Shown: positions 1-51,208, counted from the stretch's first letter. The stretch: 51,208 bases of DNA from Cetobacterium sp. NK01 (GCF_024506395.1 NZ_JANIBO010000008.1:1-51208); one strand, 5' to 3'. Made by a program: numbers and translations. Notes: a model not told the origin generated them from the letters alone.

Positions 1-498
1 ATGTCTAAAAAAAGAATAAAAATAATGGTATCTAAACTTATACTAGATATTCTGGATAGAGATGCCAAGCATTTTAAAATTACTAGAGAAAAACTTTGTA
101 ATACAATTTTAATAACATTCTCTATTAGAAAAACACATGAAATAATTAGAGAAGAATTTGATGAAAAAACCTATCTTCAATTTACATTAAGTCAATCTAC
201 AGCAGAATATTACAATTTTATTACTAATGGAATTTCAGACGAACCAAATTTTATTAGAAGTATTTTTACCACTTATTGTCATTTAAATCCTTTTTATAGA
301 GAAATTATTCTCTTTAGAGATAAACTCATAGTTTTAAAAGATTATTGCTCAAAAAAGGAGAAAATTCATATTTCAATAGAAAATAAACTGGAAAAAGTAA
401 CTATAGAAGAAATAAGAAGATGCCAGATTACCGATTATGTAAAACTTATTACAACTAAAGGGGAGTTTTATATGAACGAGTTAAGAATCATATTTTAG
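1..498 (+). CDS. Hypothetical protein, possible ribbon-helix-helix-like N-terminus
   Basis: This 165-residue protein is not recognised with confidence. Its first 40 residues alternate a short beta-prone stretch (KRIKIMVSK) with two amphipathic helices, which loosely resembles a ribbon-helix-helix DNA-binding fold. That is inference from pattern only. The rest is charged and rich in isoleucine, with no membrane segment or catalytic motif. The ATG lies at base 1. Its ribosome binding site (AAGGGGAG, 51196-51203) and a possible promoter lie at the far end of the window, which supports a circular molecule and a complete gene rather than a truncated one. A plasmid regulator is possible but unproven. 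Confidence 0.6.
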   Translation: MSKKRIKIMVSKLILDILDRDAKHFKITREKLCNTILITFSIRKTHEIIREEFDEKTYLQFTLSQSTAEYYNFITNGISDEPNFIRSIFTTYCHLNPFYREIILFRDKLIVLKDYCSKKEKIHISIENKLEKVTIEEIRRCQITDYVKLITTKGEFYMNELRIIF

Positions 499-642
499 AA
501 TGGTTGAAGATATGAGATTTTTAAAAATATACATAAAAAATTTAAATATAAAAATTAAATATTTTATTTTTCATAAATTTAAATTTTTAAAAAATAAAAA
601 AGAAGTACAAATTACATATGTTTTAAAAATTAAAGTTTATTA

Positions 643-660
643 TGGGGCGGGGGCAGACCC
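643..660. other. G-rich patch in AT-rich intergenic DNA (499-749)
   Basis: The gap between the first two genes is extremely AT-rich except for a sharp GC patch (ATGGGGCGGGGGCAGACCC, from about 642). An open frame of 60 codons crosses it, but it lacks a ribosome binding site and has low-complexity Lys/Ile composition, so I do not call it a gene. The patch could be a relic of a transferred end or a regulatory G-tract. Confidence 0.25.
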
Positions 661-749
661 ACAATATTCAAGTATAGGGTAATTTTATTATATATAATAA
701 AAAAATTTTAAAAACATAAGTAAAAAAATATAAAGAGGAGATGAAAAAT

Positions 750-980
750 ATGTTTGATAAGTTACTAAGAGCAGGAGAAAAATTATGTAAGGCTGGATTT
801 GAAGCAACGAAAGAAAAAGCAACTAGAGTTAATTCAGTAAGAGAAGGACTAGAAGATTTAGATAGTGAAACGTTAATTTCAATGCATAAAACAGGAGACT
901 TTTCAGATAAAAATATAGCTATAATTACTATTTTAAAAGATAGAGGGTACCAGCTAAATGGCAGAATTTGGAGTAAATAA
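750..980 (+). CDS. Small hypothetical protein
   Basis: This is a 76-residue soluble protein, rich in charged residues, starting MFDKLLRAGEKLCKAGF and ending GYQLNGRIWSK. I chose the ATG at 750 rather than the in-frame ATG at 741 because GAGGAG at 735-740 abuts the latter but stands nine bases before the former. No family is recognised. The C-terminal part (LKDRGYQLNGRIW) resembles a small helical protein surface rather than an enzyme. It is followed about 45 bases later by another small gene on the same strand, so the two may be cotranscribed up to the terminator at 1185. Confidence 0.6.
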   Translation: MFDKLLRAGEKLCKAGFEATKEKATRVNSVREGLEDLDSETLISMHKTGDFSDKNIAIITILKDRGYQLNGRIWSK

Positions 981-1026
981 TTAAAATTCATTTGATAAGT
1001 TAATATAGAAAGGGGGAAGTAAAGTA

Positions 1027-1137
1027 ATGAAAGCTTGCAAAAATTGTAGATTTTTTAATGGAAAAACTTGTGCAATAACAGGATCATCAAAATATCCATC
1101 AAGTAGTTGTGGTAATTTTTCAGAATATAAAGGATAA
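1027..1137 (+). CDS. 36-residue Cys4 small protein, likely zinc-binding
   Basis: A short gene with a very good ribosome binding site (GGGGGAAG, 1012-1019) encodes 36 residues starting MKACKNCRFFNGKTCAIT. It contains CxxC followed by two further cysteines (residues 4, 7, 15 and 28), an arrangement seen in small zinc-ribbon proteins. The cysteine spacing and the ribosome binding site support a real gene although it is very short. It lies 46 bases after the preceding small gene and just before a terminator hairpin, so the two probably share a transcript. The function is unknown. Small Cys4 proteins of this kind are frequent on phages and plasmids and often bind nucleic acid or protein partners. 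Confidence 0.6.
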   Translation: MKACKNCRFFNGKTCAITGSSKYPSSSCGNFSEYKG

Positions 1138-1184
1138 TTAAAAAGTTTTTACAATTAATATTGCTTTATTCTAAAGTTTTAATT

Positions 1185-1224
1185 TTGGATACTTGCTACA
1201 TTATTGGTAAGTATCCAATTTTTA
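1185..1224 (+). terminator. Intrinsic terminator after the small-gene pair
   Basis: A 10-bp perfect stem (TTGGATACTT and AAGTATCCAA, 1185-1194 and 1209-1218), extended by one G-U and one C-G pair, is followed by five T residues. It ends the transcript of the two small genes and insulates the autotransporter gene. Confidence 0.8.
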
Positions 1225-1304
1225 TATTAAATTCTAACCAACGTAATAAATGAATTACATTTAATTGAATAATTTAAATATTAAATAAAGAGGGGGAATA
1301 AATT

Positions 1305-4300
1305 ATGAGAAATATTTTTAATGAAGAAAAAAATTTAAAGAGATATCTTAAAAATCATATTTCTTTAAATTTAGAAACAATGGTTAAGTTTTTAATAACG
1401 GGAATGATAGGGTTTTCACTTACAGCTTGTGGAGGCGGGGGAGGAGGAGGCTCTTCTGATTCAAAACCATCAATTACATTACCTCAGCCAGATAATTCTA
1501 ATAAAGATTGGTCTTTAAACAAGGAAATCCAAGAAATGGATGGAGTAGAATTTACTGAAGCTCTTTCTAAGGGAGAAATACATGAACAAGACGGTAAGTA
1601 CTATGTGGTATTGGATGAAGAAAACAAAATAGCTCAAGAAGTTACTGTTAATCCTAACATGGGTAAACCTGAAGATGGTGAACTACCTGAGATTGGAGCA
1701 GAAGAAGGATGGACCTTAGATAAGGAAATCCAAGAAATGGATGGAGTAGAATTTACTGAAGCTCTTTCTAAGGGAGAAATACATGAACAAGACGGTAAGT
1801 ACTATGTGGTATTGGATGAAGAAAACAAAATAGCTCAAGAAGTTACTGTTAATCCTAACATGGGTAAACCTGAAGATGGTGAACTACCTGAGATTGGAGC
1901 AGAAGAAGGATGGACCTTAGATAAGGAAATCCAAGAAATGGATGGAGTAGAATTTACTGAAGCTCTTTCTAAGGGAGAAATACATGAACAAGACGGTAAG
2001 TACTATGTGGTATTGGATGAAGAAAACAAAATAGCTCAAGAAGTTACTGTTAATCCTAACATGGGTAAACCTGAAGATGGTGAACTACCTGAGATTGGAG
2101 CAGAAGAAGGATGGACCTTAGATAAGGAAATCCAAGAAATGGATGGAGTAGAATTTACTGAAGCTCTTTCTAAGGGAGAAATACATGAACAAGACGGTAA
2201 GTACTATGTGGTATTGGATGAAGAAAACAAAATAGCTCAAGAAGTTACTGTTAATCCTAACATGGGTAAACCTGAAGATGGTGAACTACCTGAGATTGGA
2301 GAAGAAGAAGGATGGACCTTAGATAAGGAAATCCAAGAAATGGATGGAGTAGAATTTACTGAAGCTCTTTCTAAGGGAGAAATACATGAACAAGACGGTA
2401 AGTACTATGTGGTATTGGATGAAGAAAACAAAATAGCTCAAGAAGTTACTGTTAATCCTAACATGGGTAAACCTGAAGATGGTGAACTACCTGAGATTGG
2501 AGCAGAAGAAGGATGGACCTTAGATAAGGAAATCCAAGAAATGGATGGAGTAGAATTTACTGAAGCTCTTTCTAAGGGAGAAATACATGAACAGGACGGT
2601 AAGTACTATGTGGTATTGGATGAAGAAAACAAAATAGCTCAAGAAGTTACTGTTAATCCTAACATGGGTAAACCTGAAGATGGTGAACTACCTGAGATTG
2701 GAGCAGAAGAAGGATGGACCTTAGATAAGGAAATCCAGGAAATGGATGGAGTAGAATTTACTGAAGCTCTTTCTAAGGGAGAAATACATGAACAGGACGG
2801 TAAGTACTATGTGGTATTGGATGAAGAAAACAAAATAGCTCAAGAAGTTACTGTTAATCCTAACATGGGTAAACCTGAAGATGGTGAACTACCTGAGATT
2901 GGAGAAGAAGAAGGATGGACCTTAGATAAGGAAATCCAAGAAATGGATGGAGTAGAATTTACTGAAGCTCTTTCTAAGGGAGAAATACATGAACAAGACG
3001 GTAAGTACTATGTGGTATTGGATGAAGAAAACAAAATAGCTCAAGAAGTTACTGTTAATCCTAACATGGGTAAACCTGAAGATGGTGAACTACCTGAGAT
3101 TGGAGAGAAAAAGTGGAATTCATTAATTGTTATAATAAATAAAAAAGAAGTTTTACTGGAATATAATGATATTGATAATAACATAAGATTAGACGGTGTA
3201 GAAGCTAAATATTTAATAGATAAAGATAACGATAAGGGATTACCACCTACTATTCAAATAACTGATGAAAATGAAGAGCACAATGGAAATAAATTAAACG
3301 GACTTATCATATCTAACATTGGGGATGAATTTTTATTTTATAAAGACGATTCTCTTGTAGGAGTTTCTGATGGAGAAAGTGGAGTAAATTTAAAAGGATT
3401 AAATCAATATCTAAGCAATTATTTACTTAATGATAAAATTGATTTAGAAAATTTAATGGAAAATCTTAGTGGAATCCATAAAGATGGAATTTTACAAACA
3501 GATATAAAATTTTCTGAACTAAAAGATTATAATCAAAATTATAATGATGACAATAATACTGTTGTTCATGGACAAAATATTTTTGTTGAAAAATTAGAAA
3601 AATTAGATGAGATTACTTCTTCAAAAAACAATTTAAATGGAGAATCTCATAAATCTCTTTATGAATATCTAAAAAATTCAAATAGTGAAATTATAATTAA
3701 TGACATAACTTATTCTATAAAAAATGGTGAGAATGGCGGAAATAATATAGTCTTGGTCAATTTTGGAAATATTGTAAATTCACAAATCTCTGAAGAAAAT
3801 GGAATAAATTTAAATTATGGTAATATAAACGTTTCATCAATATATGGCCAAAATTCAGTTTCAGGAAACAATTATAATTATGGAAACATAAATGTCTTAT
3901 CATCATTGTTATCGTATGGACAACGTTCATATTTAGGTGTTGGTGAGAACTATAATTATGGTAATATAAGTATTTCATCAACATCGTCATCATACGGTCA
4001 ACGTTCAGAGAAGAATAACTACAACTATGGAACTATAAATGTTTCAGGAACATCGTCATCAACATCGTCATCATACGGTCAAAGTTCAGGGAACAATTAT
4101 AATTACGGAGACATAAATGTTTCAGGAGTATGGACATCATACGGTCAAAGTTCAGGTCATAAAAATAATAACTACAATTACGGTAATATAAGCATATTAT
4201 CAGATTCATCAGACAAATTATATGGTCAAAATGCATTTACGGGTAATAATTATAACTATGGAAACATAAGTGTTTCAGGGACATCAAATTTAAGAACAGC

Positions 4301-6791
4301 ATATGGTCAATATTCAGGGAACAATAACTACAACTATGGTAATATAACTTTATCAGGAAACTCTGGTTCAAAGCTAGAGCTAGGTCAACATTCATCAAGT
4401 AATAACTACAACTACGGATGGATACAAATTCCATCAAGAATAAATACATCACTTGATAATGTTTTTGGGGGTCAATATTCATCTTCAGGTAATAATTATA
4501 ACTATGGTAATATAGCTTTATCAACAATAAAAGGCGAGATATATGGACAACGTTCATCAAACAATAATTACAATTATGGTAATATGATTTTAGGCGGAGC
4601 TGAAAACTTCCATGGTCAACGTTCAACTTTAGGGAGTAATTATAATTATGGTAATATGAGACTCTCACAACACTCACTAGATTATGGGATGATATGGAGT
4701 CAATATTCATCTTCAGGTAATAATTATAACTACGGTAATATACTTATTTCATCTAGAAATGCAGAATCAAAAGGACAATACATAGCCGAATCAGGCAATA
4801 ACTATAATTATGGAATTATAGACATGACATCAATAGGAGGAAAAAGTTTATTTGCTCAATATACTTCTAAATTAAGCCATAATTATAATTATGGAATTAT
4901 AACTATTTCAGCAGCAGCACAAAATTATGTATCATATGGACAATATTCATCTTCATCAAATTCAGGAAACAATTATAACTATGGAACTATAAATGCATTG
5001 TCTTCAGAGTTATCAAGTTCGTATGGACAAGAAAGTAGATCTTCACAATCTAGCAGTTATAATTATGGAAATATTAATGTATCGTCTTTAAGTAAAAATA
5101 AATCTGGCTATGGTATGTTTCTTACTGATGGTGCAAAAGGTTACAATTATGGAGTAATTGATTTAGATAATTCCATTTATGATACTGATAAGGATGGTAT
5201 TATAGAAGGAGATAGGTTTATAACTGGAATAGTAGCTGGAGGTTCGGGAACAGAAGCATATAACTATGGGACAATTAGAACAAATGCCATTACAGGAATA
5301 GATATAAAAGATAATTTAGGAAATTCTTTTGATAGAGTATTTATGCAGGGAGTTAGTGGGGGTATGGTATATAACTACGGTATCCTTGAAAATACTAATG
5401 CTTTAGCTACTCTTTCTTTAGGTTCTGGAATAAACTCTTCAACATCAGCAGGATATAAAGCAGCAGGAGACTTTAAGCTTGCAGGTGAGATGAATATCAT
5501 GGCCGAAACAGGAAAGGGAGATTCTTATATAAAGGAAAACTTCATAACTGCAGGAGGAAACATAGTTGGATTAGAAAATCTTACTACTCAAGGAGTGTAT
5601 GAGATTGCTGCTTCTGAAAATAAAAACGAAGATAATAAAAATGTTATTGATTTAACAATGAATAAAGTGAAAAATATTGAAGATACAGTTTCTGGTTATT
5701 ACAGTGATTTGATTAAAAATGTAGGACTAGATAACTACGTTTATGGTGAAGGAAATGGTTCATCGAAATTTGCAGAATTAGTAAATAAACTTGTTTCAAC
5801 AGGAAAAACAGCAGACCTTGAAAGTATTTTCTCTAATGAATACGCCAACCTAAATGGGGTTATTCTTGAAAATAGTTTAAGAAATAGTACTGCACAATCA
5901 AATTTAAAAGATACAAAGGAAACATATATTGAGGCTAACGGTGGAACTTATGATTCTGATTTTACAGGAAACGTAAGTGGAGTTTTAGCTGAAGATTATT
6001 TAGGAAGTTATAAGATTGGTATTTTCACAGATACTCAGAAAAAAGAATCTAAAAAAGTTTCGAATACAGTATCTTACGATAGAGAATCATATTTACTTAT
6101 GGGATCAAAATCTCTTTCTGAAAATACAGGATTAACATTATCATATGAATATTCAAAAAATAAATACGATAATGGTGCTAAACTTTCTACAAACTATTTT
6201 GGGGCTGGATTATATTCAGGTAAAAAGTTTGATAGCTTTAACTATACATTCCTAAGTGATGCAATAATTGGTTTAAATACTATGGAAAGATCATCTACAG
6301 ATGCAGACTTTAATTCATATTCTATTTCAATGACTAATAGAATAGAAAAGCCATTTGATTTATCTATGATGAATTTATCTGCAATAGGAGAAATAAAAAC
6401 GACTTTATTTGGACATGAAAAAATAGAACAATCAGGTGCAGATCTTGAAAGCTCTAGAAATGTTACTGTAGATTCAAAAACTAATATTTCAAATAACTTA
6501 ATATTGGGAATGAAAGGAAGTAAAAATTTCAACTCACTAATTACATTTGATTTCTTTGCAGGATACGAAAAAGAATTAAATAATGCAAATGAATGGAGAG
6601 ATACTTTTAGTTTAACTGAATTAGGAAGTTCAGAATATGCAACTCCAGTGAGAAAAGAAAAATATGGAGCAATTGTTGGTGAAATAGGAATTCAATTTAA
6701 TCTAAATAATAATTTTACAATAAAAGGAAAAGTTTCTGGTGATTCTATCGGAGATAAAAAAGCTACTATGGGACTCCTTTATAAATTTTAA
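1305..6791 (+). CDS. Giant lipidated autotransporter adhesin with tandem repeats
   Basis: This 1828-residue surface protein belongs to the type V (autotransporter) class common in Fusobacteriota. Residues 1-42 form a long signal region ending in a lipobox-like SLTAC, and Cys42 is followed by seven glycines, which predicts lipidation and a flexible tether. Residues 69-600 hold eight nearly identical 67-residue repeats. About residues 600-835 are a linker. About 835-1370 carry some twenty NYNYG-containing repeats expected to stack as a beta-helix. The last 270 residues look like a 12-strand beta-barrel and end in the terminal phenylalanine (GLLYKF) needed for outer-membrane assembly. No protease triad is seen. 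A good ribosome binding site (AGAGGGGGAA) precedes the ATG. The likely role is adhesion or aggregation. The repeat array should vary in length between strains. Confidence 0.9.
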   Translation: MRNIFNEEKNLKRYLKNHISLNLETMVKFLITGMIGFSLTACGGGGGGGSSDSKPSITLPQPDNSNKDWSLNKEIQEMDGVEFTEALSKGEIHEQDGKYYVVLDEENKIAQEVTVNPNMGKPEDGELPEIGAEEGWTLDKEIQEMDGVEFTEALSKGEIHEQDGKYYVVLDEENKIAQEVTVNPNMGKPEDGELPEIGAEEGWTLDKEIQEMDGVEFTEALSKGEIHEQDGKYYVVLDEENKIAQEVTVNPNMGKPEDGELPEIGAEEGWTLDKEIQEMDGVEFTEALSKGEIHEQDGKYYVVLDEENKIAQEVTVNPNMGKPEDGELPEIGEEEGWTLDKEIQEMDGVEFTEALSKGEIHEQDGKYYVVLDEENKIAQEVTVNPNMGKPEDGELPEIGAEEGWTLDKEIQEMDGVEFTEALSKGEIHEQDGKYYVVLDEENKIAQEVTVNPNMGKPEDGELPEIGAEEGWTLDKEIQEMDGVEFTEALSKGEIHEQDGKYYVVLDEENKIAQEVTVNPNMGKPEDGELPEIGEEEGWTLDKEIQEMDGVEFTEALSKGEIHEQDGKYYVVLDEENKIAQEVTVNPNMGKPEDGELPEIGEKKWNSLIVIINKKEVLLEYNDIDNNIRLDGVEAKYLIDKDNDKGLPPTIQITDENEEHNGNKLNGLIISNIGDEFLFYKDDSLVGVSDGESGVNLKGLNQYLSNYLLNDKIDLENLMENLSGIHKDGILQTDIKFSELKDYNQNYNDDNNTVVHGQNIFVEKLEKLDEITSSKNNLNGESHKSLYEYLKNSNSEIIINDITYSIKNGENGGNNIVLVNFGNIVNSQISEENGINLNYGNINVSSIYGQNSVSGNNYNYGNINVLSSLLSYGQRSYLGVGENYNYGNISISSTSSSYGQRSEKNNYNYGTINVSGTSSSTSSSYGQSSGNNYNYGDINVSGVWTSYGQSSGHKNNNYNYGNISILSDSSDKLYGQNAFTGNNYNYGNISVSGTSNLRTAYGQYSGNNNYNYGNITLSGNSGSKLELGQHSSSNNYNYGWIQIPSRINTSLDNVFGGQYSSSGNNYNYGNIALSTIKGEIYGQRSSNNNYNYGNMILGGAENFHGQRSTLGSNYNYGNMRLSQHSLDYGMIWSQYSSSGNNYNYGNILISSRNAESKGQYIAESGNNYNYGIIDMTSIGGKSLFAQYTSKLSHNYNYGIITISAAAQNYVSYGQYSSSSNSGNNYNYGTINALSSELSSSYGQESRSSQSSSYNYGNINVSSLSKNKSGYGMFLTDGAKGYNYGVIDLDNSIYDTDKDGIIEGDRFITGIVAGGSGTEAYNYGTIRTNAITGIDIKDNLGNSFDRVFMQGVSGGMVYNYGILENTNALATLSLGSGINSSTSAGYKAAGDFKLAGEMNIMAETGKGDSYIKENFITAGGNIVGLENLTTQGVYEIAASENKNEDNKNVIDLTMNKVKNIEDTVSGYYSDLIKNVGLDNYVYGEGNGSSKFAELVNKLVSTGKTADLESIFSNEYANLNGVILENSLRNSTAQSNLKDTKETYIEANGGTYDSDFTGNVSGVLAEDYLGSYKIGIFTDTQKKESKKVSNTVSYDRESYLLMGSKSLSENTGLTLSYEYSKNKYDNGAKLSTNYFGAGLYSGKKFDSFNYTFLSDAIIGLNTMERSSTDADFNSYSISMTNRIEKPFDLSMMNLSAIGEIKTTLFGHEKIEQSGADLESSRNVTVDSKTNISNNLILGMKGSKNFNSLITFDFFAGYEKELNNANEWRDTFSLTELGSSEYATPVRKEKYGAIVGEIGIQFNLNNNFTIKGKVSGDSIGDKKATMGLLYKF
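1509..3104 (+). repeat. Eight tandem 201-bp repeats inside the autotransporter gene
   Basis: The period is exactly 201 bp (67 codons), starting at the tryptophan codon of W(T/S)LDKEIQEMDGVEF. The first copy differs slightly at its start (WSLNKEI). Later copies differ only by a few single-base changes such as CAA/CAG and GCA/GAA near the unit boundary. The near identity, including synonymous sites, points to recent expansion or ongoing homogenisation by recombination. Confidence 0.95.
3810..5390 (+). repeat. About twenty NYNYG beta-helix repeats
   Basis: The protein motif (N/S)YNYG(N/T)I recurs about twenty times at irregular intervals of roughly 20-30 residues, commonly alternating with Ser-rich stretches and YGQ(R/H/Y)S. 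Such asparagine/tyrosine ladders are typical of beta-solenoid passenger domains. At DNA level these repeats are diverged, unlike the upstream 201-bp units. Confidence 0.85.
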
Positions 6792-6795
6792 GTTT

Positions 6796-6825
6796 AAAAA
6801 AGTACACTTTTGTGTACTTTTTTTA
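6796..6825 (+). terminator. Terminator of the autotransporter gene
   Basis: The stem AAAAGTACAC / GTGTACTTTT closes on a four-base loop and runs into a T tract, five bases after the stop codon. Confidence 0.85.
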
Positions 6826-6953
6826 TTCTAAAAATAGTATATCATAACAGATGATAATACTAAAAACACTTGACATTTATATTTTTTATCTGTAAACTTT
6901 GTTTACAGATAAAGTTTAAACATAATTTATATATTTATAGAATAAAATAACAT

Positions 6954-7735
6954 TTATTCTATAGTGTAAAAGCTATCAACACTATTCTTAATCTCCTTTA
7001 ATTTTAAATAAGTATCTATTATGATAATATTTTCTCGCTCAGTATAATCATTTAATATATTTCTCATTTTTGTAATTGCACTTTCTCTAGTTTTATTATT
7101 TTCAATAAAAATACCAAAAGCTCTTCTCAAAATTTCGTAATCATATATAAATCCATTATATTTTAAAAATGCTACCTCATAATTGAAATTTCCTAATGCT
7201 TTTTCTTTTATCAAGACATTAACTAATAATTCTTTTAGAAAACTCTATTCTGATTCTATCTTTCAAATCACTAAAATTATCTATATAAAATTTTAGTTCG
7301 TCCTCATCAGCAACTTTAGTTTTAATATTTTCATATTGATTATAAATTGTAACTTTAGAATTATATGCACTTATTGTTTTTGAATCTGCATAAGTTATAG
7401 TCTCAGATTTTTTTGTTAATAAATCATTATATGATTTTTCAATACCGTTAGGTCTTTTTTTTGCGTGGACTTCACCTAAAATCATATAAATATTTAAAAA
7501 ACTATGAAAATCATGTTGAGCATTTTTGTAATAAGTAAATGGGATATCAACTCTTTCTAGACTAATATAACTATTTCTTAATAAATAATGTTCTTTTAAT
7601 TTTCTACAAAAATGTTCGTTTACCTCCAATACTTGCTTATTACTTCTAATTAAAAATACGTTTGAATTTCCAAAGTATCTAGGATAAGATATTTTAATTC
7701 CAATATTTCCATCTTTTCTAATATCTAAAAATCAC
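6954..7735 (-). pseudogene. Decayed copy of the rolling-circle-like replication protein
   Basis: Two open frames (7219-7629 and 6954-7214) and the in-frame extension to about 7735 together match the intact minus-strand protein at 13930-14964. Shared blocks include RVDIPFTY, LTKKSET(I/L)(T/I)YAD, YNQ, RIE and (Y/D)YEILRRA, and the upstream part has GIKISYPR. The N-terminal 50 or so residues are missing, with a stop at about 7733. Some 45 residues between RIEFSK and the C-terminal block are deleted or shifted out of frame around 7215. It is a relic of a second replicon of the same family and is unlikely to be functional. Confidence 0.75.
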
Positions 7736-8190
7736 CCTATCAAAACTTTTGTAATCTCTCACTAAATCTTACACTTTACCGATACCCAATAACACGTTTA
7801 AAATATCTCTCGTAGAATCATAATGCAAAACGACATGTTAGCCATGTTTTAAGATAAACTATCGGCAATGGGATTCACATTGGAACTTGCAATTGCACTT
7901 TCAAAGTTTAGAATTCTCTTCCAGTTTTATAATCGCCATATTTACTTATCCTTATCAATTCTAGTTACTTAGATATGGAGTCCAATGTTTCCATTTCTCT
8001 TTTCTCCTAATCAGGACTTTAGCTTCATATTCCATTCATAATATTTGTTTTACTACTGTCGTACTTTTTACTCAAACTCTAAAACTCAATTATTTTAATC
8101 AATTTACATTTTTTCAGCATGTCTATCAGAGTTTCTAATTTCGATTTTAAAGGGTTTATAGCTATTTGACTATTGTTTTATTGTATTTTA

Positions 8191-8430
8191 GTCTGCAATC
8201 GTTTTTAGACCTATTTCAGAGCTTTTAATCGATATATTCTACTAGGTTCTGTTATCTTTAGTTCAATCTTCTATTCTTAACCTAGTATTTTAACTCTTTT
8301 TAACTGTATTTATATAAATAGAGCAATTTCTTCGACATTTTCCTAACAAAAAGAATGAGTAGGCAAGGGAAAGGATTAATATATATGTAATATATAAATG
8401 GTATATATAAAAGAGATAACATAAATTAAA
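8191..8430 (+). repeat. Left arm of 240-bp inverted repeat
   Basis: This arm is the reverse complement of 8765-9004, with about 226 of 240 positions matching by eye. The inner 110 bp, including AATGAGTAGGCAAGGGAAAG, are almost perfect. Weaker similarity continues outward for about 50 bp. A 334-bp AT-rich spacer separates the arms. Confidence 0.9.
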
Positions 8431-8764
8431 TAATCTAGGTAAATTATATACTTAGGATTAATATCTAGATAACATAGATTAATTATATGATATTTAGGAT
8501 TTTATATAAATATATCGAGATTAGTTTATATAGATTAAATATATTAGATTTATAAGCCAATTAGAATTAAGATAAGTAATTATAGATTAATTATACTAGA
8601 TATAGAATTTTATATAAATTATTAGGGTTATGCCTATTTAGATTAAATATTTTATATAAATATACTAGATATGCTGAGTAAATGAAAAATTTGCCGAAAC
8701 ATAAGCTAATCACATTTATTGCCTATACGGCTCTAATCCTATACTAGATTATAAATCTAATATA

Positions 8765-9004
8765 TTTAATTTATGTTATCTCTTTTATATATACCCTTTA
8801 TATATTACATATATATTAATCCTTTCCCTTGCCTACTCATTCTTTTTGTTAGGAAAATGTCGAAGAAATTGATTTATTTATATGAATACAGTTAAAAAGA
8901 GTTAAAATACTAGGTTAAGAATAGAAGATTGAACTAAAGATAACGGAATATAGTACAATATGATGATTAAAAGCTCTGAGATAGGTCTAAAAACGATTAT
9001 AGAC
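8765..9004 (-). repeat. Right arm of 240-bp inverted repeat
   Basis: This is the partner of 8191-8430. Together with the 334-bp spacer the arms could extrude a very large cruciform or, in single-stranded form, a long hairpin. Neither arm encodes a protein. Arms this similar must be recent or kept alike by gene conversion. Confidence 0.9.
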
Positions 9005-9130
9005 TAAACCAGTATTAAAATACTAGATAAATGCATAGAATGGCTTTAAAATGAAAATTATAAAGTATTATAGCTTTTTAAATATTTTATGATTAAAGTA
9101 ATTAGCTTCTCGGCATTTTTCTGTGAAGTG

Positions 9131-9176
9131 GATGAACTACCCCACCCTAAAGAGGGTGGGAGAATTCTTGCCCAAG
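9131..9176 (+). mobile_element. Solo IS200/IS605-like right-end hairpin
   Basis: CCCACCCTAAAGAGGGTGGG forms a hairpin followed by AGAATTCTTGCCC. The same layout recurs at 13880-13922. It resembles the right ends (omega-RNA 3' region) of IS200/IS605-group elements. No transposase lies nearby, so this is a remnant or a minimal palindrome-associated element. Confidence 0.5.
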
Positions 9177-9277
9177 CACTGTTAAAAGATCTAATTTTTG
9201 ATAACAAGGTTTTTGATAGAAAATATAGATTTTTATTAGTTATGATGACTACATATTAAACCCAAGCTTTAAATGGT

Positions 9278-9400
9278 GATTAAAAGCTATCAGATAGCCA
9301 TAAAAACGATTGTATTACTTTTTAGGATAAAATACTAGTTAGAAATATATAAGTGCTTTAAAATCAAAATTATAAAGTTTTATAGCTTTTTTAAGTTTTA
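9278..9400 (+). repeat. Third, direct copy of the outer part of the inverted repeat
   Basis: This stretch is similar to 8964-9098 in the same orientation. Shared blocks include GATTAAAAGCT, TAAAAACGATT, AATACTAG and AAAATTATAAAG, ending in TTATAGCTTTTT. It shows that the repeated unit existed as at least three copies around this origin region. Confidence 0.7.
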
Positions 9401-9620
9401 CGGTCAGTTGTCTAAGAATTATTTTAAGGTTACTCAGATACTTTCTAAGAAGCTCCTACTTCAATAATTGGAAGTTCTAAGTAGTTGAGTAGTTCGTAGA
9501 CGACATTGTATATAGTTGTATATATTGTTATATTGTATATATTGTTATGTACAAAAAATACATGTGTTTTTTATGCATCTAACCATTGATTTTATTGGCT
9601 TAAATGCAAAAACAGGCTAT

Positions 9621-9887
9621 ACTTATTACTGAGGTATACTTTGCTTATTACTGAGGTATATCTATACTTATTACTGAGGTATTTCATATTTATTACTAAG
9701 GTATTTCATACTTATTACTAAGGTATTTCAATAGTTTTCGTTATCAAAGAGGTATATTTTTCATAAAAATTTGAAAAAAATGCTAAAAAATGCTATTTTA
9801 CTTATTACTGAGGTATATTTTTCATAAAAATTGATGTTTTTTTATAAAAAATAAGTTAAATTTTAGAGATATACCTTAGTAATAAGT
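9621..9887 (+). repeat. Iteron array, probable replication origin of the RepA-type replicon
   Basis: The 17-bp unit ACTTATTACTGAGGTAT (or AAGGTAT) occurs at 9621, 9643, 9666, 9688, 9710 and 9800, with a degenerate copy at 9739 and an inverted copy at 9871-9887. The first five are spaced 22-23 bp, two helical turns. The array lies immediately before the initiator gene. The inverted copy next to the gene start is where an autoregulatory operator would be expected. Confidence 0.88.
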
Positions 9888-9922
9888 ATTTCTTATTTTT
9901 GATTAATTAAGAGGAGATTTCA

Positions 9923-11716
9923 ATGAAAAACATTAAAAAATTTGATTCAGATAATTACATGGAAACAGAAACGATTGATACAGGAGAAACGTATTATTTA
10001 GAAGAAGAACTTTATATTGATGAAAACTCAATAAAAAATAAATCCCTTGTAAGAGTGGATATAAATATAATACAGTTTCCTATTTTCTCTAAAAATACTA
10101 AGAAAAGAAAAAATGAAATAACAACATATTATTTTAATAAAAACCGTGATACATTTATAACAGTTACTCCATCAGCAGGAGAGTATATTCCTGGAGAAAC
10201 TGAAGAGGTTATTTTTATAGCTTTAATGTCAATCATGAAAAGAAATGGGATGAAACAAGAGTTCTATACGACAAGTTCAGAAATAAAAACAGAAGCTAAA
10301 ATTAGTTCAAAAAATTATGGAGCAGTTATAAAGAATTCATTAATGAGATTATCATCTACAAACTATAATTTTAAAAATACTATGTATTCAAGTGAAAATA
10401 AAGGTGTTATATCTGAAGAAGTAAGTACTCCTATTTTAACTTTTAAAGCAAAAAGTTTATTAGAAAAAAATCATCAACATTTAAGAACAGAGTTTAATGA
10501 TAAGAGAATAAAAGAAGCTTATTGGATCAAAATATCAGATCATTTTTTCGATAATATGGTAAACAAAGGTTATTTTGTATATGATAGTGGCTTGCTTTTA
10601 GATTTAAAATCTTCAATTGCACGAACTATTTACATGCTTATTGAAAAATTAAGATTTAACCAAAATTATTTAAAAATAGATACTGTCTTTCTAATAAAAA
10701 GAATTCCATTAAAATTTGAAAAAAGAAATTTACCTCAAACGATAAAAACTTTAGAGGGTGCTTTTAAAGAATTAGTAGCCAAAAACTTAATAGAAAAATA
10801 TAACTTTTTAAAAGATAGTACTTGGTTAAAATCAGAAATTGAAATACATTTTCCAGAAATTAGTATTGTTGATAAACAAAAGAGATTCTTTGAAGATTTA
10901 AATTATTTTAAAAAAATATCATCAAATATGTTAATTAGTGATATGGAACATGAAGTAATAAAAAATGAAAATGAAAATATAACTCCAGAGCTAGTTGAAG
11001 AAATTTTTAATTTAATGCCTAAAGAAGCAAAAAAATTAACAACTATGCCTAAAACTATATACGAATCCTTATTAAAATTTGGTTTAGATAAAGTAAAAAA
11101 AACAGCATTATATATGGCGAAACAAAAATCTCTGAAGAGCCCAAGAGGATATTTTTTAAAAGCTTTAGAAAATGACTGGGCAGAAGATATTATTGATATA
11201 GTAGAAAATAAAAAATTAAATTTTAAAGAAAATACTTTAAACTTTAATGATAAACTAGAAGCAGAAAAAAAAGAAAACCAAAATATCCTATTTTCTAAAT
11301 TTGAAAAGTTACCATTAGAAATTCAGAACGGAATAGAAGGATATGTTTATCGAGAATATATTAAATTATGTGGAATGGAAACAAAAGTTCAACAATTAGC
11401 ATTTTTAGGAAGTCGAAAAAAATTAATTTGTGATTATTTAGAAAAATATCCTCAATTGGTAAAAGAAGTAGAAGTTATAAAAAAACAAGAATCGGAACCA
11501 GTTATTGAGGAAAGTTTAATAATTCTCACAGATAAAGAAAAATTAAGAAATTATTTGGATGAATATGTTAATATTTATATAGATTTAATCAAAGAAGAAA
11601 ATATAAATTTAGAAGAAATTAAAAAGAAGATAATATTAGATTGTATGAGAGATTTCTTAAATAAAACTTTAACTTTAGAAAAATTAGAAGAGATAATTAA
11701 AAAGAATTTGATATAA
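9923..11716 (+). CDS. repA: Plasmid replication initiator, RepA (replication initiator protein A) type
   Basis: This 597-residue protein would bind the iterons upstream and open the origin for host helicase loading. Residues 60-110 (the TTYYFNKNRD...ITVTPSAGEYIPGETEEV block) and the following helices resemble the winged-helix core of the replication initiator protein A family. A second helical domain follows from about 250. The last 250 residues are Lys/Glu-rich helices, longer than in minimal initiators. The start is set by GAGGAG eleven bases upstream of the ATG. The gene sits directly after the 22-bp-period iterons and before parA, the classic layout of a low-copy plasmid core. Assignment to the family is by pattern, not by search. 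Confidence 0.8.
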   Translation: MKNIKKFDSDNYMETETIDTGETYYLEEELYIDENSIKNKSLVRVDINIIQFPIFSKNTKKRKNEITTYYFNKNRDTFITVTPSAGEYIPGETEEVIFIALMSIMKRNGMKQEFYTTSSEIKTEAKISSKNYGAVIKNSLMRLSSTNYNFKNTMYSSENKGVISEEVSTPILTFKAKSLLEKNHQHLRTEFNDKRIKEAYWIKISDHFFDNMVNKGYFVYDSGLLLDLKSSIARTIYMLIEKLRFNQNYLKIDTVFLIKRIPLKFEKRNLPQTIKTLEGAFKELVAKNLIEKYNFLKDSTWLKSEIEIHFPEISIVDKQKRFFEDLNYFKKISSNMLISDMEHEVIKNENENITPELVEEIFNLMPKEAKKLTTMPKTIYESLLKFGLDKVKKTALYMAKQKSLKSPRGYFLKALENDWAEDIIDIVENKKLNFKENTLNFNDKLEAEKKENQNILFSKFEKLPLEIQNGIEGYVYREYIKLCGMETKVQQLAFLGSRKKLICDYLEKYPQLVKEVEVIKKQESEPVIEESLIILTDKEKLRNYLDEYVNIYIDLIKEENINLEEIKKKIILDCMRDFLNKTLTLEKLEEIIKKNLI

Positions 11717-11717
11717 T

Positions 11718-11740
11718 TTCTATTATAAAATATAATAGAA
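11718..11740. promoter_or_regulatory. AT-only palindrome after repA
   Basis: TTCTATTATA / TATAATAGAA around AAA is a perfect 10-bp dyad two bases after the repA stop. It lacks a convincing T tract on the plus strand, so it may be a weak terminator or an operator for the parA transcript. Confidence 0.4.
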
Positions 11741-11835
11741 AAAATATTGGTATATAGGGAGGCTGTTAACAGTTAAAACAAAATTATAAATTTCAAAAAT
11801 GAGTTTTGACTTTTATAAATTTATAATATAAAAAA

Positions 11836-12149
11836 AGGAGGTGAAAACGTTACCTAAAGAGAGTATAAGTTGTCAATCGGGCGAATATAAAATAAAAAAC
11901 ATAGAAAGTGTCGTTGAATCCAGAATATTGCGAAAGTGGTATTGGCATGGAGTAGAATCTTGATGGTTGGCACGTTAAATCTGGACTTATACAGATACCG
12001 CTCGTTATGCGGGAATTTAAGCCTTCGGAGAAGCACAACCGAACTGGAGTAGATTTTGTCGAAACAGGCTTCTATGAACAAGGAATGATACTTTTGACTT
12101 TATATATTTTATTAAAATAATTATAGAGTTTTATAAGTATTTGGTAACG
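11836..12149 (+). other. GC-richer non-coding segment between a strong ribosome binding site and parA
   Basis: GGAGGTG at 11838-11844 is followed not by a start codon but by about 300 bp of distinctly less AT-rich DNA bounded by CGTTACC (11848) and GGTAACG (12142). No clean open frame exists on the plus strand. One frame reads VMREFKPSEK...VDFVETGF and could be the decayed 3' end of an IS200/IS605 tnpB, but that is weak. Alternatively it is a structured leader RNA of parA, which itself has no clear ribosome binding site. Confidence 0.35.
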
Positions 12150-12155
12150 GATTGA

Positions 12156-12914
12156 ATGAAAGTAATATCAATCATGAATATGAAGGGAGGAGTTGCAAAA
12201 ACTACATCATGCCATTCGATAGCAGCAAAATTAAAATCTATGGGAAAAAATGTATTAGTAATAGATTGGGATCCTCAAGGTGATTTAACTTATACTATAT
12301 TAGATGAAGAAGAGATAAGCAAAAATACAAAAGATCTAGTATTAGGTGAAAATATAAAAAATTGTATAACTGTAACACCAGAACTTGATATAGTAGCTAC
12401 AATAAATGAGGAAGCTCTTGTAAGTACTGTAGAAGGAATAAAAGTAGAAGATAGACATTATATTTTAACAGATAGTTTAGAAAATTTAAATGGGTATGAT
12501 TATGTATTAATAGATTGTCCACCTACAGAAGGAAGCTTACCATTAAATGCATTAATAGCATCAGATTATGTTTTTATACCAACGATTCCAGAAGATGTTT
12601 GTATAAGAAAAACTGAAAATACAGTTCATTTAATTAAAAAATTAAAAAATAGAGGTGCTAAAGTAGAGATTGGTGGAATATTTATAACAAAATATGACAA
12701 AAGATTATATGTTCACAATGATAATATAGAGTTTTTAAAAGAAAATTATAATAATTTAATTTTGAAAACAACGATACCACAAAACATAAGATTATCAGAG
12801 GTATCTAGGGTAAAAAGTTCTATTTTCTCATATTCACCAACTTCAGCAGGAGCGATAGCGTATGAGGAATTAACAAATGAGATATTGGGGGTTATTCATG
12901 GGGAAATTAAATAA
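12156..12914 (+). CDS. parA: ParA-family partition ATPase
   Basis: This 252-residue Walker-type ATPase would move plasmid copies apart on the nucleoid together with a centromere-binding partner. The deviant Walker A (KGGVAKTT, residues 10-17) with its signature lysine, the switch I region (DWDPQGDLT, about 39-47) and Walker B (YVLIDCPP, about 117-124) are all present. It lacks the N-terminal helix-turn-helix of long ParA proteins, so it is the short (type Ib-like) form. The next gene overlaps its 3' end by 17 bases, which implies translational coupling. The ATG at 12156 has no strong ribosome binding site nearby. Translation may depend on the odd leader upstream. Confidence 0.92.
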   Translation: MKVISIMNMKGGVAKTTSCHSIAAKLKSMGKNVLVIDWDPQGDLTYTILDEEEISKNTKDLVLGENIKNCITVTPELDIVATINEEALVSTVEGIKVEDRHYILTDSLENLNGYDYVLIDCPPTEGSLPLNALIASDYVFIPTIPEDVCIRKTENTVHLIKKLKNRGAKVEIGGIFITKYDKRLYVHNDNIEFLKENYNNLILKTTIPQNIRLSEVSRVKSSIFSYSPTSAGAIAYEELTNEILGVIHGEIK

Positions 12915-13659
12915 AAAAATGCCAGCAAGAAGAAGTCAACCAAATAGCAGAGATTCAAGATTAGATTTAGGTATTTATGGAAAAGACGAAGCTCTTATAG
13001 TTACAGAAAAAAATGCTGGTAACAACTTGTTACCAGCAAAAGATGATTCTATTTTTTCAAATGAAATTATAGAGAATGAACTAAATTTTAAAGAGATTTT
13101 TGAATTAACTGATGATATAGAAATAAATAAATTCTTAATTGAAAAATCGACTGAATTATATAAATTACATTCAAAAACAGCTTTAGAATTAGGTAAAATA
13201 TTTGTTGATGTTGAAGAAAAATTAAGTGGATCTAATCAGTATGATGGTGTGTATACTAAGTGGTTAGATAAAAATGGATTCAATAAAATGACAGCACTAA
13301 GATATAAAAGACGTTATAGATTATTTGAACAACTAGAAACAGTTGTAGGAAAAAATATTCTAATGACTTTACCACAAAAGATGATTGATGAGCTTTGTTT
13401 AAAACCTGAAGAGGATATTAAAAAGTATTTAAAGCTTTTAGATGAAGGAAAAAATAAGCAAGAATTGCAAATGGTAATGGAAAATAAAATGGAAGTAGTT
13501 CAAATAGCTTCAATGGTAGATTTTGATTTTTCAAAAGAATATGAAAAAATTAATGATAAGCTAAAGAAAATATCTTTTGATGATTTAGATAATAAGAAAA
13601 AAGAAACACTGGAAAAAGATATTCAAAGAATAGAAAAAATATTAGAAAAATACTTATAG
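12898..13659 (+). CDS. ParB-position partition partner with DUF3102-like region
   Basis: This protein of about 253 residues sits where ParB is expected. The start at 12898 is preferred over 12877 because GGGGG at 12887-12891 is correctly spaced. The N-terminus is basic (KKMPARRSQPNSRDSR). The middle segment (ALELGKIFVDVEEKL...YTKWLDKNGFNKMTALRYKRRYRLFEQ) looks like the DUF3102/helix-turn-helix module found in plasmid partition and replication proteins. The C-terminus is a coiled-coil-like Lys/Glu region, suitable for dimerisation. The canonical ParB CTPase motifs are not visible. The role in partition is inferred from its position and its overlap with parA. Confidence 0.7.
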   Translation: MGKLNKKMPARRSQPNSRDSRLDLGIYGKDEALIVTEKNAGNNLLPAKDDSIFSNEIIENELNFKEIFELTDDIEINKFLIEKSTELYKLHSKTALELGKIFVDVEEKLSGSNQYDGVYTKWLDKNGFNKMTALRYKRRYRLFEQLETVVGKNILMTLPQKMIDELCLKPEEDIKKYLKLLDEGKNKQELQMVMENKMEVVQIASMVDFDFSKEYEKINDKLKKISFDDLDNKKKETLEKDIQRIEKILEKYL

Positions 13660-13669
13660 AAAAAAGATA

Positions 13670-13697
13670 AACCATCCCATAATTGGGATGGTTTTTA
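13670..13697 (+). terminator. Terminator of the parA operon
   Basis: The stem ACCATCCC / GGGATGGT with a short loop is followed by TTTTTAT, ten bases after the stop codon. Confidence 0.88.
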
Positions 13698-13792
13698 TAC
13701 TTTAAATTTCGTTGCTTTATGAATACCCTATCAAATAGTAATCTTCCCTATATAGGTGAATTAGAGCGTTTGAGAACGTTTTAATTTGATAT

Positions 13793-13840
13793 TTACAACA
13801 AGTTCCGTAAAGCCCACTACTTTAGTGGTGGGAGTGTCAA
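13793..13840 (+). mobile_element. IS200/IS605-like end hairpin (48-bp unit, copy 1)
   Basis: A 48-bp block containing the hairpin CCCACTACTTTAGTGGTGGG is repeated exactly, in inverted orientation, at 16846-16893. With the right-end-like hairpin at 13880-13922 it may form a transposase-less mini-element of about 130 bp. Confidence 0.55.
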
Positions 13841-13879
13841 TATACCATAATATTTCCAATCATTTTAATAAAAGAAAAG

Positions 13880-13922
13880 CGATTCATCTCACCACCTAAA
13901 GAGGTGGGAGAATTCTCGCCCA
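13880..13922 (+). mobile_element. IS200/IS605-like right-end hairpin
   Basis: CACCACCTAAAGAGGTGGG followed by AGAATTCTCGCCC matches the layout at 9131-9176. This is typical of the right end of IS200/IS605 elements. It lies only 8 bp downstream of the minus-strand Rep gene's stop. Confidence 0.55.
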
Positions 13923-13929
13923 AATATTA

Positions 13930-14964
13930 TTAAATAATTTCAAATTCTTCAACACATTTTTTAATTTTTAATAGTTCATTATATACATCCATAATTATAA
14001 TATTTTTATTAGATGAGTAATTTTTTAAATGTTTTCTTATTATGGTAATTGCATTTTCTCTAGTTTTATTATTAGGTATATTTATTTTAATAGCCCTTCT
14101 TAAGATTTCATAATCATTGATTTCAGAAATATTATTTAAAATAAAAAGTTCATAGCTAAAATTATTGTTTTGTCTTTCTAGATTTAACTTATCTGATAAC
14201 AAAGCAGAGTCCATATTATAAATTTTCTCAATAATATTAAAGTCTAATAGGTCATTAACTATCATTTCCTTTAATTTAGGCAGATACCAACCTACAATAT
14301 CTAGTGATTGAAAATTATAAATTGAAAAATGTTTTCTACTAATTTTTAGTGAAGCTTCTATTCTCATTCTATTTTTTAAATTAGGATATTTATTTATATA
14401 AATATCAAAAGTCTCTTTATTTGGAGTTTTTGTATAAGTATTTAAAAATTGATTATAAATCATAATTTTTTTATTATAACTACTTGGATCTTTAGTATCA
14501 GCATAAATTAAAGTTTCTGACTTTTTAGTTAAAATATCAGAATATGATTTCGCACTTCCTAATTTTCTTTTCTCTCTATGAACCATTGCCATAATTTTAT
14601 AGATTTTATCATAACTATCAAATTCAAAATCTGATTGTATCATGTAAGTAAAAGGAATATCAACTCTTTGTAACACTATATTGGCATTCATTAAAAGATC
14701 AAATTTCTGTATAGCTTCACAAAAAAAATTTTGAACTTCAAAGCACTGTTCTTTTGTACTTATTAAAAAGACGTTACTTCCAAAAAAAAATCTTGGATAT
14801 GAAATTTTAATCCCAATTGATTTAGAATTTGTAAAATTAAGTACATCACAAAATGTATATCCGTATTTACTTTTGATGTTATTTATAAACCACTTAACTC
14901 TTTCAAGCTCATAATAATTTAATTCGTAATCCCCTAATTTTAAATTAATTTGTATTGTATCCAT
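13930..14964 (-). CDS. Rolling-circle-like plasmid/phage replication protein
   Basis: This 344-residue protein resembles phage/plasmid replication initiators of the gene II/X (Phage_CRI) or Rep_trans type. The signs are an early GIKISYPRFFFGSNVFLI block (about residues 52-69), RVDIPFTY (about 103-110), a KSETLIYADTKDP...KKIMIYNQ segment (about 148-172) matching the family's nick-site region, and a following RMRIEAS strand. A catalytic tyrosine cannot be fixed by eye. The start has a clear ribosome binding site (GGAGG) upstream on the minus strand. A decayed relative lies at 6954-7735. It faces away from both iteron replicons and may be a third replication function or a relic of a captured plasmid. 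Family assignment is tentative. Confidence 0.55.
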   Translation of the reverse strand: MDTIQINLKLGDYELNYYELERVKWFINNIKSKYGYTFCDVLNFTNSKSIGIKISYPRFFFGSNVFLISTKEQCFEVQNFFCEAIQKFDLLMNANIVLQRVDIPFTYMIQSDFEFDSYDKIYKIMAMVHREKRKLGSAKSYSDILTKKSETLIYADTKDPSSYNKKIMIYNQFLNTYTKTPNKETFDIYINKYPNLKNRMRIEASLKISRKHFSIYNFQSLDIVGWYLPKLKEMIVNDLLDFNIIEKIYNMDSALLSDKLNLERQNNNFSYELFILNNISEINDYEILRRAIKINIPNNKTRENAITIIRKHLKNYSSNKNIIIMDVYNELLKIKKCVEEFEII

Positions 14965-15045
14965 TTATAAAACCTCCAATTATATTATATTATATTATAG
15001 TTCCACAATAATTTAGAAATAAATAAAAAAGCACGTATATATTTC

Positions 15046-15086
15046 AGTGAGTATAGAAAAATGCTAAAGCATCTTCTATACTCACT
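15046..15086. promoter_or_regulatory. Long dyad in the rep/HU intergenic region
   Basis: AGTGAGTATAGAA and TTCTATACTCACT form a 13-bp perfect stem, extended inside by ATGCT / AGCAT. No T tract follows on the plus strand. It may be a recombination or protein-binding site, or a structured RNA element. Confidence 0.55.
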
Positions 15087-15121
15087 TTCATAGTAGAATG
15101 CATGTAAAATATAGAATATAT

Positions 15122-15150
15122 CTACTAAAAAGAGTATTTTTAGTAGTTTT
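15122..15150 (+). terminator. Terminator-like hairpin before HU
   Basis: CTACTAAAAA / TTTTTAGTAG around a five-base loop, then TTTT. No plus-strand gene ends nearby, so it could be an attenuator or a site rather than a terminator. Confidence 0.4.
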
Positions 15151-15327
15151 CATCAATATTCCACTCTTTTTATAAGAATATTTCTAATATAGGCTGAATA
15201 AGATATACATAAAGATTTGTCTCATACCCCTGAGGATTAAAGGGGAACTATATTCTATTTGTTCTATTATTGTCATTTTTTTAGAACTATATTCAAATCT
15301 ACTTTTGGATTTCACACTAGTTTTTTA

Positions 15328-15356
15328 TTGAAAAAAAGAAGGATATAGACTATACT
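15328..15356 (+). promoter_or_regulatory. Promoter of the HU gene
   Basis: TTGAAA, a 17-bp spacer and TATACT lie 41 bases before the HU ATG. The gap 14965-15397 otherwise holds the dyads listed above and a small CCCCT / AGGGG hairpin near 15226-15245. Confidence 0.65.
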
Positions 15357-15397
15357 CTAGTAAAAATAGAAAACTAACTAATAAAGGAGAGATAACT

Positions 15398-15676
15398 ATG
15401 ACTAAGCAAGAGTTTATAGCTTTATACCAAGAGAAGATGGAAATAACAACAAAGAAGGAAGCTGAGAGATTGGTAAATGGATTCTTTTCAACTTTAGAAG
15501 AGGTTCTAGTAAAAGGTGACGATTTATCGGTATTAGGATTTGGAAAGTTTGAAACTACAACTCAATCAGCAAGAACTTGTAGAAATCCTAAAACTGGAGA
15601 GGAAATAAAAGTTCCAGAGAAAAAAGTAGTTAAATTTAGAGTTGGAAAAGGGCTAGCAGAAAAGGTAGCTAAATAG
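15398..15676 (+). CDS. hup: HU-family DNA-bending protein
   Basis: This 92-residue protein has the normal length and layout of HU. It starts with the dimerisation helices (MTKQEFIALYQEK), followed by VLGFGKFETTTQ and the DNA-binding arm region with ARTCRNPKTGEEIKVP and KKVVKFRVGKGL. HU dimers bend DNA and often help plasmid initiators melt origins. A plasmid-borne copy next to two iteron origins may serve that purpose or buffer host nucleoid changes. It has a good ribosome binding site (AAGGAGAG), a consensus-like promoter and its own terminator, so it is probably expressed alone and strongly. Confidence 0.95.
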   Translation: MTKQEFIALYQEKMEITTKKEAERLVNGFFSTLEEVLVKGDDLSVLGFGKFETTTQSARTCRNPKTGEEIKVPEKKVVKFRVGKGLAEKVAK

Positions 15677-15684
15677 TATAATTA

Positions 15685-15715
15685 AAGGGAGCAATAGAGA
15701 TATTGCTTCCTTTTT
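15685..15715 (+). terminator. Terminator of the HU gene
   Basis: AAGGGAGCAATA / TATTGCTTCCTT hairpin with a short loop and a T tract, shortly after the HU stop codon. Confidence 0.8.
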
Positions 15716-15747
15716 AGTTATAATATAAAAAAGTTAGGGGAGGATTT

Positions 15748-16566
15748 GTGGCAAGAAAATTAAAAGTAAAAATTGATAAGAATAAGAAGAAAAATATAGA
15801 TGACCTATACGAGTTCTACCTTAACTCTTTAGATGGTACAGCAAGAAGAAAACTAGATAAAGATGCCTTAATTAAAATATATAAAGGAATTGAACACTAT
15901 AACGGTAGAAAATTTAGATACTTAGCCTTCGACTCACTGGTTGTATCCATAGCAAAAATAGAAAATTATCTAAAAGAAGATGTAGCCTTTAGTAAAGAGA
16001 TTGGATTTGAAAGCTTTTTAGAATTATCAAATCAACTGGCAAAAGATGTAGCATATGATTTTAATATGGATGTTTTAAGTAGAGGAGTTTTAGAAGCTAT
16101 GTCTATTAATTTTTTTAGATGGGTTATGAGTAAAGAGGTCACAGTTGAGTATATAACTACAGATCTAACGGAAGATTATCCATATAAGCTATCAGATGTT
16201 ATAGAATTTACAAAAAATGTAACTTGTAAAAGTAGAGAGTTAGACATAGAATTTGTAGATACAGAAGAGATGGTTTTAGTTACACTAGAAAATAAAGAGG
16301 ATAGATCATATAAATATTTAGAGCTTAGAAAGATAGATTATGTTTTTATGGAAGAGGTTGCAAAGTTATTAAAAATTATGAATCTACTTCTAAGAACTAT
16401 AGATGTTTTAGAGGAAGAAGTAAATTTTGTAGAGAGATATAAAGAGTGCATATACAATTTTCAACGTATAACGGATTATTTATACTTTAAAGAGATTTTG
16501 CAAGTGACGTATGACAAAATACCTATTGATATATTGAACTGTCTAAAAACTAGGAATATAGCTTAA
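15748..16566 (+). CDS. Hypothetical protein
   Basis: This 272-residue soluble protein is not recognised. It starts with GTG after a strong GGGGAGG ribosome binding site (15737-15743). The N-terminus is very basic (MARKLKVKIDKNKKKNIDDLYEFYL) and could contact nucleic acid. The rest is mainly helical by composition, with no cysteine pairs, membrane segments or known catalytic motifs. It lies between the HU gene and an ssDNA-binding PC4-like protein on the same strand, so a role in plasmid replication or nucleoid handling is possible, but this is only context. Confidence 0.6.
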   Translation: MARKLKVKIDKNKKKNIDDLYEFYLNSLDGTARRKLDKDALIKIYKGIEHYNGRKFRYLAFDSLVVSIAKIENYLKEDVAFSKEIGFESFLELSNQLAKDVAYDFNMDVLSRGVLEAMSINFFRWVMSKEVTVEYITTDLTEDYPYKLSDVIEFTKNVTCKSRELDIEFVDTEEMVLVTLENKEDRSYKYLELRKIDYVFMEEVAKLLKIMNLLLRTIDVLEEEVNFVERYKECIYNFQRITDYLYFKEILQVTYDKIPIDILNCLKTRNIA

Positions 16567-16612
16567 TTATAATTATTTTAAAAAAATATAATTTTAAATA
16601 GAGGAGAGGCAG

Positions 16613-16849
16613 ATGGCAGAAATAAAATTTGAGATTATTGAAAATTTAGGAACAATTGGAGAAGGTGCTAAGGGATGGAAAAAAGAAGTTAATCTAATCT
16701 CTTGGAATTCTAGAAAACCAAAAATAGATATTCGTGATTGGGATGAAGACCATGAGAAAATGGGAAAAGGAATAACTTTGTCTAAAGATGAATTAATAGC
16801 ATTGAAAGAAATTTTAGATTCAATTGATATAGAAAACTTAGATATTTGA
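16613..16849 (+). CDS. ydbC: PC4/YdbC-family single-stranded-DNA-binding protein
   Basis: The 78-residue sequence follows the YdbC pattern closely: KFEIIENLGTI, then GWKKEVNLISWNSRKPKIDIRDW, then MGKGITLSKDELIAL. YdbC is a bacterial PC4-like protein that binds single-stranded DNA as a dimer. On a plasmid with several origins it may protect exposed single strands or influence transcription. The ribosome binding site is GGAGAGG. The stop codon (TGA) lies inside a 48-bp IS200/IS605-like end sequence that begins at 16846, so the original C-terminus may have been trimmed by a few residues. Confidence 0.85.
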   Translation: MAEIKFEIIENLGTIGEGAKGWKKEVNLISWNSRKPKIDIRDWDEDHEKMGKGITLSKDELIALKEILDSIDIENLDI

Positions 16850-16893
16850 CACTCCCACCACTAAAGTAGTGGGCTTTACGGAACTTGTTGTAA
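16846..16893 (-). mobile_element. IS200/IS605-like end hairpin (48-bp unit, copy 2, inverted)
   Basis: This is an exact reverse complement of 13793-13840, with the CCCACCACTAAAGTAGTGGG hairpin. It stands alone here. The two copies bracket the Rep, HU and ydbC genes (about 3 kb) as inverted repeats and could support inversion of that segment. Confidence 0.6.
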
Positions 16894-16915
16894 GGGTGCT
16901 TTTAGCATCCTTTTT
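16891..16915 (+). terminator. Terminator after ydbC
   Basis: AGGGTGC / GCATCCT hairpin with a five-base loop and a T tract. Confidence 0.75.
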
Positions 16916-16940
16916 ATTTTTGTTTTTTTACTATTTAAAT

Positions 16941-16987
16941 ACTCTTAAAGACTATTAAAGACTATTAAAGACTATTAAAGACTATTA
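16941..16987 (+). repeat. 10-bp direct repeats next to the Rep_3 origin
   Basis: ACTATTAAAG is repeated in register, with a variant first copy (ACTCTTAAAG) and a partial last copy, about five units. The 10-bp period puts every unit on nearly the same helix face. It probably belongs to the origin as an AT-rich unwinding element or a host-factor site. Confidence 0.7.
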
Positions 16988-17050
16988 GGAAAAAATGAAC
17001 CCCAATCTAGGTTAATAAAATCAATGGTCGAAAGGGGGTAGTGTGAAATT

Positions 17051-17140
17051 ATAAACCCCAAATTGTAGTAACATAAACCCCAGATTGTAGTGAGTATAAA
17101 CCCTATATTGTAGTAGATATAAACCCCAAATTGTAGCAAC
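17051..17140 (+). repeat. Iteron array of the Rep_3 replicon
   Basis: Four copies of ATAAACCCCAAATTGTAG (with small variations) start at 17051, 17073, 17096 and 17119, spaced 22-23 bp. A weaker copy may lie near 17000. The inverted half-motif GTGGGTTTATGTTAC overlaps the rep promoter spacer, as expected for autoregulation. Confidence 0.88.
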
Positions 17141-17154
17141 CTATATAAACACTT

Positions 17155-17183
17155 TTGATTTTAAAGTGGGTTTATGTTACAAT
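17155..17183 (+). promoter_or_regulatory. Promoter of the Rep_3 gene with overlapping half-iteron
   Basis: TTGATT, a 17-bp spacer and TACAAT. The spacer contains GGGTTTAT, the reverse complement of the iteron core, so Rep dimers could repress here. Confidence 0.65.
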
Positions 17184-17212
17184 GAGTTATTAGATATTAT
17201 TAGAGGTGAAAA

Positions 17213-18133
17213 ATGGGGAAAATTGGATTCAATAAACAGCTAAATAGATTACCAATATACTTTGAAAAAGAGATTTTTGTAAATGCTTTTGGATGGCTAT
17301 TAAAAGAGTTTAATAAGTGGAATAAAGGGTTAGAGATAAAAGAGAGAGTTATCACAATAAAGAAGCGTGAAATATGGGAAGCTTCTACAACTAGACCCTA
17401 TACTAAAGAGGAGTTTAGTGAGTTTATTCGTGGTTTAACAGTTTCGAAAAGATATGAAATTGATAAAGAAAAAGGTTATGGAATATCTGGAAGTATATTT
17501 GTAACTCAAGAGATTGATGATGAAACTTTGAAGATAGAGATACCATCACTATTTATTCCCTTTCTTTTCTATAAACATGATATTCACATAATAGATAAAG
17601 CTAAGAAAAAGGAACCTCTAACAGTTAAAGAGTTAGACTATTGGGATAATGAATTAAAACATAAAAAACAGGAGATACTACTATTAGAAGATGCAGAGTT
17701 AAAAGGCATAAATGGAAAGTATGCTAAGAGATTGTATATGTTATTGAAACAGTTTGAAAGCACAGGTTATTTTGTAATGGAAATAGATCGATTTAGAGAT
17801 GTCTTAGAAATTCCGAAAACATATACATTAGGAAGAATTAACGATAAAATTATTAAACCATCAAAAGCTGAATTAGAAAAGAAAAAGATATACAGATTTC
17901 CTGAAGAAACGAAAGGAAAGGGACGTAGAAAGATTGAAAAGATAGAGATCTATTTTGCTATCTATGAAGCAGAACCTACTAAAAAGAAAAAATCTGAATT
18001 AACTTTAGAAGAGGAAATGGAAGCAAGGGAGATTCTTCAAAAACAAGGTGTTGGTTATGAAATACTAAATGAGCAGAAGAAGAAATCACCTAGCATTTAT
18101 ATAAAGACTTTAAAATCAGTATTGAAGAAATAA
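17213..18133 (+). CDS. rep: Rep_3-family replication initiator
   Basis: This 306-residue initiator has the two winged-helix layout of iteron plasmids. The second domain is clear: GKYAKRLYMLLKQFESTGYF, then the specificity strand and ILEIP-like segment (VLEIPKTYTLGRIND), then KIIKPSKAELEK (about residues 165-230). It would bind the four iterons just upstream as a monomer and repress its own promoter as a dimer. The start has GAGGTG upstream. A C-terminal Lys/Glu tail follows the domain. This is the second iteron-type initiator in the window, unrelated to the one at 9923, which suggests a cointegrate plasmid. Confidence 0.88.
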   Translation: MGKIGFNKQLNRLPIYFEKEIFVNAFGWLLKEFNKWNKGLEIKERVITIKKREIWEASTTRPYTKEEFSEFIRGLTVSKRYEIDKEKGYGISGSIFVTQEIDDETLKIEIPSLFIPFLFYKHDIHIIDKAKKKEPLTVKELDYWDNELKHKKQEILLLEDAELKGINGKYAKRLYMLLKQFESTGYFVMEIDRFRDVLEIPKTYTLGRINDKIIKPSKAELEKKKIYRFPEETKGKGRRKIEKIEIYFAIYEAEPTKKKKSELTLEEEMEAREILQKQGVGYEILNEQKKKSPSIYIKTLKSVLKK

Positions 18134-18174
18134 TGGTAGATATTATCATAGAATATGTAGCATTAAATCCAGTG

Positions 18175-18206
18175 AAAACAAGAGTTTTAAAAGCTCTTGT
18201 TTTTTC
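18175..18206 (+). terminator. Terminator after the Rep_3 gene
   Basis: AAAACAAGAG / CTCTTGTTTT with a 9-base loop and a T tract. Confidence 0.85.
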
Positions 18207-18331
18207 TATTTATAGAGTTTGAGTTAAGATTTTTAAAATTCTATAAAGTATTAAAAAATAGTTTTACTCCAAGTTAGAAGATATTAAACATATGATTGCA
18301 TTGATATTTAATAACTTTAAAGGAGAAATTT

Positions 18332-18931
18332 ATGTTAAATAAAAGAGGTCAAGAAGTGAAGCATATCAAAGAAGATGATTTAAAAAGAATTAGAGAGTTT
18401 TTAAAATTAAAAAATAAAGTTGTTTTTTTATCATTTCTCAATATTGGTATTAATGTTGCTCTTAGAATTTCAGATTTAAGAAGTTTATGTTTTGAGGATA
18501 TTATTGATAATAGATATATTGAAATAAAAGAAACTAAAACTAGAAAAAAAAGAGTTGTTATTTTAAATTCTAATGTTCAAAAAAGTTTAAAGGAATTAAA
18601 GATGTATTATAAATCAACTGGGTATTCGAGTACAGAAGGATATATTTTTAAAAGTCTTAGTAGGTATAATAGAAAATATCTAATTGATTCTCCTCTTACA
18701 AATAATGGAGTTAGTAAAGAGTTCAATAAAATAAAAGACATGTTAAATATATCATATCCAATAGGTTCTCATTCTCTTAGGAAAACTTGGGGATATACAG
18801 CATATAAAAAAACTAAAGATATTGCTATTATTATGAAAGTATTAAATCATTCTTGTATCGAGCAAACCTTGAAATATATTGGAATAGAAGAAGAAGAGAT
18901 TAATAATCTTTATGATGAAATTATAATATAA
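18332..18931 (+). CDS. Tyrosine recombinase (XerC/D-like, catalytic-domain only)
   Basis: This 199-residue site-specific recombinase corresponds mainly to the catalytic domain. The full active-site set can be seen: Arg in ALRISDLRSL (about residue 49), the beta-hairpin Lys in KTRKKR, HxxR in GSHSLRKTWGY (about 151-154), His in LNHS, and the nucleophile Tyr in LKYIGI (about 183). The usual N-terminal core-binding domain is nearly absent. On plasmids such proteins commonly resolve multimers. It could also invert or integrate DNA. It has an AAAGGAG ribosome binding site and lies just upstream of two 30-bp direct repeats (18973 and 19041), which could be its sites or operators of the next operon. 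Confidence 0.85.
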   Translation: MLNKRGQEVKHIKEDDLKRIREFLKLKNKVVFLSFLNIGINVALRISDLRSLCFEDIIDNRYIEIKETKTRKKRVVILNSNVQKSLKELKMYYKSTGYSSTEGYIFKSLSRYNRKYLIDSPLTNNGVSKEFNKIKDMLNISYPIGSHSLRKTWGYTAYKKTKDIAIIMKVLNHSCIEQTLKYIGIEEEEINNLYDEIII

Positions 18932-18972
18932 ATTTAAATTTTTAAAATATATTTTATTAGAAAAAACCTTTT

Positions 18973-19002
18973 TAAAAACAGAATAAAATATTCTTAAAAA
19001 TA
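18973..19002 (+). repeat. 30-bp direct repeat, copy 1, with internal palindrome
   Basis: A perfect 30-bp repeat shared with 19041-19070. Each copy contains the palindrome AGAATAAAATATTCT. The two copies bracket a strong promoter and could bind a dimeric repressor that loops or masks it. Confidence 0.75.
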
Positions 19003-19004
19003 AG

Positions 19005-19033
19005 TTGACATTTTTTTTAACATAAGTTATTCT
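19005..19033 (+). promoter_or_regulatory. Promoter of the HsdS-like/HsdM-like operon
   Basis: TTGACA, a 17-bp spacer and TATTCT lie between the two palindromic repeats. The consensus -35 predicts strong transcription unless repressed. The transcript may run into the type I hsdM gene since no terminator is seen between them. Confidence 0.7.
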
Positions 19034-19040
19034 TATCATA

Positions 19041-19070
19041 TAAAAACAGAATAAAATATTCTTAAAAATA
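19041..19070 (+). repeat. 30-bp direct repeat, copy 2, with internal palindrome
   Basis: Identical to 18973-19002, palindrome at 19048-19062. It lies between the -10 box and the ribosome binding site. Palindrome centres are 68 bp apart. Confidence 0.75.
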
Positions 19071-19087
19071 TGGAGGTGTGATTTTTG

Positions 19088-19657
19088 ATGATTAAATTAA
19101 AAAGTCTTGTCAAAGAGTTTATTAATCCAACTAATATTAAAACAATAGAAGAAAAAGGAAATATCAGAATATTGGTCCCTTCAAGTCTTGAAAATGATAA
19201 GATAAAAGAAGATCAACTAAAATCAGGAGAAGTAGATTTAGAAAAAATAAATCCAAAGCAATATTTAAAAAAGAATGACATAGTGTTTCAAGCAAAGGGA
19301 AATAAATTTGAAGTAGTTCTAATAGAAAAAAATTATGAAAATTTATTGGCAAGTTCGTTGTATTTTATAATAAGAGTAAATGAGAAAAAAATGAATCCAA
19401 AATATTTACAATGGCTTTTAAAGACCGAAAAAGCTAAAGAATATTTCGAGAAAAACACTTCAGGGACTGTGATGAAGATAGTAAGAAAATCAACGTTAGA
19501 AGATTTTGAATTTGATTGTCCTTCTTTGAAAGAACAGGAAAACTTTCAAACTTTAATTAGAGCTTTTGAAAATGAAGAGAAAGAAACACTAAAGTACTTA
19601 GAAAGTAAGAAAGAACTAATAGAAAGAAAGATTTTAGCTAAATATGAGGTGAAATAA
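19088..19657 (+). CDS. Single-domain HsdS-like specificity protein
   Basis: This protein of about 189 residues resembles one half of a type I specificity subunit: one target-recognition domain (LVPSSL..., QYLKKNDIVFQAKGN, PKYLQWLLKTEKAKEYFEKNTSGT) ending in the typical DFEFDCPSLKEQENFQTLI and a helical spacer (EKETLKYLESKKELIERKIL). A full HsdS has two such halves. A half-size protein may dimerise to read a symmetric site. I prefer the ATG at 19088 to the TTG at 19085, with GGAGGTG upstream. The stop is directly followed by the HsdM-like gene, so they form one unit. It may guide that degenerate methylase rather than the downstream type I enzyme. Confidence 0.75.
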   Translation: MIKLKSLVKEFINPTNIKTIEEKGNIRILVPSSLENDKIKEDQLKSGEVDLEKINPKQYLKKNDIVFQAKGNKFEVVLIEKNYENLLASSLYFIIRVNEKKMNPKYLQWLLKTEKAKEYFEKNTSGTVMKIVRKSTLEDFEFDCPSLKEQENFQTLIRAFENEEKETLKYLESKKELIERKILAKYEVK

Positions 19658-19658
19658 T

Positions 19659-20963
19659 ATGGAAAGATTTTTATATGAAACAGGAGATTCTTTAAGAAGT
19701 AAATTTAATTCTGATGAAATAATCGAGTTAAGTATTGTATTTAGTTTTTATAAACTCTTTGATGATATTAATAGAGATAAGGAGCATATAAAGAAGTCTT
19801 ATAAATTGACAAAATATGCAGTGAATGTAGATATGGAAAGGTTAAGACAAAATCCTACTTATTTAGAGCTTGAGGCTCAGCTAAAAGAAGTTTTTAAAAG
19901 TTTTCCGAGTTTTCATGAAATTATTAAATCTTTAAAAAAAATGGATGAAATTCAAATTAAAGACATCATATGGAGAGTGACAGATTTATTAAAGTCTGAA
20001 TTAAATTTTGGAGAAGACTTGGTGAGATCTAGATACATGATAATCTATGAAAAAATCCAGTCAATATTCAAAATAGTGGCAAGAAATCCCATAATATTTA
20101 CAACTCCTGATTCAGTTATTGAAATACTGAATAAAATATTACAGGTATCTTCTGATGAAACTTTGATGGATCCTTGTTTTGGAATTGGAAACCTTGCTAT
20201 AAAAGTTGGAAGAAATGCTAAAGAAATCATAGGATATGATATCAATGAAAAAGCCTTAGATTTTGGAAAAATACTTCTTGAAACGGCAGGAAAAGAAGGG
20301 GAGATTGAAGCTAAAGATAGTTTAGATGAAAAATTGAAGTATGCAGATGTTGTTGCAAGTCACATACCGTTCTCAATAAAATCTACTAAGGAAGACTATG
20401 GAAATAGGGATTACCTACACTGGGGAATTCCAGGCAGGGCCAGTGAAGATTTTTCCTTCATTTCTTTAATCGTTTCACAGATGAATAAAAGAGGTGCCAT
20501 AATAGTTCCAGAAGGGATTTTATTTAGAGGAGGAGCAGATCAATTAATAAGAAAAAATCTTATTGAAGAGGGGCTTATTTCAGGGATAATATCACTGCCA
20601 GGAGGAATTTTTGCACCCTATACAGGTATAGCAACAAGCATTATCTTCTTTGACAAAGAGAAGAAAAGTAAAGAAGTGTTTATTCTAGATGGAAAGGAAT
20701 ACTTTAAAAAATTAACAAGAGTTACCTCTATAACTGAAGAAAACTTAAATAAGCTTGTAGAAGAATATAAATTAAGAAAGGAAATTCCTGGAATATCAAG
20801 ACTTCTAAGCACAAAAGAGCTTTCTCAGAATGAATATATTTTGAATTCCAATAGATATATTGAAATGGTGAAAGAAGTAAAAAATATAAAAGAGATTGAA
20901 AAAGAAGTTATGAATTCTTATCAGATAGCTTTAGAAAATAAAAAGTCAGTGATGAAATTCTAA
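19659..20963 (+). CDS. HsdM-like N6-adenine methylase fold with degenerate catalytic motif
   Basis: This 434-residue protein follows the type I modification subunit plan. A helical N-terminal region (1-140) precedes FTTPDSVIEILNKIL, the SAM-binding motif I DPCFGIGN (171-178), and the downstream HWGIPGRASEDFSFISL, AIIVPEGILFRGG and GIATSIIFF blocks. The expected catalytic motif IV (N/D/S)PP(Y/F) is replaced by HIPF (235-238), so methyl transfer is doubtful, while SAM or DNA binding may persist. It begins one base after the HsdS-like gene and is followed 32 bases later by the third gene of the module. I infer a DNA-recognition complex used for sensing rather than modification. A divergent but active methylase cannot be excluded. 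Confidence 0.75.
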   Translation: MERFLYETGDSLRSKFNSDEIIELSIVFSFYKLFDDINRDKEHIKKSYKLTKYAVNVDMERLRQNPTYLELEAQLKEVFKSFPSFHEIIKSLKKMDEIQIKDIIWRVTDLLKSELNFGEDLVRSRYMIIYEKIQSIFKIVARNPIIFTTPDSVIEILNKILQVSSDETLMDPCFGIGNLAIKVGRNAKEIIGYDINEKALDFGKILLETAGKEGEIEAKDSLDEKLKYADVVASHIPFSIKSTKEDYGNRDYLHWGIPGRASEDFSFISLIVSQMNKRGAIIVPEGILFRGGADQLIRKNLIEEGLISGIISLPGGIFAPYTGIATSIIFFDKEKKSKEVFILDGKEYFKKLTRVTSITEENLNKLVEEYKLRKEIPGISRLLSTKELSQNEYILNSNRYIEMVKEVKNIKEIEKEVMNSYQIALENKKSVMKF

Positions 20964-20995
20964 AACAATTATAAAGATAAATAGGGGGGATTATA

Positions 20996-22042
20996 GTGGA
21001 TAGTTTAGAAAAAATTGCTTTATCAAAAATAGCGACAGTAATAGCAAATAAAAGTTTTTTAAAAGTTGGTAGTAACTCGGTATGGGAAAGGATTCTTTCT
21101 AATACAGGATATGAAAATTTATATGAGGAATATTCAAAATATTTAAATCCTTATACTTATAATGGACCATTTGAAAATGATAATAATTTTTTTAAAGACT
21201 ATTACATTGGAATAAAAGAGATTTTTAATAAGCTTTATGATAATGGGAATAACGTAAAAGGTTTATTATTTTTACTAAAATCTATCATTAAGGAAATAAA
21301 TATAGAATTTATAGTAGAAGACAGAGATTCTGTTTTGGAAGAAGTTTCGACTCATCGTAAAAAGTATTACTTGATAGAAGAGTATTTGAAGACATTGCCA
21401 GAAAACGATATTAATATGTTTTTAGAAGAAAATCAGAGTCTAGATTTTAAGGAATTTATAAATTCTTTAAAAATTCTAAATTTAGATTTAGAAATAGTCA
21501 GAGAAAAAAATAGTATAAAGATTTCATTGGAGAGATTTGCAGGAACATTAGAGTTGGAAAAAGAAAAATCTAAGCTTTCAGAATGGTTGAATAACTTAAA
21601 TCCAGATTTTAGAAGAGTATATGAACAAGCTTTAGAAAATTATATTTCAGGAAATGAAATAGCAACGATAACATCTTGTAGAAATTTAATAATGGGGTTA
21701 TTTAGTTTAGCAAAAGATGATAAAACTAAATGGGTAATGGGATTGAAAAAAGTTAGTACAGATAAAAATATTGAATTGATTGAAAAGCCGAAAGACATAA
21801 TAGATCAGTCTCCTTTAATTTCAAATACTTGTAAATATACAAGATTTAAGGCTATGTATTCTGTTTATTCAATGGCCAGTGATTTAGGAGATCATAGTCT
21901 TGAGGGACCAAAAATTGATGGAGAAATGTATTTGGAAGATGTAAAGTTATACGATGCTCACTTGGTATTAAGGATGACAGAAGATATTCTGATTTGGGTA
22001 ATGGAAAGTGGAAGAATAGAAGAGATAAAAAATACTGATTAA
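20996..22042 (+). CDS. Unknown protein, third gene of the HsdS/HsdM-like module; possible effector
   Basis: This 348-residue protein starts with GTG after a strong AGGGGGGA site. It has no signal peptide or membrane segment. The N-terminal 200 residues are helical and charged. Residues 202-348 (starting NPDFRRVYEQALENYISGNE and including SDLGDHS at 295-301) loosely recall the helical C-terminal domain of abortive-infection proteins (Abi_C/HEPN-like), though the RNase motif RxxxxH is not present. It sits tightly between the degenerate methylase gene and hsdM (28-bp gap), so it is cotranscribed with both. By analogy with PrrC-type guards that ride with type I enzymes, I infer a candidate effector. 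The function is unproven. Confidence 0.6.
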   Translation: MDSLEKIALSKIATVIANKSFLKVGSNSVWERILSNTGYENLYEEYSKYLNPYTYNGPFENDNNFFKDYYIGIKEIFNKLYDNGNNVKGLLFLLKSIIKEINIEFIVEDRDSVLEEVSTHRKKYYLIEEYLKTLPENDINMFLEENQSLDFKEFINSLKILNLDLEIVREKNSIKISLERFAGTLELEKEKSKLSEWLNNLNPDFRRVYEQALENYISGNEIATITSCRNLIMGLFSLAKDDKTKWVMGLKKVSTDKNIELIEKPKDIIDQSPLISNTCKYTRFKAMYSVYSMASDLGDHSLEGPKIDGEMYLEDVKLYDAHLVLRMTEDILIWVMESGRIEEIKNTD

Positions 22043-22070
22043 TTAAATTAAAAATAACGGAGGTATAAAA

Positions 22071-23609
22071 ATGGATCACACAGTTCATAACAGGATAGTT
22101 AATTTTATATGGTCGATAGCAGATGATTGTTTAAGGGATGTATATGTCAGAGGAAAATACAGAGATGTAATTCTTCCTATGATAGTTTTAAGAAGGTTAG
22201 ATACTCTCTTAGAATCTACCAAAGAGAAGGTACTAGAGGAGATGAAGTTCCAGAAAGAAGACCTGGAATTAGCTGATTGGGACGAATCAGGTTTAAAGGA
22301 AGCTACAGGATATGTTTTTTACAACACAAGCAAATGGACAATGCAGAAGTTACAGGATACCGCAACAAATTCACAGCAAATATTACTTGCAAATTTTGAA
22401 GAATATCTGGACGGATTTAGTGATAATGTTAAGGAGATAATAGGCAAGTTCAAATTAAAAGAGCAGATAAGACATATGGCCTCAAAGGATATTCTACTTG
22501 ACGTACTTGAAAAGTTTACATCTACAGAAATAAATCTGACACCTTTCGAAAAGCAGGGACCAGATGGAAAGAAGCTTCCTCCTCTGACAAACTTAGGAAT
22601 GGGATATGTATTTGAAGAGCTTATCAGAAAGTTTAACGAGGAAAATAATGAGGAAGCAGGAGAGCACTTTACTCCTCGTGAGGTTATCGATCTTATGACT
22701 CATATTGTTTTTGAGCCTATAAAGGACAAAATCCCTTCTGTAATAACTGTATATGACCCTGCCTGCGGAAGCGGAGGAATGCTGACAGAATCCCAGAACT
22801 TCATCAAAGATGAAGAGGGAAGAATAAAAGCAGAGAGCGATGTATATCTTTTCGGTAAAGAGCTGAATGACGAGACCTATGCAATCTGTAAGTCTGACAT
22901 GATGATAAAGGGAAATGATCCTAAGAATATAAAGGTAGGTTCCACTCTGGCAACAGATGAATTCTCAGGCTACAAATTCGAATTTATGCTTTCCAATCCT
23001 CCATATGGTAAATCGTGGAATAATGATGCAAAATATATAAAGGATGGAAAAAGTGTTATAGATCCACGTTTTACAGCTAATCTTAAAAATTTCTGGGGTA
23101 TAGAGGAAGAAGCAGATCTTACACCGAGGTCAAGTGACGGACAGCTGCTTTTCCTTATGGAGATGGTAAATAAGATGAAGCCTGCCTCTGAGAATGGAAT
23201 AGGAAGCAGAATAGCTTCAGTTCATAACGGGTCCAGTTTGTTTACAGGAGATGCAGAGGGAGGAGAAAGCAATACTAGAAGATATATTATAGAGAATGAT
23301 CTGCTTGAAGCAATAATACAGCTACCTAATAATATTTTCTACAATACAGGAATAACAACTTATATATGGCTGTTAAATAACAATAAGCCAGAGCACAGAA
23401 AAGGAAAAGTACAGCTGATAGATGCCAGCCAGAAATATAAAAAGCTAAGAAAAAACCTGGGGAAAAAAAATTGTGAGCTTACATCTGAGCACATCCAAGA
23501 AATACAGGATATTTATACTAATTTTAAAGAGATCCTAAGAAAAGGAGAAACTGACATAGTTTCAAAATATTTGATAATTCTGATTTCGGATATAATAAGG
23601 TTACAATAG
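22071..23609 (+). CDS. hsdM: Type I restriction-modification methylase HsdM, N-terminal 512 residues (frameshifted)
   Basis: This is the modification subunit, which methylates adenine in the target read by HsdS and is also required for restriction. It shows the HsdM N-terminal region, GEHFTPREVIDLM (198-210), motif I DPACGSGG (229-236) and the catalytic NPPY (309-312). The frame breaks near 23564-23567: with one more A in that run the protein continues FDNSDFGYNKVTIERPQ and on to 24409. As it stands the last 20 or so residues are out of frame. The break could be a mutation or a homopolymer error in the assembly. The ribosome binding site is GGAGG. Codon use is less AT-rich than in the preceding three genes, suggesting a separate origin. 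Confidence 0.85.
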   Translation: MDHTVHNRIVNFIWSIADDCLRDVYVRGKYRDVILPMIVLRRLDTLLESTKEKVLEEMKFQKEDLELADWDESGLKEATGYVFYNTSKWTMQKLQDTATNSQQILLANFEEYLDGFSDNVKEIIGKFKLKEQIRHMASKDILLDVLEKFTSTEINLTPFEKQGPDGKKLPPLTNLGMGYVFEELIRKFNEENNEEAGEHFTPREVIDLMTHIVFEPIKDKIPSVITVYDPACGSGGMLTESQNFIKDEEGRIKAESDVYLFGKELNDETYAICKSDMMIKGNDPKNIKVGSTLATDEFSGYKFEFMLSNPPYGKSWNNDAKYIKDGKSVIDPRFTANLKNFWGIEEEADLTPRSSDGQLLFLMEMVNKMKPASENGIGSRIASVHNGSSLFTGDAEGGESNTRRYIIENDLLEAIIQLPNNIFYNTGITTYIWLLNNNKPEHRKGKVQLIDASQKYKKLRKNLGKKNCELTSEHIQEIQDIYTNFKEILRKGETDIVSKYLIILISDIIRLQ

Positions 23610-24409
23610 AAAGACCACAAAGGCTGAAGGCAAGATTCAGCACTAAAGCTATCGAAGATTTGAGATTTGAAAAGAGTATTATAGAACCTATGAAATTAGC
23701 CTATGAAGAGTATGGAGAAGAGGTATATGAAAATTCTGAAGGACTTGAAAGCTGGTACGAAAAGAATAATATCGGACTGAATGCTAAAAATAAGAAGGCT
23801 TTATTCTCGGAAGAAACTTGGAAAAAGCAAAGAAAGGTATATGAAGCTGCAAAAACTCTTATGGAACATATTGGAGAAGAGGAACATTTAGATTTTAATA
23901 TCTTCAAAAAAGAAGTAGAAAAAGCCATAAAGGAGCTAAAATTGGTTCTATCTACCGAAGAAAAGAAGTCCATATATGGAGCTATAACTGAATATGATGA
24001 GAGAGCTGAAAAGGTTATAAAGAAGAAAGAAAAATTTTCTGAAGAGAAACTTCTTGAACTTCTAGAAAAATATGATTGTAAGGTTAACGAACTAGAAAAT
24101 TACGGATACTTCTCTACAGAAAATCCAAGAGAATTTATTATTTATGAAACAGAAACTGATCTTAAAGATTACGAAAATATACCTCTAAAAGAAAATATAT
24201 ATAATTACTTTATAAGAGAAGTAAAACCACACCTAGAAGAAGCGTGGATGAATCTAGATAAGACAAAGATAGGATATGAGATAAGCTTCAATAAGTATTT
24301 CTACCATCATAAGCCACTGAGAGATATCCAGGAAGTTACAAAAGAAATAATGGAACTAGAATTAGAAAATGAAGGACTAATCATGGAACTGCTTGGAGGT
24401 ACTCTATGA
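23567..24409 (+). pseudogene. hsdM: HsdM C-terminal part, out of frame with the N-terminal part
   Basis: Reading the +1-shifted frame from the A run gives the natural HsdM continuation (IERPQRLKARFSTKAIEDLRFEK), then about 240 residues of helical C-terminal domain with many Lys/Glu. The open frame's own first possible start (TTG at 23660) has no ribosome binding site, so independent translation is unlikely. The stop overlaps the hsdS start (ATGA at 24406-24409), as expected for an intact hsdM-hsdS operon, which argues that the frameshift is recent or an artefact. Confidence 0.75.
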
Positions 24410-25566
24410 AAAGTATAGAATTTGAAAGATATTTAGAATATAAAGAATCTGGTGTCGAGTGGTTAGGAGAGATACCAAAACATTGGGAAATTCTTCCTTC
24501 TAAAAGATATCATAAAATTTTAAAAAAAATAAACTCTAAAAAAGTGTGTGATAATATTTTATCGCTTACTTTAAGAGGAGTTGTAAATAATGATATAGAT
24601 GATCCTGAAGGATTAGTTCCGAAAGATTATAGAAGTTATCAAATTTTTGAAAAAGATAATTTGGTTTTTAAATTAATTGACTTAGAAAATGAAAAAACTA
24701 GTAGAGTAGGAATAGTACACGAACTAGGGATAATGAGTCCTGCTTATATTAGAATGATAATAGGAAAAGATTTTTACCAAAATACAGCTATTATTATTAT
24801 TATTCACTATATTTAAATTTAGTATACAATAAAATTGGCCAGGGTGTTCGATCAACACTTAACCGGAGTGATTTATTAAAAATATTTGCATTAAAACCAA
24901 AATATTCAGAACAAGTTGCTATCACTAAATTTCTTGATGAAAAATGTAATAAGATAGACAAAGCTATAACTCAAAAAGAGAAGCTTATTGAACTTTTGAA
25001 TGAAAGAAAACAGGTTATAGTTCAAAATACTGTGACTAAAGGATTGAATCCAGAAGTAGAAATGAAGGATTCTGGAGATGAATGGTTAGGACAAATTCCT
25101 ATTCATTGGGAAATAAGCAAATTAAAACAGATTTTATCACCTATATCTATAAAAGATAAAACTCACTTACCATTACTTTCAATAACAAGAGAAAAAGGTA
25201 TTATTTTAAGAGATATTGAAAATATGGAAGAGAATCATAATTTTATTCCAGATGATTTATCCGGTTATAAAATGATTGAAAAAGGACAATTTGGAATGAA
25301 TAAAATGAAAGCTTGGCAGGGTTCTTATGGGATTTCAGAGTATACTGGAATTGTAAGTCCAGCATATTATATATTTAAATTAATAAAAGATATCAATCCA
25401 GAATTTTTCCACTTAGCAATTAGAAGTAAAATTTATGTTCCGTTTTTTGGAAAAGCTTCTGATGGAGTAAGAATAGGACAATGGGATTTATCAAAAAGTA
25501 GAATGAAAGAAATTCCTTTTATCATTCCCCCTCTAGAAGAACAAGAAAGAATAATTTCTTATATAG
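24406..25566 (+). pseudogene. hsdS: Type I specificity subunit HsdS, 5' part, frameshifted and interrupted by a transposon
   Basis: Two target-recognition domains are visible, each with the conserved entry motif: GVEWLGEIPKHWE (about residues 16-28) and DEWLGQIPIHWE after 25076. They are joined by a conserved helix (ITKFLDEKCNKIDKAITQKEKL). The first frame ends at 24816 because of a shift in the ATT-rich stretch 24788-24803. The next frame resumes YLNLVYNKIGQGVRSTLNRSD. The second domain runs to SYI at 25566, where the Tn3-family element begins. The missing tail is at 32105-32252. The gene is therefore broken twice. The type I system cannot work as read unless the shift is an assembly error and the transposon excises. 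Confidence 0.85.
25562..25566 (+). other. Target-site duplication, left copy (TATAG)
   Basis: TATAG precedes the left inverted repeat and recurs at 32105-32109, one base beyond the right inverted repeat. Joining the flanks through one copy restores the hsdS frame (SYIDEESKKIDN). A four-base TATA duplication with a one-base longer repeat fits equally well. Confidence 0.7.
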
Positions 25567-25606
25567 GCCAAGCTCCGTTTTTTTCCCGAAATCATATCAT
25601 TGAAAA

Positions 25607-25640
25607 AATAAAGCCTTAGAAATCTTCTAAGACTTTATTT
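25607..25640. terminator. Bidirectional terminator at the left end of the transposon
   Basis: An AATAAAG(C)CTTAGA / TCTAAG(A)CTTTATT hairpin flanked by A and T tracts overlaps the transposase stop codon and would end transcription arriving from both sides. Confidence 0.75.
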
Positions 25641-28394
25641 TTAATGGACGCAAACCATCTTCACTCACAATTTTTTCTTCTTCAAAGATATATTTGCCCA
25701 AGAAATTTACATGGCTGCTTCCAAGAGGACTGACTCTTTTAAACTGCTCTTCATCAAACCAATCTTCCATTTTCACAGTTTTATGAACCTTTTCCAGATA
25801 TCTTGAGTTCCAGGCTACAAGAACTCCAAGAAGGATATTAAGAGAGCTGGCTTTTTCCAGCTGATCCTCTATCGTGGACTCGTTTATTCTTCCATTTTTT
25901 CCAAAGTGTAGAATTCTTCCAACTGAGTTTATAGATTCCCCTTTATTCAGCATTTGTTGAACTTCTTTTCTAAGAGTTTTATCTGTAAAATATTCTAGAA
26001 GATAGATAGTTTTGAAAATTCTACCCAGCTCTTTAAGAGCCTTTGCAATAGCATTATCTCTGGCGTAGGACCCTATTTTCTGCATTATAAGAGAAGCTTT
26101 CACCTTTCCGCTTCTGATAGATTCAACCAGCCTCAATACTTCATGATAATTTTCAATTATTACCTTCTCGTTAATTTTTTTAAACAGAACATCTCCGACA
26201 GATATGTTATCAAAGTAATAAAGCTGCTGCTGTTCAGCGTTCTTTATTCTCGGTTTAAATTTGAAACCTAAAAGATATGTTAAGGCAAACATCTGCTCAG
26301 TATATCCGGCGGTATCGGTGGAATGCTCATAGATATTGAGATCTGTTCCATGATACAGCAGCCCATCCAGAACATGATTGCTGTCACGGCCTTGAAGCAT
26401 TTGGACGTAATAAGGAGTATATTGATCATTTATGTGCCTATAGATTGCCCCGCCTCTGTTCCCATAATGAGTATTGTAGTCTGCATAGATAGTCTTTGAA
26501 TTTATAGGGATTCTCATCCCGTCGGATGAAGATCTTCCACCATCGCCCCAGTTTTTAACTATGTTAAGGGAATGATGATAATTCACAAGGGATATTTGAG
26601 CTTTAGAAAGTGTGCTATGATTAAAATAATATTCATTAGTCCTTCTCAAAACTCCTTCATCGATGGAGCTCGATACAGCCATCTTTGAAAAACCTATGTT
26701 GTGTCCATTAGCTAAAAGAGTCGCTACTATGGATTTTTGTTTTCCAGTGGCACCCTGTTGTGAGTTCTCTTTAAAGCTATCTAAAAAATTTGTCCAGGTG
26801 TTCACTTCATAAATCATTTCAGTCATGGTAATCTTAGGAAAATAGCTGTAGATTTTGTCGCTGAAGAAATTTCTTTCATCTTTATCTATCTCAAAATTGA
26901 AATCCAATTTTTAGGAAGAATAAACGAATTCTTGATTTCATTAAGAAATTTAACTGCCTCATCATCACTTCCTATCTCTACTGGTTCAATGAGATAATGG
27001 TCAAAACTATTGTACTTTGCACTTTCCCTTACAAAAAGATCTCCGGATCTTATATTATCACGAATGGTATAGAGCAAGGCAACCTCAATGATTTTTTTGC
27101 TATAGTCGTATTTTTTGATGTATCTCTGCCACTGTGTGCTGCTAAAATTGATATTAATCTCTAATCTTTTCCTGTTTTTATATGTGGGAAAGGAGTTTAA
27201 AAGCTTAACAAGTTCAGGTTTAGTGTTCGTATCAAAGTTTATGCATTCCAGCAGCTCATTGGTATAATTGAAGCTGTGATGAGATTTAAGAAGAAAATCT
27301 ATATCTTCCATCTCATCTTCCTGGGAGTCCAGTTCCTCTTTCAGTGGCAGCAGAGAATCCTTATACTTCTTGAATTCATCGAACTCATTAATTTCAATAA
27401 TCTCTTTCAGAATATCCTTGAGTCTATTGGAGTTATTTCTGTAATTCTGAAAGTTAAGTGCATTCTGCTTCTGAGTTTTTTTACGGCTCCGCTTCAGTAC
27501 CTTATGGGCATAACTTGAGGTGACCTCTATTACCATATCAACAAAGTATCGCCTTCTGAAATACAGAAACATGGCAAGATAAGCATACTTCTTATTTTCA
27601 TCTGCAAATCTTTGGATTCTAAACTTATCAGATTTTTGAATTTCTGTCAGAAAATATGATATTTTTGACTCTGATAGAAAACTTAAATCACAGTTACAAT
27701 CTATTTCATCTATAAACTTTATCTTGGAAAGCAGCTCTTTAGCTCCAGTCGAGCTGATATTTACAGAAGTATTTTTTAACTGAGAAAAAACTGATTCTGG
27801 ATCAGAACTATTCTCCAGCAATGTATCTAGTCTCCTTCGGTCTTTAAATTGCAGGAGGACTTCTTCATAGATTTTTTTCTCTGCTTTTATCCATGCCTTT
27901 GAAAGAATATCTTCAATCGTTGATATTCCGGGAGTAACAATTCTTGTTTTTTTCAATTCATCCAGAAACAAGAAAGCAGATTCTAAACCATTTGAAGCTC
28001 TCAAAGCTATATTCTCAGCTGTTTTTTCAATCCAGCTGTCCTTTTTGAATCTTGAAAATCCCAAAGTATCAGATATTTCTGCAAAATACCTTTTTCTAGT
28101 TATGTCATTACTGAGGTAATTACTTAAATTGAACTCTTGAACCTTAAGCTGCTCTCCTACATAGCTTAAGATTTCCAAGGGAATATCATTATTAAGTTGT
28201 CTTCCAAAGTTTTTTAAAAGAAGATACTGTAGAGCATAACCTATTTTTAGATAGGGTTTTTTGAGTCTTCCAATATGTGAAATCTCTTCCGAAGTAAGTG
28301 TAAAATTATCTACAATCTCTCTCTTTGCAGTTTTAAGAATAAAAAGTTCTCTCTTTTCCTTGTCAGTAAGAAAACGAAATTTAGTTGTTTTCAT
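25627..28394 (-). pseudogene. tnpA: Tn3-family transposase, split by a frameshift
   Basis: Two adjacent frames make one transposase of about 930 residues. The N-terminal piece (26886-28394) carries the DNA-binding and helical regions (FLTDKEKRELF at the start). The C-terminal piece (25627-26907) carries the DDE core: SDGMRI, an STDTAGYTEQMFALTYLLGFKF block with the second acidic residue, and the helical region with LLGVLVAWNSRYLE. The frame breaks in the T run at 26908-26912 (A run on the coding strand). One extra base there gives a continuous protein. It could be a true mutation, leaving the element immobile, or a homopolymer error. The ATG overlaps the end of the resolvase gene. Confidence 0.88.
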
Positions 28395-28950
28395 TTTTAT
28401 CCTCTAACTCAGAAAGTCTCCTGTAGAGTGTGGCTTTAGAAACTCCTGTTTTCTTTATGATTTCCTGTACTGAATAATGTTCTGTATGGTAGAGAGCTAA
28501 GGCTTCTTTTACTTTTTCACTGTCTAAACGTGGTCTTCCACCAAGCCTTCCCCTGGATCTGGCATTTTTCACGCCTTCTTTCACTCTTTCAGTAATCAGT
28601 TCTCTTTCCAGTTCTGCAAAGATAGAGATCATACCTATCATAGCTCTTCCCACCGGGGAGTTGGTATCTATGCTTTCCTTAAGTGACACTAGAGAGATCC
28701 CTTCTGAATTAAATTTTTCTATCAATTCGATAAGATCTTTGGTCTTTCTTCCAAGCCTGGAAAGAGAAAATATCACAAGTGTGTCTCCTTTTCTCAGTTG
28801 CTCCAGTAGTTTAACAAATTCTTTTCTCTGCATATTCTTTCCAGTCGCTTTATCTGAAAATATTTTATCCACTCCATATTTGTCCAGTGCACTGATTTGC
28901 ATTTCTAAATTTTGATCCGTAGTAGAAACTCTTGCATATCCAAATTTCAT
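28381..28950 (-). CDS. tnpR: Serine resolvase of the Tn3-family element
   Basis: This 189-residue recombinase of the resolvase/invertase family would separate the cointegrates made by transposition. The catalytic serine is in YARVSTTDQ (about residue 9). The conserved blocks SLSRLGRKTKDL, IGMISIFAELERELI and a C-terminal helix-turn-helix (SVQEIIKKTGVSKATLYRRL) follow in the normal order and length. The upstream non-coding region, 28951-29158, is where res would be expected. The gene precedes and overlaps the transposase gene by 14 bp, the usual operon arrangement for this family. Confidence 0.93.
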   Translation of the reverse strand: MKFGYARVSTTDQNLEMQISALDKYGVDKIFSDKATGKNMQRKEFVKLLEQLRKGDTLVIFSLSRLGRKTKDLIELIEKFNSEGISLVSLKESIDTNSPVGRAMIGMISIFAELERELITERVKEGVKNARSRGRLGGRPRLDSEKVKEALALYHTEHYSVQEIIKKTGVSKATLYRRLSELEDKNENN

Positions 28951-29090
28951 TAAAATAGCCTCCGTAACATATGTTTTTGATACATAGATTTTGAAAATAT
29001 TATTGGCAATAGTTATGAAACTATTTTATCAAAATTTTGGTTTCAAAACTACCTTGAAATTTAAAGGTTCAAAAACTGTAGTTTATGAGA
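28951..29090. promoter_or_regulatory. Probable res site and resolvase promoter region
   Basis: This intergenic stretch upstream of tnpR holds several imperfect dyads, such as GTAGTTTTGAAACC next to TTTCATAACTATT on the minus strand, suited to resolvase subsites. The boundaries of subsites I-III cannot be fixed by eye. Confidence 0.45.
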
Positions 29091-29158
29091 AAAGAGATGG
29101 CGCTTGCTAAATGATGCCATCTCTTAAAAAAATTAAGTTTATAACAACTTTCAGCTAA

Positions 29159-30055
29159 TTATAAAGCATGTCCACCAGATACTTTTATTACCTGTCCTGT
29201 TATCCACGAAGCTTTCTCTGAAGCAAAAAATAGAATCATATCTGCTATATCTCCAGGTTCTCCCAGTCTTCCAAGAGGAATTGAAGGAAGTACGCTGTTT
29301 TCTAATTCTGTATCTATATATCCAGTTTGAGTAGGACCTGGTGCCACTGTATTTACAGTTATCCCTAAATGTCCGACTTCTATGGCAATAGATCTTGTAA
29401 GAGCTTCAACTGCAGCCTTTGAAGATCCGTAGGCAATTACTCCCGGCATTACCTGGGCAGCATCTGTACTCATATTGATTATTCTTCCATGCAGTTTAGG
29501 TATTCCTGCCGTTAAATCTTTGCTAAGACTTCTATCTACCAATCTTTCCTGCAGTGAGGTTTCCTTAGGAGAATATCCGTAAAATTTGCTGAATCTTTTT
29601 ACAAATTCCTGAATCATGAATATAAGCCCTTTTACATCAACATCATATCCGTCATTGATGTCTTTCTCGGTTATAGTAAATATAGTATCATTGACAGGAT
29701 AACCGCAGGCATTATTAACTAAAACATTGACAGTACCAAATCTTTTTTCAACTGACTCAAAGATATCAGCAACATTTTCTTGTTTCCTGATATCTCCTTC
29801 TATTATCAAATAGTCAGAGGTTATTTTTTTTATTTCCTCCTCAAGAGCTATACAATCTCTGGAAAGAGCTTCGTGATATCTGTCAAATCCGTTGCTGCCA
29901 ATTTTGTCTTTATCATAAGAATGATTAAGCTTTTTATAAACCATCGCAACCTTCGCCCCCTCCCTTGCAAAAGCTAATGCAGTAGCAGCACCGATACCCT
30001 CAGGGTTATTAGTTCCCGTTATAAGAACAACCTTATCTTTTAATCCCAAATTCAT
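29159..30055 (-). CDS. Short-chain dehydrogenase/reductase (transposon cargo)
   Basis: This 298-residue NAD(P)-dependent oxidoreductase of the classical SDR family has a cofactor motif in VVLITGTNNPEGIG (about residues 9-22), NNAC in place of the usual NNAG (about 113-116), the serine in INMSTDAAQ, and the catalytic YGSSK (about 209-213). PGPTQTGY follows, and the C-terminus is VSGGHAL. Its long insert after the Rossmann start (YKKLNHSYDKDK) suggests a specific subgroup. The substrate is unknown. The start has AAGGAGTG upstream. It lies 18 bp downstream of the ABC-F gene in the same direction. Antibiotic modification or detoxification is conceivable but only by context. Confidence 0.88.
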   Translation of the reverse strand: MNLGLKDKVVLITGTNNPEGIGAATALAFAREGAKVAMVYKKLNHSYDKDKIGSNGFDRYHEALSRDCIALEEEIKKITSDYLIIEGDIRKQENVADIFESVEKRFGTVNVLVNNACGYPVNDTIFTITEKDINDGYDVDVKGLIFMIQEFVKRFSKFYGYSPKETSLQERLVDRSLSKDLTAGIPKLHGRIINMSTDAAQVMPGVIAYGSSKAAVEALTRSIAIEVGHLGITVNTVAPGPTQTGYIDTELENSVLPSIPLGRLGEPGDIADMILFFASEKASWITGQVIKVSGGHAL

Positions 30056-30073
30056 AATTACACTCCTTTTTTC

Positions 30074-31675
30074 TTAGTTTTTATATAGATAGAATACCTT
30101 AGTTGCAATATTCTCTATAAACATTTTATCGTGTTCAATAAATAAAATAGTTGGTTTGTATTTTAAAATCATCTCCTCCAGCTTCTCTCTCATTTCCATG
30201 TCGATATAGTTAAGAGGTTCATCCCAGACAAGAAGGCTTGATTCTCTGAGCATTGTGCTTGCCAGATTTATCTTTTTCTTTTCCCCTTCGCTGAATAGCT
30301 TTAGTTTCTTGTTTAAAATATCACTGTAAACTCCAAAAGCGGAAAGCAGCTTCCTAAACTCAGCTTCATCTTCTCCAAGCTCCCTGATATATTCCTTCAA
30401 AGTGAGCTCTAAATATGTTGCTTCAAACTCCTGCTCCAGATAGACAACTCTTATATTATTGGGAATGAATATAATTCCAGTATATGGAATTTTCTTTTTT
30501 ATAGCATTTATTATAGAGCTTTTCCCACATCCGTTAGGGCCTTTTAAACAGATACGCTCCCCATTTTTTAAAGTCAGATTGAAGTTTTGTATAACTGTCT
30601 TTTCATCATAGCTTATATTCAGATTATTTACCGTCAAGATTGTATCTGCTTTATTTTTTTCTTTCAGAAATTTAAAAGAATGCTCTTTAGAAAGATCTAA
30701 AAGAAGTTCTTTTCTCTCCTCTATTTCTTTTTCTTTTCTATTCTTGATAGAAACAGCCCTTTTCATTATTCTGGCAGCCTGAGCACCGACATAACCCTTA
30801 TCTACCATAGGAGATAAGTTTCTCTCTGAGGATTTTTGCTTTTCAGAATTGAAGCTCCAGTTTATTTTTTCTTTGGCAGATTCCTGTAAAAATCTGATCT
30901 CTTTTTTCAGCTCCTCATTTTTTTTGATAGCGCTCATTTCCTTGTTCTTCATTTCCTGATAATATGGAAGGAAGCTGGATTTTGTAATGTAAACTTTATT
31001 TTTCTCCATTGCCAGGACATGATCTGAGATTGTATCTAAGAAATTTCTGTCATGAGAAACACAGAGAAATCCGCTTTTGCCATTCAGATACCTGGCTATC
31101 TGCTCCCTGCCTTCTATATCCAAATGATTTGTAGGTTCGTCAATAATGGGATAGCTGTCGTTTTTAAGAAATAATGAGAGCAGCTGAAATTTCGTTTTTT
31201 CTCCGCCGCTTAAAGTATTCCAGGATCTGGAGAGCATTTTTAAATCTAAATTTAACATCTCCATCTCTTTCTCGATTTTATTTTCTACAGTATATCCGCC
31301 GTATTTGCTATAAAGTTCTTCAGCTGTAGAATAGATCTCTATATTTTCTCCCTGAAAATCTTTAAGAGCCTTAGCTATGGTATCCTCCAAATTTTTGAAG
31401 GGAGCTATAAGATTTTTTACAATCTCTAATACGTCTTTTGTTTCATCCGGGATCTCTTTTGGAAAAAAATTGATTTCACACTCTTTGGAGATAGTGCCTT
31501 TACTAGAAACTAGCTCCCCTGACAACAGCTTCATAAATGTGGTTTTTCCTCTTCCATTTTTTCCAAAAATAACAGTTTTCCATTCCGTGTCTAAAATTAG
31601 ATTTAAATCATTAAATATCTCTTTATAAGGATTATCATAGCTGAAATCTAATCTGTTTATTGTTATTTTGCTCAT
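30074..31675 (-). CDS. ABC-F ATPase, likely antibiotic ribosome-protection protein
   Basis: This protein of about 533 residues has two ATP-binding cassettes and no membrane segment, as in ABC-F translation factors that free ribosomes from antibiotics. Cassette 1 has Walker A GKNGRGKTT (about 38-46), signature LSGGEKTKFQLL and Walker B PIIDEPTNHLD. Cassette 2 has Walker A GPNGCGKSS, signature FSEGEKKKINLA and WDEPLNYID. A charged linker of about 80 residues lies between. The opening MSKITINRLDFSYDN resembles Lsa/Vga-type proteins, which act on lincosamides, pleuromutilins and streptogramin A, but the spectrum cannot be read from sequence. The start at 31675 has GGAGG six bases upstream. The longer frame to 31711 has no such site. 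The leader looks like a drug-responsive attenuator. Confidence 0.88.
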   Translation of the reverse strand: MSKITINRLDFSYDNPYKEIFNDLNLILDTEWKTVIFGKNGRGKTTFMKLLSGELVSSKGTISKECEINFFPKEIPDETKDVLEIVKNLIAPFKNLEDTIAKALKDFQGENIEIYSTAEELYSKYGGYTVENKIEKEMEMLNLDLKMLSRSWNTLSGGEKTKFQLLSLFLKNDSYPIIDEPTNHLDIEGREQIARYLNGKSGFLCVSHDRNFLDTISDHVLAMEKNKVYITKSSFLPYYQEMKNKEMSAIKKNEELKKEIRFLQESAKEKINWSFNSEKQKSSERNLSPMVDKGYVGAQAARIMKRAVSIKNRKEKEIEERKELLLDLSKEHSFKFLKEKNKADTILTVNNLNISYDEKTVIQNFNLTLKNGERICLKGPNGCGKSSIINAIKKKIPYTGIIFIPNNIRVVYLEQEFEATYLELTLKEYIRELGEDEAEFRKLLSAFGVYSDILNKKLKLFSEGEKKKINLASTMLRESSLLVWDEPLNYIDMEMREKLEEMILKYKPTILFIEHDKMFIENIATKVFYLYKN

Positions 31676-31707
31676 CTTTACCTCCAATATTTCTGGCATC
31701 TGGATAA

Positions 31708-31736
31708 ACAAAAAAAGACCACTAGTCAGTAGTCTT
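31708..31736 (-). terminator. Attenuator-type terminator in the ABC-F leader
   Basis: On the minus strand AAGACTACT / AGTGGTCTT around a four-base loop runs into seven T residues, about 33 bases before the ABC-F start. It lies within the transcript, so it would block expression unless antitermination occurs, as known for several antibiotic-resistance ABC-F genes. Confidence 0.7.
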
Positions 31737-31964
31737 CATAATTTTCATATTATAAAATTGTACTCTTACATTGCAATAATAAGACAAGCTGACTTTATGG
31801 TATTGAAAAAAATCCATACGCCCTAAAAATTTAGAGGTATAAAAAATTCAAGGGATTCCTTCCGTAAATCCTATGGTCAGTTTCTTATTCTACAGTTAAG
31901 CAAAAAATTACATTACAAAAAAGTGAAAATTTCACTAGATGCCAAAAATTATATTTAATTTTGA

Positions 31965-31988
31965 TTAATTTTTAGCGTCTATCTTCAT
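31965..31988 (-). CDS. Seven-residue leader peptide of the ABC-F gene
   Basis: ATG AAG ATA GAC GCT AAA AAT TAA follows a near-perfect ribosome binding site (GGAGGTGAAAG) directly downstream of the promoter. It encodes MKIDAKN. A tiny, strongly translated frame ahead of a terminator hairpin is the hallmark of ribosome-mediated attenuation: drug stalling on this peptide would change leader folding and let transcription reach the ABC-F gene. The peptide itself need have no function. Confidence 0.6.
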   Translation of the reverse strand: MKIDAKN

Positions 31989-32010
31989 CTTTCACCTCCA
32001 TTTTTTTTAA

Positions 32011-32039
32011 ATTGTATCATATAAATAGATGATATACAA
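32011..32039 (-). promoter_or_regulatory. Promoter of the ABC-F leader transcript
   Basis: On the minus strand TTGTAT, 17 bp and TACAAT, about 20 bases before the leader ribosome binding site and within 30 bp of the right inverted repeat. Confidence 0.6.
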
Positions 32040-32104
32040 GAACTTAAATCTAAACTTTCTCAGTTTTCAATGATACGATTTCGGGAAAAAAACGGAGCTT
32101 GGCC

Positions 32105-32252
32105 TATAGATGAAGAATCTAAAAAAATAGACAATGTAGTTTCATTACAGTACAAGCAGATCCAGAAGTTAAAGGAATACAAGGAAATACTTATAGATAA
32201 TGCGGTTACAGGAAAAATAAAAGTGGGGGATTATCATGCGAAGCAAGACTAA
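32105..32252 (+). pseudogene. hsdS: HsdS 3' part beyond the transposon
   Basis: The frame reads DEESKKIDNVVSLQYKQIQKLKEYKEIL... and ends in the conserved HsdS tail (DNAVTGKIKVGDY). It joins in frame to the segment that stops at 25566. The stop overlaps the hsdR start by 17 bases, so hsdR was translationally coupled to hsdS before the insertion and may now be poorly expressed, having lost its upstream operon. Confidence 0.88.
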
Positions 32253-35200
32253 CGAACAGGCATTAGAATCAGCAATCCAGAGGGCTCTTACTGGAATTAT
32301 AAGTGAAGAACATGTTGAGGATGAAATAGGAGAGACAAGTTTTTCTTTTGGTGGAAATGGATATCTGCTAGGTTTTCCAAGAGATTTCAACAAGAAATAT
32401 GCAGTAGATGAAGTAAGACTTTGGAATTTCCTTGAGACTACCCATAAAGAAGAACTAGAAAAGCTGAAAAAACATTCGGACTATAAACTTAAAATCCTTG
32501 AAAGACTGGATAGAATTATCAAGAAGGACGGAATTTTAAAAGTTTTGAAAAAGGGTATCCAAATTGACGATGCACACTTTACAATGTTTTATCAGCTACC
32601 ATTGGAAAGTAGTAGTAACAAGGTAAAGGAAAATTTTCAGAAAAATCAGTTCAGTATAACAAGGCAGCTGCAATACAACGAAAAGAACCCTCTTCAGGAA
32701 ATAGATATGGTTCTATTTATTAATGGACTAGCAGTGATTACCATGGAGCTGAAAAATGCTTGGACGGGGCAGACAGCAAGGGTTCATGGAATAAAGCAGT
32801 ATAAGGAAGATAGAGATATAACCCAGCCTCTTCTTAATTTTGGAAGATGTATAGTCCACTTTGCAGTAGATACAGACGAGGTATATATGACTACGAGATT
32901 AGACGAAAAAAAAACCTTCTTTCTGCCCTTCAATAAGGGAAATAACAATGGAAAGGGGAATCCTGTAAATCTCTTTGGACACAGAAGCGATTATCTCTGG
33001 AAAGAGGTTTTAAGCAGAGAGAGCTTAGCAAACATTATCCAGCATTTTGTGACTCTAGAAGGAAAAAACACGGACCCCCTAAGCAAGAAGAGGATAATAT
33101 TTCCGAGATATCATCAGCTGGATGTAGTAAGGAAGCTTCTTGCTGATGTTGGAAAAAATGGAGCAGGACAAACTTATCTTATACAGCATTCTGCAGGTTC
33201 AGGAAAGTCTAATTCTATAACGTGGGCTGCATACCAGTTGATAGAAGCCTACCCAGAGAACATTCAAGTAGTAGAAGGACAATCAGCAGACCAGCCTATA
33301 TTTGACTCGGTCATAGTTGTAACCGATAGAAAACTTTTAGACAAACAACTTAGGGATAACATAAAGGAATTTTCCGAAGTAAAAAATATCGTAGCTCCAG
33401 CTTACTACTCCAAGGATTTGAAAGAGGCACTGGAGAATGGAAAGAAGATAATAATAACCACAATTCAGAAATTTCCATTCATAGTAGATGGTATAGCAGA
33501 TCTGAGTAGCAAAAGATTTGCCGTAATAATAGATGAGGCCCACAGCTCTCAAAGCGGAACTGCTGCCGGAAAGATGAATGAGGCTATGGGAAATTGTCAG
33601 GAAGATGAGAATGAAGAAGATATTCAGGACAAGATTTTAAAAGCTATTCAAGCAAGAAAGATGAAGGGAAATGCTTCATATTTTGCCTTTACAGCCACTC
33701 CAAAAAATACTACGCTGGAAAGATTTGGAAGACAGGACGCAGAAGGAAAATTCAAACCGTTCCATCTATATTCAATGAAGCAGGCGATAGAGGAAGGATT
33801 TATCTTGGATGTGTTAGCTAACTATACAACCTATAGGAGTTACTATGAGATAGAAAAATCAATAACTGAAAATCCTCTCTTCGATTCTAAAAAGGCTCAA
33901 AGAAAGCTGCGTATCTATGTAGAGGCAAATAAAGCTACAATAGGAACCAAGGCTGAAATAATGATGGAGCACTTCATCTCTAAAATCTTCAGCACCAAGA
34001 AGCTGAAGGGCAAGGCTAAAGGAATGGTGGTAACCCAGAATATCGAATCTGCTATAAGGTATTACAAGGCAATAGAAAAATACCTGAAGGAACATGGCAA
34101 TCCATTTAAAGTCGCGATAGCCTTTTCAGGAAAGAAAATAGTGGATGGAATCGAATATACGGAAACTGATATTAACGGTTTTCCTGAAACAGAAACTTCA
34201 AAAGAATTTGACAACGATGACTACAGAATTCTGGTAGTTGCAAACAAATATCTGACTGGCTTTGACCAGCCGAAGCTCTGTGCAATGTATGTGGACAAGA
34301 AACTTCAGGGAGTGTTAGCAGTACAGGCTTTATCAAGGCTTAATCGTTCAGCAAATGATCTTGGCAAGAAGACAGAAGATCTTTTTATTTTGGACTTTTT
34401 CAATACAACAGCTGAAATTAAGGATTCCTTTGATCCCTTCTATACAGCTACATCTTTAAGCGGTGCAACAGATATAAATATTCTTCATGACTTAAAGGAG
34501 AAGCTGGATGAAACAGGAGTGTATGACTGGCATGAAGTTGAAGATTTTATAGAAAAATATTTTAGCGGAGTAGATGCCCAGGAACTAAGCCCTATCATAG
34601 ATTATTCTGCTCAAAGATTTAATGAGGAGTTAGAGCTTGAGGATAAGGAGAAAATAGATTACAAAATAAAGGCCAAGCAATTTGTAAAGATTTACAGTCA
34701 AATGGCATCCATTATACCTTATGAAATTCCAGACTGGGAAAAACTTTTCTGGTTTTTAAAATTCCTAATTCCTAAGTTAAAAGTTAAGACAAGAGAAGAT
34801 GAACTTTTGGATGAGCTTCTGGAGACTGTAGATCTTTCAAGCTATGGATTGGAAAGAACAAAATTAAATGTAACAATTTCTTTGGAGGATGCTGAAGCAG
34901 AAGTAGATCCTCAAAACCCTAATATGAGGGGAGCCCATGGTATGGAGGAGGAAAAGGATCACCTTGATGAAATCATTAAAAACTTCAATGAACGATATTT
35001 TCAAGGATGGAAGGCTACACCTGAAGAGCAGAAAGTAAAATTCGTATCCTTGATGAAAGATATAAAAGAACATAAGGATTATGAAGAGAAGGTTGCTAAA
35101 AACAAGGATACTCAAAATCGAGATTTAGCATTCACAAAAATTTTAGAAGATGTCATGAGAGAACATAGAAGAAAAGAAATTGAGCTTTATAAAAACTTTG

Positions 35201-35286
35201 TAAACGATTCTGTATTCAGGAATGCATTTGAAAATAGTATGAAAAATGCAGTAATGAACGAATTGATATTTAAAGACATAATATAA
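32236..35286 (+). CDS. hsdR: Type I restriction enzyme subunit HsdR
   Basis: This 1016-residue motor and nuclease subunit is intact. The nuclease motif is visible as D157 (EIDMVLF) with ELK at 171-173 (PD-(D/E)XK type). The translocase has Walker A in HSAGSGKS (about 318-325), DEAH (about 433-436), FTATPKNT (motif III), and YLTGFDQPKL and QALSRLNR (motifs V and VI). The C-terminal helical domain contacts HsdM. It would cut DNA far from the unmethylated target after translocation, but needs HsdM and HsdS, both broken here as read. Alternatively it may work with a host type I complex of the same family. Confidence 0.93.
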   Translation: MRSKTNEQALESAIQRALTGIISEEHVEDEIGETSFSFGGNGYLLGFPRDFNKKYAVDEVRLWNFLETTHKEELEKLKKHSDYKLKILERLDRIIKKDGILKVLKKGIQIDDAHFTMFYQLPLESSSNKVKENFQKNQFSITRQLQYNEKNPLQEIDMVLFINGLAVITMELKNAWTGQTARVHGIKQYKEDRDITQPLLNFGRCIVHFAVDTDEVYMTTRLDEKKTFFLPFNKGNNNGKGNPVNLFGHRSDYLWKEVLSRESLANIIQHFVTLEGKNTDPLSKKRIIFPRYHQLDVVRKLLADVGKNGAGQTYLIQHSAGSGKSNSITWAAYQLIEAYPENIQVVEGQSADQPIFDSVIVVTDRKLLDKQLRDNIKEFSEVKNIVAPAYYSKDLKEALENGKKIIITTIQKFPFIVDGIADLSSKRFAVIIDEAHSSQSGTAAGKMNEAMGNCQEDENEEDIQDKILKAIQARKMKGNASYFAFTATPKNTTLERFGRQDAEGKFKPFHLYSMKQAIEEGFILDVLANYTTYRSYYEIEKSITENPLFDSKKAQRKLRIYVEANKATIGTKAEIMMEHFISKIFSTKKLKGKAKGMVVTQNIESAIRYYKAIEKYLKEHGNPFKVAIAFSGKKIVDGIEYTETDINGFPETETSKEFDNDDYRILVVANKYLTGFDQPKLCAMYVDKKLQGVLAVQALSRLNRSANDLGKKTEDLFILDFFNTTAEIKDSFDPFYTATSLSGATDINILHDLKEKLDETGVYDWHEVEDFIEKYFSGVDAQELSPIIDYSAQRFNEELELEDKEKIDYKIKAKQFVKIYSQMASIIPYEIPDWEKLFWFLKFLIPKLKVKTREDELLDELLETVDLSSYGLERTKLNVTISLEDAEAEVDPQNPNMRGAHGMEEEKDHLDEIIKNFNERYFQGWKATPEEQKVKFVSLMKDIKEHKDYEEKVAKNKDTQNRDLAFTKILEDVMREHRRKEIELYKNFVNDSVFRNAFENSMKNAVMNELIFKDII

Positions 35287-35326
35287 TTATAAAATGATAT
35301 AGAAGCTATCTAGAAAATTAAGATAG

Positions 35327-35353
35327 AATTAGTCAGATAGTGTCTGACTAATT
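35327..35353 (+). terminator. Dyad after hsdR
   Basis: AATTAGTCAGA / TCTGACTAATT, without a real T tract. Weak terminator or RNA-stabilising stem. Confidence 0.5.
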
Positions 35354-35420
35354 TAAATTAAGTTGCTGATTACTTTATTAATTCTGGAAGTAGATTATAA
35401 GAGTGAAATTTATAGAACTT

Positions 35421-35447
35421 AAAGAGAGTCCACTAGGACTCTCTTTT
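35421..35447 (+). terminator. Terminator of the hsd operon
   Basis: AAAGAGAGTCC / GGACTCTCTTT hairpin with a four-base loop followed by TTTG. Confidence 0.8.
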
Positions 35448-35454
35448 GTATTGT

Positions 35455-35483
35455 TTGACAGTGTATTAAGTAGACTGTACCAT
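35455..35483 (+). promoter_or_regulatory. Promoter upstream of the UDG-like gene
   Basis: TTGACA, 17 bp and TACCAT, right after the hsd terminator. It leaves an untranslated leader of about 115 bases. A GTATTA / TAATAC dyad overlaps the -10 region and could be an operator. Confidence 0.55.
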
Positions 35484-35606
35484 AGATAATACATAGAAAT
35501 TTATATAAAATATATCTTATTTCCACTGTTTTTCTTGCTTTTTCTACACATATAATGTATTATAAATTAAAAACAAATTTAATAATACAATTTTGGAGGG
35601 AAATAT

Positions 35607-36212
35607 TTGAATTACCAATATTATATAAAGAATTTTAAAAAATATGTTGAAAACAAGTCCAAATTAAGCGATAAAATGGTTTTTAATAAAGATTTAGAGA
35701 ATGTAAATAATTTTGATACTATTAGTTGGATTATTGTCGGTGATAACCCTGGAACGACAGAGTTCAAAAATCAACAATATTTTTCAGAAGGAGCTGCCGC
35801 TAATAATTTAAGAAAGTTTTTTGATAAAAAATTAAACTTAAAGAAAAATGAAAATTATATTTGTTTAAATAAAACTCCAATTTATTCAGTTAAAACTAAA
35901 GAATTATCTAAAGTAGACCAAAATTTATTAAAAAATAGTTTTTCAACTATGGCTAAACTTATTTTTGACTTACATACATTAAATCCTAAAATAAATGTTT
36001 TAATTGTTGGATTTTCTTCTAAGAGCATAAAACCATTTTTTTCTGAACTTAAAAAACAATATGAAGAAAATGATAATTTAATTAATAATTTGTATGTAGT
36101 AGGTCACTTTTCTTATGGTTGGTTTTTTCGAAAAATTGATATCAAAAAAATTAAAGATGAACAATCTTTCATTACTCAATTAAAAAAAAATCACAATTCT
36201 GTAGAATATTAA
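35607..36212 (+). CDS. Uracil-DNA-glycosylase-superfamily-like protein
   Basis: The 201-residue protein begins at a TTG six bases after GGAGGG. It shows the layout of the UDG superfamily: motif 1 region WIIVGDNPGTTEFKNQQYFS (about 42-61), NYICLNKTPIYS (about 89-100), LIVGFSSKS, and near the end VVGHFSYGWFF (about 163-173), corresponding to the HxS motif 2. These would act on DNA bases, excising uracil or a modified base. It is followed closely by a serine recombinase and a YhcG-like nuclease gene, and it is next to a restriction locus, so a defence role against phages with modified DNA is plausible. The assignment rests on motifs only. Confidence 0.6.
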   Translation: MNYQYYIKNFKKYVENKSKLSDKMVFNKDLENVNNFDTISWIIVGDNPGTTEFKNQQYFSEGAAANNLRKFFDKKLNLKKNENYICLNKTPIYSVKTKELSKVDQNLLKNSFSTMAKLIFDLHTLNPKINVLIVGFSSKSIKPFFSELKKQYEENDNLINNLYVVGHFSYGWFFRKIDIKKIKDEQSFITQLKKNHNSVEY

Positions 36213-36228
36213 ATTAGAAGGAGTTTTT

Positions 36229-36798
36229 ATGATAAAGTATTATGTTAGAGTTTCAACCGTTGAGCAAAAATTAGATAGACAGCTTTTAGCTTATGATAAA
36301 GCTGATATTGTTTACAGTGATAAAGTGTCTGGAAAAGATAAAGAAAGACCTCAGTTAAAAATTATGTTGGAGGGATTACAAAAGGGTGATGTAGTAGTTG
36401 TTAAATCTTTAGATAGATTAAGTCGTAGTACAATGGACTTATTAGAAATAACTAAAGAAATTGAGGATAAAGGAGCTACTCTAAAGGTTTTAGATAAAGA
36501 TATTGATACTGGAACAGCTATTGGTAAATTCTTTTTAACTATAATTGGAGCTGTTGCAGAATTAGAAAGAGAAAATATCAATCAAAGAGTTAGAGAAGGT
36601 GTTGCTATTGCTAAGGCTGAAGGAAAATATAAGGGAAGAAAAAAAGGTAGCATTGAATTAAAAGGAGATAGTTTAAATAGATTTAAGATGTTTTATAATA
36701 AGGGATTTAATAAAACTGAATTATCAAAAGAATTTGGAGTTCCAAGAGCTACTATATATAGATGGGAAAAGGTTCTTAAAGAAAGAGGGGAGTTATAA
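36229..36798 (+). CDS. Serine recombinase (resolvase/invertase family)
   Basis: This 189-residue protein has the catalytic serine in YYVRVSTVEQ (about residue 8), SLDRLSRSTMDL, IGAVAELERENI and a C-terminal helix-turn-helix (NKTELSKEFGVPRATIYRW). It is a distinct lineage from the Tn3 resolvase at 28381, less than half identical by eye. No transposase lies beside it. It may act as a plasmid multimer resolvase, or be left over from an element whose end is seen at 37987-38024. The ribosome binding site is AAGGAG. It lies between the UDG-like and YhcG-like genes on the same strand with small gaps. Confidence 0.9.
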   Translation: MIKYYVRVSTVEQKLDRQLLAYDKADIVYSDKVSGKDKERPQLKIMLEGLQKGDVVVVKSLDRLSRSTMDLLEITKEIEDKGATLKVLDKDIDTGTAIGKFFLTIIGAVAELERENINQRVREGVAIAKAEGKYKGRKKGSIELKGDSLNRFKMFYNKGFNKTELSKEFGVPRATIYRWEKVLKERGEL

Positions 36799-36821
36799 TA
36801 AAATAATAATGGAGATATATT

Positions 36822-37862
36822 ATGGAAAATGACGAAATAAAGAATTTAGACATTCAGGGAAATTATAGTTATATCATAAGCTTAATCGAGACTTCAAAAT
36901 CTAGTACTTTAAAAGCCATAAATTCAGAGCTAATAATTCTATATTGGAAAATAGGAGAATATATTCAAAAAGATATTTTAGATAAAGCAGATAAAATATA
37001 TGGTGAAAATATTGTTGTAGAATTATCTAAACGTTTAGCTTTTGAATATGGTAGAGGGTTTAGTAGAAGTAATCTATTAAGGATGATTCAGTTCTATAAG
37101 GCATTTAAAAATTTTAAGAATGTCGCGACACTGTCACGACAATTATCATGGTCACATTTTGTAGAATTAATTAAAATAGAAAATGAATTAAAAAGAGAGT
37201 TTTATATAGCAATGGCTATAAATGAAGGGTGGTCTGTTAGAGTTTTTAAAGAAAGAATTAATTCAATGTTATTTGAGAGAACTGCAATTTCTAAAAAGCC
37301 AGAAGAAACAATAAAAAAAGATTTAGAACTTTTATCTAATCAGAAAATAATGACCGAATCTCTTTTTATTAAAGATCCATATATTTTAGATTTTTTAGGG
37401 CTAGAAAATAGTTATTCTGAAAAAGATTTAGAAAATAGAATCTTACAAGAATTAGAGAAATTTCTTTTAGAATTTGGGAGTGATTTTGCCTTTATGGGAA
37501 GACAAAAAAGAATTCAAATAGGAAATAAAGATTATTATTTAGATCTTCTTTTTTATCACAGAAAAATGAGAAGGTTAGTTTTAATAGAATTAAAGTTAGG
37601 AGAATTTGAACCTCAATATAAAGGACAAGTTGAACTTTATCTTAAGTGGCTAAGTAAGTATGAAAAGCAAGAATTTGAAGAGGAACCTATTGCCATAATA
37701 CTTTGTGCAAGTAAGGATTCAGAAGAGATAGAGCTTTTAGGACTTACAGAAGGGAATATACGAGTTTCTGAATATTTAGCAAGTTTGCCACCTAAAAAAT
37801 TATTAGAAGAAAAATTGCATAAAGCTATATTAGAAGCTAAGGAATTAGCTATTCAAAAATAA
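36822..37862 (+). CDS. YhcG-family PD-(D/E)XK nuclease-like protein (DUF1016)
   Basis: This 346-residue protein follows the YhcG/DUF1016 plan. The N-terminal helical domain has YWKIGEYIQ, FSRSNLLRMIQFYKAF and LSWSHFVELIKI. A linker ending in FLIKDPYILDFL follows, then the nuclease domain with FMGRQKRIQIGNKDYYLDLLFYHR and VLIELKLGEF, giving the D...ExK signature (about residues 236-257). The ribosome binding site is GGAG. Proteins of this family have been connected to recombination of mobile DNA and found beside restriction systems, but their exact activity is unsettled. The neighbouring UDG-like and recombinase genes suggest an accessory DNA-processing or defence cassette. Confidence 0.88.
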   Translation: MENDEIKNLDIQGNYSYIISLIETSKSSTLKAINSELIILYWKIGEYIQKDILDKADKIYGENIVVELSKRLAFEYGRGFSRSNLLRMIQFYKAFKNFKNVATLSRQLSWSHFVELIKIENELKREFYIAMAINEGWSVRVFKERINSMLFERTAISKKPEETIKKDLELLSNQKIMTESLFIKDPYILDFLGLENSYSEKDLENRILQELEKFLLEFGSDFAFMGRQKRIQIGNKDYYLDLLFYHRKMRRLVLIELKLGEFEPQYKGQVELYLKWLSKYEKQEFEEEPIAIILCASKDSEEIELLGLTEGNIRVSEYLASLPPKKLLEEKLHKAILEAKELAIQK

Positions 37863-37986
37863 AAGTAGGACAAACGATATATAGAATTACTATCTTTCTT
37901 TGTAATAATAATATTTAAAATTTTTTAAGAGTTAAATATAGATTGAAGCTTTGAAAGTAAAGGGTTTATAGCTGGTCAGGAAAATC

Positions 37987-38024
37987 CTTAGCGTTGTTAT
38001 TCTGCGTTTTCCTGACGGGACCCC
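37987..38024 (-). repeat. Tn3-family terminal inverted repeat, solo end 1
   Basis: The 38-bp end reads GGGGTCCCGTCAGGAAAACG... on the minus strand and finishes ACGCTAAG, matching the GGGG...TAAG form of Tn3-family ends. It cuts straight into a resolvase-like reading frame. No matching opposite end was found in the window. Confidence 0.75.
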
Positions 38025-38248
38025 TTTTAGAGCGTCAAAAAGAAGGGATACTGATAGCAAAGGAACTTGGAAAGTATAAAGGGCGTAAACCTATACCTTT
38101 TCCATCAAACTGGGAAGAGATTTATCCGCTTTGGAAAACTAGAGAGATTTCTGGTGTCGAAGCTATGAAAATATTAAAACTTAAAAAAAGTACATTTTAT
38201 AAATTGATTAACGATTGGAATGAACTAGAAAACAAGAAAAATGATTAA
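38025..38248 (+). pseudogene. 3' remnant of a serine recombinase gene
   Basis: The frame reads LLERQKEGILIAKELGKYKGRKPIPFPS..., the end of the catalytic domain and the C-terminal helix-turn-helix (SGVEAMKILKLKKSTFYKLIND) of a resolvase/invertase. The 5' two thirds, including the catalytic serine, have been replaced by the Tn3-type end at 37987-38024. It is a different protein from the intact recombinase at 36229. No ribosome binding site is present. Confidence 0.8.
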
Positions 38249-38256
38249 AAATACCT

Positions 38257-38290
38257 GTGTAGAAGGCTCTCACTTTCTACACTTTTTTTA
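38257..38290 (+). terminator. Terminator after the recombinase remnant
   Basis: GTGTAGAA / TTCTACAC hairpin with ten-base loop and seven T residues. Confidence 0.8.
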
Positions 38291-38460
38291 TTCTAAAAAA
38301 CGACGCTCTGAGAGGCGTTTTAAGACCCTTCAAAAAAAGTGTTCGACATAATACATACCCTCAATTTTAATAAAAAAATTAATTTTAAAAAAATAGAGTT
38401 TGTGAAACTTTTTTCAAAACTCTTACGTCAAAATATTATAAAATGCTAATAAATAAAGTT

Positions 38461-38515
38461 TAATCCCCCCTAAAAGGTCCTCACTCCCCCCCAGAGGACC
38501 TTTTATCTTTTTGTC
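38461..38515 (+). ncRNA. C-rich hairpin 1, possible small RNA or terminator
   Basis: After TTTAAT come six C residues, then the stem AAAAGGTCCTC / GAGGACCTTTT closing a loop with seven C residues, then T-rich DNA. The twin at 38846-38899 has the same order. C-rich loops of this kind in small RNAs pair with G-rich ribosome binding sites. A promoter is not firmly identified. Region 38290-38995 has no protein gene. Confidence 0.4.
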
Positions 38516-38621
38516 ATTAAAAATCTAATATATCACTCATAAAGGTTACTGAAATTTTTTTCTAATGAAAAATAGCCAAAACGCATTGAAAACAAAGGTG
38601 TTATAAAGGATTACCAAAATC

Positions 38622-38659
38622 CTTAGCGTTGTTATTCCGCGTTTTCCTGATGGAACCCC
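38622..38659 (-). repeat. Tn3-family terminal inverted repeat, solo end 2
   Basis: This 38-bp sequence matches 37987-38024 at 35 of 38 positions in the same orientation, 635 bp further on. It is a second abandoned end of a related element. The sequence just upstream of both also shares short blocks, including AAAATC. Confidence 0.75.
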
Positions 38660-38845
38660 TAGAAGGAAAAAATGAACATTAAGCATAAAAGGTTTATATA
38701 TCTAGTATATAGTAGAGAAATCATCTACTTACAAAATAAAACGATGTTTTTCATCCTCTACTTTTTTATAAAAAAATATTTCTTCAAACTTTTTTCATGT
38801 AACGAGTTGTCTAAGTTAATATGAAAAGTGTTATAAGTATAATTT

Positions 38846-38899
38846 AATCCCCCCAAAGAAGAACCTCTCCCCCCCCCCAGAGGTTCTTTCTATTTTTTG
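38846..38899 (+). ncRNA. C-rich hairpin 2, possible small RNA or terminator
   Basis: TTAAT followed by six C residues, then AGAACCTC / GAGGTTCT with a loop holding ten C residues, then TATTTTTTG. A TATAAT box at 38839-38844 could start transcription just before the C run, giving an RNA of about 50 bases. The stem sequence differs from hairpin 1 but pairing is kept. Confidence 0.4.
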
Positions 38900-38961
38900 A
38901 AAACCATGTTATACTTAACTGAAACAATTATCAGCTCTGATATTGTGATTAAGTACTTATG

Positions 38962-38996
38962 GAAAGAATGGTCTAGTCTATGCCATTCTTTTTTTT
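38962..38996. terminator. Terminator between the plus-strand region and the minus-strand gene
   Basis: AAAGAATGG / CCATTCTTT hairpin with a T8 tract on the plus strand overlapping the minus-strand gene's stop codon. Probably bidirectional. Confidence 0.7.
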
Positions 38997-39792
38997 AATT
39001 AAAAGCATTTTGATACCGTTCTACTAGTTCATTTGTTTCTGCCGTTAGGCTATCCAATTCATTTCTTTCTTCTTCACTTAAGTTCTTAGAATAAGATAAT
39101 CCTTTTAAATGAGGAATTAAACCTTCTCCAAGCTGCCAAATATGATCTTGTGTTTTAGCTTTTATATTTTCATTAACCATCTCTTCTATTTCTTTTAAAA
39201 GTGCTCTTAGTGGTATAAAATCTATAGGTTCATCAGCGTATTCACTGTCACCAAGATAATCATTAATATAAGTTTTAACACGACCATTAGGATAATAAAC
39301 TATAAATTCCTCTTCTCCAATTTTAATTTTTTTATTATCATTCATATTTGGAGTTTGTTTTATTGTCTCATATGCCTTAGTAAACCCCATTAAATCAGAA
39401 ATCATATTCATTGGTGCTCCATTTGTATTATAGGCTACAATTGCTATTTTATTTCCTTTTTTAAGGCTATTAAAAAATTCTTCATCAACTAATAATCTAA
39501 GAAGCCTATCAGATACTGCAACAGCTTCAATTTCGATTACTTGTCCGCCATCTATTTTTAATTTTAAAGGATACACTTCTCCTACCTGAGCTTGAGGACC
39601 TATCATTACATCCATTACTACAGAATCATCATTATTCTTAAGAAGTCTAAATCCTTGAAATAAATCTACATTTTTTACCATTGTTACTTGTCCTGTTTTA
39701 TCCCCAAATTCATCAACTACATCTATTTTTTCCCATGTCCCAAAAGCAATACAAAATATAAATAAAAATAAACTGATTACTCTTTTTTTCAT
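38995..39792 (-). CDS. Exported hypothetical protein
   Basis: This 265-residue protein has a clear signal peptide (MKKRVISLFLFIFCIAFGTW) and is expected in the periplasm or at the surface. The mature part opens with WEKIDVVDEFGDKTGQVTMVKN and alternates beta-strand-like and charged segments. The last 70 residues are helical (LRALLKEIEEMVNENIK). No lipobox, membrane anchor or enzyme motif is seen. The opening WEKxDxVDEFGDKTG recalls small periplasmic proteins of unknown role. It follows the gene at 39827 by 34 bp on the same strand, forming a two-gene operon. GGGGG precedes the start. Confidence 0.7.
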   Translation of the reverse strand: MKKRVISLFLFIFCIAFGTWEKIDVVDEFGDKTGQVTMVKNVDLFQGFRLLKNNDDSVVMDVMIGPQAQVGEVYPLKLKIDGGQVIEIEAVAVSDRLLRLLVDEEFFNSLKKGNKIAIVAYNTNGAPMNMISDLMGFTKAYETIKQTPNMNDNKKIKIGEEEFIVYYPNGRVKTYINDYLGDSEYADEPIDFIPLRALLKEIEEMVNENIKAKTQDHIWQLGEGLIPHLKGLSYSKNLSEEERNELDSLTAETNELVERYQNAFN

Positions 39793-39826
39793 TAGATACC
39801 CCCATTTTAGATGAATTAGTATAATT

Positions 39827-40216
39827 TTATCTAAATGTCTTTAGCTCGTTTGGAGAATTTGGTGAATTTAATTTTTTAATAAGTTCTTCATAACAATTAT
39901 TTCTATTAAAGTAATTAAAAAGAAGGATAGCTTTTTCTCGATCTATCCCTACTTTGTTCATCTCCTCTTCTATGTCATAATATCCATTAAATTTTGATAA
40001 ATTTTCTTTATTATTATAAATAGGATTTAATATACTTACAAAATTTTTATAATCTTCAGTTGTTATTTTATAATCTCCTATAACTTCATCCAATATAAAT
40101 TCAAACCCATTTTGAAGTCCATATACAGTTCCAGGAGATACAACACAATTAAATCCCTGCATTTCATAAATTTCACCCAGGATTTTTCCTAATAATAATT
40201 TAATATTTTTTTCCAT
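39827..40216 (-). CDS. Hypothetical protein, first gene of a two-gene operon
   Basis: This 129-residue soluble protein is not recognised. It begins MEKNIKLLLGKILGEIYEMQGF, has a central FEFILDEVIGDYKITTEDY segment and ends NSPNELKTFR. It is predicted mainly helical, without motifs. GAGGTGG lies just before the ATG on the minus strand. The exported protein gene follows, so they could be a partner pair, for instance an immunity-like cytosolic protein and a periplasmic one, but nothing in the sequence proves it. Confidence 0.65.
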   Translation of the reverse strand: MEKNIKLLLGKILGEIYEMQGFNCVVSPGTVYGLQNGFEFILDEVIGDYKITTEDYKNFVSILNPIYNNKENLSKFNGYYDIEEEMNKVGIDREKAILLFNYFNRNNCYEELIKKLNSPNSPNELKTFR

Positions 40217-40618
40217 AACCCCACCTCTTTTACAATTTAATTTATGATAATATTACTAGGGTATACCTCTTTTATTTAGGTTAGTCAAATTTTTTTAATC
40301 GAAACTATATATACTTTTTTATATCTATTTTTTCTATTTGTTAGTCTTTAGAATCAGACTCAAATAATCCTATTTTAATTATACCAAATTGACTTTTATC
40401 GATTGGTTTGATTCACTCTCATTTTTTAATTACAGTTAAACCATAGCATAAATTCAAATAAAATATAGAACTCTTTTAAACTTTTATAAAAAATAAAAAG
40501 AGCCTTAAAAGTTGACTAGACTCTAAAGCTCTTTCTTGGAAACTTGACATCTCCAATTATTTATCGTTAAATTAAGTATACTCTTTTTATTATATAAAAA
40601 TCAATTTATACTTAAGAA
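40217..40618. other. Intergenic AT-rich region between two minus-strand transcripts
   Basis: No gene is seen in 400 bp. It holds a GTCTTTAGAATCAGAC hairpin near 40344-40360, an upstream region for the two-gene operon, and the terminator of the PD-(D/E)XK gene near 40497-40532. Confidence 0.5.
40497..40532 (-). terminator. Terminator of the PD-(D/E)XK-like gene
   Basis: On the minus strand AAAGAGC and GCTCTTT pair across a long loop and lead into TTTATTTTTT. Confidence 0.6.
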
Positions 40619-41686
40619 TCACTCCCTTGAAATATCGAATAATTTACTTTTTAAAGATCTAAGACTTTCTAGCCAATTAACTATATTTATTGCTGTTTTA
40701 TAAACATCTATTACTCCAATTTCATTAATTACTAGATAATCTTTTATTATTGCTTGTGTCATCCAAGTTCCACGAGCAAATCTTGAAGGTTTTACTATTG
40801 TATCTCCATAATTTTCTGTTAATATATCTAACCCCTTATACAATAAAGAAATATCTTTATTGTCACTCCAAACTTTAAACACAAATTTCAAATTCTCTTG
40901 AATGGTTTTTTCTGGTATTGAATTAGATTCTAGCTGCAAATAATAACCATAATTATCAAAATTAAGGACATTTTCAAAATAGTAACACATAAATCCACCT
41001 TTTTGATTAGCTGTATATTGCCAATTAAAATCAATATCTTTAGGCATTATTCCTTCAGATCTTAATTTAACAAAAGCTTTATCTAATTCATTATAAAATC
41101 CAATAACTTCATTCCAAGTAAAGGTATCTTTTCTTAAATCTTTACTTTTAAAAGAATCTCTTTCATTTTGAATAGCTTTTAAATTTAATAGGTAATCTTG
41201 AAATATGATATTACTTCCTTCATACTTATCAAATATTTCTATAATCTCTTCTCTTAAAAAAGTTCTTATATTCTTTCCTTCTTGGATCAATGAAATATTT
41301 TTATAGCTTTCGTCTCCAGTTTTATAGTAAATACAGTACACATTTTCTTCTTTAGCTTGGTAATGTTTAATAATTTTTTCTCTATAGCCATTCATCTGAT
41401 TTTCTCTTTCAGATGTAAAGGTTTTATCTTCAATTATTATATAAATTTTATCATTTAATATTAATAAAATATCTATTGCCATAAATTGCTTTTTTACTTC
41501 TAAACTATTTATTTCAAGGTTTTTAATTTCTATTTTTTCTAAAATTTCACTAATAACATATCTTGCAAATTTATTTTCTAACGGATATTTATCTTTAAAT
41601 AGGTCATTATAATAATCTAATACATAGCATATAAGAGCATCTTGTGATAGCTCACTTGTAGCAAATTTAAAAATATTTGGTCTCAT
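40619..41686 (-). CDS. PD-(D/E)XK nuclease-like protein
   Basis: This protein of about 355 residues has a nuclease signature: D72 in FMAIDILLILNDK and E86/K88 in IYIIIEDKTFT, then QMNGYREKI. The N-terminus (MRPNIFKFATSELSQDALICYVLDY) is typical of a group of PD-(D/E)XK-like proteins found in defence islands. The C-terminal 170 residues are of unknown fold. I start it at 41686 because GGGAGG precedes that ATG, whereas the longer frame to 41707 lacks a site. It is divergent from the BrxL-like ATPase gene, with a shared 220-bp promoter region that contains the dyad TTACATTG / CAATGTAA (41719-41753). Confidence 0.75.
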   Translation of the reverse strand: MRPNIFKFATSELSQDALICYVLDYYNDLFKDKYPLENKFARYVISEILEKIEIKNLEINSLEVKKQFMAIDILLILNDKIYIIIEDKTFTSERENQMNGYREKIIKHYQAKEENVYCIYYKTGDESYKNISLIQEGKNIRTFLREEIIEIFDKYEGSNIIFQDYLLNLKAIQNERDSFKSKDLRKDTFTWNEVIGFYNELDKAFVKLRSEGIMPKDIDFNWQYTANQKGGFMCYYFENVLNFDNYGYYLQLESNSIPEKTIQENLKFVFKVWSDNKDISLLYKGLDILTENYGDTIVKPSRFARGTWMTQAIIKDYLVINEIGVIDVYKTAINIVNWLESLRSLKSKLFDISRE

Positions 41687-41718
41687 ACACCCTCCCATAT
41701 TAATCACAGCTAATTTTC

Positions 41719-41753
41719 TTACATTGTATTCTTCTAAAATAGCAATGTAAAAT
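41719..41753. promoter_or_regulatory. Operator-like dyad between divergent nuclease and BrxL-like genes
   Basis: TTACATTG and CAATGTAA are separated by about 18 bases. A second imperfect dyad (CGTTT / AAACG) lies at about 41779-41802. Their place between divergent genes suits coordinated control. Confidence 0.4.
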
Positions 41754-41905
41754 ATATAATTTGAATGGTCTATACTAGCGTTTCAAGAGCTACTCAAACG
41801 TTAAATCTCTATTTGATAGAATATCTTGATTTCATTTGATATATTATGATACTCTTTATTTAAAAGCTTTTGCTTTATAACCCTACACAAGGAGAGGATT
41901 TAAGT

Positions 41906-43651
41906 ATGCCAAACTATACTTTTGCATTTAACCCTAATAAACATTCTATTACCCAAAAGATACAACTAGATCGTTTATCAACATATTATGATTTAGAAGA
42001 TTCTATTAATGAAGAATTTTCTCTTGAGGATTGGAAAAAACTAGTTCAAAATTACTCTGTTAGTGAAAGAGTCAATTTAATTTTAAGAACATTTGGATAT
42101 GAACCGTTCAATCTTTCTTTTATGGAGAAGATAATACTATTAATTAGAATAATTCCATTTTGCCAGAAATCATTTAACTTTATTGAATTAGGAGATAAGA
42201 GCACTGGAAAATCTTCTACATATCAAAAATTTTCAAGAGAAGCATATTGTCCAACAGGTTCATTAACAGAATCCAAGCTATTTGGAGATGCTAAATCTAA
42301 GAATGATTTAGGAATTTTAAGTAATTACAAAGTTGTAGTATTTGATGAAATTTCTGAGGGAAGTTCAATATCACCAGAGTTAGCAACAAAACTACGTAGC
42401 TTTTTAGCTGATGGAAATTCTGGAAGAAATGGAGCTAATATAATAAATTCTGTTTCAATTGGTTTTGTAGGTAACCTTAAAGAAGAACAATTAAATCTAT
42501 TAACTAATCCTAATTATAAAATAGATTTATTTACTTTCTTTCCTGAAGCCTTTAGACAGTCACCATTTAAAGATAGAATAAGTTTTGTTATTCCTGGATG
42601 GCATCTTAAATTTGAACAATTTCATTATTTAGAAAAGTATTCAGAAAAATCTTTGAATATAAATTACTTCATACATATTTTAAGTTTACTTAGAGAAATA
42701 TCTTTAGAAGTTAAAACTATAGCTAATCCAAAAGATACAGTTAGATCTATTTCTCACTATAATGCAACTCTTGAAGGTCTTATAAAATTGATTTATCCAA
42801 ACGAAGATTATACAGAGTTTGAATTAAATGCTATAAAGCACATTGCTTTATTTGGGAGAAGCTTCTTAGGAAATGAAACTTTCAATCTTTTTAATAGTGA
42901 CGTTAAAAAATTAGCTTTAAAATTTATTGAAGAAGATATTAGACATATTGCTAATAAAACACTAAATGAAGTTGATAAAGTTTATTTCTATGAAAATAGA
43001 TTACATTTAAAATTCTTTGATGAAGGCAAAATATATAAGATTCCTTTAAATAGGTTTGGTAGAATTGAAAATGAACAAGAAAATGAATTATACTCAAACT
43101 TAAAAGAAGATGAAAAAAAATACTTTATACCTATCTTAAAAAACAATGAAAACTATATTATTCAACAGTATTCAGAACCTTATAATAATTATAGATTATT
43201 TAAAAATTGGAAAGATATTTTAAATACATCTATTAGTCTTAATCTTCCAGAAGAGTTTAAAAACTTAGAATCAACACTAAACTCTATACTAAAGTACCAA
43301 GAAGGACAAATAAATTCATTAAAACAAACTGTAAATGAACAATCTAAAGTTATAAAACTCTTACAAAATGAGATTTCAAATTACAATAAAAAGCTAGAAG
43401 TTTATTTAAGAGAAATAAAATTAGATTTACTTCAACATGAGTATTTTATATTTAAAAGTAGTGATGAAACTTATCCAAAACAGTATTCGAATTTCTTTAT
43501 TCCTAATAATATAGATAGAATTAATATTGGAAATAAATTAGAAAAATTTAAAGATGATTTTGATAAAAATTTATGTATTATAAATTATACAAAAGATAAG
43601 GAGGAGTTAATTAGGATATTACCTAAATTAGCGATAAAATATGACAATTAA
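41906..43651 (+). CDS. BrxL-like AAA+ ATPase
   Basis: The 581-residue protein starts at 41906, seven bases after GGAGAGG; the longer frame from 41870 has no site. Residues 90-190 match the BREX protein BrxL. They show FIELGDKSTGKSSTY with Walker A (96-103), then YCPTGSLTESKLFG, the Walker B VVVFDEIS (143-150), LRSFLADGNSGRNGANI, and SIGFVGNL. BrxL forms AAA+ rings that act on DNA in phage exclusion. The usual C-terminal Lon-type protease-like domain is not seen. Instead there is a coiled-coil-like segment (about 450-510). No other brx genes are in the window. It overlaps the next gene by 11 bases, so the two act together. A minimal defence system is a reasonable inference. Confidence 0.72.
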   Translation: MPNYTFAFNPNKHSITQKIQLDRLSTYYDLEDSINEEFSLEDWKKLVQNYSVSERVNLILRTFGYEPFNLSFMEKIILLIRIIPFCQKSFNFIELGDKSTGKSSTYQKFSREAYCPTGSLTESKLFGDAKSKNDLGILSNYKVVVFDEISEGSSISPELATKLRSFLADGNSGRNGANIINSVSIGFVGNLKEEQLNLLTNPNYKIDLFTFFPEAFRQSPFKDRISFVIPGWHLKFEQFHYLEKYSEKSLNINYFIHILSLLREISLEVKTIANPKDTVRSISHYNATLEGLIKLIYPNEDYTEFELNAIKHIALFGRSFLGNETFNLFNSDVKKLALKFIEEDIRHIANKTLNEVDKVYFYENRLHLKFFDEGKIYKIPLNRFGRIENEQENELYSNLKEDEKKYFIPILKNNENYIIQQYSEPYNNYRLFKNWKDILNTSISLNLPEEFKNLESTLNSILKYQEGQINSLKQTVNEQSKVIKLLQNEISNYNKKLEVYLREIKLDLLQHEYFIFKSSDETYPKQYSNFFIPNNIDRINIGNKLEKFKDDFDKNLCIINYTKDKEELIRILPKLAIKYDN

Positions 43652-44399
43652 TCAATTAACTAATATTTTAACTAATATTTCCGAAAAAGATAGAAGCAAA
43701 GATTTTATAAAATCTGTATTGGAGGAAAAATTAGATAAATCCAATCTTAATTTTGAGCAAAACCACTTAGAGAAAAATAGAGTTATATTCATTTATAATG
43801 GTTATAAATATAAAATTGCTATCAATTCTAAAGGTCTTTTATCTAATTTTATTGAATGTAAAAATTTTAGTCTTATTAAATCCGATTCTTTAAAAGAATA
43901 TAATAAATTTATTTCAGAGTTAGAACTATTTGAACTTGATAATAAAAAATTTCAAAATTGTAATGATAGTTATATTAGTAGTTATTATTATAGAAAGCAA
44001 AATGACTTTAGACTTATCAGATCAACAATATCCAATATTACTACATTTAATTCAATAAAATATGACTCTAATTTATATTTTTATTTTAAAGTTTTTATTG
44101 AATTAACTAAAAAATATATATCAATAGATTCTATGAATATTTATGATTTTGAATTTAAAGAACCTTTCTTTAAATTCAATAATTTTTTAAATATTTATCC
44201 TAAATCTAAAACTAAAAATATTAAACTTGACTTTAACTTAGAAGCTTTTCTTGATAATCCTAATGTTAATTTTTTTAATGAAAATGAATATAAAATTATT
44301 TTAAATAACTATGAAAGTACTTTTAATAATCTAAATAAATATAATAACTATGAATATGATTCTAGCGATGATGACGATGATGACGATGATTGGAGTTAA
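43641..44399 (+). CDS. Unknown protein with an aspartate-rich tail, partner of the BrxL-like ATPase
   Basis: This 252-residue protein of unknown family has very high Asn, Lys, Phe and Tyr content. Its first 60 residues are helical, followed by beta-like segments (RVIFIYNGYKYKIAINSKG). The extreme C-terminus is YDSSDDDDDDDDWS, eight aspartates then Trp-Ser. Acidic tails with a terminal aromatic occur in ssDNA-binding proteins and DNA mimics, where they dock partners or occupy DNA-binding grooves. Start codon and ribosome binding site are inside the end of the ATPase gene, with an 11-bp overlap, so translation is coupled. I infer a regulatory or adaptor subunit. No enzymatic motif is visible. 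Confidence 0.65.
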   Translation: MTINQLTNILTNISEKDRSKDFIKSVLEEKLDKSNLNFEQNHLEKNRVIFIYNGYKYKIAINSKGLLSNFIECKNFSLIKSDSLKEYNKFISELELFELDNKKFQNCNDSYISSYYYRKQNDFRLIRSTISNITTFNSIKYDSNLYFYFKVFIELTKKYISIDSMNIYDFEFKEPFFKFNNFLNIYPKSKTKNIKLDFNLEAFLDNPNVNFFNENEYKIILNNYESTFNNLNKYNNYEYDSSDDDDDDDDWS

Positions 44400-44481
44400 A
44401 TTTTATAGAATAATTTAATAAAAAATGATTATATATTATATAAGTGATAGTCCAAACTATAGTATTTTAAGGAGGTCACTT

Positions 44482-45123
44482 ATGGATGTAAAAACATTAA
44501 AAGAAAGATTAGAAAAACCATTCTCTGATGAAGAACTAGAATTTAGAGTTGGTGCTACTAATTCGGATAAAACAAAAGGTCTAGCTTTAGCCTATGTTCA
44601 AGCAAGAGCAATTCAAAATAGACTTGATGATACTGTGGGGTTAAATAACTGGAGAGTATCTTACAAAGAAATAACTGGGGGTTTCATTGCAACTCTAGAA
44701 ATAAGAATTGATAGTGAATGGATAGCAAAAGAAGATGGATCGGGAGTTACAGACTATGAGTCGATTAAAGGTGGAATCAGTTGTGCTTTTAAAAGAGTTG
44801 CTTCCGTTTGGGGAATAGGTCGGTATCTATATGAAGTTGAAAATAGATGGTATCCTATAGAACAAAAAGGAAAGAGTTACATATTTAAAGATACTCCAAC
44901 ATTAAATTTAAGTAAGAATATTTCTAATGAAATTAAAGATGATCTGCCAAAAGATGAAAAAGCCAAAAGAATAGAAATAACTTTTGGAAAATACAAAGGA
45001 AAAACTTTAGGAGATATTCTTAAAGAAAACAAGGATTACTTAATTTATCTGATAACAAATAGCAAAGATGTAAAAATAGTAAATGCGTGCAAATATTTAA
45101 TGAAAAATAATAAAATAGCATAA
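44482..45123 (+). CDS. Rad52/Rad22-like ssDNA-annealing protein with ExoX-type C-terminal module
   Basis: The 213-residue protein begins at the ATG at 44482, preceded by AAGGAGGTC; the longer frame from 44425 has no site. Residues 1-125 match the Rad52 family core: LKERLEKPFSDEELEFRVGAT, LAYVQARAIQNRLDDTVGLNNW and GISCAFKRVASVWGIGRYLY. Such proteins anneal complementary single strands and are typical of phage and plasmid recombination. The last 50 residues (ITFGKYKGKTLGDILKENKDYLIYLI) resemble the small C-terminal module of ExoX-like nucleases (FGKYKG...YL), without nuclease residues. The gene is the first of the plus-strand DNA-metabolism run, ending in a strong terminator. Confidence 0.85.
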   Translation: MDVKTLKERLEKPFSDEELEFRVGATNSDKTKGLALAYVQARAIQNRLDDTVGLNNWRVSYKEITGGFIATLEIRIDSEWIAKEDGSGVTDYESIKGGISCAFKRVASVWGIGRYLYEVENRWYPIEQKGKSYIFKDTPTLNLSKNISNEIKDDLPKDEKAKRIEITFGKYKGKTLGDILKENKDYLIYLITNSKDVKIVNACKYLMKNNKIA

Positions 45124-45133
45124 TAAACAATAG

Positions 45134-45160
45134 ACCTCTGGAGATTTCCAGAGGTTTTTA
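45134..45160 (+). terminator. Terminator after the Rad52-like gene
   Basis: ACCTCTGGA / TCCAGAGGT with a four-base loop and TTTTTAT. Confidence 0.88.
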
Positions 45161-45176
45161 TATTTAGGAGGAAATT

Positions 45177-45671
45177 ATGAAAGCTTATGAAATTGTAAAC
45201 GGAATGATAGATACGTTAGATATATTCTTAGAGTCAGATCAGAATGAGAGTGATAGAGAAAACTATAATTATATTATGGAGTTTTTACAAGAAGAACTAG
45301 AAAATAAAAGTAGTAACATTATCAAATATATTAGGAATATTTCTTTAGAAGTTGAAATACTATCACAAGAAGAAGATAGATTAGAAAAGCTTAGAAAACA
45401 AAAAGAAAAAAAAGTTAATAACTTGAAAAAGTATCTTACAGACATTCTTTTAAATTTAGATAAAAATAAAATTGAAACAGAATTAGGAAACTTAGGACTT
45501 AGAAAAAGTGTTTCAGTTGCAATAGATAATTTAGATCTTATACCTAAAAAATATATTCAAAAGAAAATAGAATTAGTACCAGACAAAAGGACGTTGTCAG
45601 AACTCTTAAAACAGGGTAAAAACATAAAAGGAGTACATTTAGAAGACAAATACTCGTTACAAATAAGATAG
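45177..45671 (+). CDS. Siphovirus Gp157-like protein
   Basis: This 164-residue helical protein follows the Gp157 family pattern: a long coiled-coil (about residues 35-90, with EVEILSQEEDRLEKLRKQKEKKVNNLKKYL), then GNLGLRKSVSVAIDNLDLIPKKYIQ and LKQGKNIKGVHLED. Members occur next to ssDNA-binding and annealing genes in phages, and some have been linked to phage resistance, but the mechanism is unknown. Here it lies directly downstream of a Rad52-like gene, the same neighbourhood as in phages. AGGAGG precedes the start. It suggests the segment came from a phage or phage-plasmid recombination module. Confidence 0.82.
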   Translation: MKAYEIVNGMIDTLDIFLESDQNESDRENYNYIMEFLQEELENKSSNIIKYIRNISLEVEILSQEEDRLEKLRKQKEKKVNNLKKYLTDILLNLDKNKIETELGNLGLRKSVSVAIDNLDLIPKKYIQKKIELVPDKRTLSELLKQGKNIKGVHLEDKYSLQIR

Positions 45672-45710
45672 GCTTTAAAATTGATTTTAAACAGTTTAGA
45701 GAGGTAATTT

Positions 45711-45908
45711 ATGTATGTAGTAAGTACTTATAATGGTACATATCAACTAGAGTTTAGAGGATGTTTTGAAACTTTAGATGAAGCGATGGAAGAATTTCAA
45801 AAAGCAGAGAGAGAATATATGGAAAGTTTTGAATATGAAGTTGGAACTACAGAATATAATCAAGAATTAGAGAATTTCATGTTTCACAGTAGAATAGATA
45901 AGTGTTAA
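45711..45908 (+). CDS. Small hypothetical protein
   Basis: This 65-residue acidic protein with a beta-beta-alpha look begins MYVVSTYNGTYQLEFRGCFE and is followed by TLDEAMEEFQKAEREYMESF. The layout of a short sheet and one long helix is frequent in small plasmid and phage proteins. No family is recognised. GAGAGG precedes the ATG. It lies between the Gp157-like and AAA-ATPase-like genes, and a promoter for the latter may lie inside its 3' end. Confidence 0.55.
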   Translation: MYVVSTYNGTYQLEFRGCFETLDEAMEEFQKAEREYMESFEYEVGTTEYNQELENFMFHSRIDKC

Positions 45909-45962
45909 TTTTGAGTAGAAGATGTGATATACTAAAGAAAATATATTAATGAGGTGAAAAAG

Positions 45963-47567
45963 ATGGTTAAGAAAAAGTTACCTGCAGGAATAGATGACTT
46001 CAAAAAAATAATAGAAAATGACTATTATTTTGCTGATAAATCAATGTTCATAGATGAATTATTGAATAAGAAATCCGAAGTAACACTATTACCAAGACCA
46101 AGAAGATTTGGAAAAACTTTAAATATGTCAATGCTTAACTATTTCTTTAACATAGAAGATAGAGAGCTTAATAGAAATTTATTTAATGATCTTAATATTT
46201 CGAATACAGATAAAATGATATATCAAGGTGAATATCCAGTTATATATATCAGTTTAAAAGATATAAAAGTCAATAACTGGGAGCTTTGCTTAGAAAAATT
46301 TATAGGTTTGATAAAAAAAGAATACAAAAAATATGGACTTATTTTAGAAGAAAAAAGAGATGCACAGGAAAATTCACTTTTAAATTTATCAGAGCATTTG
46401 TATGAAAAATATGGAAAAAAAGTAATTATCCTAATAGATGAATATGATACTCCATTAGTAACAGCCCACTCACAAGGTTATTATGATGAAGCTATATTCT
46501 TCTTTCGTAATTTTCTGAGTGCAGCATTAAAAGGAAATCCCTACTTGGAATTTGCAGTGCTTACTGGAATATTGAGAATAGCAAAAGAAAGTATATTTTC
46601 TGGCTTAAATAATATTACTGTATCTACAATATTGGATAATAATTTTAATTATTTTGGATTAACTGAAGGTGAAGTGGAACAAGCTTTAAAATATTATGAA
46701 TTAGATTATGAACTAGAAGAAATTAAAAAATGGTACAACGGTTATAGATTTGGAGATAAACTAGTTTATAATCCTTGGTCTATTATAAATTGTATTAACA
46801 ATAAAGAACTTAATCCCTACTGGATAAATACAAGTGATAATGCTCTAATAAAACAACTATTAGCTAAAAATGATAAAAAGGTATTTGAGGAGTTGGAGTT
46901 AATATTCAAGGGAGAATCAATCTGGGAAACGATTTCAGAAAATATAATATTTGATGATTTAAATAATACGAATACTGTTTGGTCTTTAATGTTATTTTCA
47001 GGATATTTAACATATGAGAAAATGAGAATATCTCCAATAACTGGACTTAAATCATATTCATTAAAAATACCTAATCAAGAGATTAAAAGTTTCTTTAGAC
47101 AAAGTTTCATAGAGACATACACAAAAGGAGATGTTCACTTTTATGGAACTATGATGGAAGATTTATTTTTAGGAAATTTAAATTCATTTATAAATAAATT
47201 TAAAAAAATGTATATGTCCGCAGTAAGTTATCATGATACTGGAGATAGCGAGAAATACTATCATCACTTTATGCTAGGAGTTCTTTTAACACTAGGTGAT
47301 AAGTATATAATTACTTCTAATAGAGAAAGTGGTTATGGTAGATATGATATAGCACTAGAACCTAAAGATAAGAGCAACTATGGATTAATATTTGAGTTTA
47401 AAATAGGTGATAAAAACTCCATTGAAGATAAAGCGAGAGAAGCTTTAGCTCAAATAAATGAGAAAAAATATGATATATCTATGAAAAATAATGGAGTATC
47501 AAAAGTAATAAAAATAGGAATGGCTTTCAGTGGCAAAGATGTTGCTATAGAAAGTGAAATTAACTAA
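45963..47567 (+). CDS. AAA-ATPase-like / PD-(D/E)XK protein
   Basis: This protein of about 534 residues belongs to the common family with an AAA-ATPase-like domain (PF09820 type) and a C-terminal PD-(D/E)XK module (PDDEXK_9 type). Visible motifs are GIDDFKKIIENDYYFADKS, the P-loop variant RPRRFGKTLNMSML, Walker B IILIDEYDTP, and near the end GYGRYDIALEPKD...IFEFKIG with the D...ExK nuclease residues. The family is widespread, often in many copies per genome, and its role is unknown, though toxin, defence and mobile-element roles have been suggested. The ATG at 45963 is chosen over GTG at 45954 because GAGGTG overlaps the latter. It has its own terminator. Confidence 0.88.
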   Translation: MVKKKLPAGIDDFKKIIENDYYFADKSMFIDELLNKKSEVTLLPRPRRFGKTLNMSMLNYFFNIEDRELNRNLFNDLNISNTDKMIYQGEYPVIYISLKDIKVNNWELCLEKFIGLIKKEYKKYGLILEEKRDAQENSLLNLSEHLYEKYGKKVIILIDEYDTPLVTAHSQGYYDEAIFFFRNFLSAALKGNPYLEFAVLTGILRIAKESIFSGLNNITVSTILDNNFNYFGLTEGEVEQALKYYELDYELEEIKKWYNGYRFGDKLVYNPWSIINCINNKELNPYWINTSDNALIKQLLAKNDKKVFEELELIFKGESIWETISENIIFDDLNNTNTVWSLMLFSGYLTYEKMRISPITGLKSYSLKIPNQEIKSFFRQSFIETYTKGDVHFYGTMMEDLFLGNLNSFINKFKKMYMSAVSYHDTGDSEKYYHHFMLGVLLTLGDKYIITSNRESGYGRYDIALEPKDKSNYGLIFEFKIGDKNSIEDKAREALAQINEKKYDISMKNNGVSKVIKIGMAFSGKDVAIESEIN

Positions 47568-47581
47568 ATAGAGAATTAGAC

Positions 47582-47612
47582 AAGAGGTCGTCCTTAGGGA
47601 TGACCTCTTTTA
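47582..47612 (+). terminator. Terminator after the AAA-ATPase-like gene
   Basis: AAGAGGTC / GACCTCTT with a G-C-rich inner stem and TTTTAATTT. Confidence 0.88.
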
Positions 47613-47627
47613 ATTTAGGAGGAAATT

Positions 47628-48089
47628 ATGAAATATTATTTACATAGAGCAGTAGCAAATAAACTAAAAGGCACTAAGAAGTTTAAAATAACAGAATATA
47701 CAATTCAGGAATTTGAATCATTTAAGAAAGCTTTACAAGCGTTTATGAAAGATTTTCTAATTGAAGGAGACAGAGACCAAAAGGGATTTGCTACTGAAAA
47801 GAAAATAGCTATGAGAATAACTACAACAAAGAAAAAGATTAGAGCAAGACTTTATAAACTCCCATTGAGTCAATACCAAGCTTTAGCACTAAATCCACCT
47901 ACAAGCAAATACAGATGTTGTAGAGAATATTTAGAAACAGATCCAGAGTATGGAATGGTTCATGACATATTTTTAATACTTGAAACTAATTATCAGAAAG
48001 CTTGTGATGACTTTTTGTATGAGATGAAAAAATATGAAGATAAAAGAAATTCATTTTTCATAGAAATAAAGGAGGATGAAAATGTTTGA
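47628..48089 (+). CDS. Hypothetical protein
   Basis: This 153-residue protein is basic in its middle part (EKKIAMRITTTKKKIRARLYKLP) and acidic at the end, with one CC pair (YRCCREYLE). No family is recognised. AGGAGG lies just before the ATG. Its last codons overlap the start of the methylase-like gene by 8 bp, so it is likely an accessory protein of that gene, perhaps in DNA binding. No catalytic motif is seen. Confidence 0.6.
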   Translation: MKYYLHRAVANKLKGTKKFKITEYTIQEFESFKKALQAFMKDFLIEGDRDQKGFATEKKIAMRITTTKKKIRARLYKLPLSQYQALALNPPTSKYRCCREYLETDPEYGMVHDIFLILETNYQKACDDFLYEMKKYEDKRNSFFIEIKEDENV

Positions 48090-49479
48090 TAAGAATTTCT
48101 ATCCCACACCATATGAAATAGGATTAAAAATGGTATCAGGACTTAATTTAATGGGTATGAATATATTAGAACCAAGTGCAGGAAAAGGTGATTTACTTAG
48201 TGTTGTAAATCAAAAATCAGCTAAAGTATTTTGTATTGAAAAGAGTCCAGAATTACAAAGTATATTGCGAGAAAAGAAATATCCAATATTAGGAGATGAT
48301 TTTCTAAAATATAAACCAGATCATATTTTTGATTTAATCCTTATGAATCCACCATTTGATAATGGAGTTAAGCATTTGCTTAAAGCTTGGGATATATCAG
48401 AGGAAGGAACATACATAAGATGTCTTTTAAATGCTGAGAGTATAAGAAATCCTTGTACAAAAGAGAGAAAGCTTCTAATAGATATATTAGAGAGAAATAA
48501 TGCTGATATAGAATATCTTGGAAACTGTTTTAAAGATGCTGAAAGAAAAACTAATGTAGAAGTTGCATTAATTAAATTGCAAAATAAAACTAAGGGTAAG
48601 AAGTTTGAATTTAAATTTGATGGTTTCTCTAAAGAAGATGATATTGATTTTCAAGAGCTTAATATGAACCAACTAGCTAAAGTAGATGTATTACAAAATT
48701 TAGAAGATAAATATACAGCAGTAAAAGAGATTGTAGGGGAATATCTAACTCTAAAAAGCAAACTAGAATATTTCTTAGATGGAATCATAGAAAAAGTTTA
48801 TGTAAAAAGCCTATTAGAAAAGAATTCTAGTAATAGTAAAAAAGAGTATGAAGAGGTTCTTGAAAAAGTAAGAACATCATTTTGGAAGCTAGTATTTGAT
48901 AAAACTAAATTAGAAGAAAAAATGACATCACAGGTTAAAAAGGATTTCTTTGATAATAAGCAGGAGTATAGCAACTTGCCTTTTACAGTAGATAATATAA
49001 ATAAATTATTGGAAATTCTAATCCAGAATTCTAAACAGATTTTTCAGAATTGTATAGAAGAGAGCTTTGATTATTTAACTCGATATTATCCAGAGAATCG
49101 AGTTCATATAGAGGGATGGAAAACTAATGAAAGATGGAAAGTTGGAAAGAAGTTTATCCTTCCAGATATGATTGATACATTCTATTTGAAATACGATAAA
49201 GGCAGCAACAGATTACAAAAGCTTAGTTATCTAAAAAGAGATAAGCTAAGAGATTTAGAAAAAGTAATCTGTAATTTAATTGGAAAAGATATCGGTAGAA
49301 TTCTAACCATAGAATCAAAAGTTGATATGGGAGTAAATTTTGGTGAATGGAATAACTCAGAATTCTTTAAGTTTAAAATATTTAAAAAGGGAACTATTCA
49401 TTTTGAATTTCTAGATGAAAAGATCTGGGATGAATTTAATAGAGTAGCTTGTGAAGGTAAAAAATGGTTAGGGTATTAA
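48082..49479 (+). CDS. N6-adenine methylase-like protein with DUF4942 C-terminus
   Basis: This protein of about 465 residues has a typical Rossmann methylase start: FYPTPYEIGLKMV, EPSAGKGDLL (30-39), and the catalytic LMNPPF (88-92). The C-terminal 130 residues (WKVGKKFILPDMI and EFFKFKIFKKGTIHFEFLD) resemble DUF4942, which is often joined to such methylases on plasmids and prophages. It is predicted to methylate DNA adenine. Possible roles are protecting the plasmid from host restriction or regulating its transfer. GGAGG lies six bases before the chosen ATG (48082). The in-frame ATG at 48076 abuts it. No partner endonuclease is next to it, so it may be an orphan methylase. Confidence 0.82.
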   Translation: MFDKNFYPTPYEIGLKMVSGLNLMGMNILEPSAGKGDLLSVVNQKSAKVFCIEKSPELQSILREKKYPILGDDFLKYKPDHIFDLILMNPPFDNGVKHLLKAWDISEEGTYIRCLLNAESIRNPCTKERKLLIDILERNNADIEYLGNCFKDAERKTNVEVALIKLQNKTKGKKFEFKFDGFSKEDDIDFQELNMNQLAKVDVLQNLEDKYTAVKEIVGEYLTLKSKLEYFLDGIIEKVYVKSLLEKNSSNSKKEYEEVLEKVRTSFWKLVFDKTKLEEKMTSQVKKDFFDNKQEYSNLPFTVDNINKLLEILIQNSKQIFQNCIEESFDYLTRYYPENRVHIEGWKTNERWKVGKKFILPDMIDTFYLKYDKGSNRLQKLSYLKRDKLRDLEKVICNLIGKDIGRILTIESKVDMGVNFGEWNNSEFFKFKIFKKGTIHFEFLDEKIWDEFNRVACEGKKWLGY

Positions 49480-49510
49480 ACCCTCAACTGTTGTATAAAA
49501 TGGAGGATAT

Positions 49511-50038
49511 ATGAAGAAAATATTGAGATTTCTAAAGTGTAAAGACATAGATGAAGTAGTAACTAAAATAAAGAGTTATGAGATAAGTGAAGAGCTAGAA
49601 CAGTTTAAGGAACTTATGACTACAATAAGCAAAGGAAACATCGGAAAGAAAGACCTTGCAACAGTAAAGGGCAAAACTGAACTTCTTAATTATCTAAGAA
49701 GTGATATAGGATTCAAAAATACAGAGGAGTTTAAGGTTATATACTTAAGCTCCTCTAATCGTTTAATTGGGGAAGAAACACTATTTAGAGGAACTATAGA
49801 CAGAAGTGTAGTCTATCCTCGACTGATTGTAGAGAGAGCCTTAAAATACCCAACTAAGGGCATTATATTCGCTCATAATCATCCTAGTGGAGATTTGAAG
49901 CCAAGTAGAAAAGACATTGAACTAACACATGAGCTAAAAGACCTGTTAGAAATATTAGACATTAAATTACTGGATCACATCATTATAAGTGATGAGGATT
50001 ATTTTAGCTTTTATGATAATGGGCTTATTGAACATTAA
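49511..50038 (+). CDS. radC: RadC/JAB-domain protein
   Basis: This 175-residue JAB/MPN-fold protein has the metal-binding signature of the family, seen as GIIFAHNHPSGDLKPSRKDIELTHEL (HxHPSGD with acidic residue) preceded by RLIVERALKYPTKG and followed by LDIKLLDHIIISDEDYFSF. The standard N-terminal helix-hairpin-helix of chromosomal RadC is shortened. These proteins are common on plasmids and prophages near antirestriction and methylase genes. Their activity is unresolved. GGAGGATAT precedes the ATG. It is followed by a 14-bp gap and another small gene, so the group 49511-51039 looks like one transcript. Confidence 0.88.
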   Translation: MKKILRFLKCKDIDEVVTKIKSYEISEELEQFKELMTTISKGNIGKKDLATVKGKTELLNYLRSDIGFKNTEEFKVIYLSSSNRLIGEETLFRGTIDRSVVYPRLIVERALKYPTKGIIFAHNHPSGDLKPSRKDIELTHELKDLLEILDIKLLDHIIISDEDYFSFYDNGLIEH

Positions 50039-50052
50039 AAGGAGATGAGGTT

Positions 50053-50271
50053 ATGGATAAAGTTATATCAGCAGAAAGTATTAATTGCTTAGGAACTAAA
50101 GATATTCAGGTAGACATTACAAAGGATGGATTTATAGTAAATATAATAGCTTGGGGAGAATGGTATATAGAAGAAGCTAAGGATATAAAGGAATTGGAAG
50201 AACTGTTAAATGAGTTTAATGTACAGCAATACACAATAAATGAAATAAAGGAGAGGATAGCAAATGCCTAA
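50053..50271 (+). CDS. Small hypothetical protein
   Basis: This 72-residue acidic protein has pattern MDKVISAESINCLGTKDIQVDITKDGFIVNIIAW, with four predicted beta-strands and a C-terminal helix (DIKELEELLNEFN). It overlaps the next gene by 8 bp and has AAGGAGATG upstream. Not recognised. Likely an accessory of the RadC/Api92-like gene group. Confidence 0.6.
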   Translation: MDKVISAESINCLGTKDIQVDITKDGFIVNIIAWGEWYIEEAKDIKELEELLNEFNVQQYTINEIKERIANA

Positions 50272-50896
50272 CTACTGTTTTAATAGAATCAGATTGAATG
50301 TAACACAAGAGGAACTAGAGAGAATAAAAGAAAAGGTTATGTCTAAAGATGAATTTGAAGATGAATATTTTGATTTTAATAAGGTTATTAAAAGACCTCG
50401 AAATATTCTATTAAGAGCTTTTAAAACCAATACTTTAGAAGCTTTCAGTAAATATTACTATGAGAATCCAGATAAACTAGAGCAAAAGATATTAGATGAA
50501 ATAATTAAGAATAAAATTCTGAAGGTCAGAATAGATGGTAAGTTAGTTAATATAGATCGTTATGTGGATGAGAAATATTCATCAGAGGAACTTAAAGATT
50601 ATAATGGTGAGATGTTAATACTGTGGTATGACTGGTGTACTGAAAATTGGGGGACTAAATGGAACTCTCTATTTTCCTCTATCAATAAAGATGAGTTAAT
50701 ATTTAGTACTGCATGGAACCCAATATCATTAGAGCTATTTGAAAGTTTTATTAATATCTGCAAAGAAGTAATTGGAGATAAAGCAAATAATATTTGGCTA
50801 TATTATGAAGAGTGTGGAATAGGAATCTTTGGAAGATATTTTATCCAAGATGGAGAACTTTATTATGATGAGGATTATAGAGAAGAGGTGGCTTAA
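50264..50896 (+). CDS. Api92/YubB-like protein with ferredoxin-like domain
   Basis: This 210-residue protein resembles the plasmid and phage Api92/YubB group. It starts MPNYCFNRIRLNVTQEELERIKE, a well-known beta-alpha-beta opening (MPNWCxNxLxV form), and ends with YYEECGIGIFGRYFIQDGE, a beta-rich close. The middle has ILWYDWCTENWGTKWN, a tryptophan-rich stretch conserved in the group. The function is unknown. It appears in the leading region of plasmids and next to RadC and methylase genes, as here. GGAGAGG precedes the start inside the preceding gene. Confidence 0.8.
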   Translation: MPNYCFNRIRLNVTQEELERIKEKVMSKDEFEDEYFDFNKVIKRPRNILLRAFKTNTLEAFSKYYYENPDKLEQKILDEIIKNKILKVRIDGKLVNIDRYVDEKYSSEELKDYNGEMLILWYDWCTENWGTKWNSLFSSINKDELIFSTAWNPISLELFESFINICKEVIGDKANNIWLYYEECGIGIFGRYFIQDGELYYDEDYREEVA

Positions 50897-50898
50897 AG

Positions 50899-51039
50899 AT
50901 GTATGAGATTATAGTTGAAATAAACGGTAAAGAGTATAGTTTTGGAGAGTTTAATAGTAAAAGAAGAGCTGAAATTTTTCTAGAAGATCTTTATGAAACT
51001 AAAGAAATAGATAGTGATGCTGAGGCATGGATAGAATAA
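50899..51039 (+). CDS. 46-residue small acidic protein
   Basis: A very short gene starting MYEIIVEINGKEYSFGEFNSK follows the Api92-like gene by two bases. The ribosome binding site GAGGTGG lies inside the end of that gene. It has beta-beta-alpha composition and ends EIDSDAEAWIE. The tight spacing and coding-like composition make it likely real. It closes the operon and is followed by a terminator. The function is unknown. Confidence 0.6.
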   Translation: MYEIIVEINGKEYSFGEFNSKRRAEIFLEDLYETKEIDSDAEAWIE

Positions 51040-51055
51040 AAAATAAAAAACTATA

Positions 51056-51086
51056 AAATGGGTTGTATTTTTACAACTCATTTTTT
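51056..51086 (+). terminator. Terminator at the end of the operon
   Basis: ATGGGTTGT / ACAACTCAT (with G-U pairs) closing on a short T-rich loop and followed by six T residues. Confidence 0.78.
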
Positions 51087-51155
51087 AAATTATTTGTTAT
51101 TTTAATTTGAATAAAACCTTTAAAAATAAAGAAGTATAGCTGTTAATAAGTTGTA

Positions 51156-51203
51156 TTTCTACGCTATGAAAAAAATGATATAATTATTTATTGAAAAGGG
51201 GAG
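51156..51203 (+). promoter_or_regulatory. Promoter and ribosome binding site for the gene at base 1
   Basis: TATAAT at 51179-51184 with a weak -35 (TTTCTA) 17 bases before, then AAGGGGAG at 51196-51203. The window ends five bases later. Joined to base 1 this gives an ideal spacing to the ATG, so the molecule is most likely circular. Confidence 0.65.
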
Positions 51204-51208
51204 TGTTT

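Follow-up and report, generated by a model that had tools for sequence, protein, structure and literature searches.

A BREX-independent BrxL-family ATPase and its overlapping partner on a Cetobacterium plasmid, best read as an allele of a cassette from recombinase-bearing mobile islands

The occurrence of a BrxL-type AAA+ ATPase in a DNA molecule without other BREX genes raises the question of what such an enzyme does there, and which of its neighbours work with it. The window, the whole stretch of DNA analysed here, is the entire 51,208-bp contig C8 of Cetobacterium sp. NK01, and is very probably a circular plasmid as judged from its sequence, because the ribosome-binding site for the gene starting at base 1 is formed by the last bases of the window and because the related locus L015 has the same order unbroken across the junction. 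This order comprises (i) a 210-aa gene (50,264–50,896, plus strand; 90% identical in L015), (ii) about 310 bp, and (iii) a 165-aa gene (1–498, plus strand; 79% identical in L015, where its neighbour and the distance to it are the same).

The ATPase gene (41,906–43,651, plus strand) encodes 581 residues from the ATG at 41,906. A preliminary description of this DNA had correctly called a gene here, starting at the TTG at 41,870; the true start is very probably the downstream ATG, which has the ribosome-binding site AAGGAGAGG. The BrxL-type AAA+ core proposed in the same description is confirmed by Pfam (PF13337, E = 5e-51, 173.8 bits against a cut-off of 25), with a match confined to residues 48–331, the first BrxL-matching position being residue 48 of 593. 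The protein also matches BrxL in PADLOC (8e-42), where one model reaches weakly to residue 524, and a four-member profile of its clade retrieves BrxL from the PDB sequences (8EMC, 2.5e-37) and nothing else above noise, with no match to Cch. Compared to BrxL of BREX types 1 and 4 (PF13337, TIGR02688, 8EMC/8EMH), the window ATPase shares the AAA+ core of about 270–280 residues but lacks, according to Pfam, PADLOC and PDB alignments, both the N-terminal DNA-binding region and, as had been noticed, the usual Lon-like/HKD C-terminal domain; in NCBIfam it falls under both equivalog cut-offs (TIGR02688, 165.8 bits against 329.3; TIGR02653, 121.8 bits against 628.25). The core, with the Walker A motif GDKSTGKSS and the Walker B motif VVVFDEIS, is followed by a clade-specific region common to the island relatives presented below, and then by a predicted coiled-coil-like C-terminus; the structure model (pLDDT 45) is too poor for use. 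The absence of other BREX genes near the ATPase likewise holds: none occurs in the window, which is without PglZ, BrxC and PglX, and no PglZ was found anywhere in the genome (G000), with the BREX genomes G024 and G075 positive as controls. Of the 10 genomes carrying the clade, 9 lack PglZ, the sole match being a 262-aa frame on another contig, and the relatives adjoin recombinases. The enzyme is presumably a BREX-independent, MCM-like member of the BrxL family, expected to assemble into a ring.

The divergent gene (40,619–41,686, minus strand; start probably the ATG at 41,686) encodes, as first described, a PD-(D/E)XK_4-type nuclease (PF14281, E = 1.1e-6; PDC-S26, 1.4e-10) in which the D-x(14)-E-x-K motif is intact. 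It shares the PD-(D/E)XK core with the PADLOC candidate PDC-S26 and with Pfam PDDEXK_4, but the profile match is partial (about 95 of 415 positions) and the gene occurs alone, without linkage to the ATPase. The adjacency of the three genes, the divergent orientation of the nuclease, its intact motif and its match to PDC-S26 favour the original proposal that nuclease, ATPase and the downstream partner constitute a single defence system whose divergent genes are controlled jointly. Comparison across genomes speaks against it: homologues of the nuclease, 79–80% identical in G036 and 75% identical in G010, stand among neighbours that change from locus to locus in genomes devoid of an ATPase of this clade, and the nuclease is missing at all nine other ATPase loci. 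For the nuclease, this is the kind of solitary occurrence that the preliminary description had itself named as contrary evidence. The dyads thought to control both divergent genes were rejected as operators, the best inverted repeat between them, TTACATTG...CAATGTAA, being equalled or bettered in 219 of 300 dinucleotide-shuffled sequences of the divergent gap, and 8-bp inverted repeats being no less numerous in 84 of 300. The three-gene proposal therefore appears largely refuted and is regarded as very improbable, with the nuclease judged to lie outside the system; what endures of it is a BREX-less BrxL-type ATPase accompanied by a partner that the libraries do not name. This partner (43,641–44,399, plus strand; 252 aa) overlaps the ATPase gene by 11 nt and ends in an acidic tail, DSSDDDDDDDDWS (44,358–44,396, plus strand), the overlap and the tail both as described.

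The conserved-neighbour search that the preliminary description had suggested for the ATPase clade showed that a recombinase and a small partner recur. Of 98 Fusobacteriota species genomes searched with the four-member profile, 10 contain the clade, with BREX BrxLs as a second tier of matches through the AAA+ core only. A profile of the clade-specific region, A8, has eight hits at E ≤ 2.2e-38, one of them the window; seven are its training set and the eighth is nearly identical to a training member. It finds no long BREX BrxL, and two BREX-type loci match it in part, at no more than 27 bits. Searched against the genome contigs, the clade alignment retrieves two loci of ordinary BREX systems besides the Cetobacterium copy. 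Among the 98 Fusobacteriota genomes no clade member lies away from a mobile backbone, and none was detected in 392 genomes of one other phylum, a thin sample outside Fusobacteriota. A prophage origin is not favoured, because scans of viral contigs found no relatives.

At the nine other loci, which were all found via the ATPase and where its presence is therefore given by construction, the order is recombinase, in some cases an HTH gene, ATPase and small partner, followed by a divergent gene, here termed geneX, and next by Gp157, Rad52, RadC and sometimes ArdC genes. A site-specific recombinase adjoins the ATPase on the same strand in all nine genomes, either a serine recombinase (L015, L017, L054, L056) or a tyrosine recombinase (L016, L053, L055, L057, L058), the latter with a gene of 59–69 aa encoding the HTH protein in between. 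In every other intact copy, the small gene meets the ATPase start with a gap of 0 nt, a gap of 1 nt or an overlap of 11–25 nt. GeneX (417–644 aa) is usually divergent from the ATPase and leads into the Rad52-Gp157-RadC-type region. Two loci, L053 and L055, reach contig ends, their backbone lying on other contigs (L081, L082) and geneX of L053 falling outside the visible contig; in L057 neither the ATPase frame nor the integrase frame is intact. All nine aligned members conserve the lysine and serine of Walker A and the glutamate of Walker B. The islands are located at tmRNA in L017 and L054 and adjoin tRNA genes in L015 and L056, and the ends of the L054 island carry an identical 13-bp sequence, TCATCTCCACCAA, which is the 3' end of the tmRNA, about 24 kb apart.

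The same Rad52-Gp157 backbone lies beside the window ATPase (44,482–45,671), as it does elsewhere in the clade wherever the contig extends far enough. Its genes, all on the plus strand, comprise (i) a Rad52/22-like annealing protein with an ExoX-like C-terminus (44,482–45,123; PF04098, 1e-13; PF20600, 3.7e-10), the first of the backbone and 71–74% identical to its Rad52 counterparts in the nearest islands; (ii) a Gp157-like gene (45,177–45,671; PF05565, 3.5e-34), 90–93% identical in L015, L016 and L081; (iii) a 153-aa gene (47,628–48,089), 79–95% identical in the same three; (iv) a DUF4942/methyltransferase-like gene (48,076–49,479; PF13708, 1.3e-33), 94% identical in L015; and (v) a RadC-like gene (49,511–50,038; PF04002, 7e-42), 97% identical in L016. 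The 210-aa and 165-aa genes on either side of the window junction belong to the backbone as well. The plasmid lacks the recombinase and geneX of the island loci. The ATPase and its partner are best read, on these comparisons, as a plasmid-borne allele of a cassette from recombinase-bearing mobile islands of Fusobacteriota. A search starting from the backbone, in which seven of the training rows derived from the ATPase loci and the window, added to the training loci three ATPase-carrying genomes (G008, G023, G076) and four Fusobacteriota genomes with a related, more distant backbone and no ATPase (G082, G014, G077, G016), at least some of the ATPase-less genomes having plasmid Rep/Par or type I R-M genes near the backbone. 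The cassette is thus a typical feature of a single lineage of these elements and is not universal.

Pairwise comparison of the elements discloses that identities in the cassette and in the backbone run in opposite directions. Between L054 and L058, four backbone genes are 90–97% identical and recombinase, geneX, partner and ATPase 20–27%; between L017 and L054, the block is 71–77% identical, the backbone genes 38–64% and ArdC 75%; and between the window and L015/L016, the backbone is 71–97% identical and the ATPases 24–26%. As far as sequence identities can tell, recombinase, ATPase, partner and geneX are therefore shown to have been exchanged as a block against the backbone. The genes of the block are neighbours, so that joint exchange alone is no proof of joint function; the strongly diverged, exchanged alleles fit a specificity for an origin or for a partner.

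Regarding function, the positional pattern, the Walker motifs and the MCM likeness parallel SCC islands, and because of this parallel the leading reading, to which we assign a probability approaching an even chance, is that of a helicase module by which mobile islands are replicated or maintained, with an SCC-like mode of working. The ATPase would load onto the element's own DNA as initiator or helicase, this loading would serve to replicate or maintain the element once it had been excised or transferred, and the small partner would be a loader or single-strand-binding helper, three roles that we infer. The AAA+ core of BrxL is structurally nearest to MCM (PMC10164562), and MCM helicases are frequent replication proteins in archaeal integrated elements (PMC6563490). 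SCC islands display a small ssDNA-binding protein, an MCM-like helicase and a recombinase in this order, the small partner being poorly conserved, and islands related to them are located in ssrA (PMC7581432, PMC10061031). The likeness extends to both SCC arrangements, LP1413-Cch-CcrAB and CCPol-MP-Cch2-CcrC, in which a small poorly conserved gene and a ring helicase lie upstream of the recombinase genes (PMC7581432, PMC10061031); a small partner and ring ATPase directly upstream of a recombinase recur at all nine other loci, on genomic islands with relatives in ssrA/tmRNA, whereas in the window no recombinase adjoins the pair and the two genes are in reversed order. Cch is of the DUF927 type and the ATPase matches BrxL_ATPase; the proposal concerns a similar way of working, with no homology to Cch or Cch2. 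Unlike SCC, the island cassette has no polymerase, has an additional divergent geneX, and associates with tyrosine as well as serine recombinases.

Several observations count against the replication reading. Helicase activity was not demonstrated for BrxL (PMC10164562), and none of the cassette genes was recognised as a primase or polymerase. No clear iteron-like repeats beyond those of shuffles occur in 17 of 18 intergenic regions (beside the ATPase and in the divergent gap), the sole case above shuffles, in L056, being AT-rich. The conserved, divergent geneX is left without explanation by this reading. The plasmid possesses its own Rep and ParA/ParB-like genes in addition to missing the recombinase and geneX; the window partner is reversed in order and bears no similarity to the others; the P-loop glycine is altered in L017, L054 and L055; and the four genomes with the distant backbone do without the ATPase.

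The defence role originally proposed takes the resemblance to BrxL as its one basis, and the neighbours point at least equally to replication or maintenance of a mobile element. In its revised form, a minimal BrxL-type defence or exclusion module borne by the element and excluding the nuclease, the ring would stall replication of incoming phages, plasmids or sibling islands, with the fast-evolving partner, together with geneX in the islands, as sensor or loader. The family relationship to a phage-restriction ATPase, the rapid evolution of partner and geneX, and the swapping of allelic cassettes between near-identical backbones agree with this possibility, as do other defence genes on the islands and the plasmid, including a PycTM-like 2TM effector (1.9e-21), a DRT UG24-like segment and, in the window, YhcG/PDC-S02 and a type I R-M system; in addition, the authors of the SCC primase survey offer defence as an alternative for their own modules (PMC10061031). 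On the other hand, the only island with defined ends carries its defence cargo at the end away from the ATPase, which sits with the recombinase, the slot always holds the same ATPase clade and not unrelated systems, PADLOC contains no BREX-free BrxL system, and no member was met off the backbone among the Fusobacteriota or in the other phylum searched. Defence is accordingly considered a serious but less likely account.

The constant position of the ATPase beside a same-strand recombinase in the nine islands, and the Rad52-like gene next door, would also suit an AAA+ helper of recombination or excision that remodels integrase complexes or Rad52 filaments. The clade accompanies serine and tyrosine recombinases, which have no common mechanism or cofactor, and the window copy has no adjoining integrase, rendering such a role improbable.

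Beyond the replication reading of this cassette, the wider proposal that BrxL-type rings outside BREX are initiator helicases of mobile islands, carried in exchangeable recombinase/ATPase/partner/geneX cassettes, is put forward tentatively, at well under an even chance. If true, BREX BrxL could be a replication helicase turned weapon; the discoverers of BrxL proposed, from its MCM likeness, an interference with the initiation of phage replication. The action of BrxL in BREX is unsettled, and the BREX-free clade, of which no published description was found in the open-licence literature, provides the ring in a compact form of two or three genes, linked to the integration and excision genes of mobile islands, with which to ask whether it first served mobile elements as a replication machine.

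The window copy itself also departs from the island pattern through its partner, which lies 3' of the ATPase gene whereas at the other loci the partner precedes it. The partner has a G+C of 0.187 against 0.287 for the window, and its acidic tail, not seen in partners at other ATPase loci, is encoded by a short GAY tandem repeat (44,366–44,390). These features, along with the reversed order and the missing recombinase and geneX, could indicate a decaying or non-functional remnant, namely a plasmid-captured cassette that lost its role; both frames are nevertheless open and overlapping, the Walker motifs are intact and the ribosome-binding site is good, and this explanation has a low probability. 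No closely related plasmids were found. Searches of Pfam, PADLOC, NCBIfam, PHROGs and the PDB revealed no homologue of the partner, nor did those of plasmids and of 95 further genomes from the order, and no sequence similarity to partners at other loci was detected; its AlphaFold2 model (pLDDT 41) is too poor for use. A match in G061 (E = 0.06) was judged to be chance because the matched gene is queA, and homology to the other partners or geneX was rejected, the best of 253 hhalign comparisons (E = 8e-4, to geneX of L017) being not significant. A pseudokinase identity was likewise dropped, a stretch resembling a kinase catalytic loop being missing from the window partner (shuffle p 0.98); this stretch is weak in the L055 partner (shuffle p 0.08) and common to the partners of L015 and L016/L053 (shuffle p about 0.007 or less).

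In the recombinase-bearing islands of other Fusobacteriota genomes, the gene lying divergent from the small partner of the BrxL-family ATPase (geneX; 417-644 aa in L015, L016, L017 and L054-L058) finds no match in the databases, and its conserved position is occupied by at least several unrelated-looking alleles. Frameshifts break both the ATPase and the integrase in one such element (L057:8698-10865), and both genes are intact in the near-identical element of L058. The tmRNA-integrated island of L071 carries a possible Pycsar-like locus (L071:9396-12133), in which a 346-aa cyclase-like gene and another of 140 aa are accompanied by a PycTM/2TM effector that matches PycTM at E=1.9e-21; an ImmA/IrrE-like gene adjoins.

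The far end of the islands repeatedly contains a member of a family of 344-386 aa, with an MDTI.. N-terminus and a 'RVDIPFTY' motif (L069:2286-3335, L070:12452-13612, L071:5101-6150 and L072:5945-6991); the family, also represented in the window (13930-14964), has no match in Pfam and is possibly a replication initiator or relaxase. The plasmid itself displays two replication-initiator-like genes (one in the region 9923-13659, the second at 17213-18133), one with ParA/ParB-like genes and the other with Rep3_C, and their presence on the same plasmid suggests a cointegrate.

A separate defence-like cluster in the window comprises a YhcG/DUF1016 PD-(D/E)XK protein (36822-37862; PADLOC PDC-S02, E=1.5e-119), the adjoining resolvase (36229-36798) and a neighbouring uracil-DNA-glycosylase-like gene (35607-36212). 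Judging from sequence features only, a Tn3-type transposase/resolvase (25627-28950), together with an SDR and an ABC-F gene, appears to split the type I restriction-modification genes (18332-35286) ahead of the large HsdR-like gene (32236-35286). Finally, an adhesin-like ORF of 1828 aa (window 1305-6791), whose C-terminus is autotransporter-like, carries eight near-identical tandem repeats of ~50 residues each near the N-terminus; in L016, a relative lies at the flank of the island.
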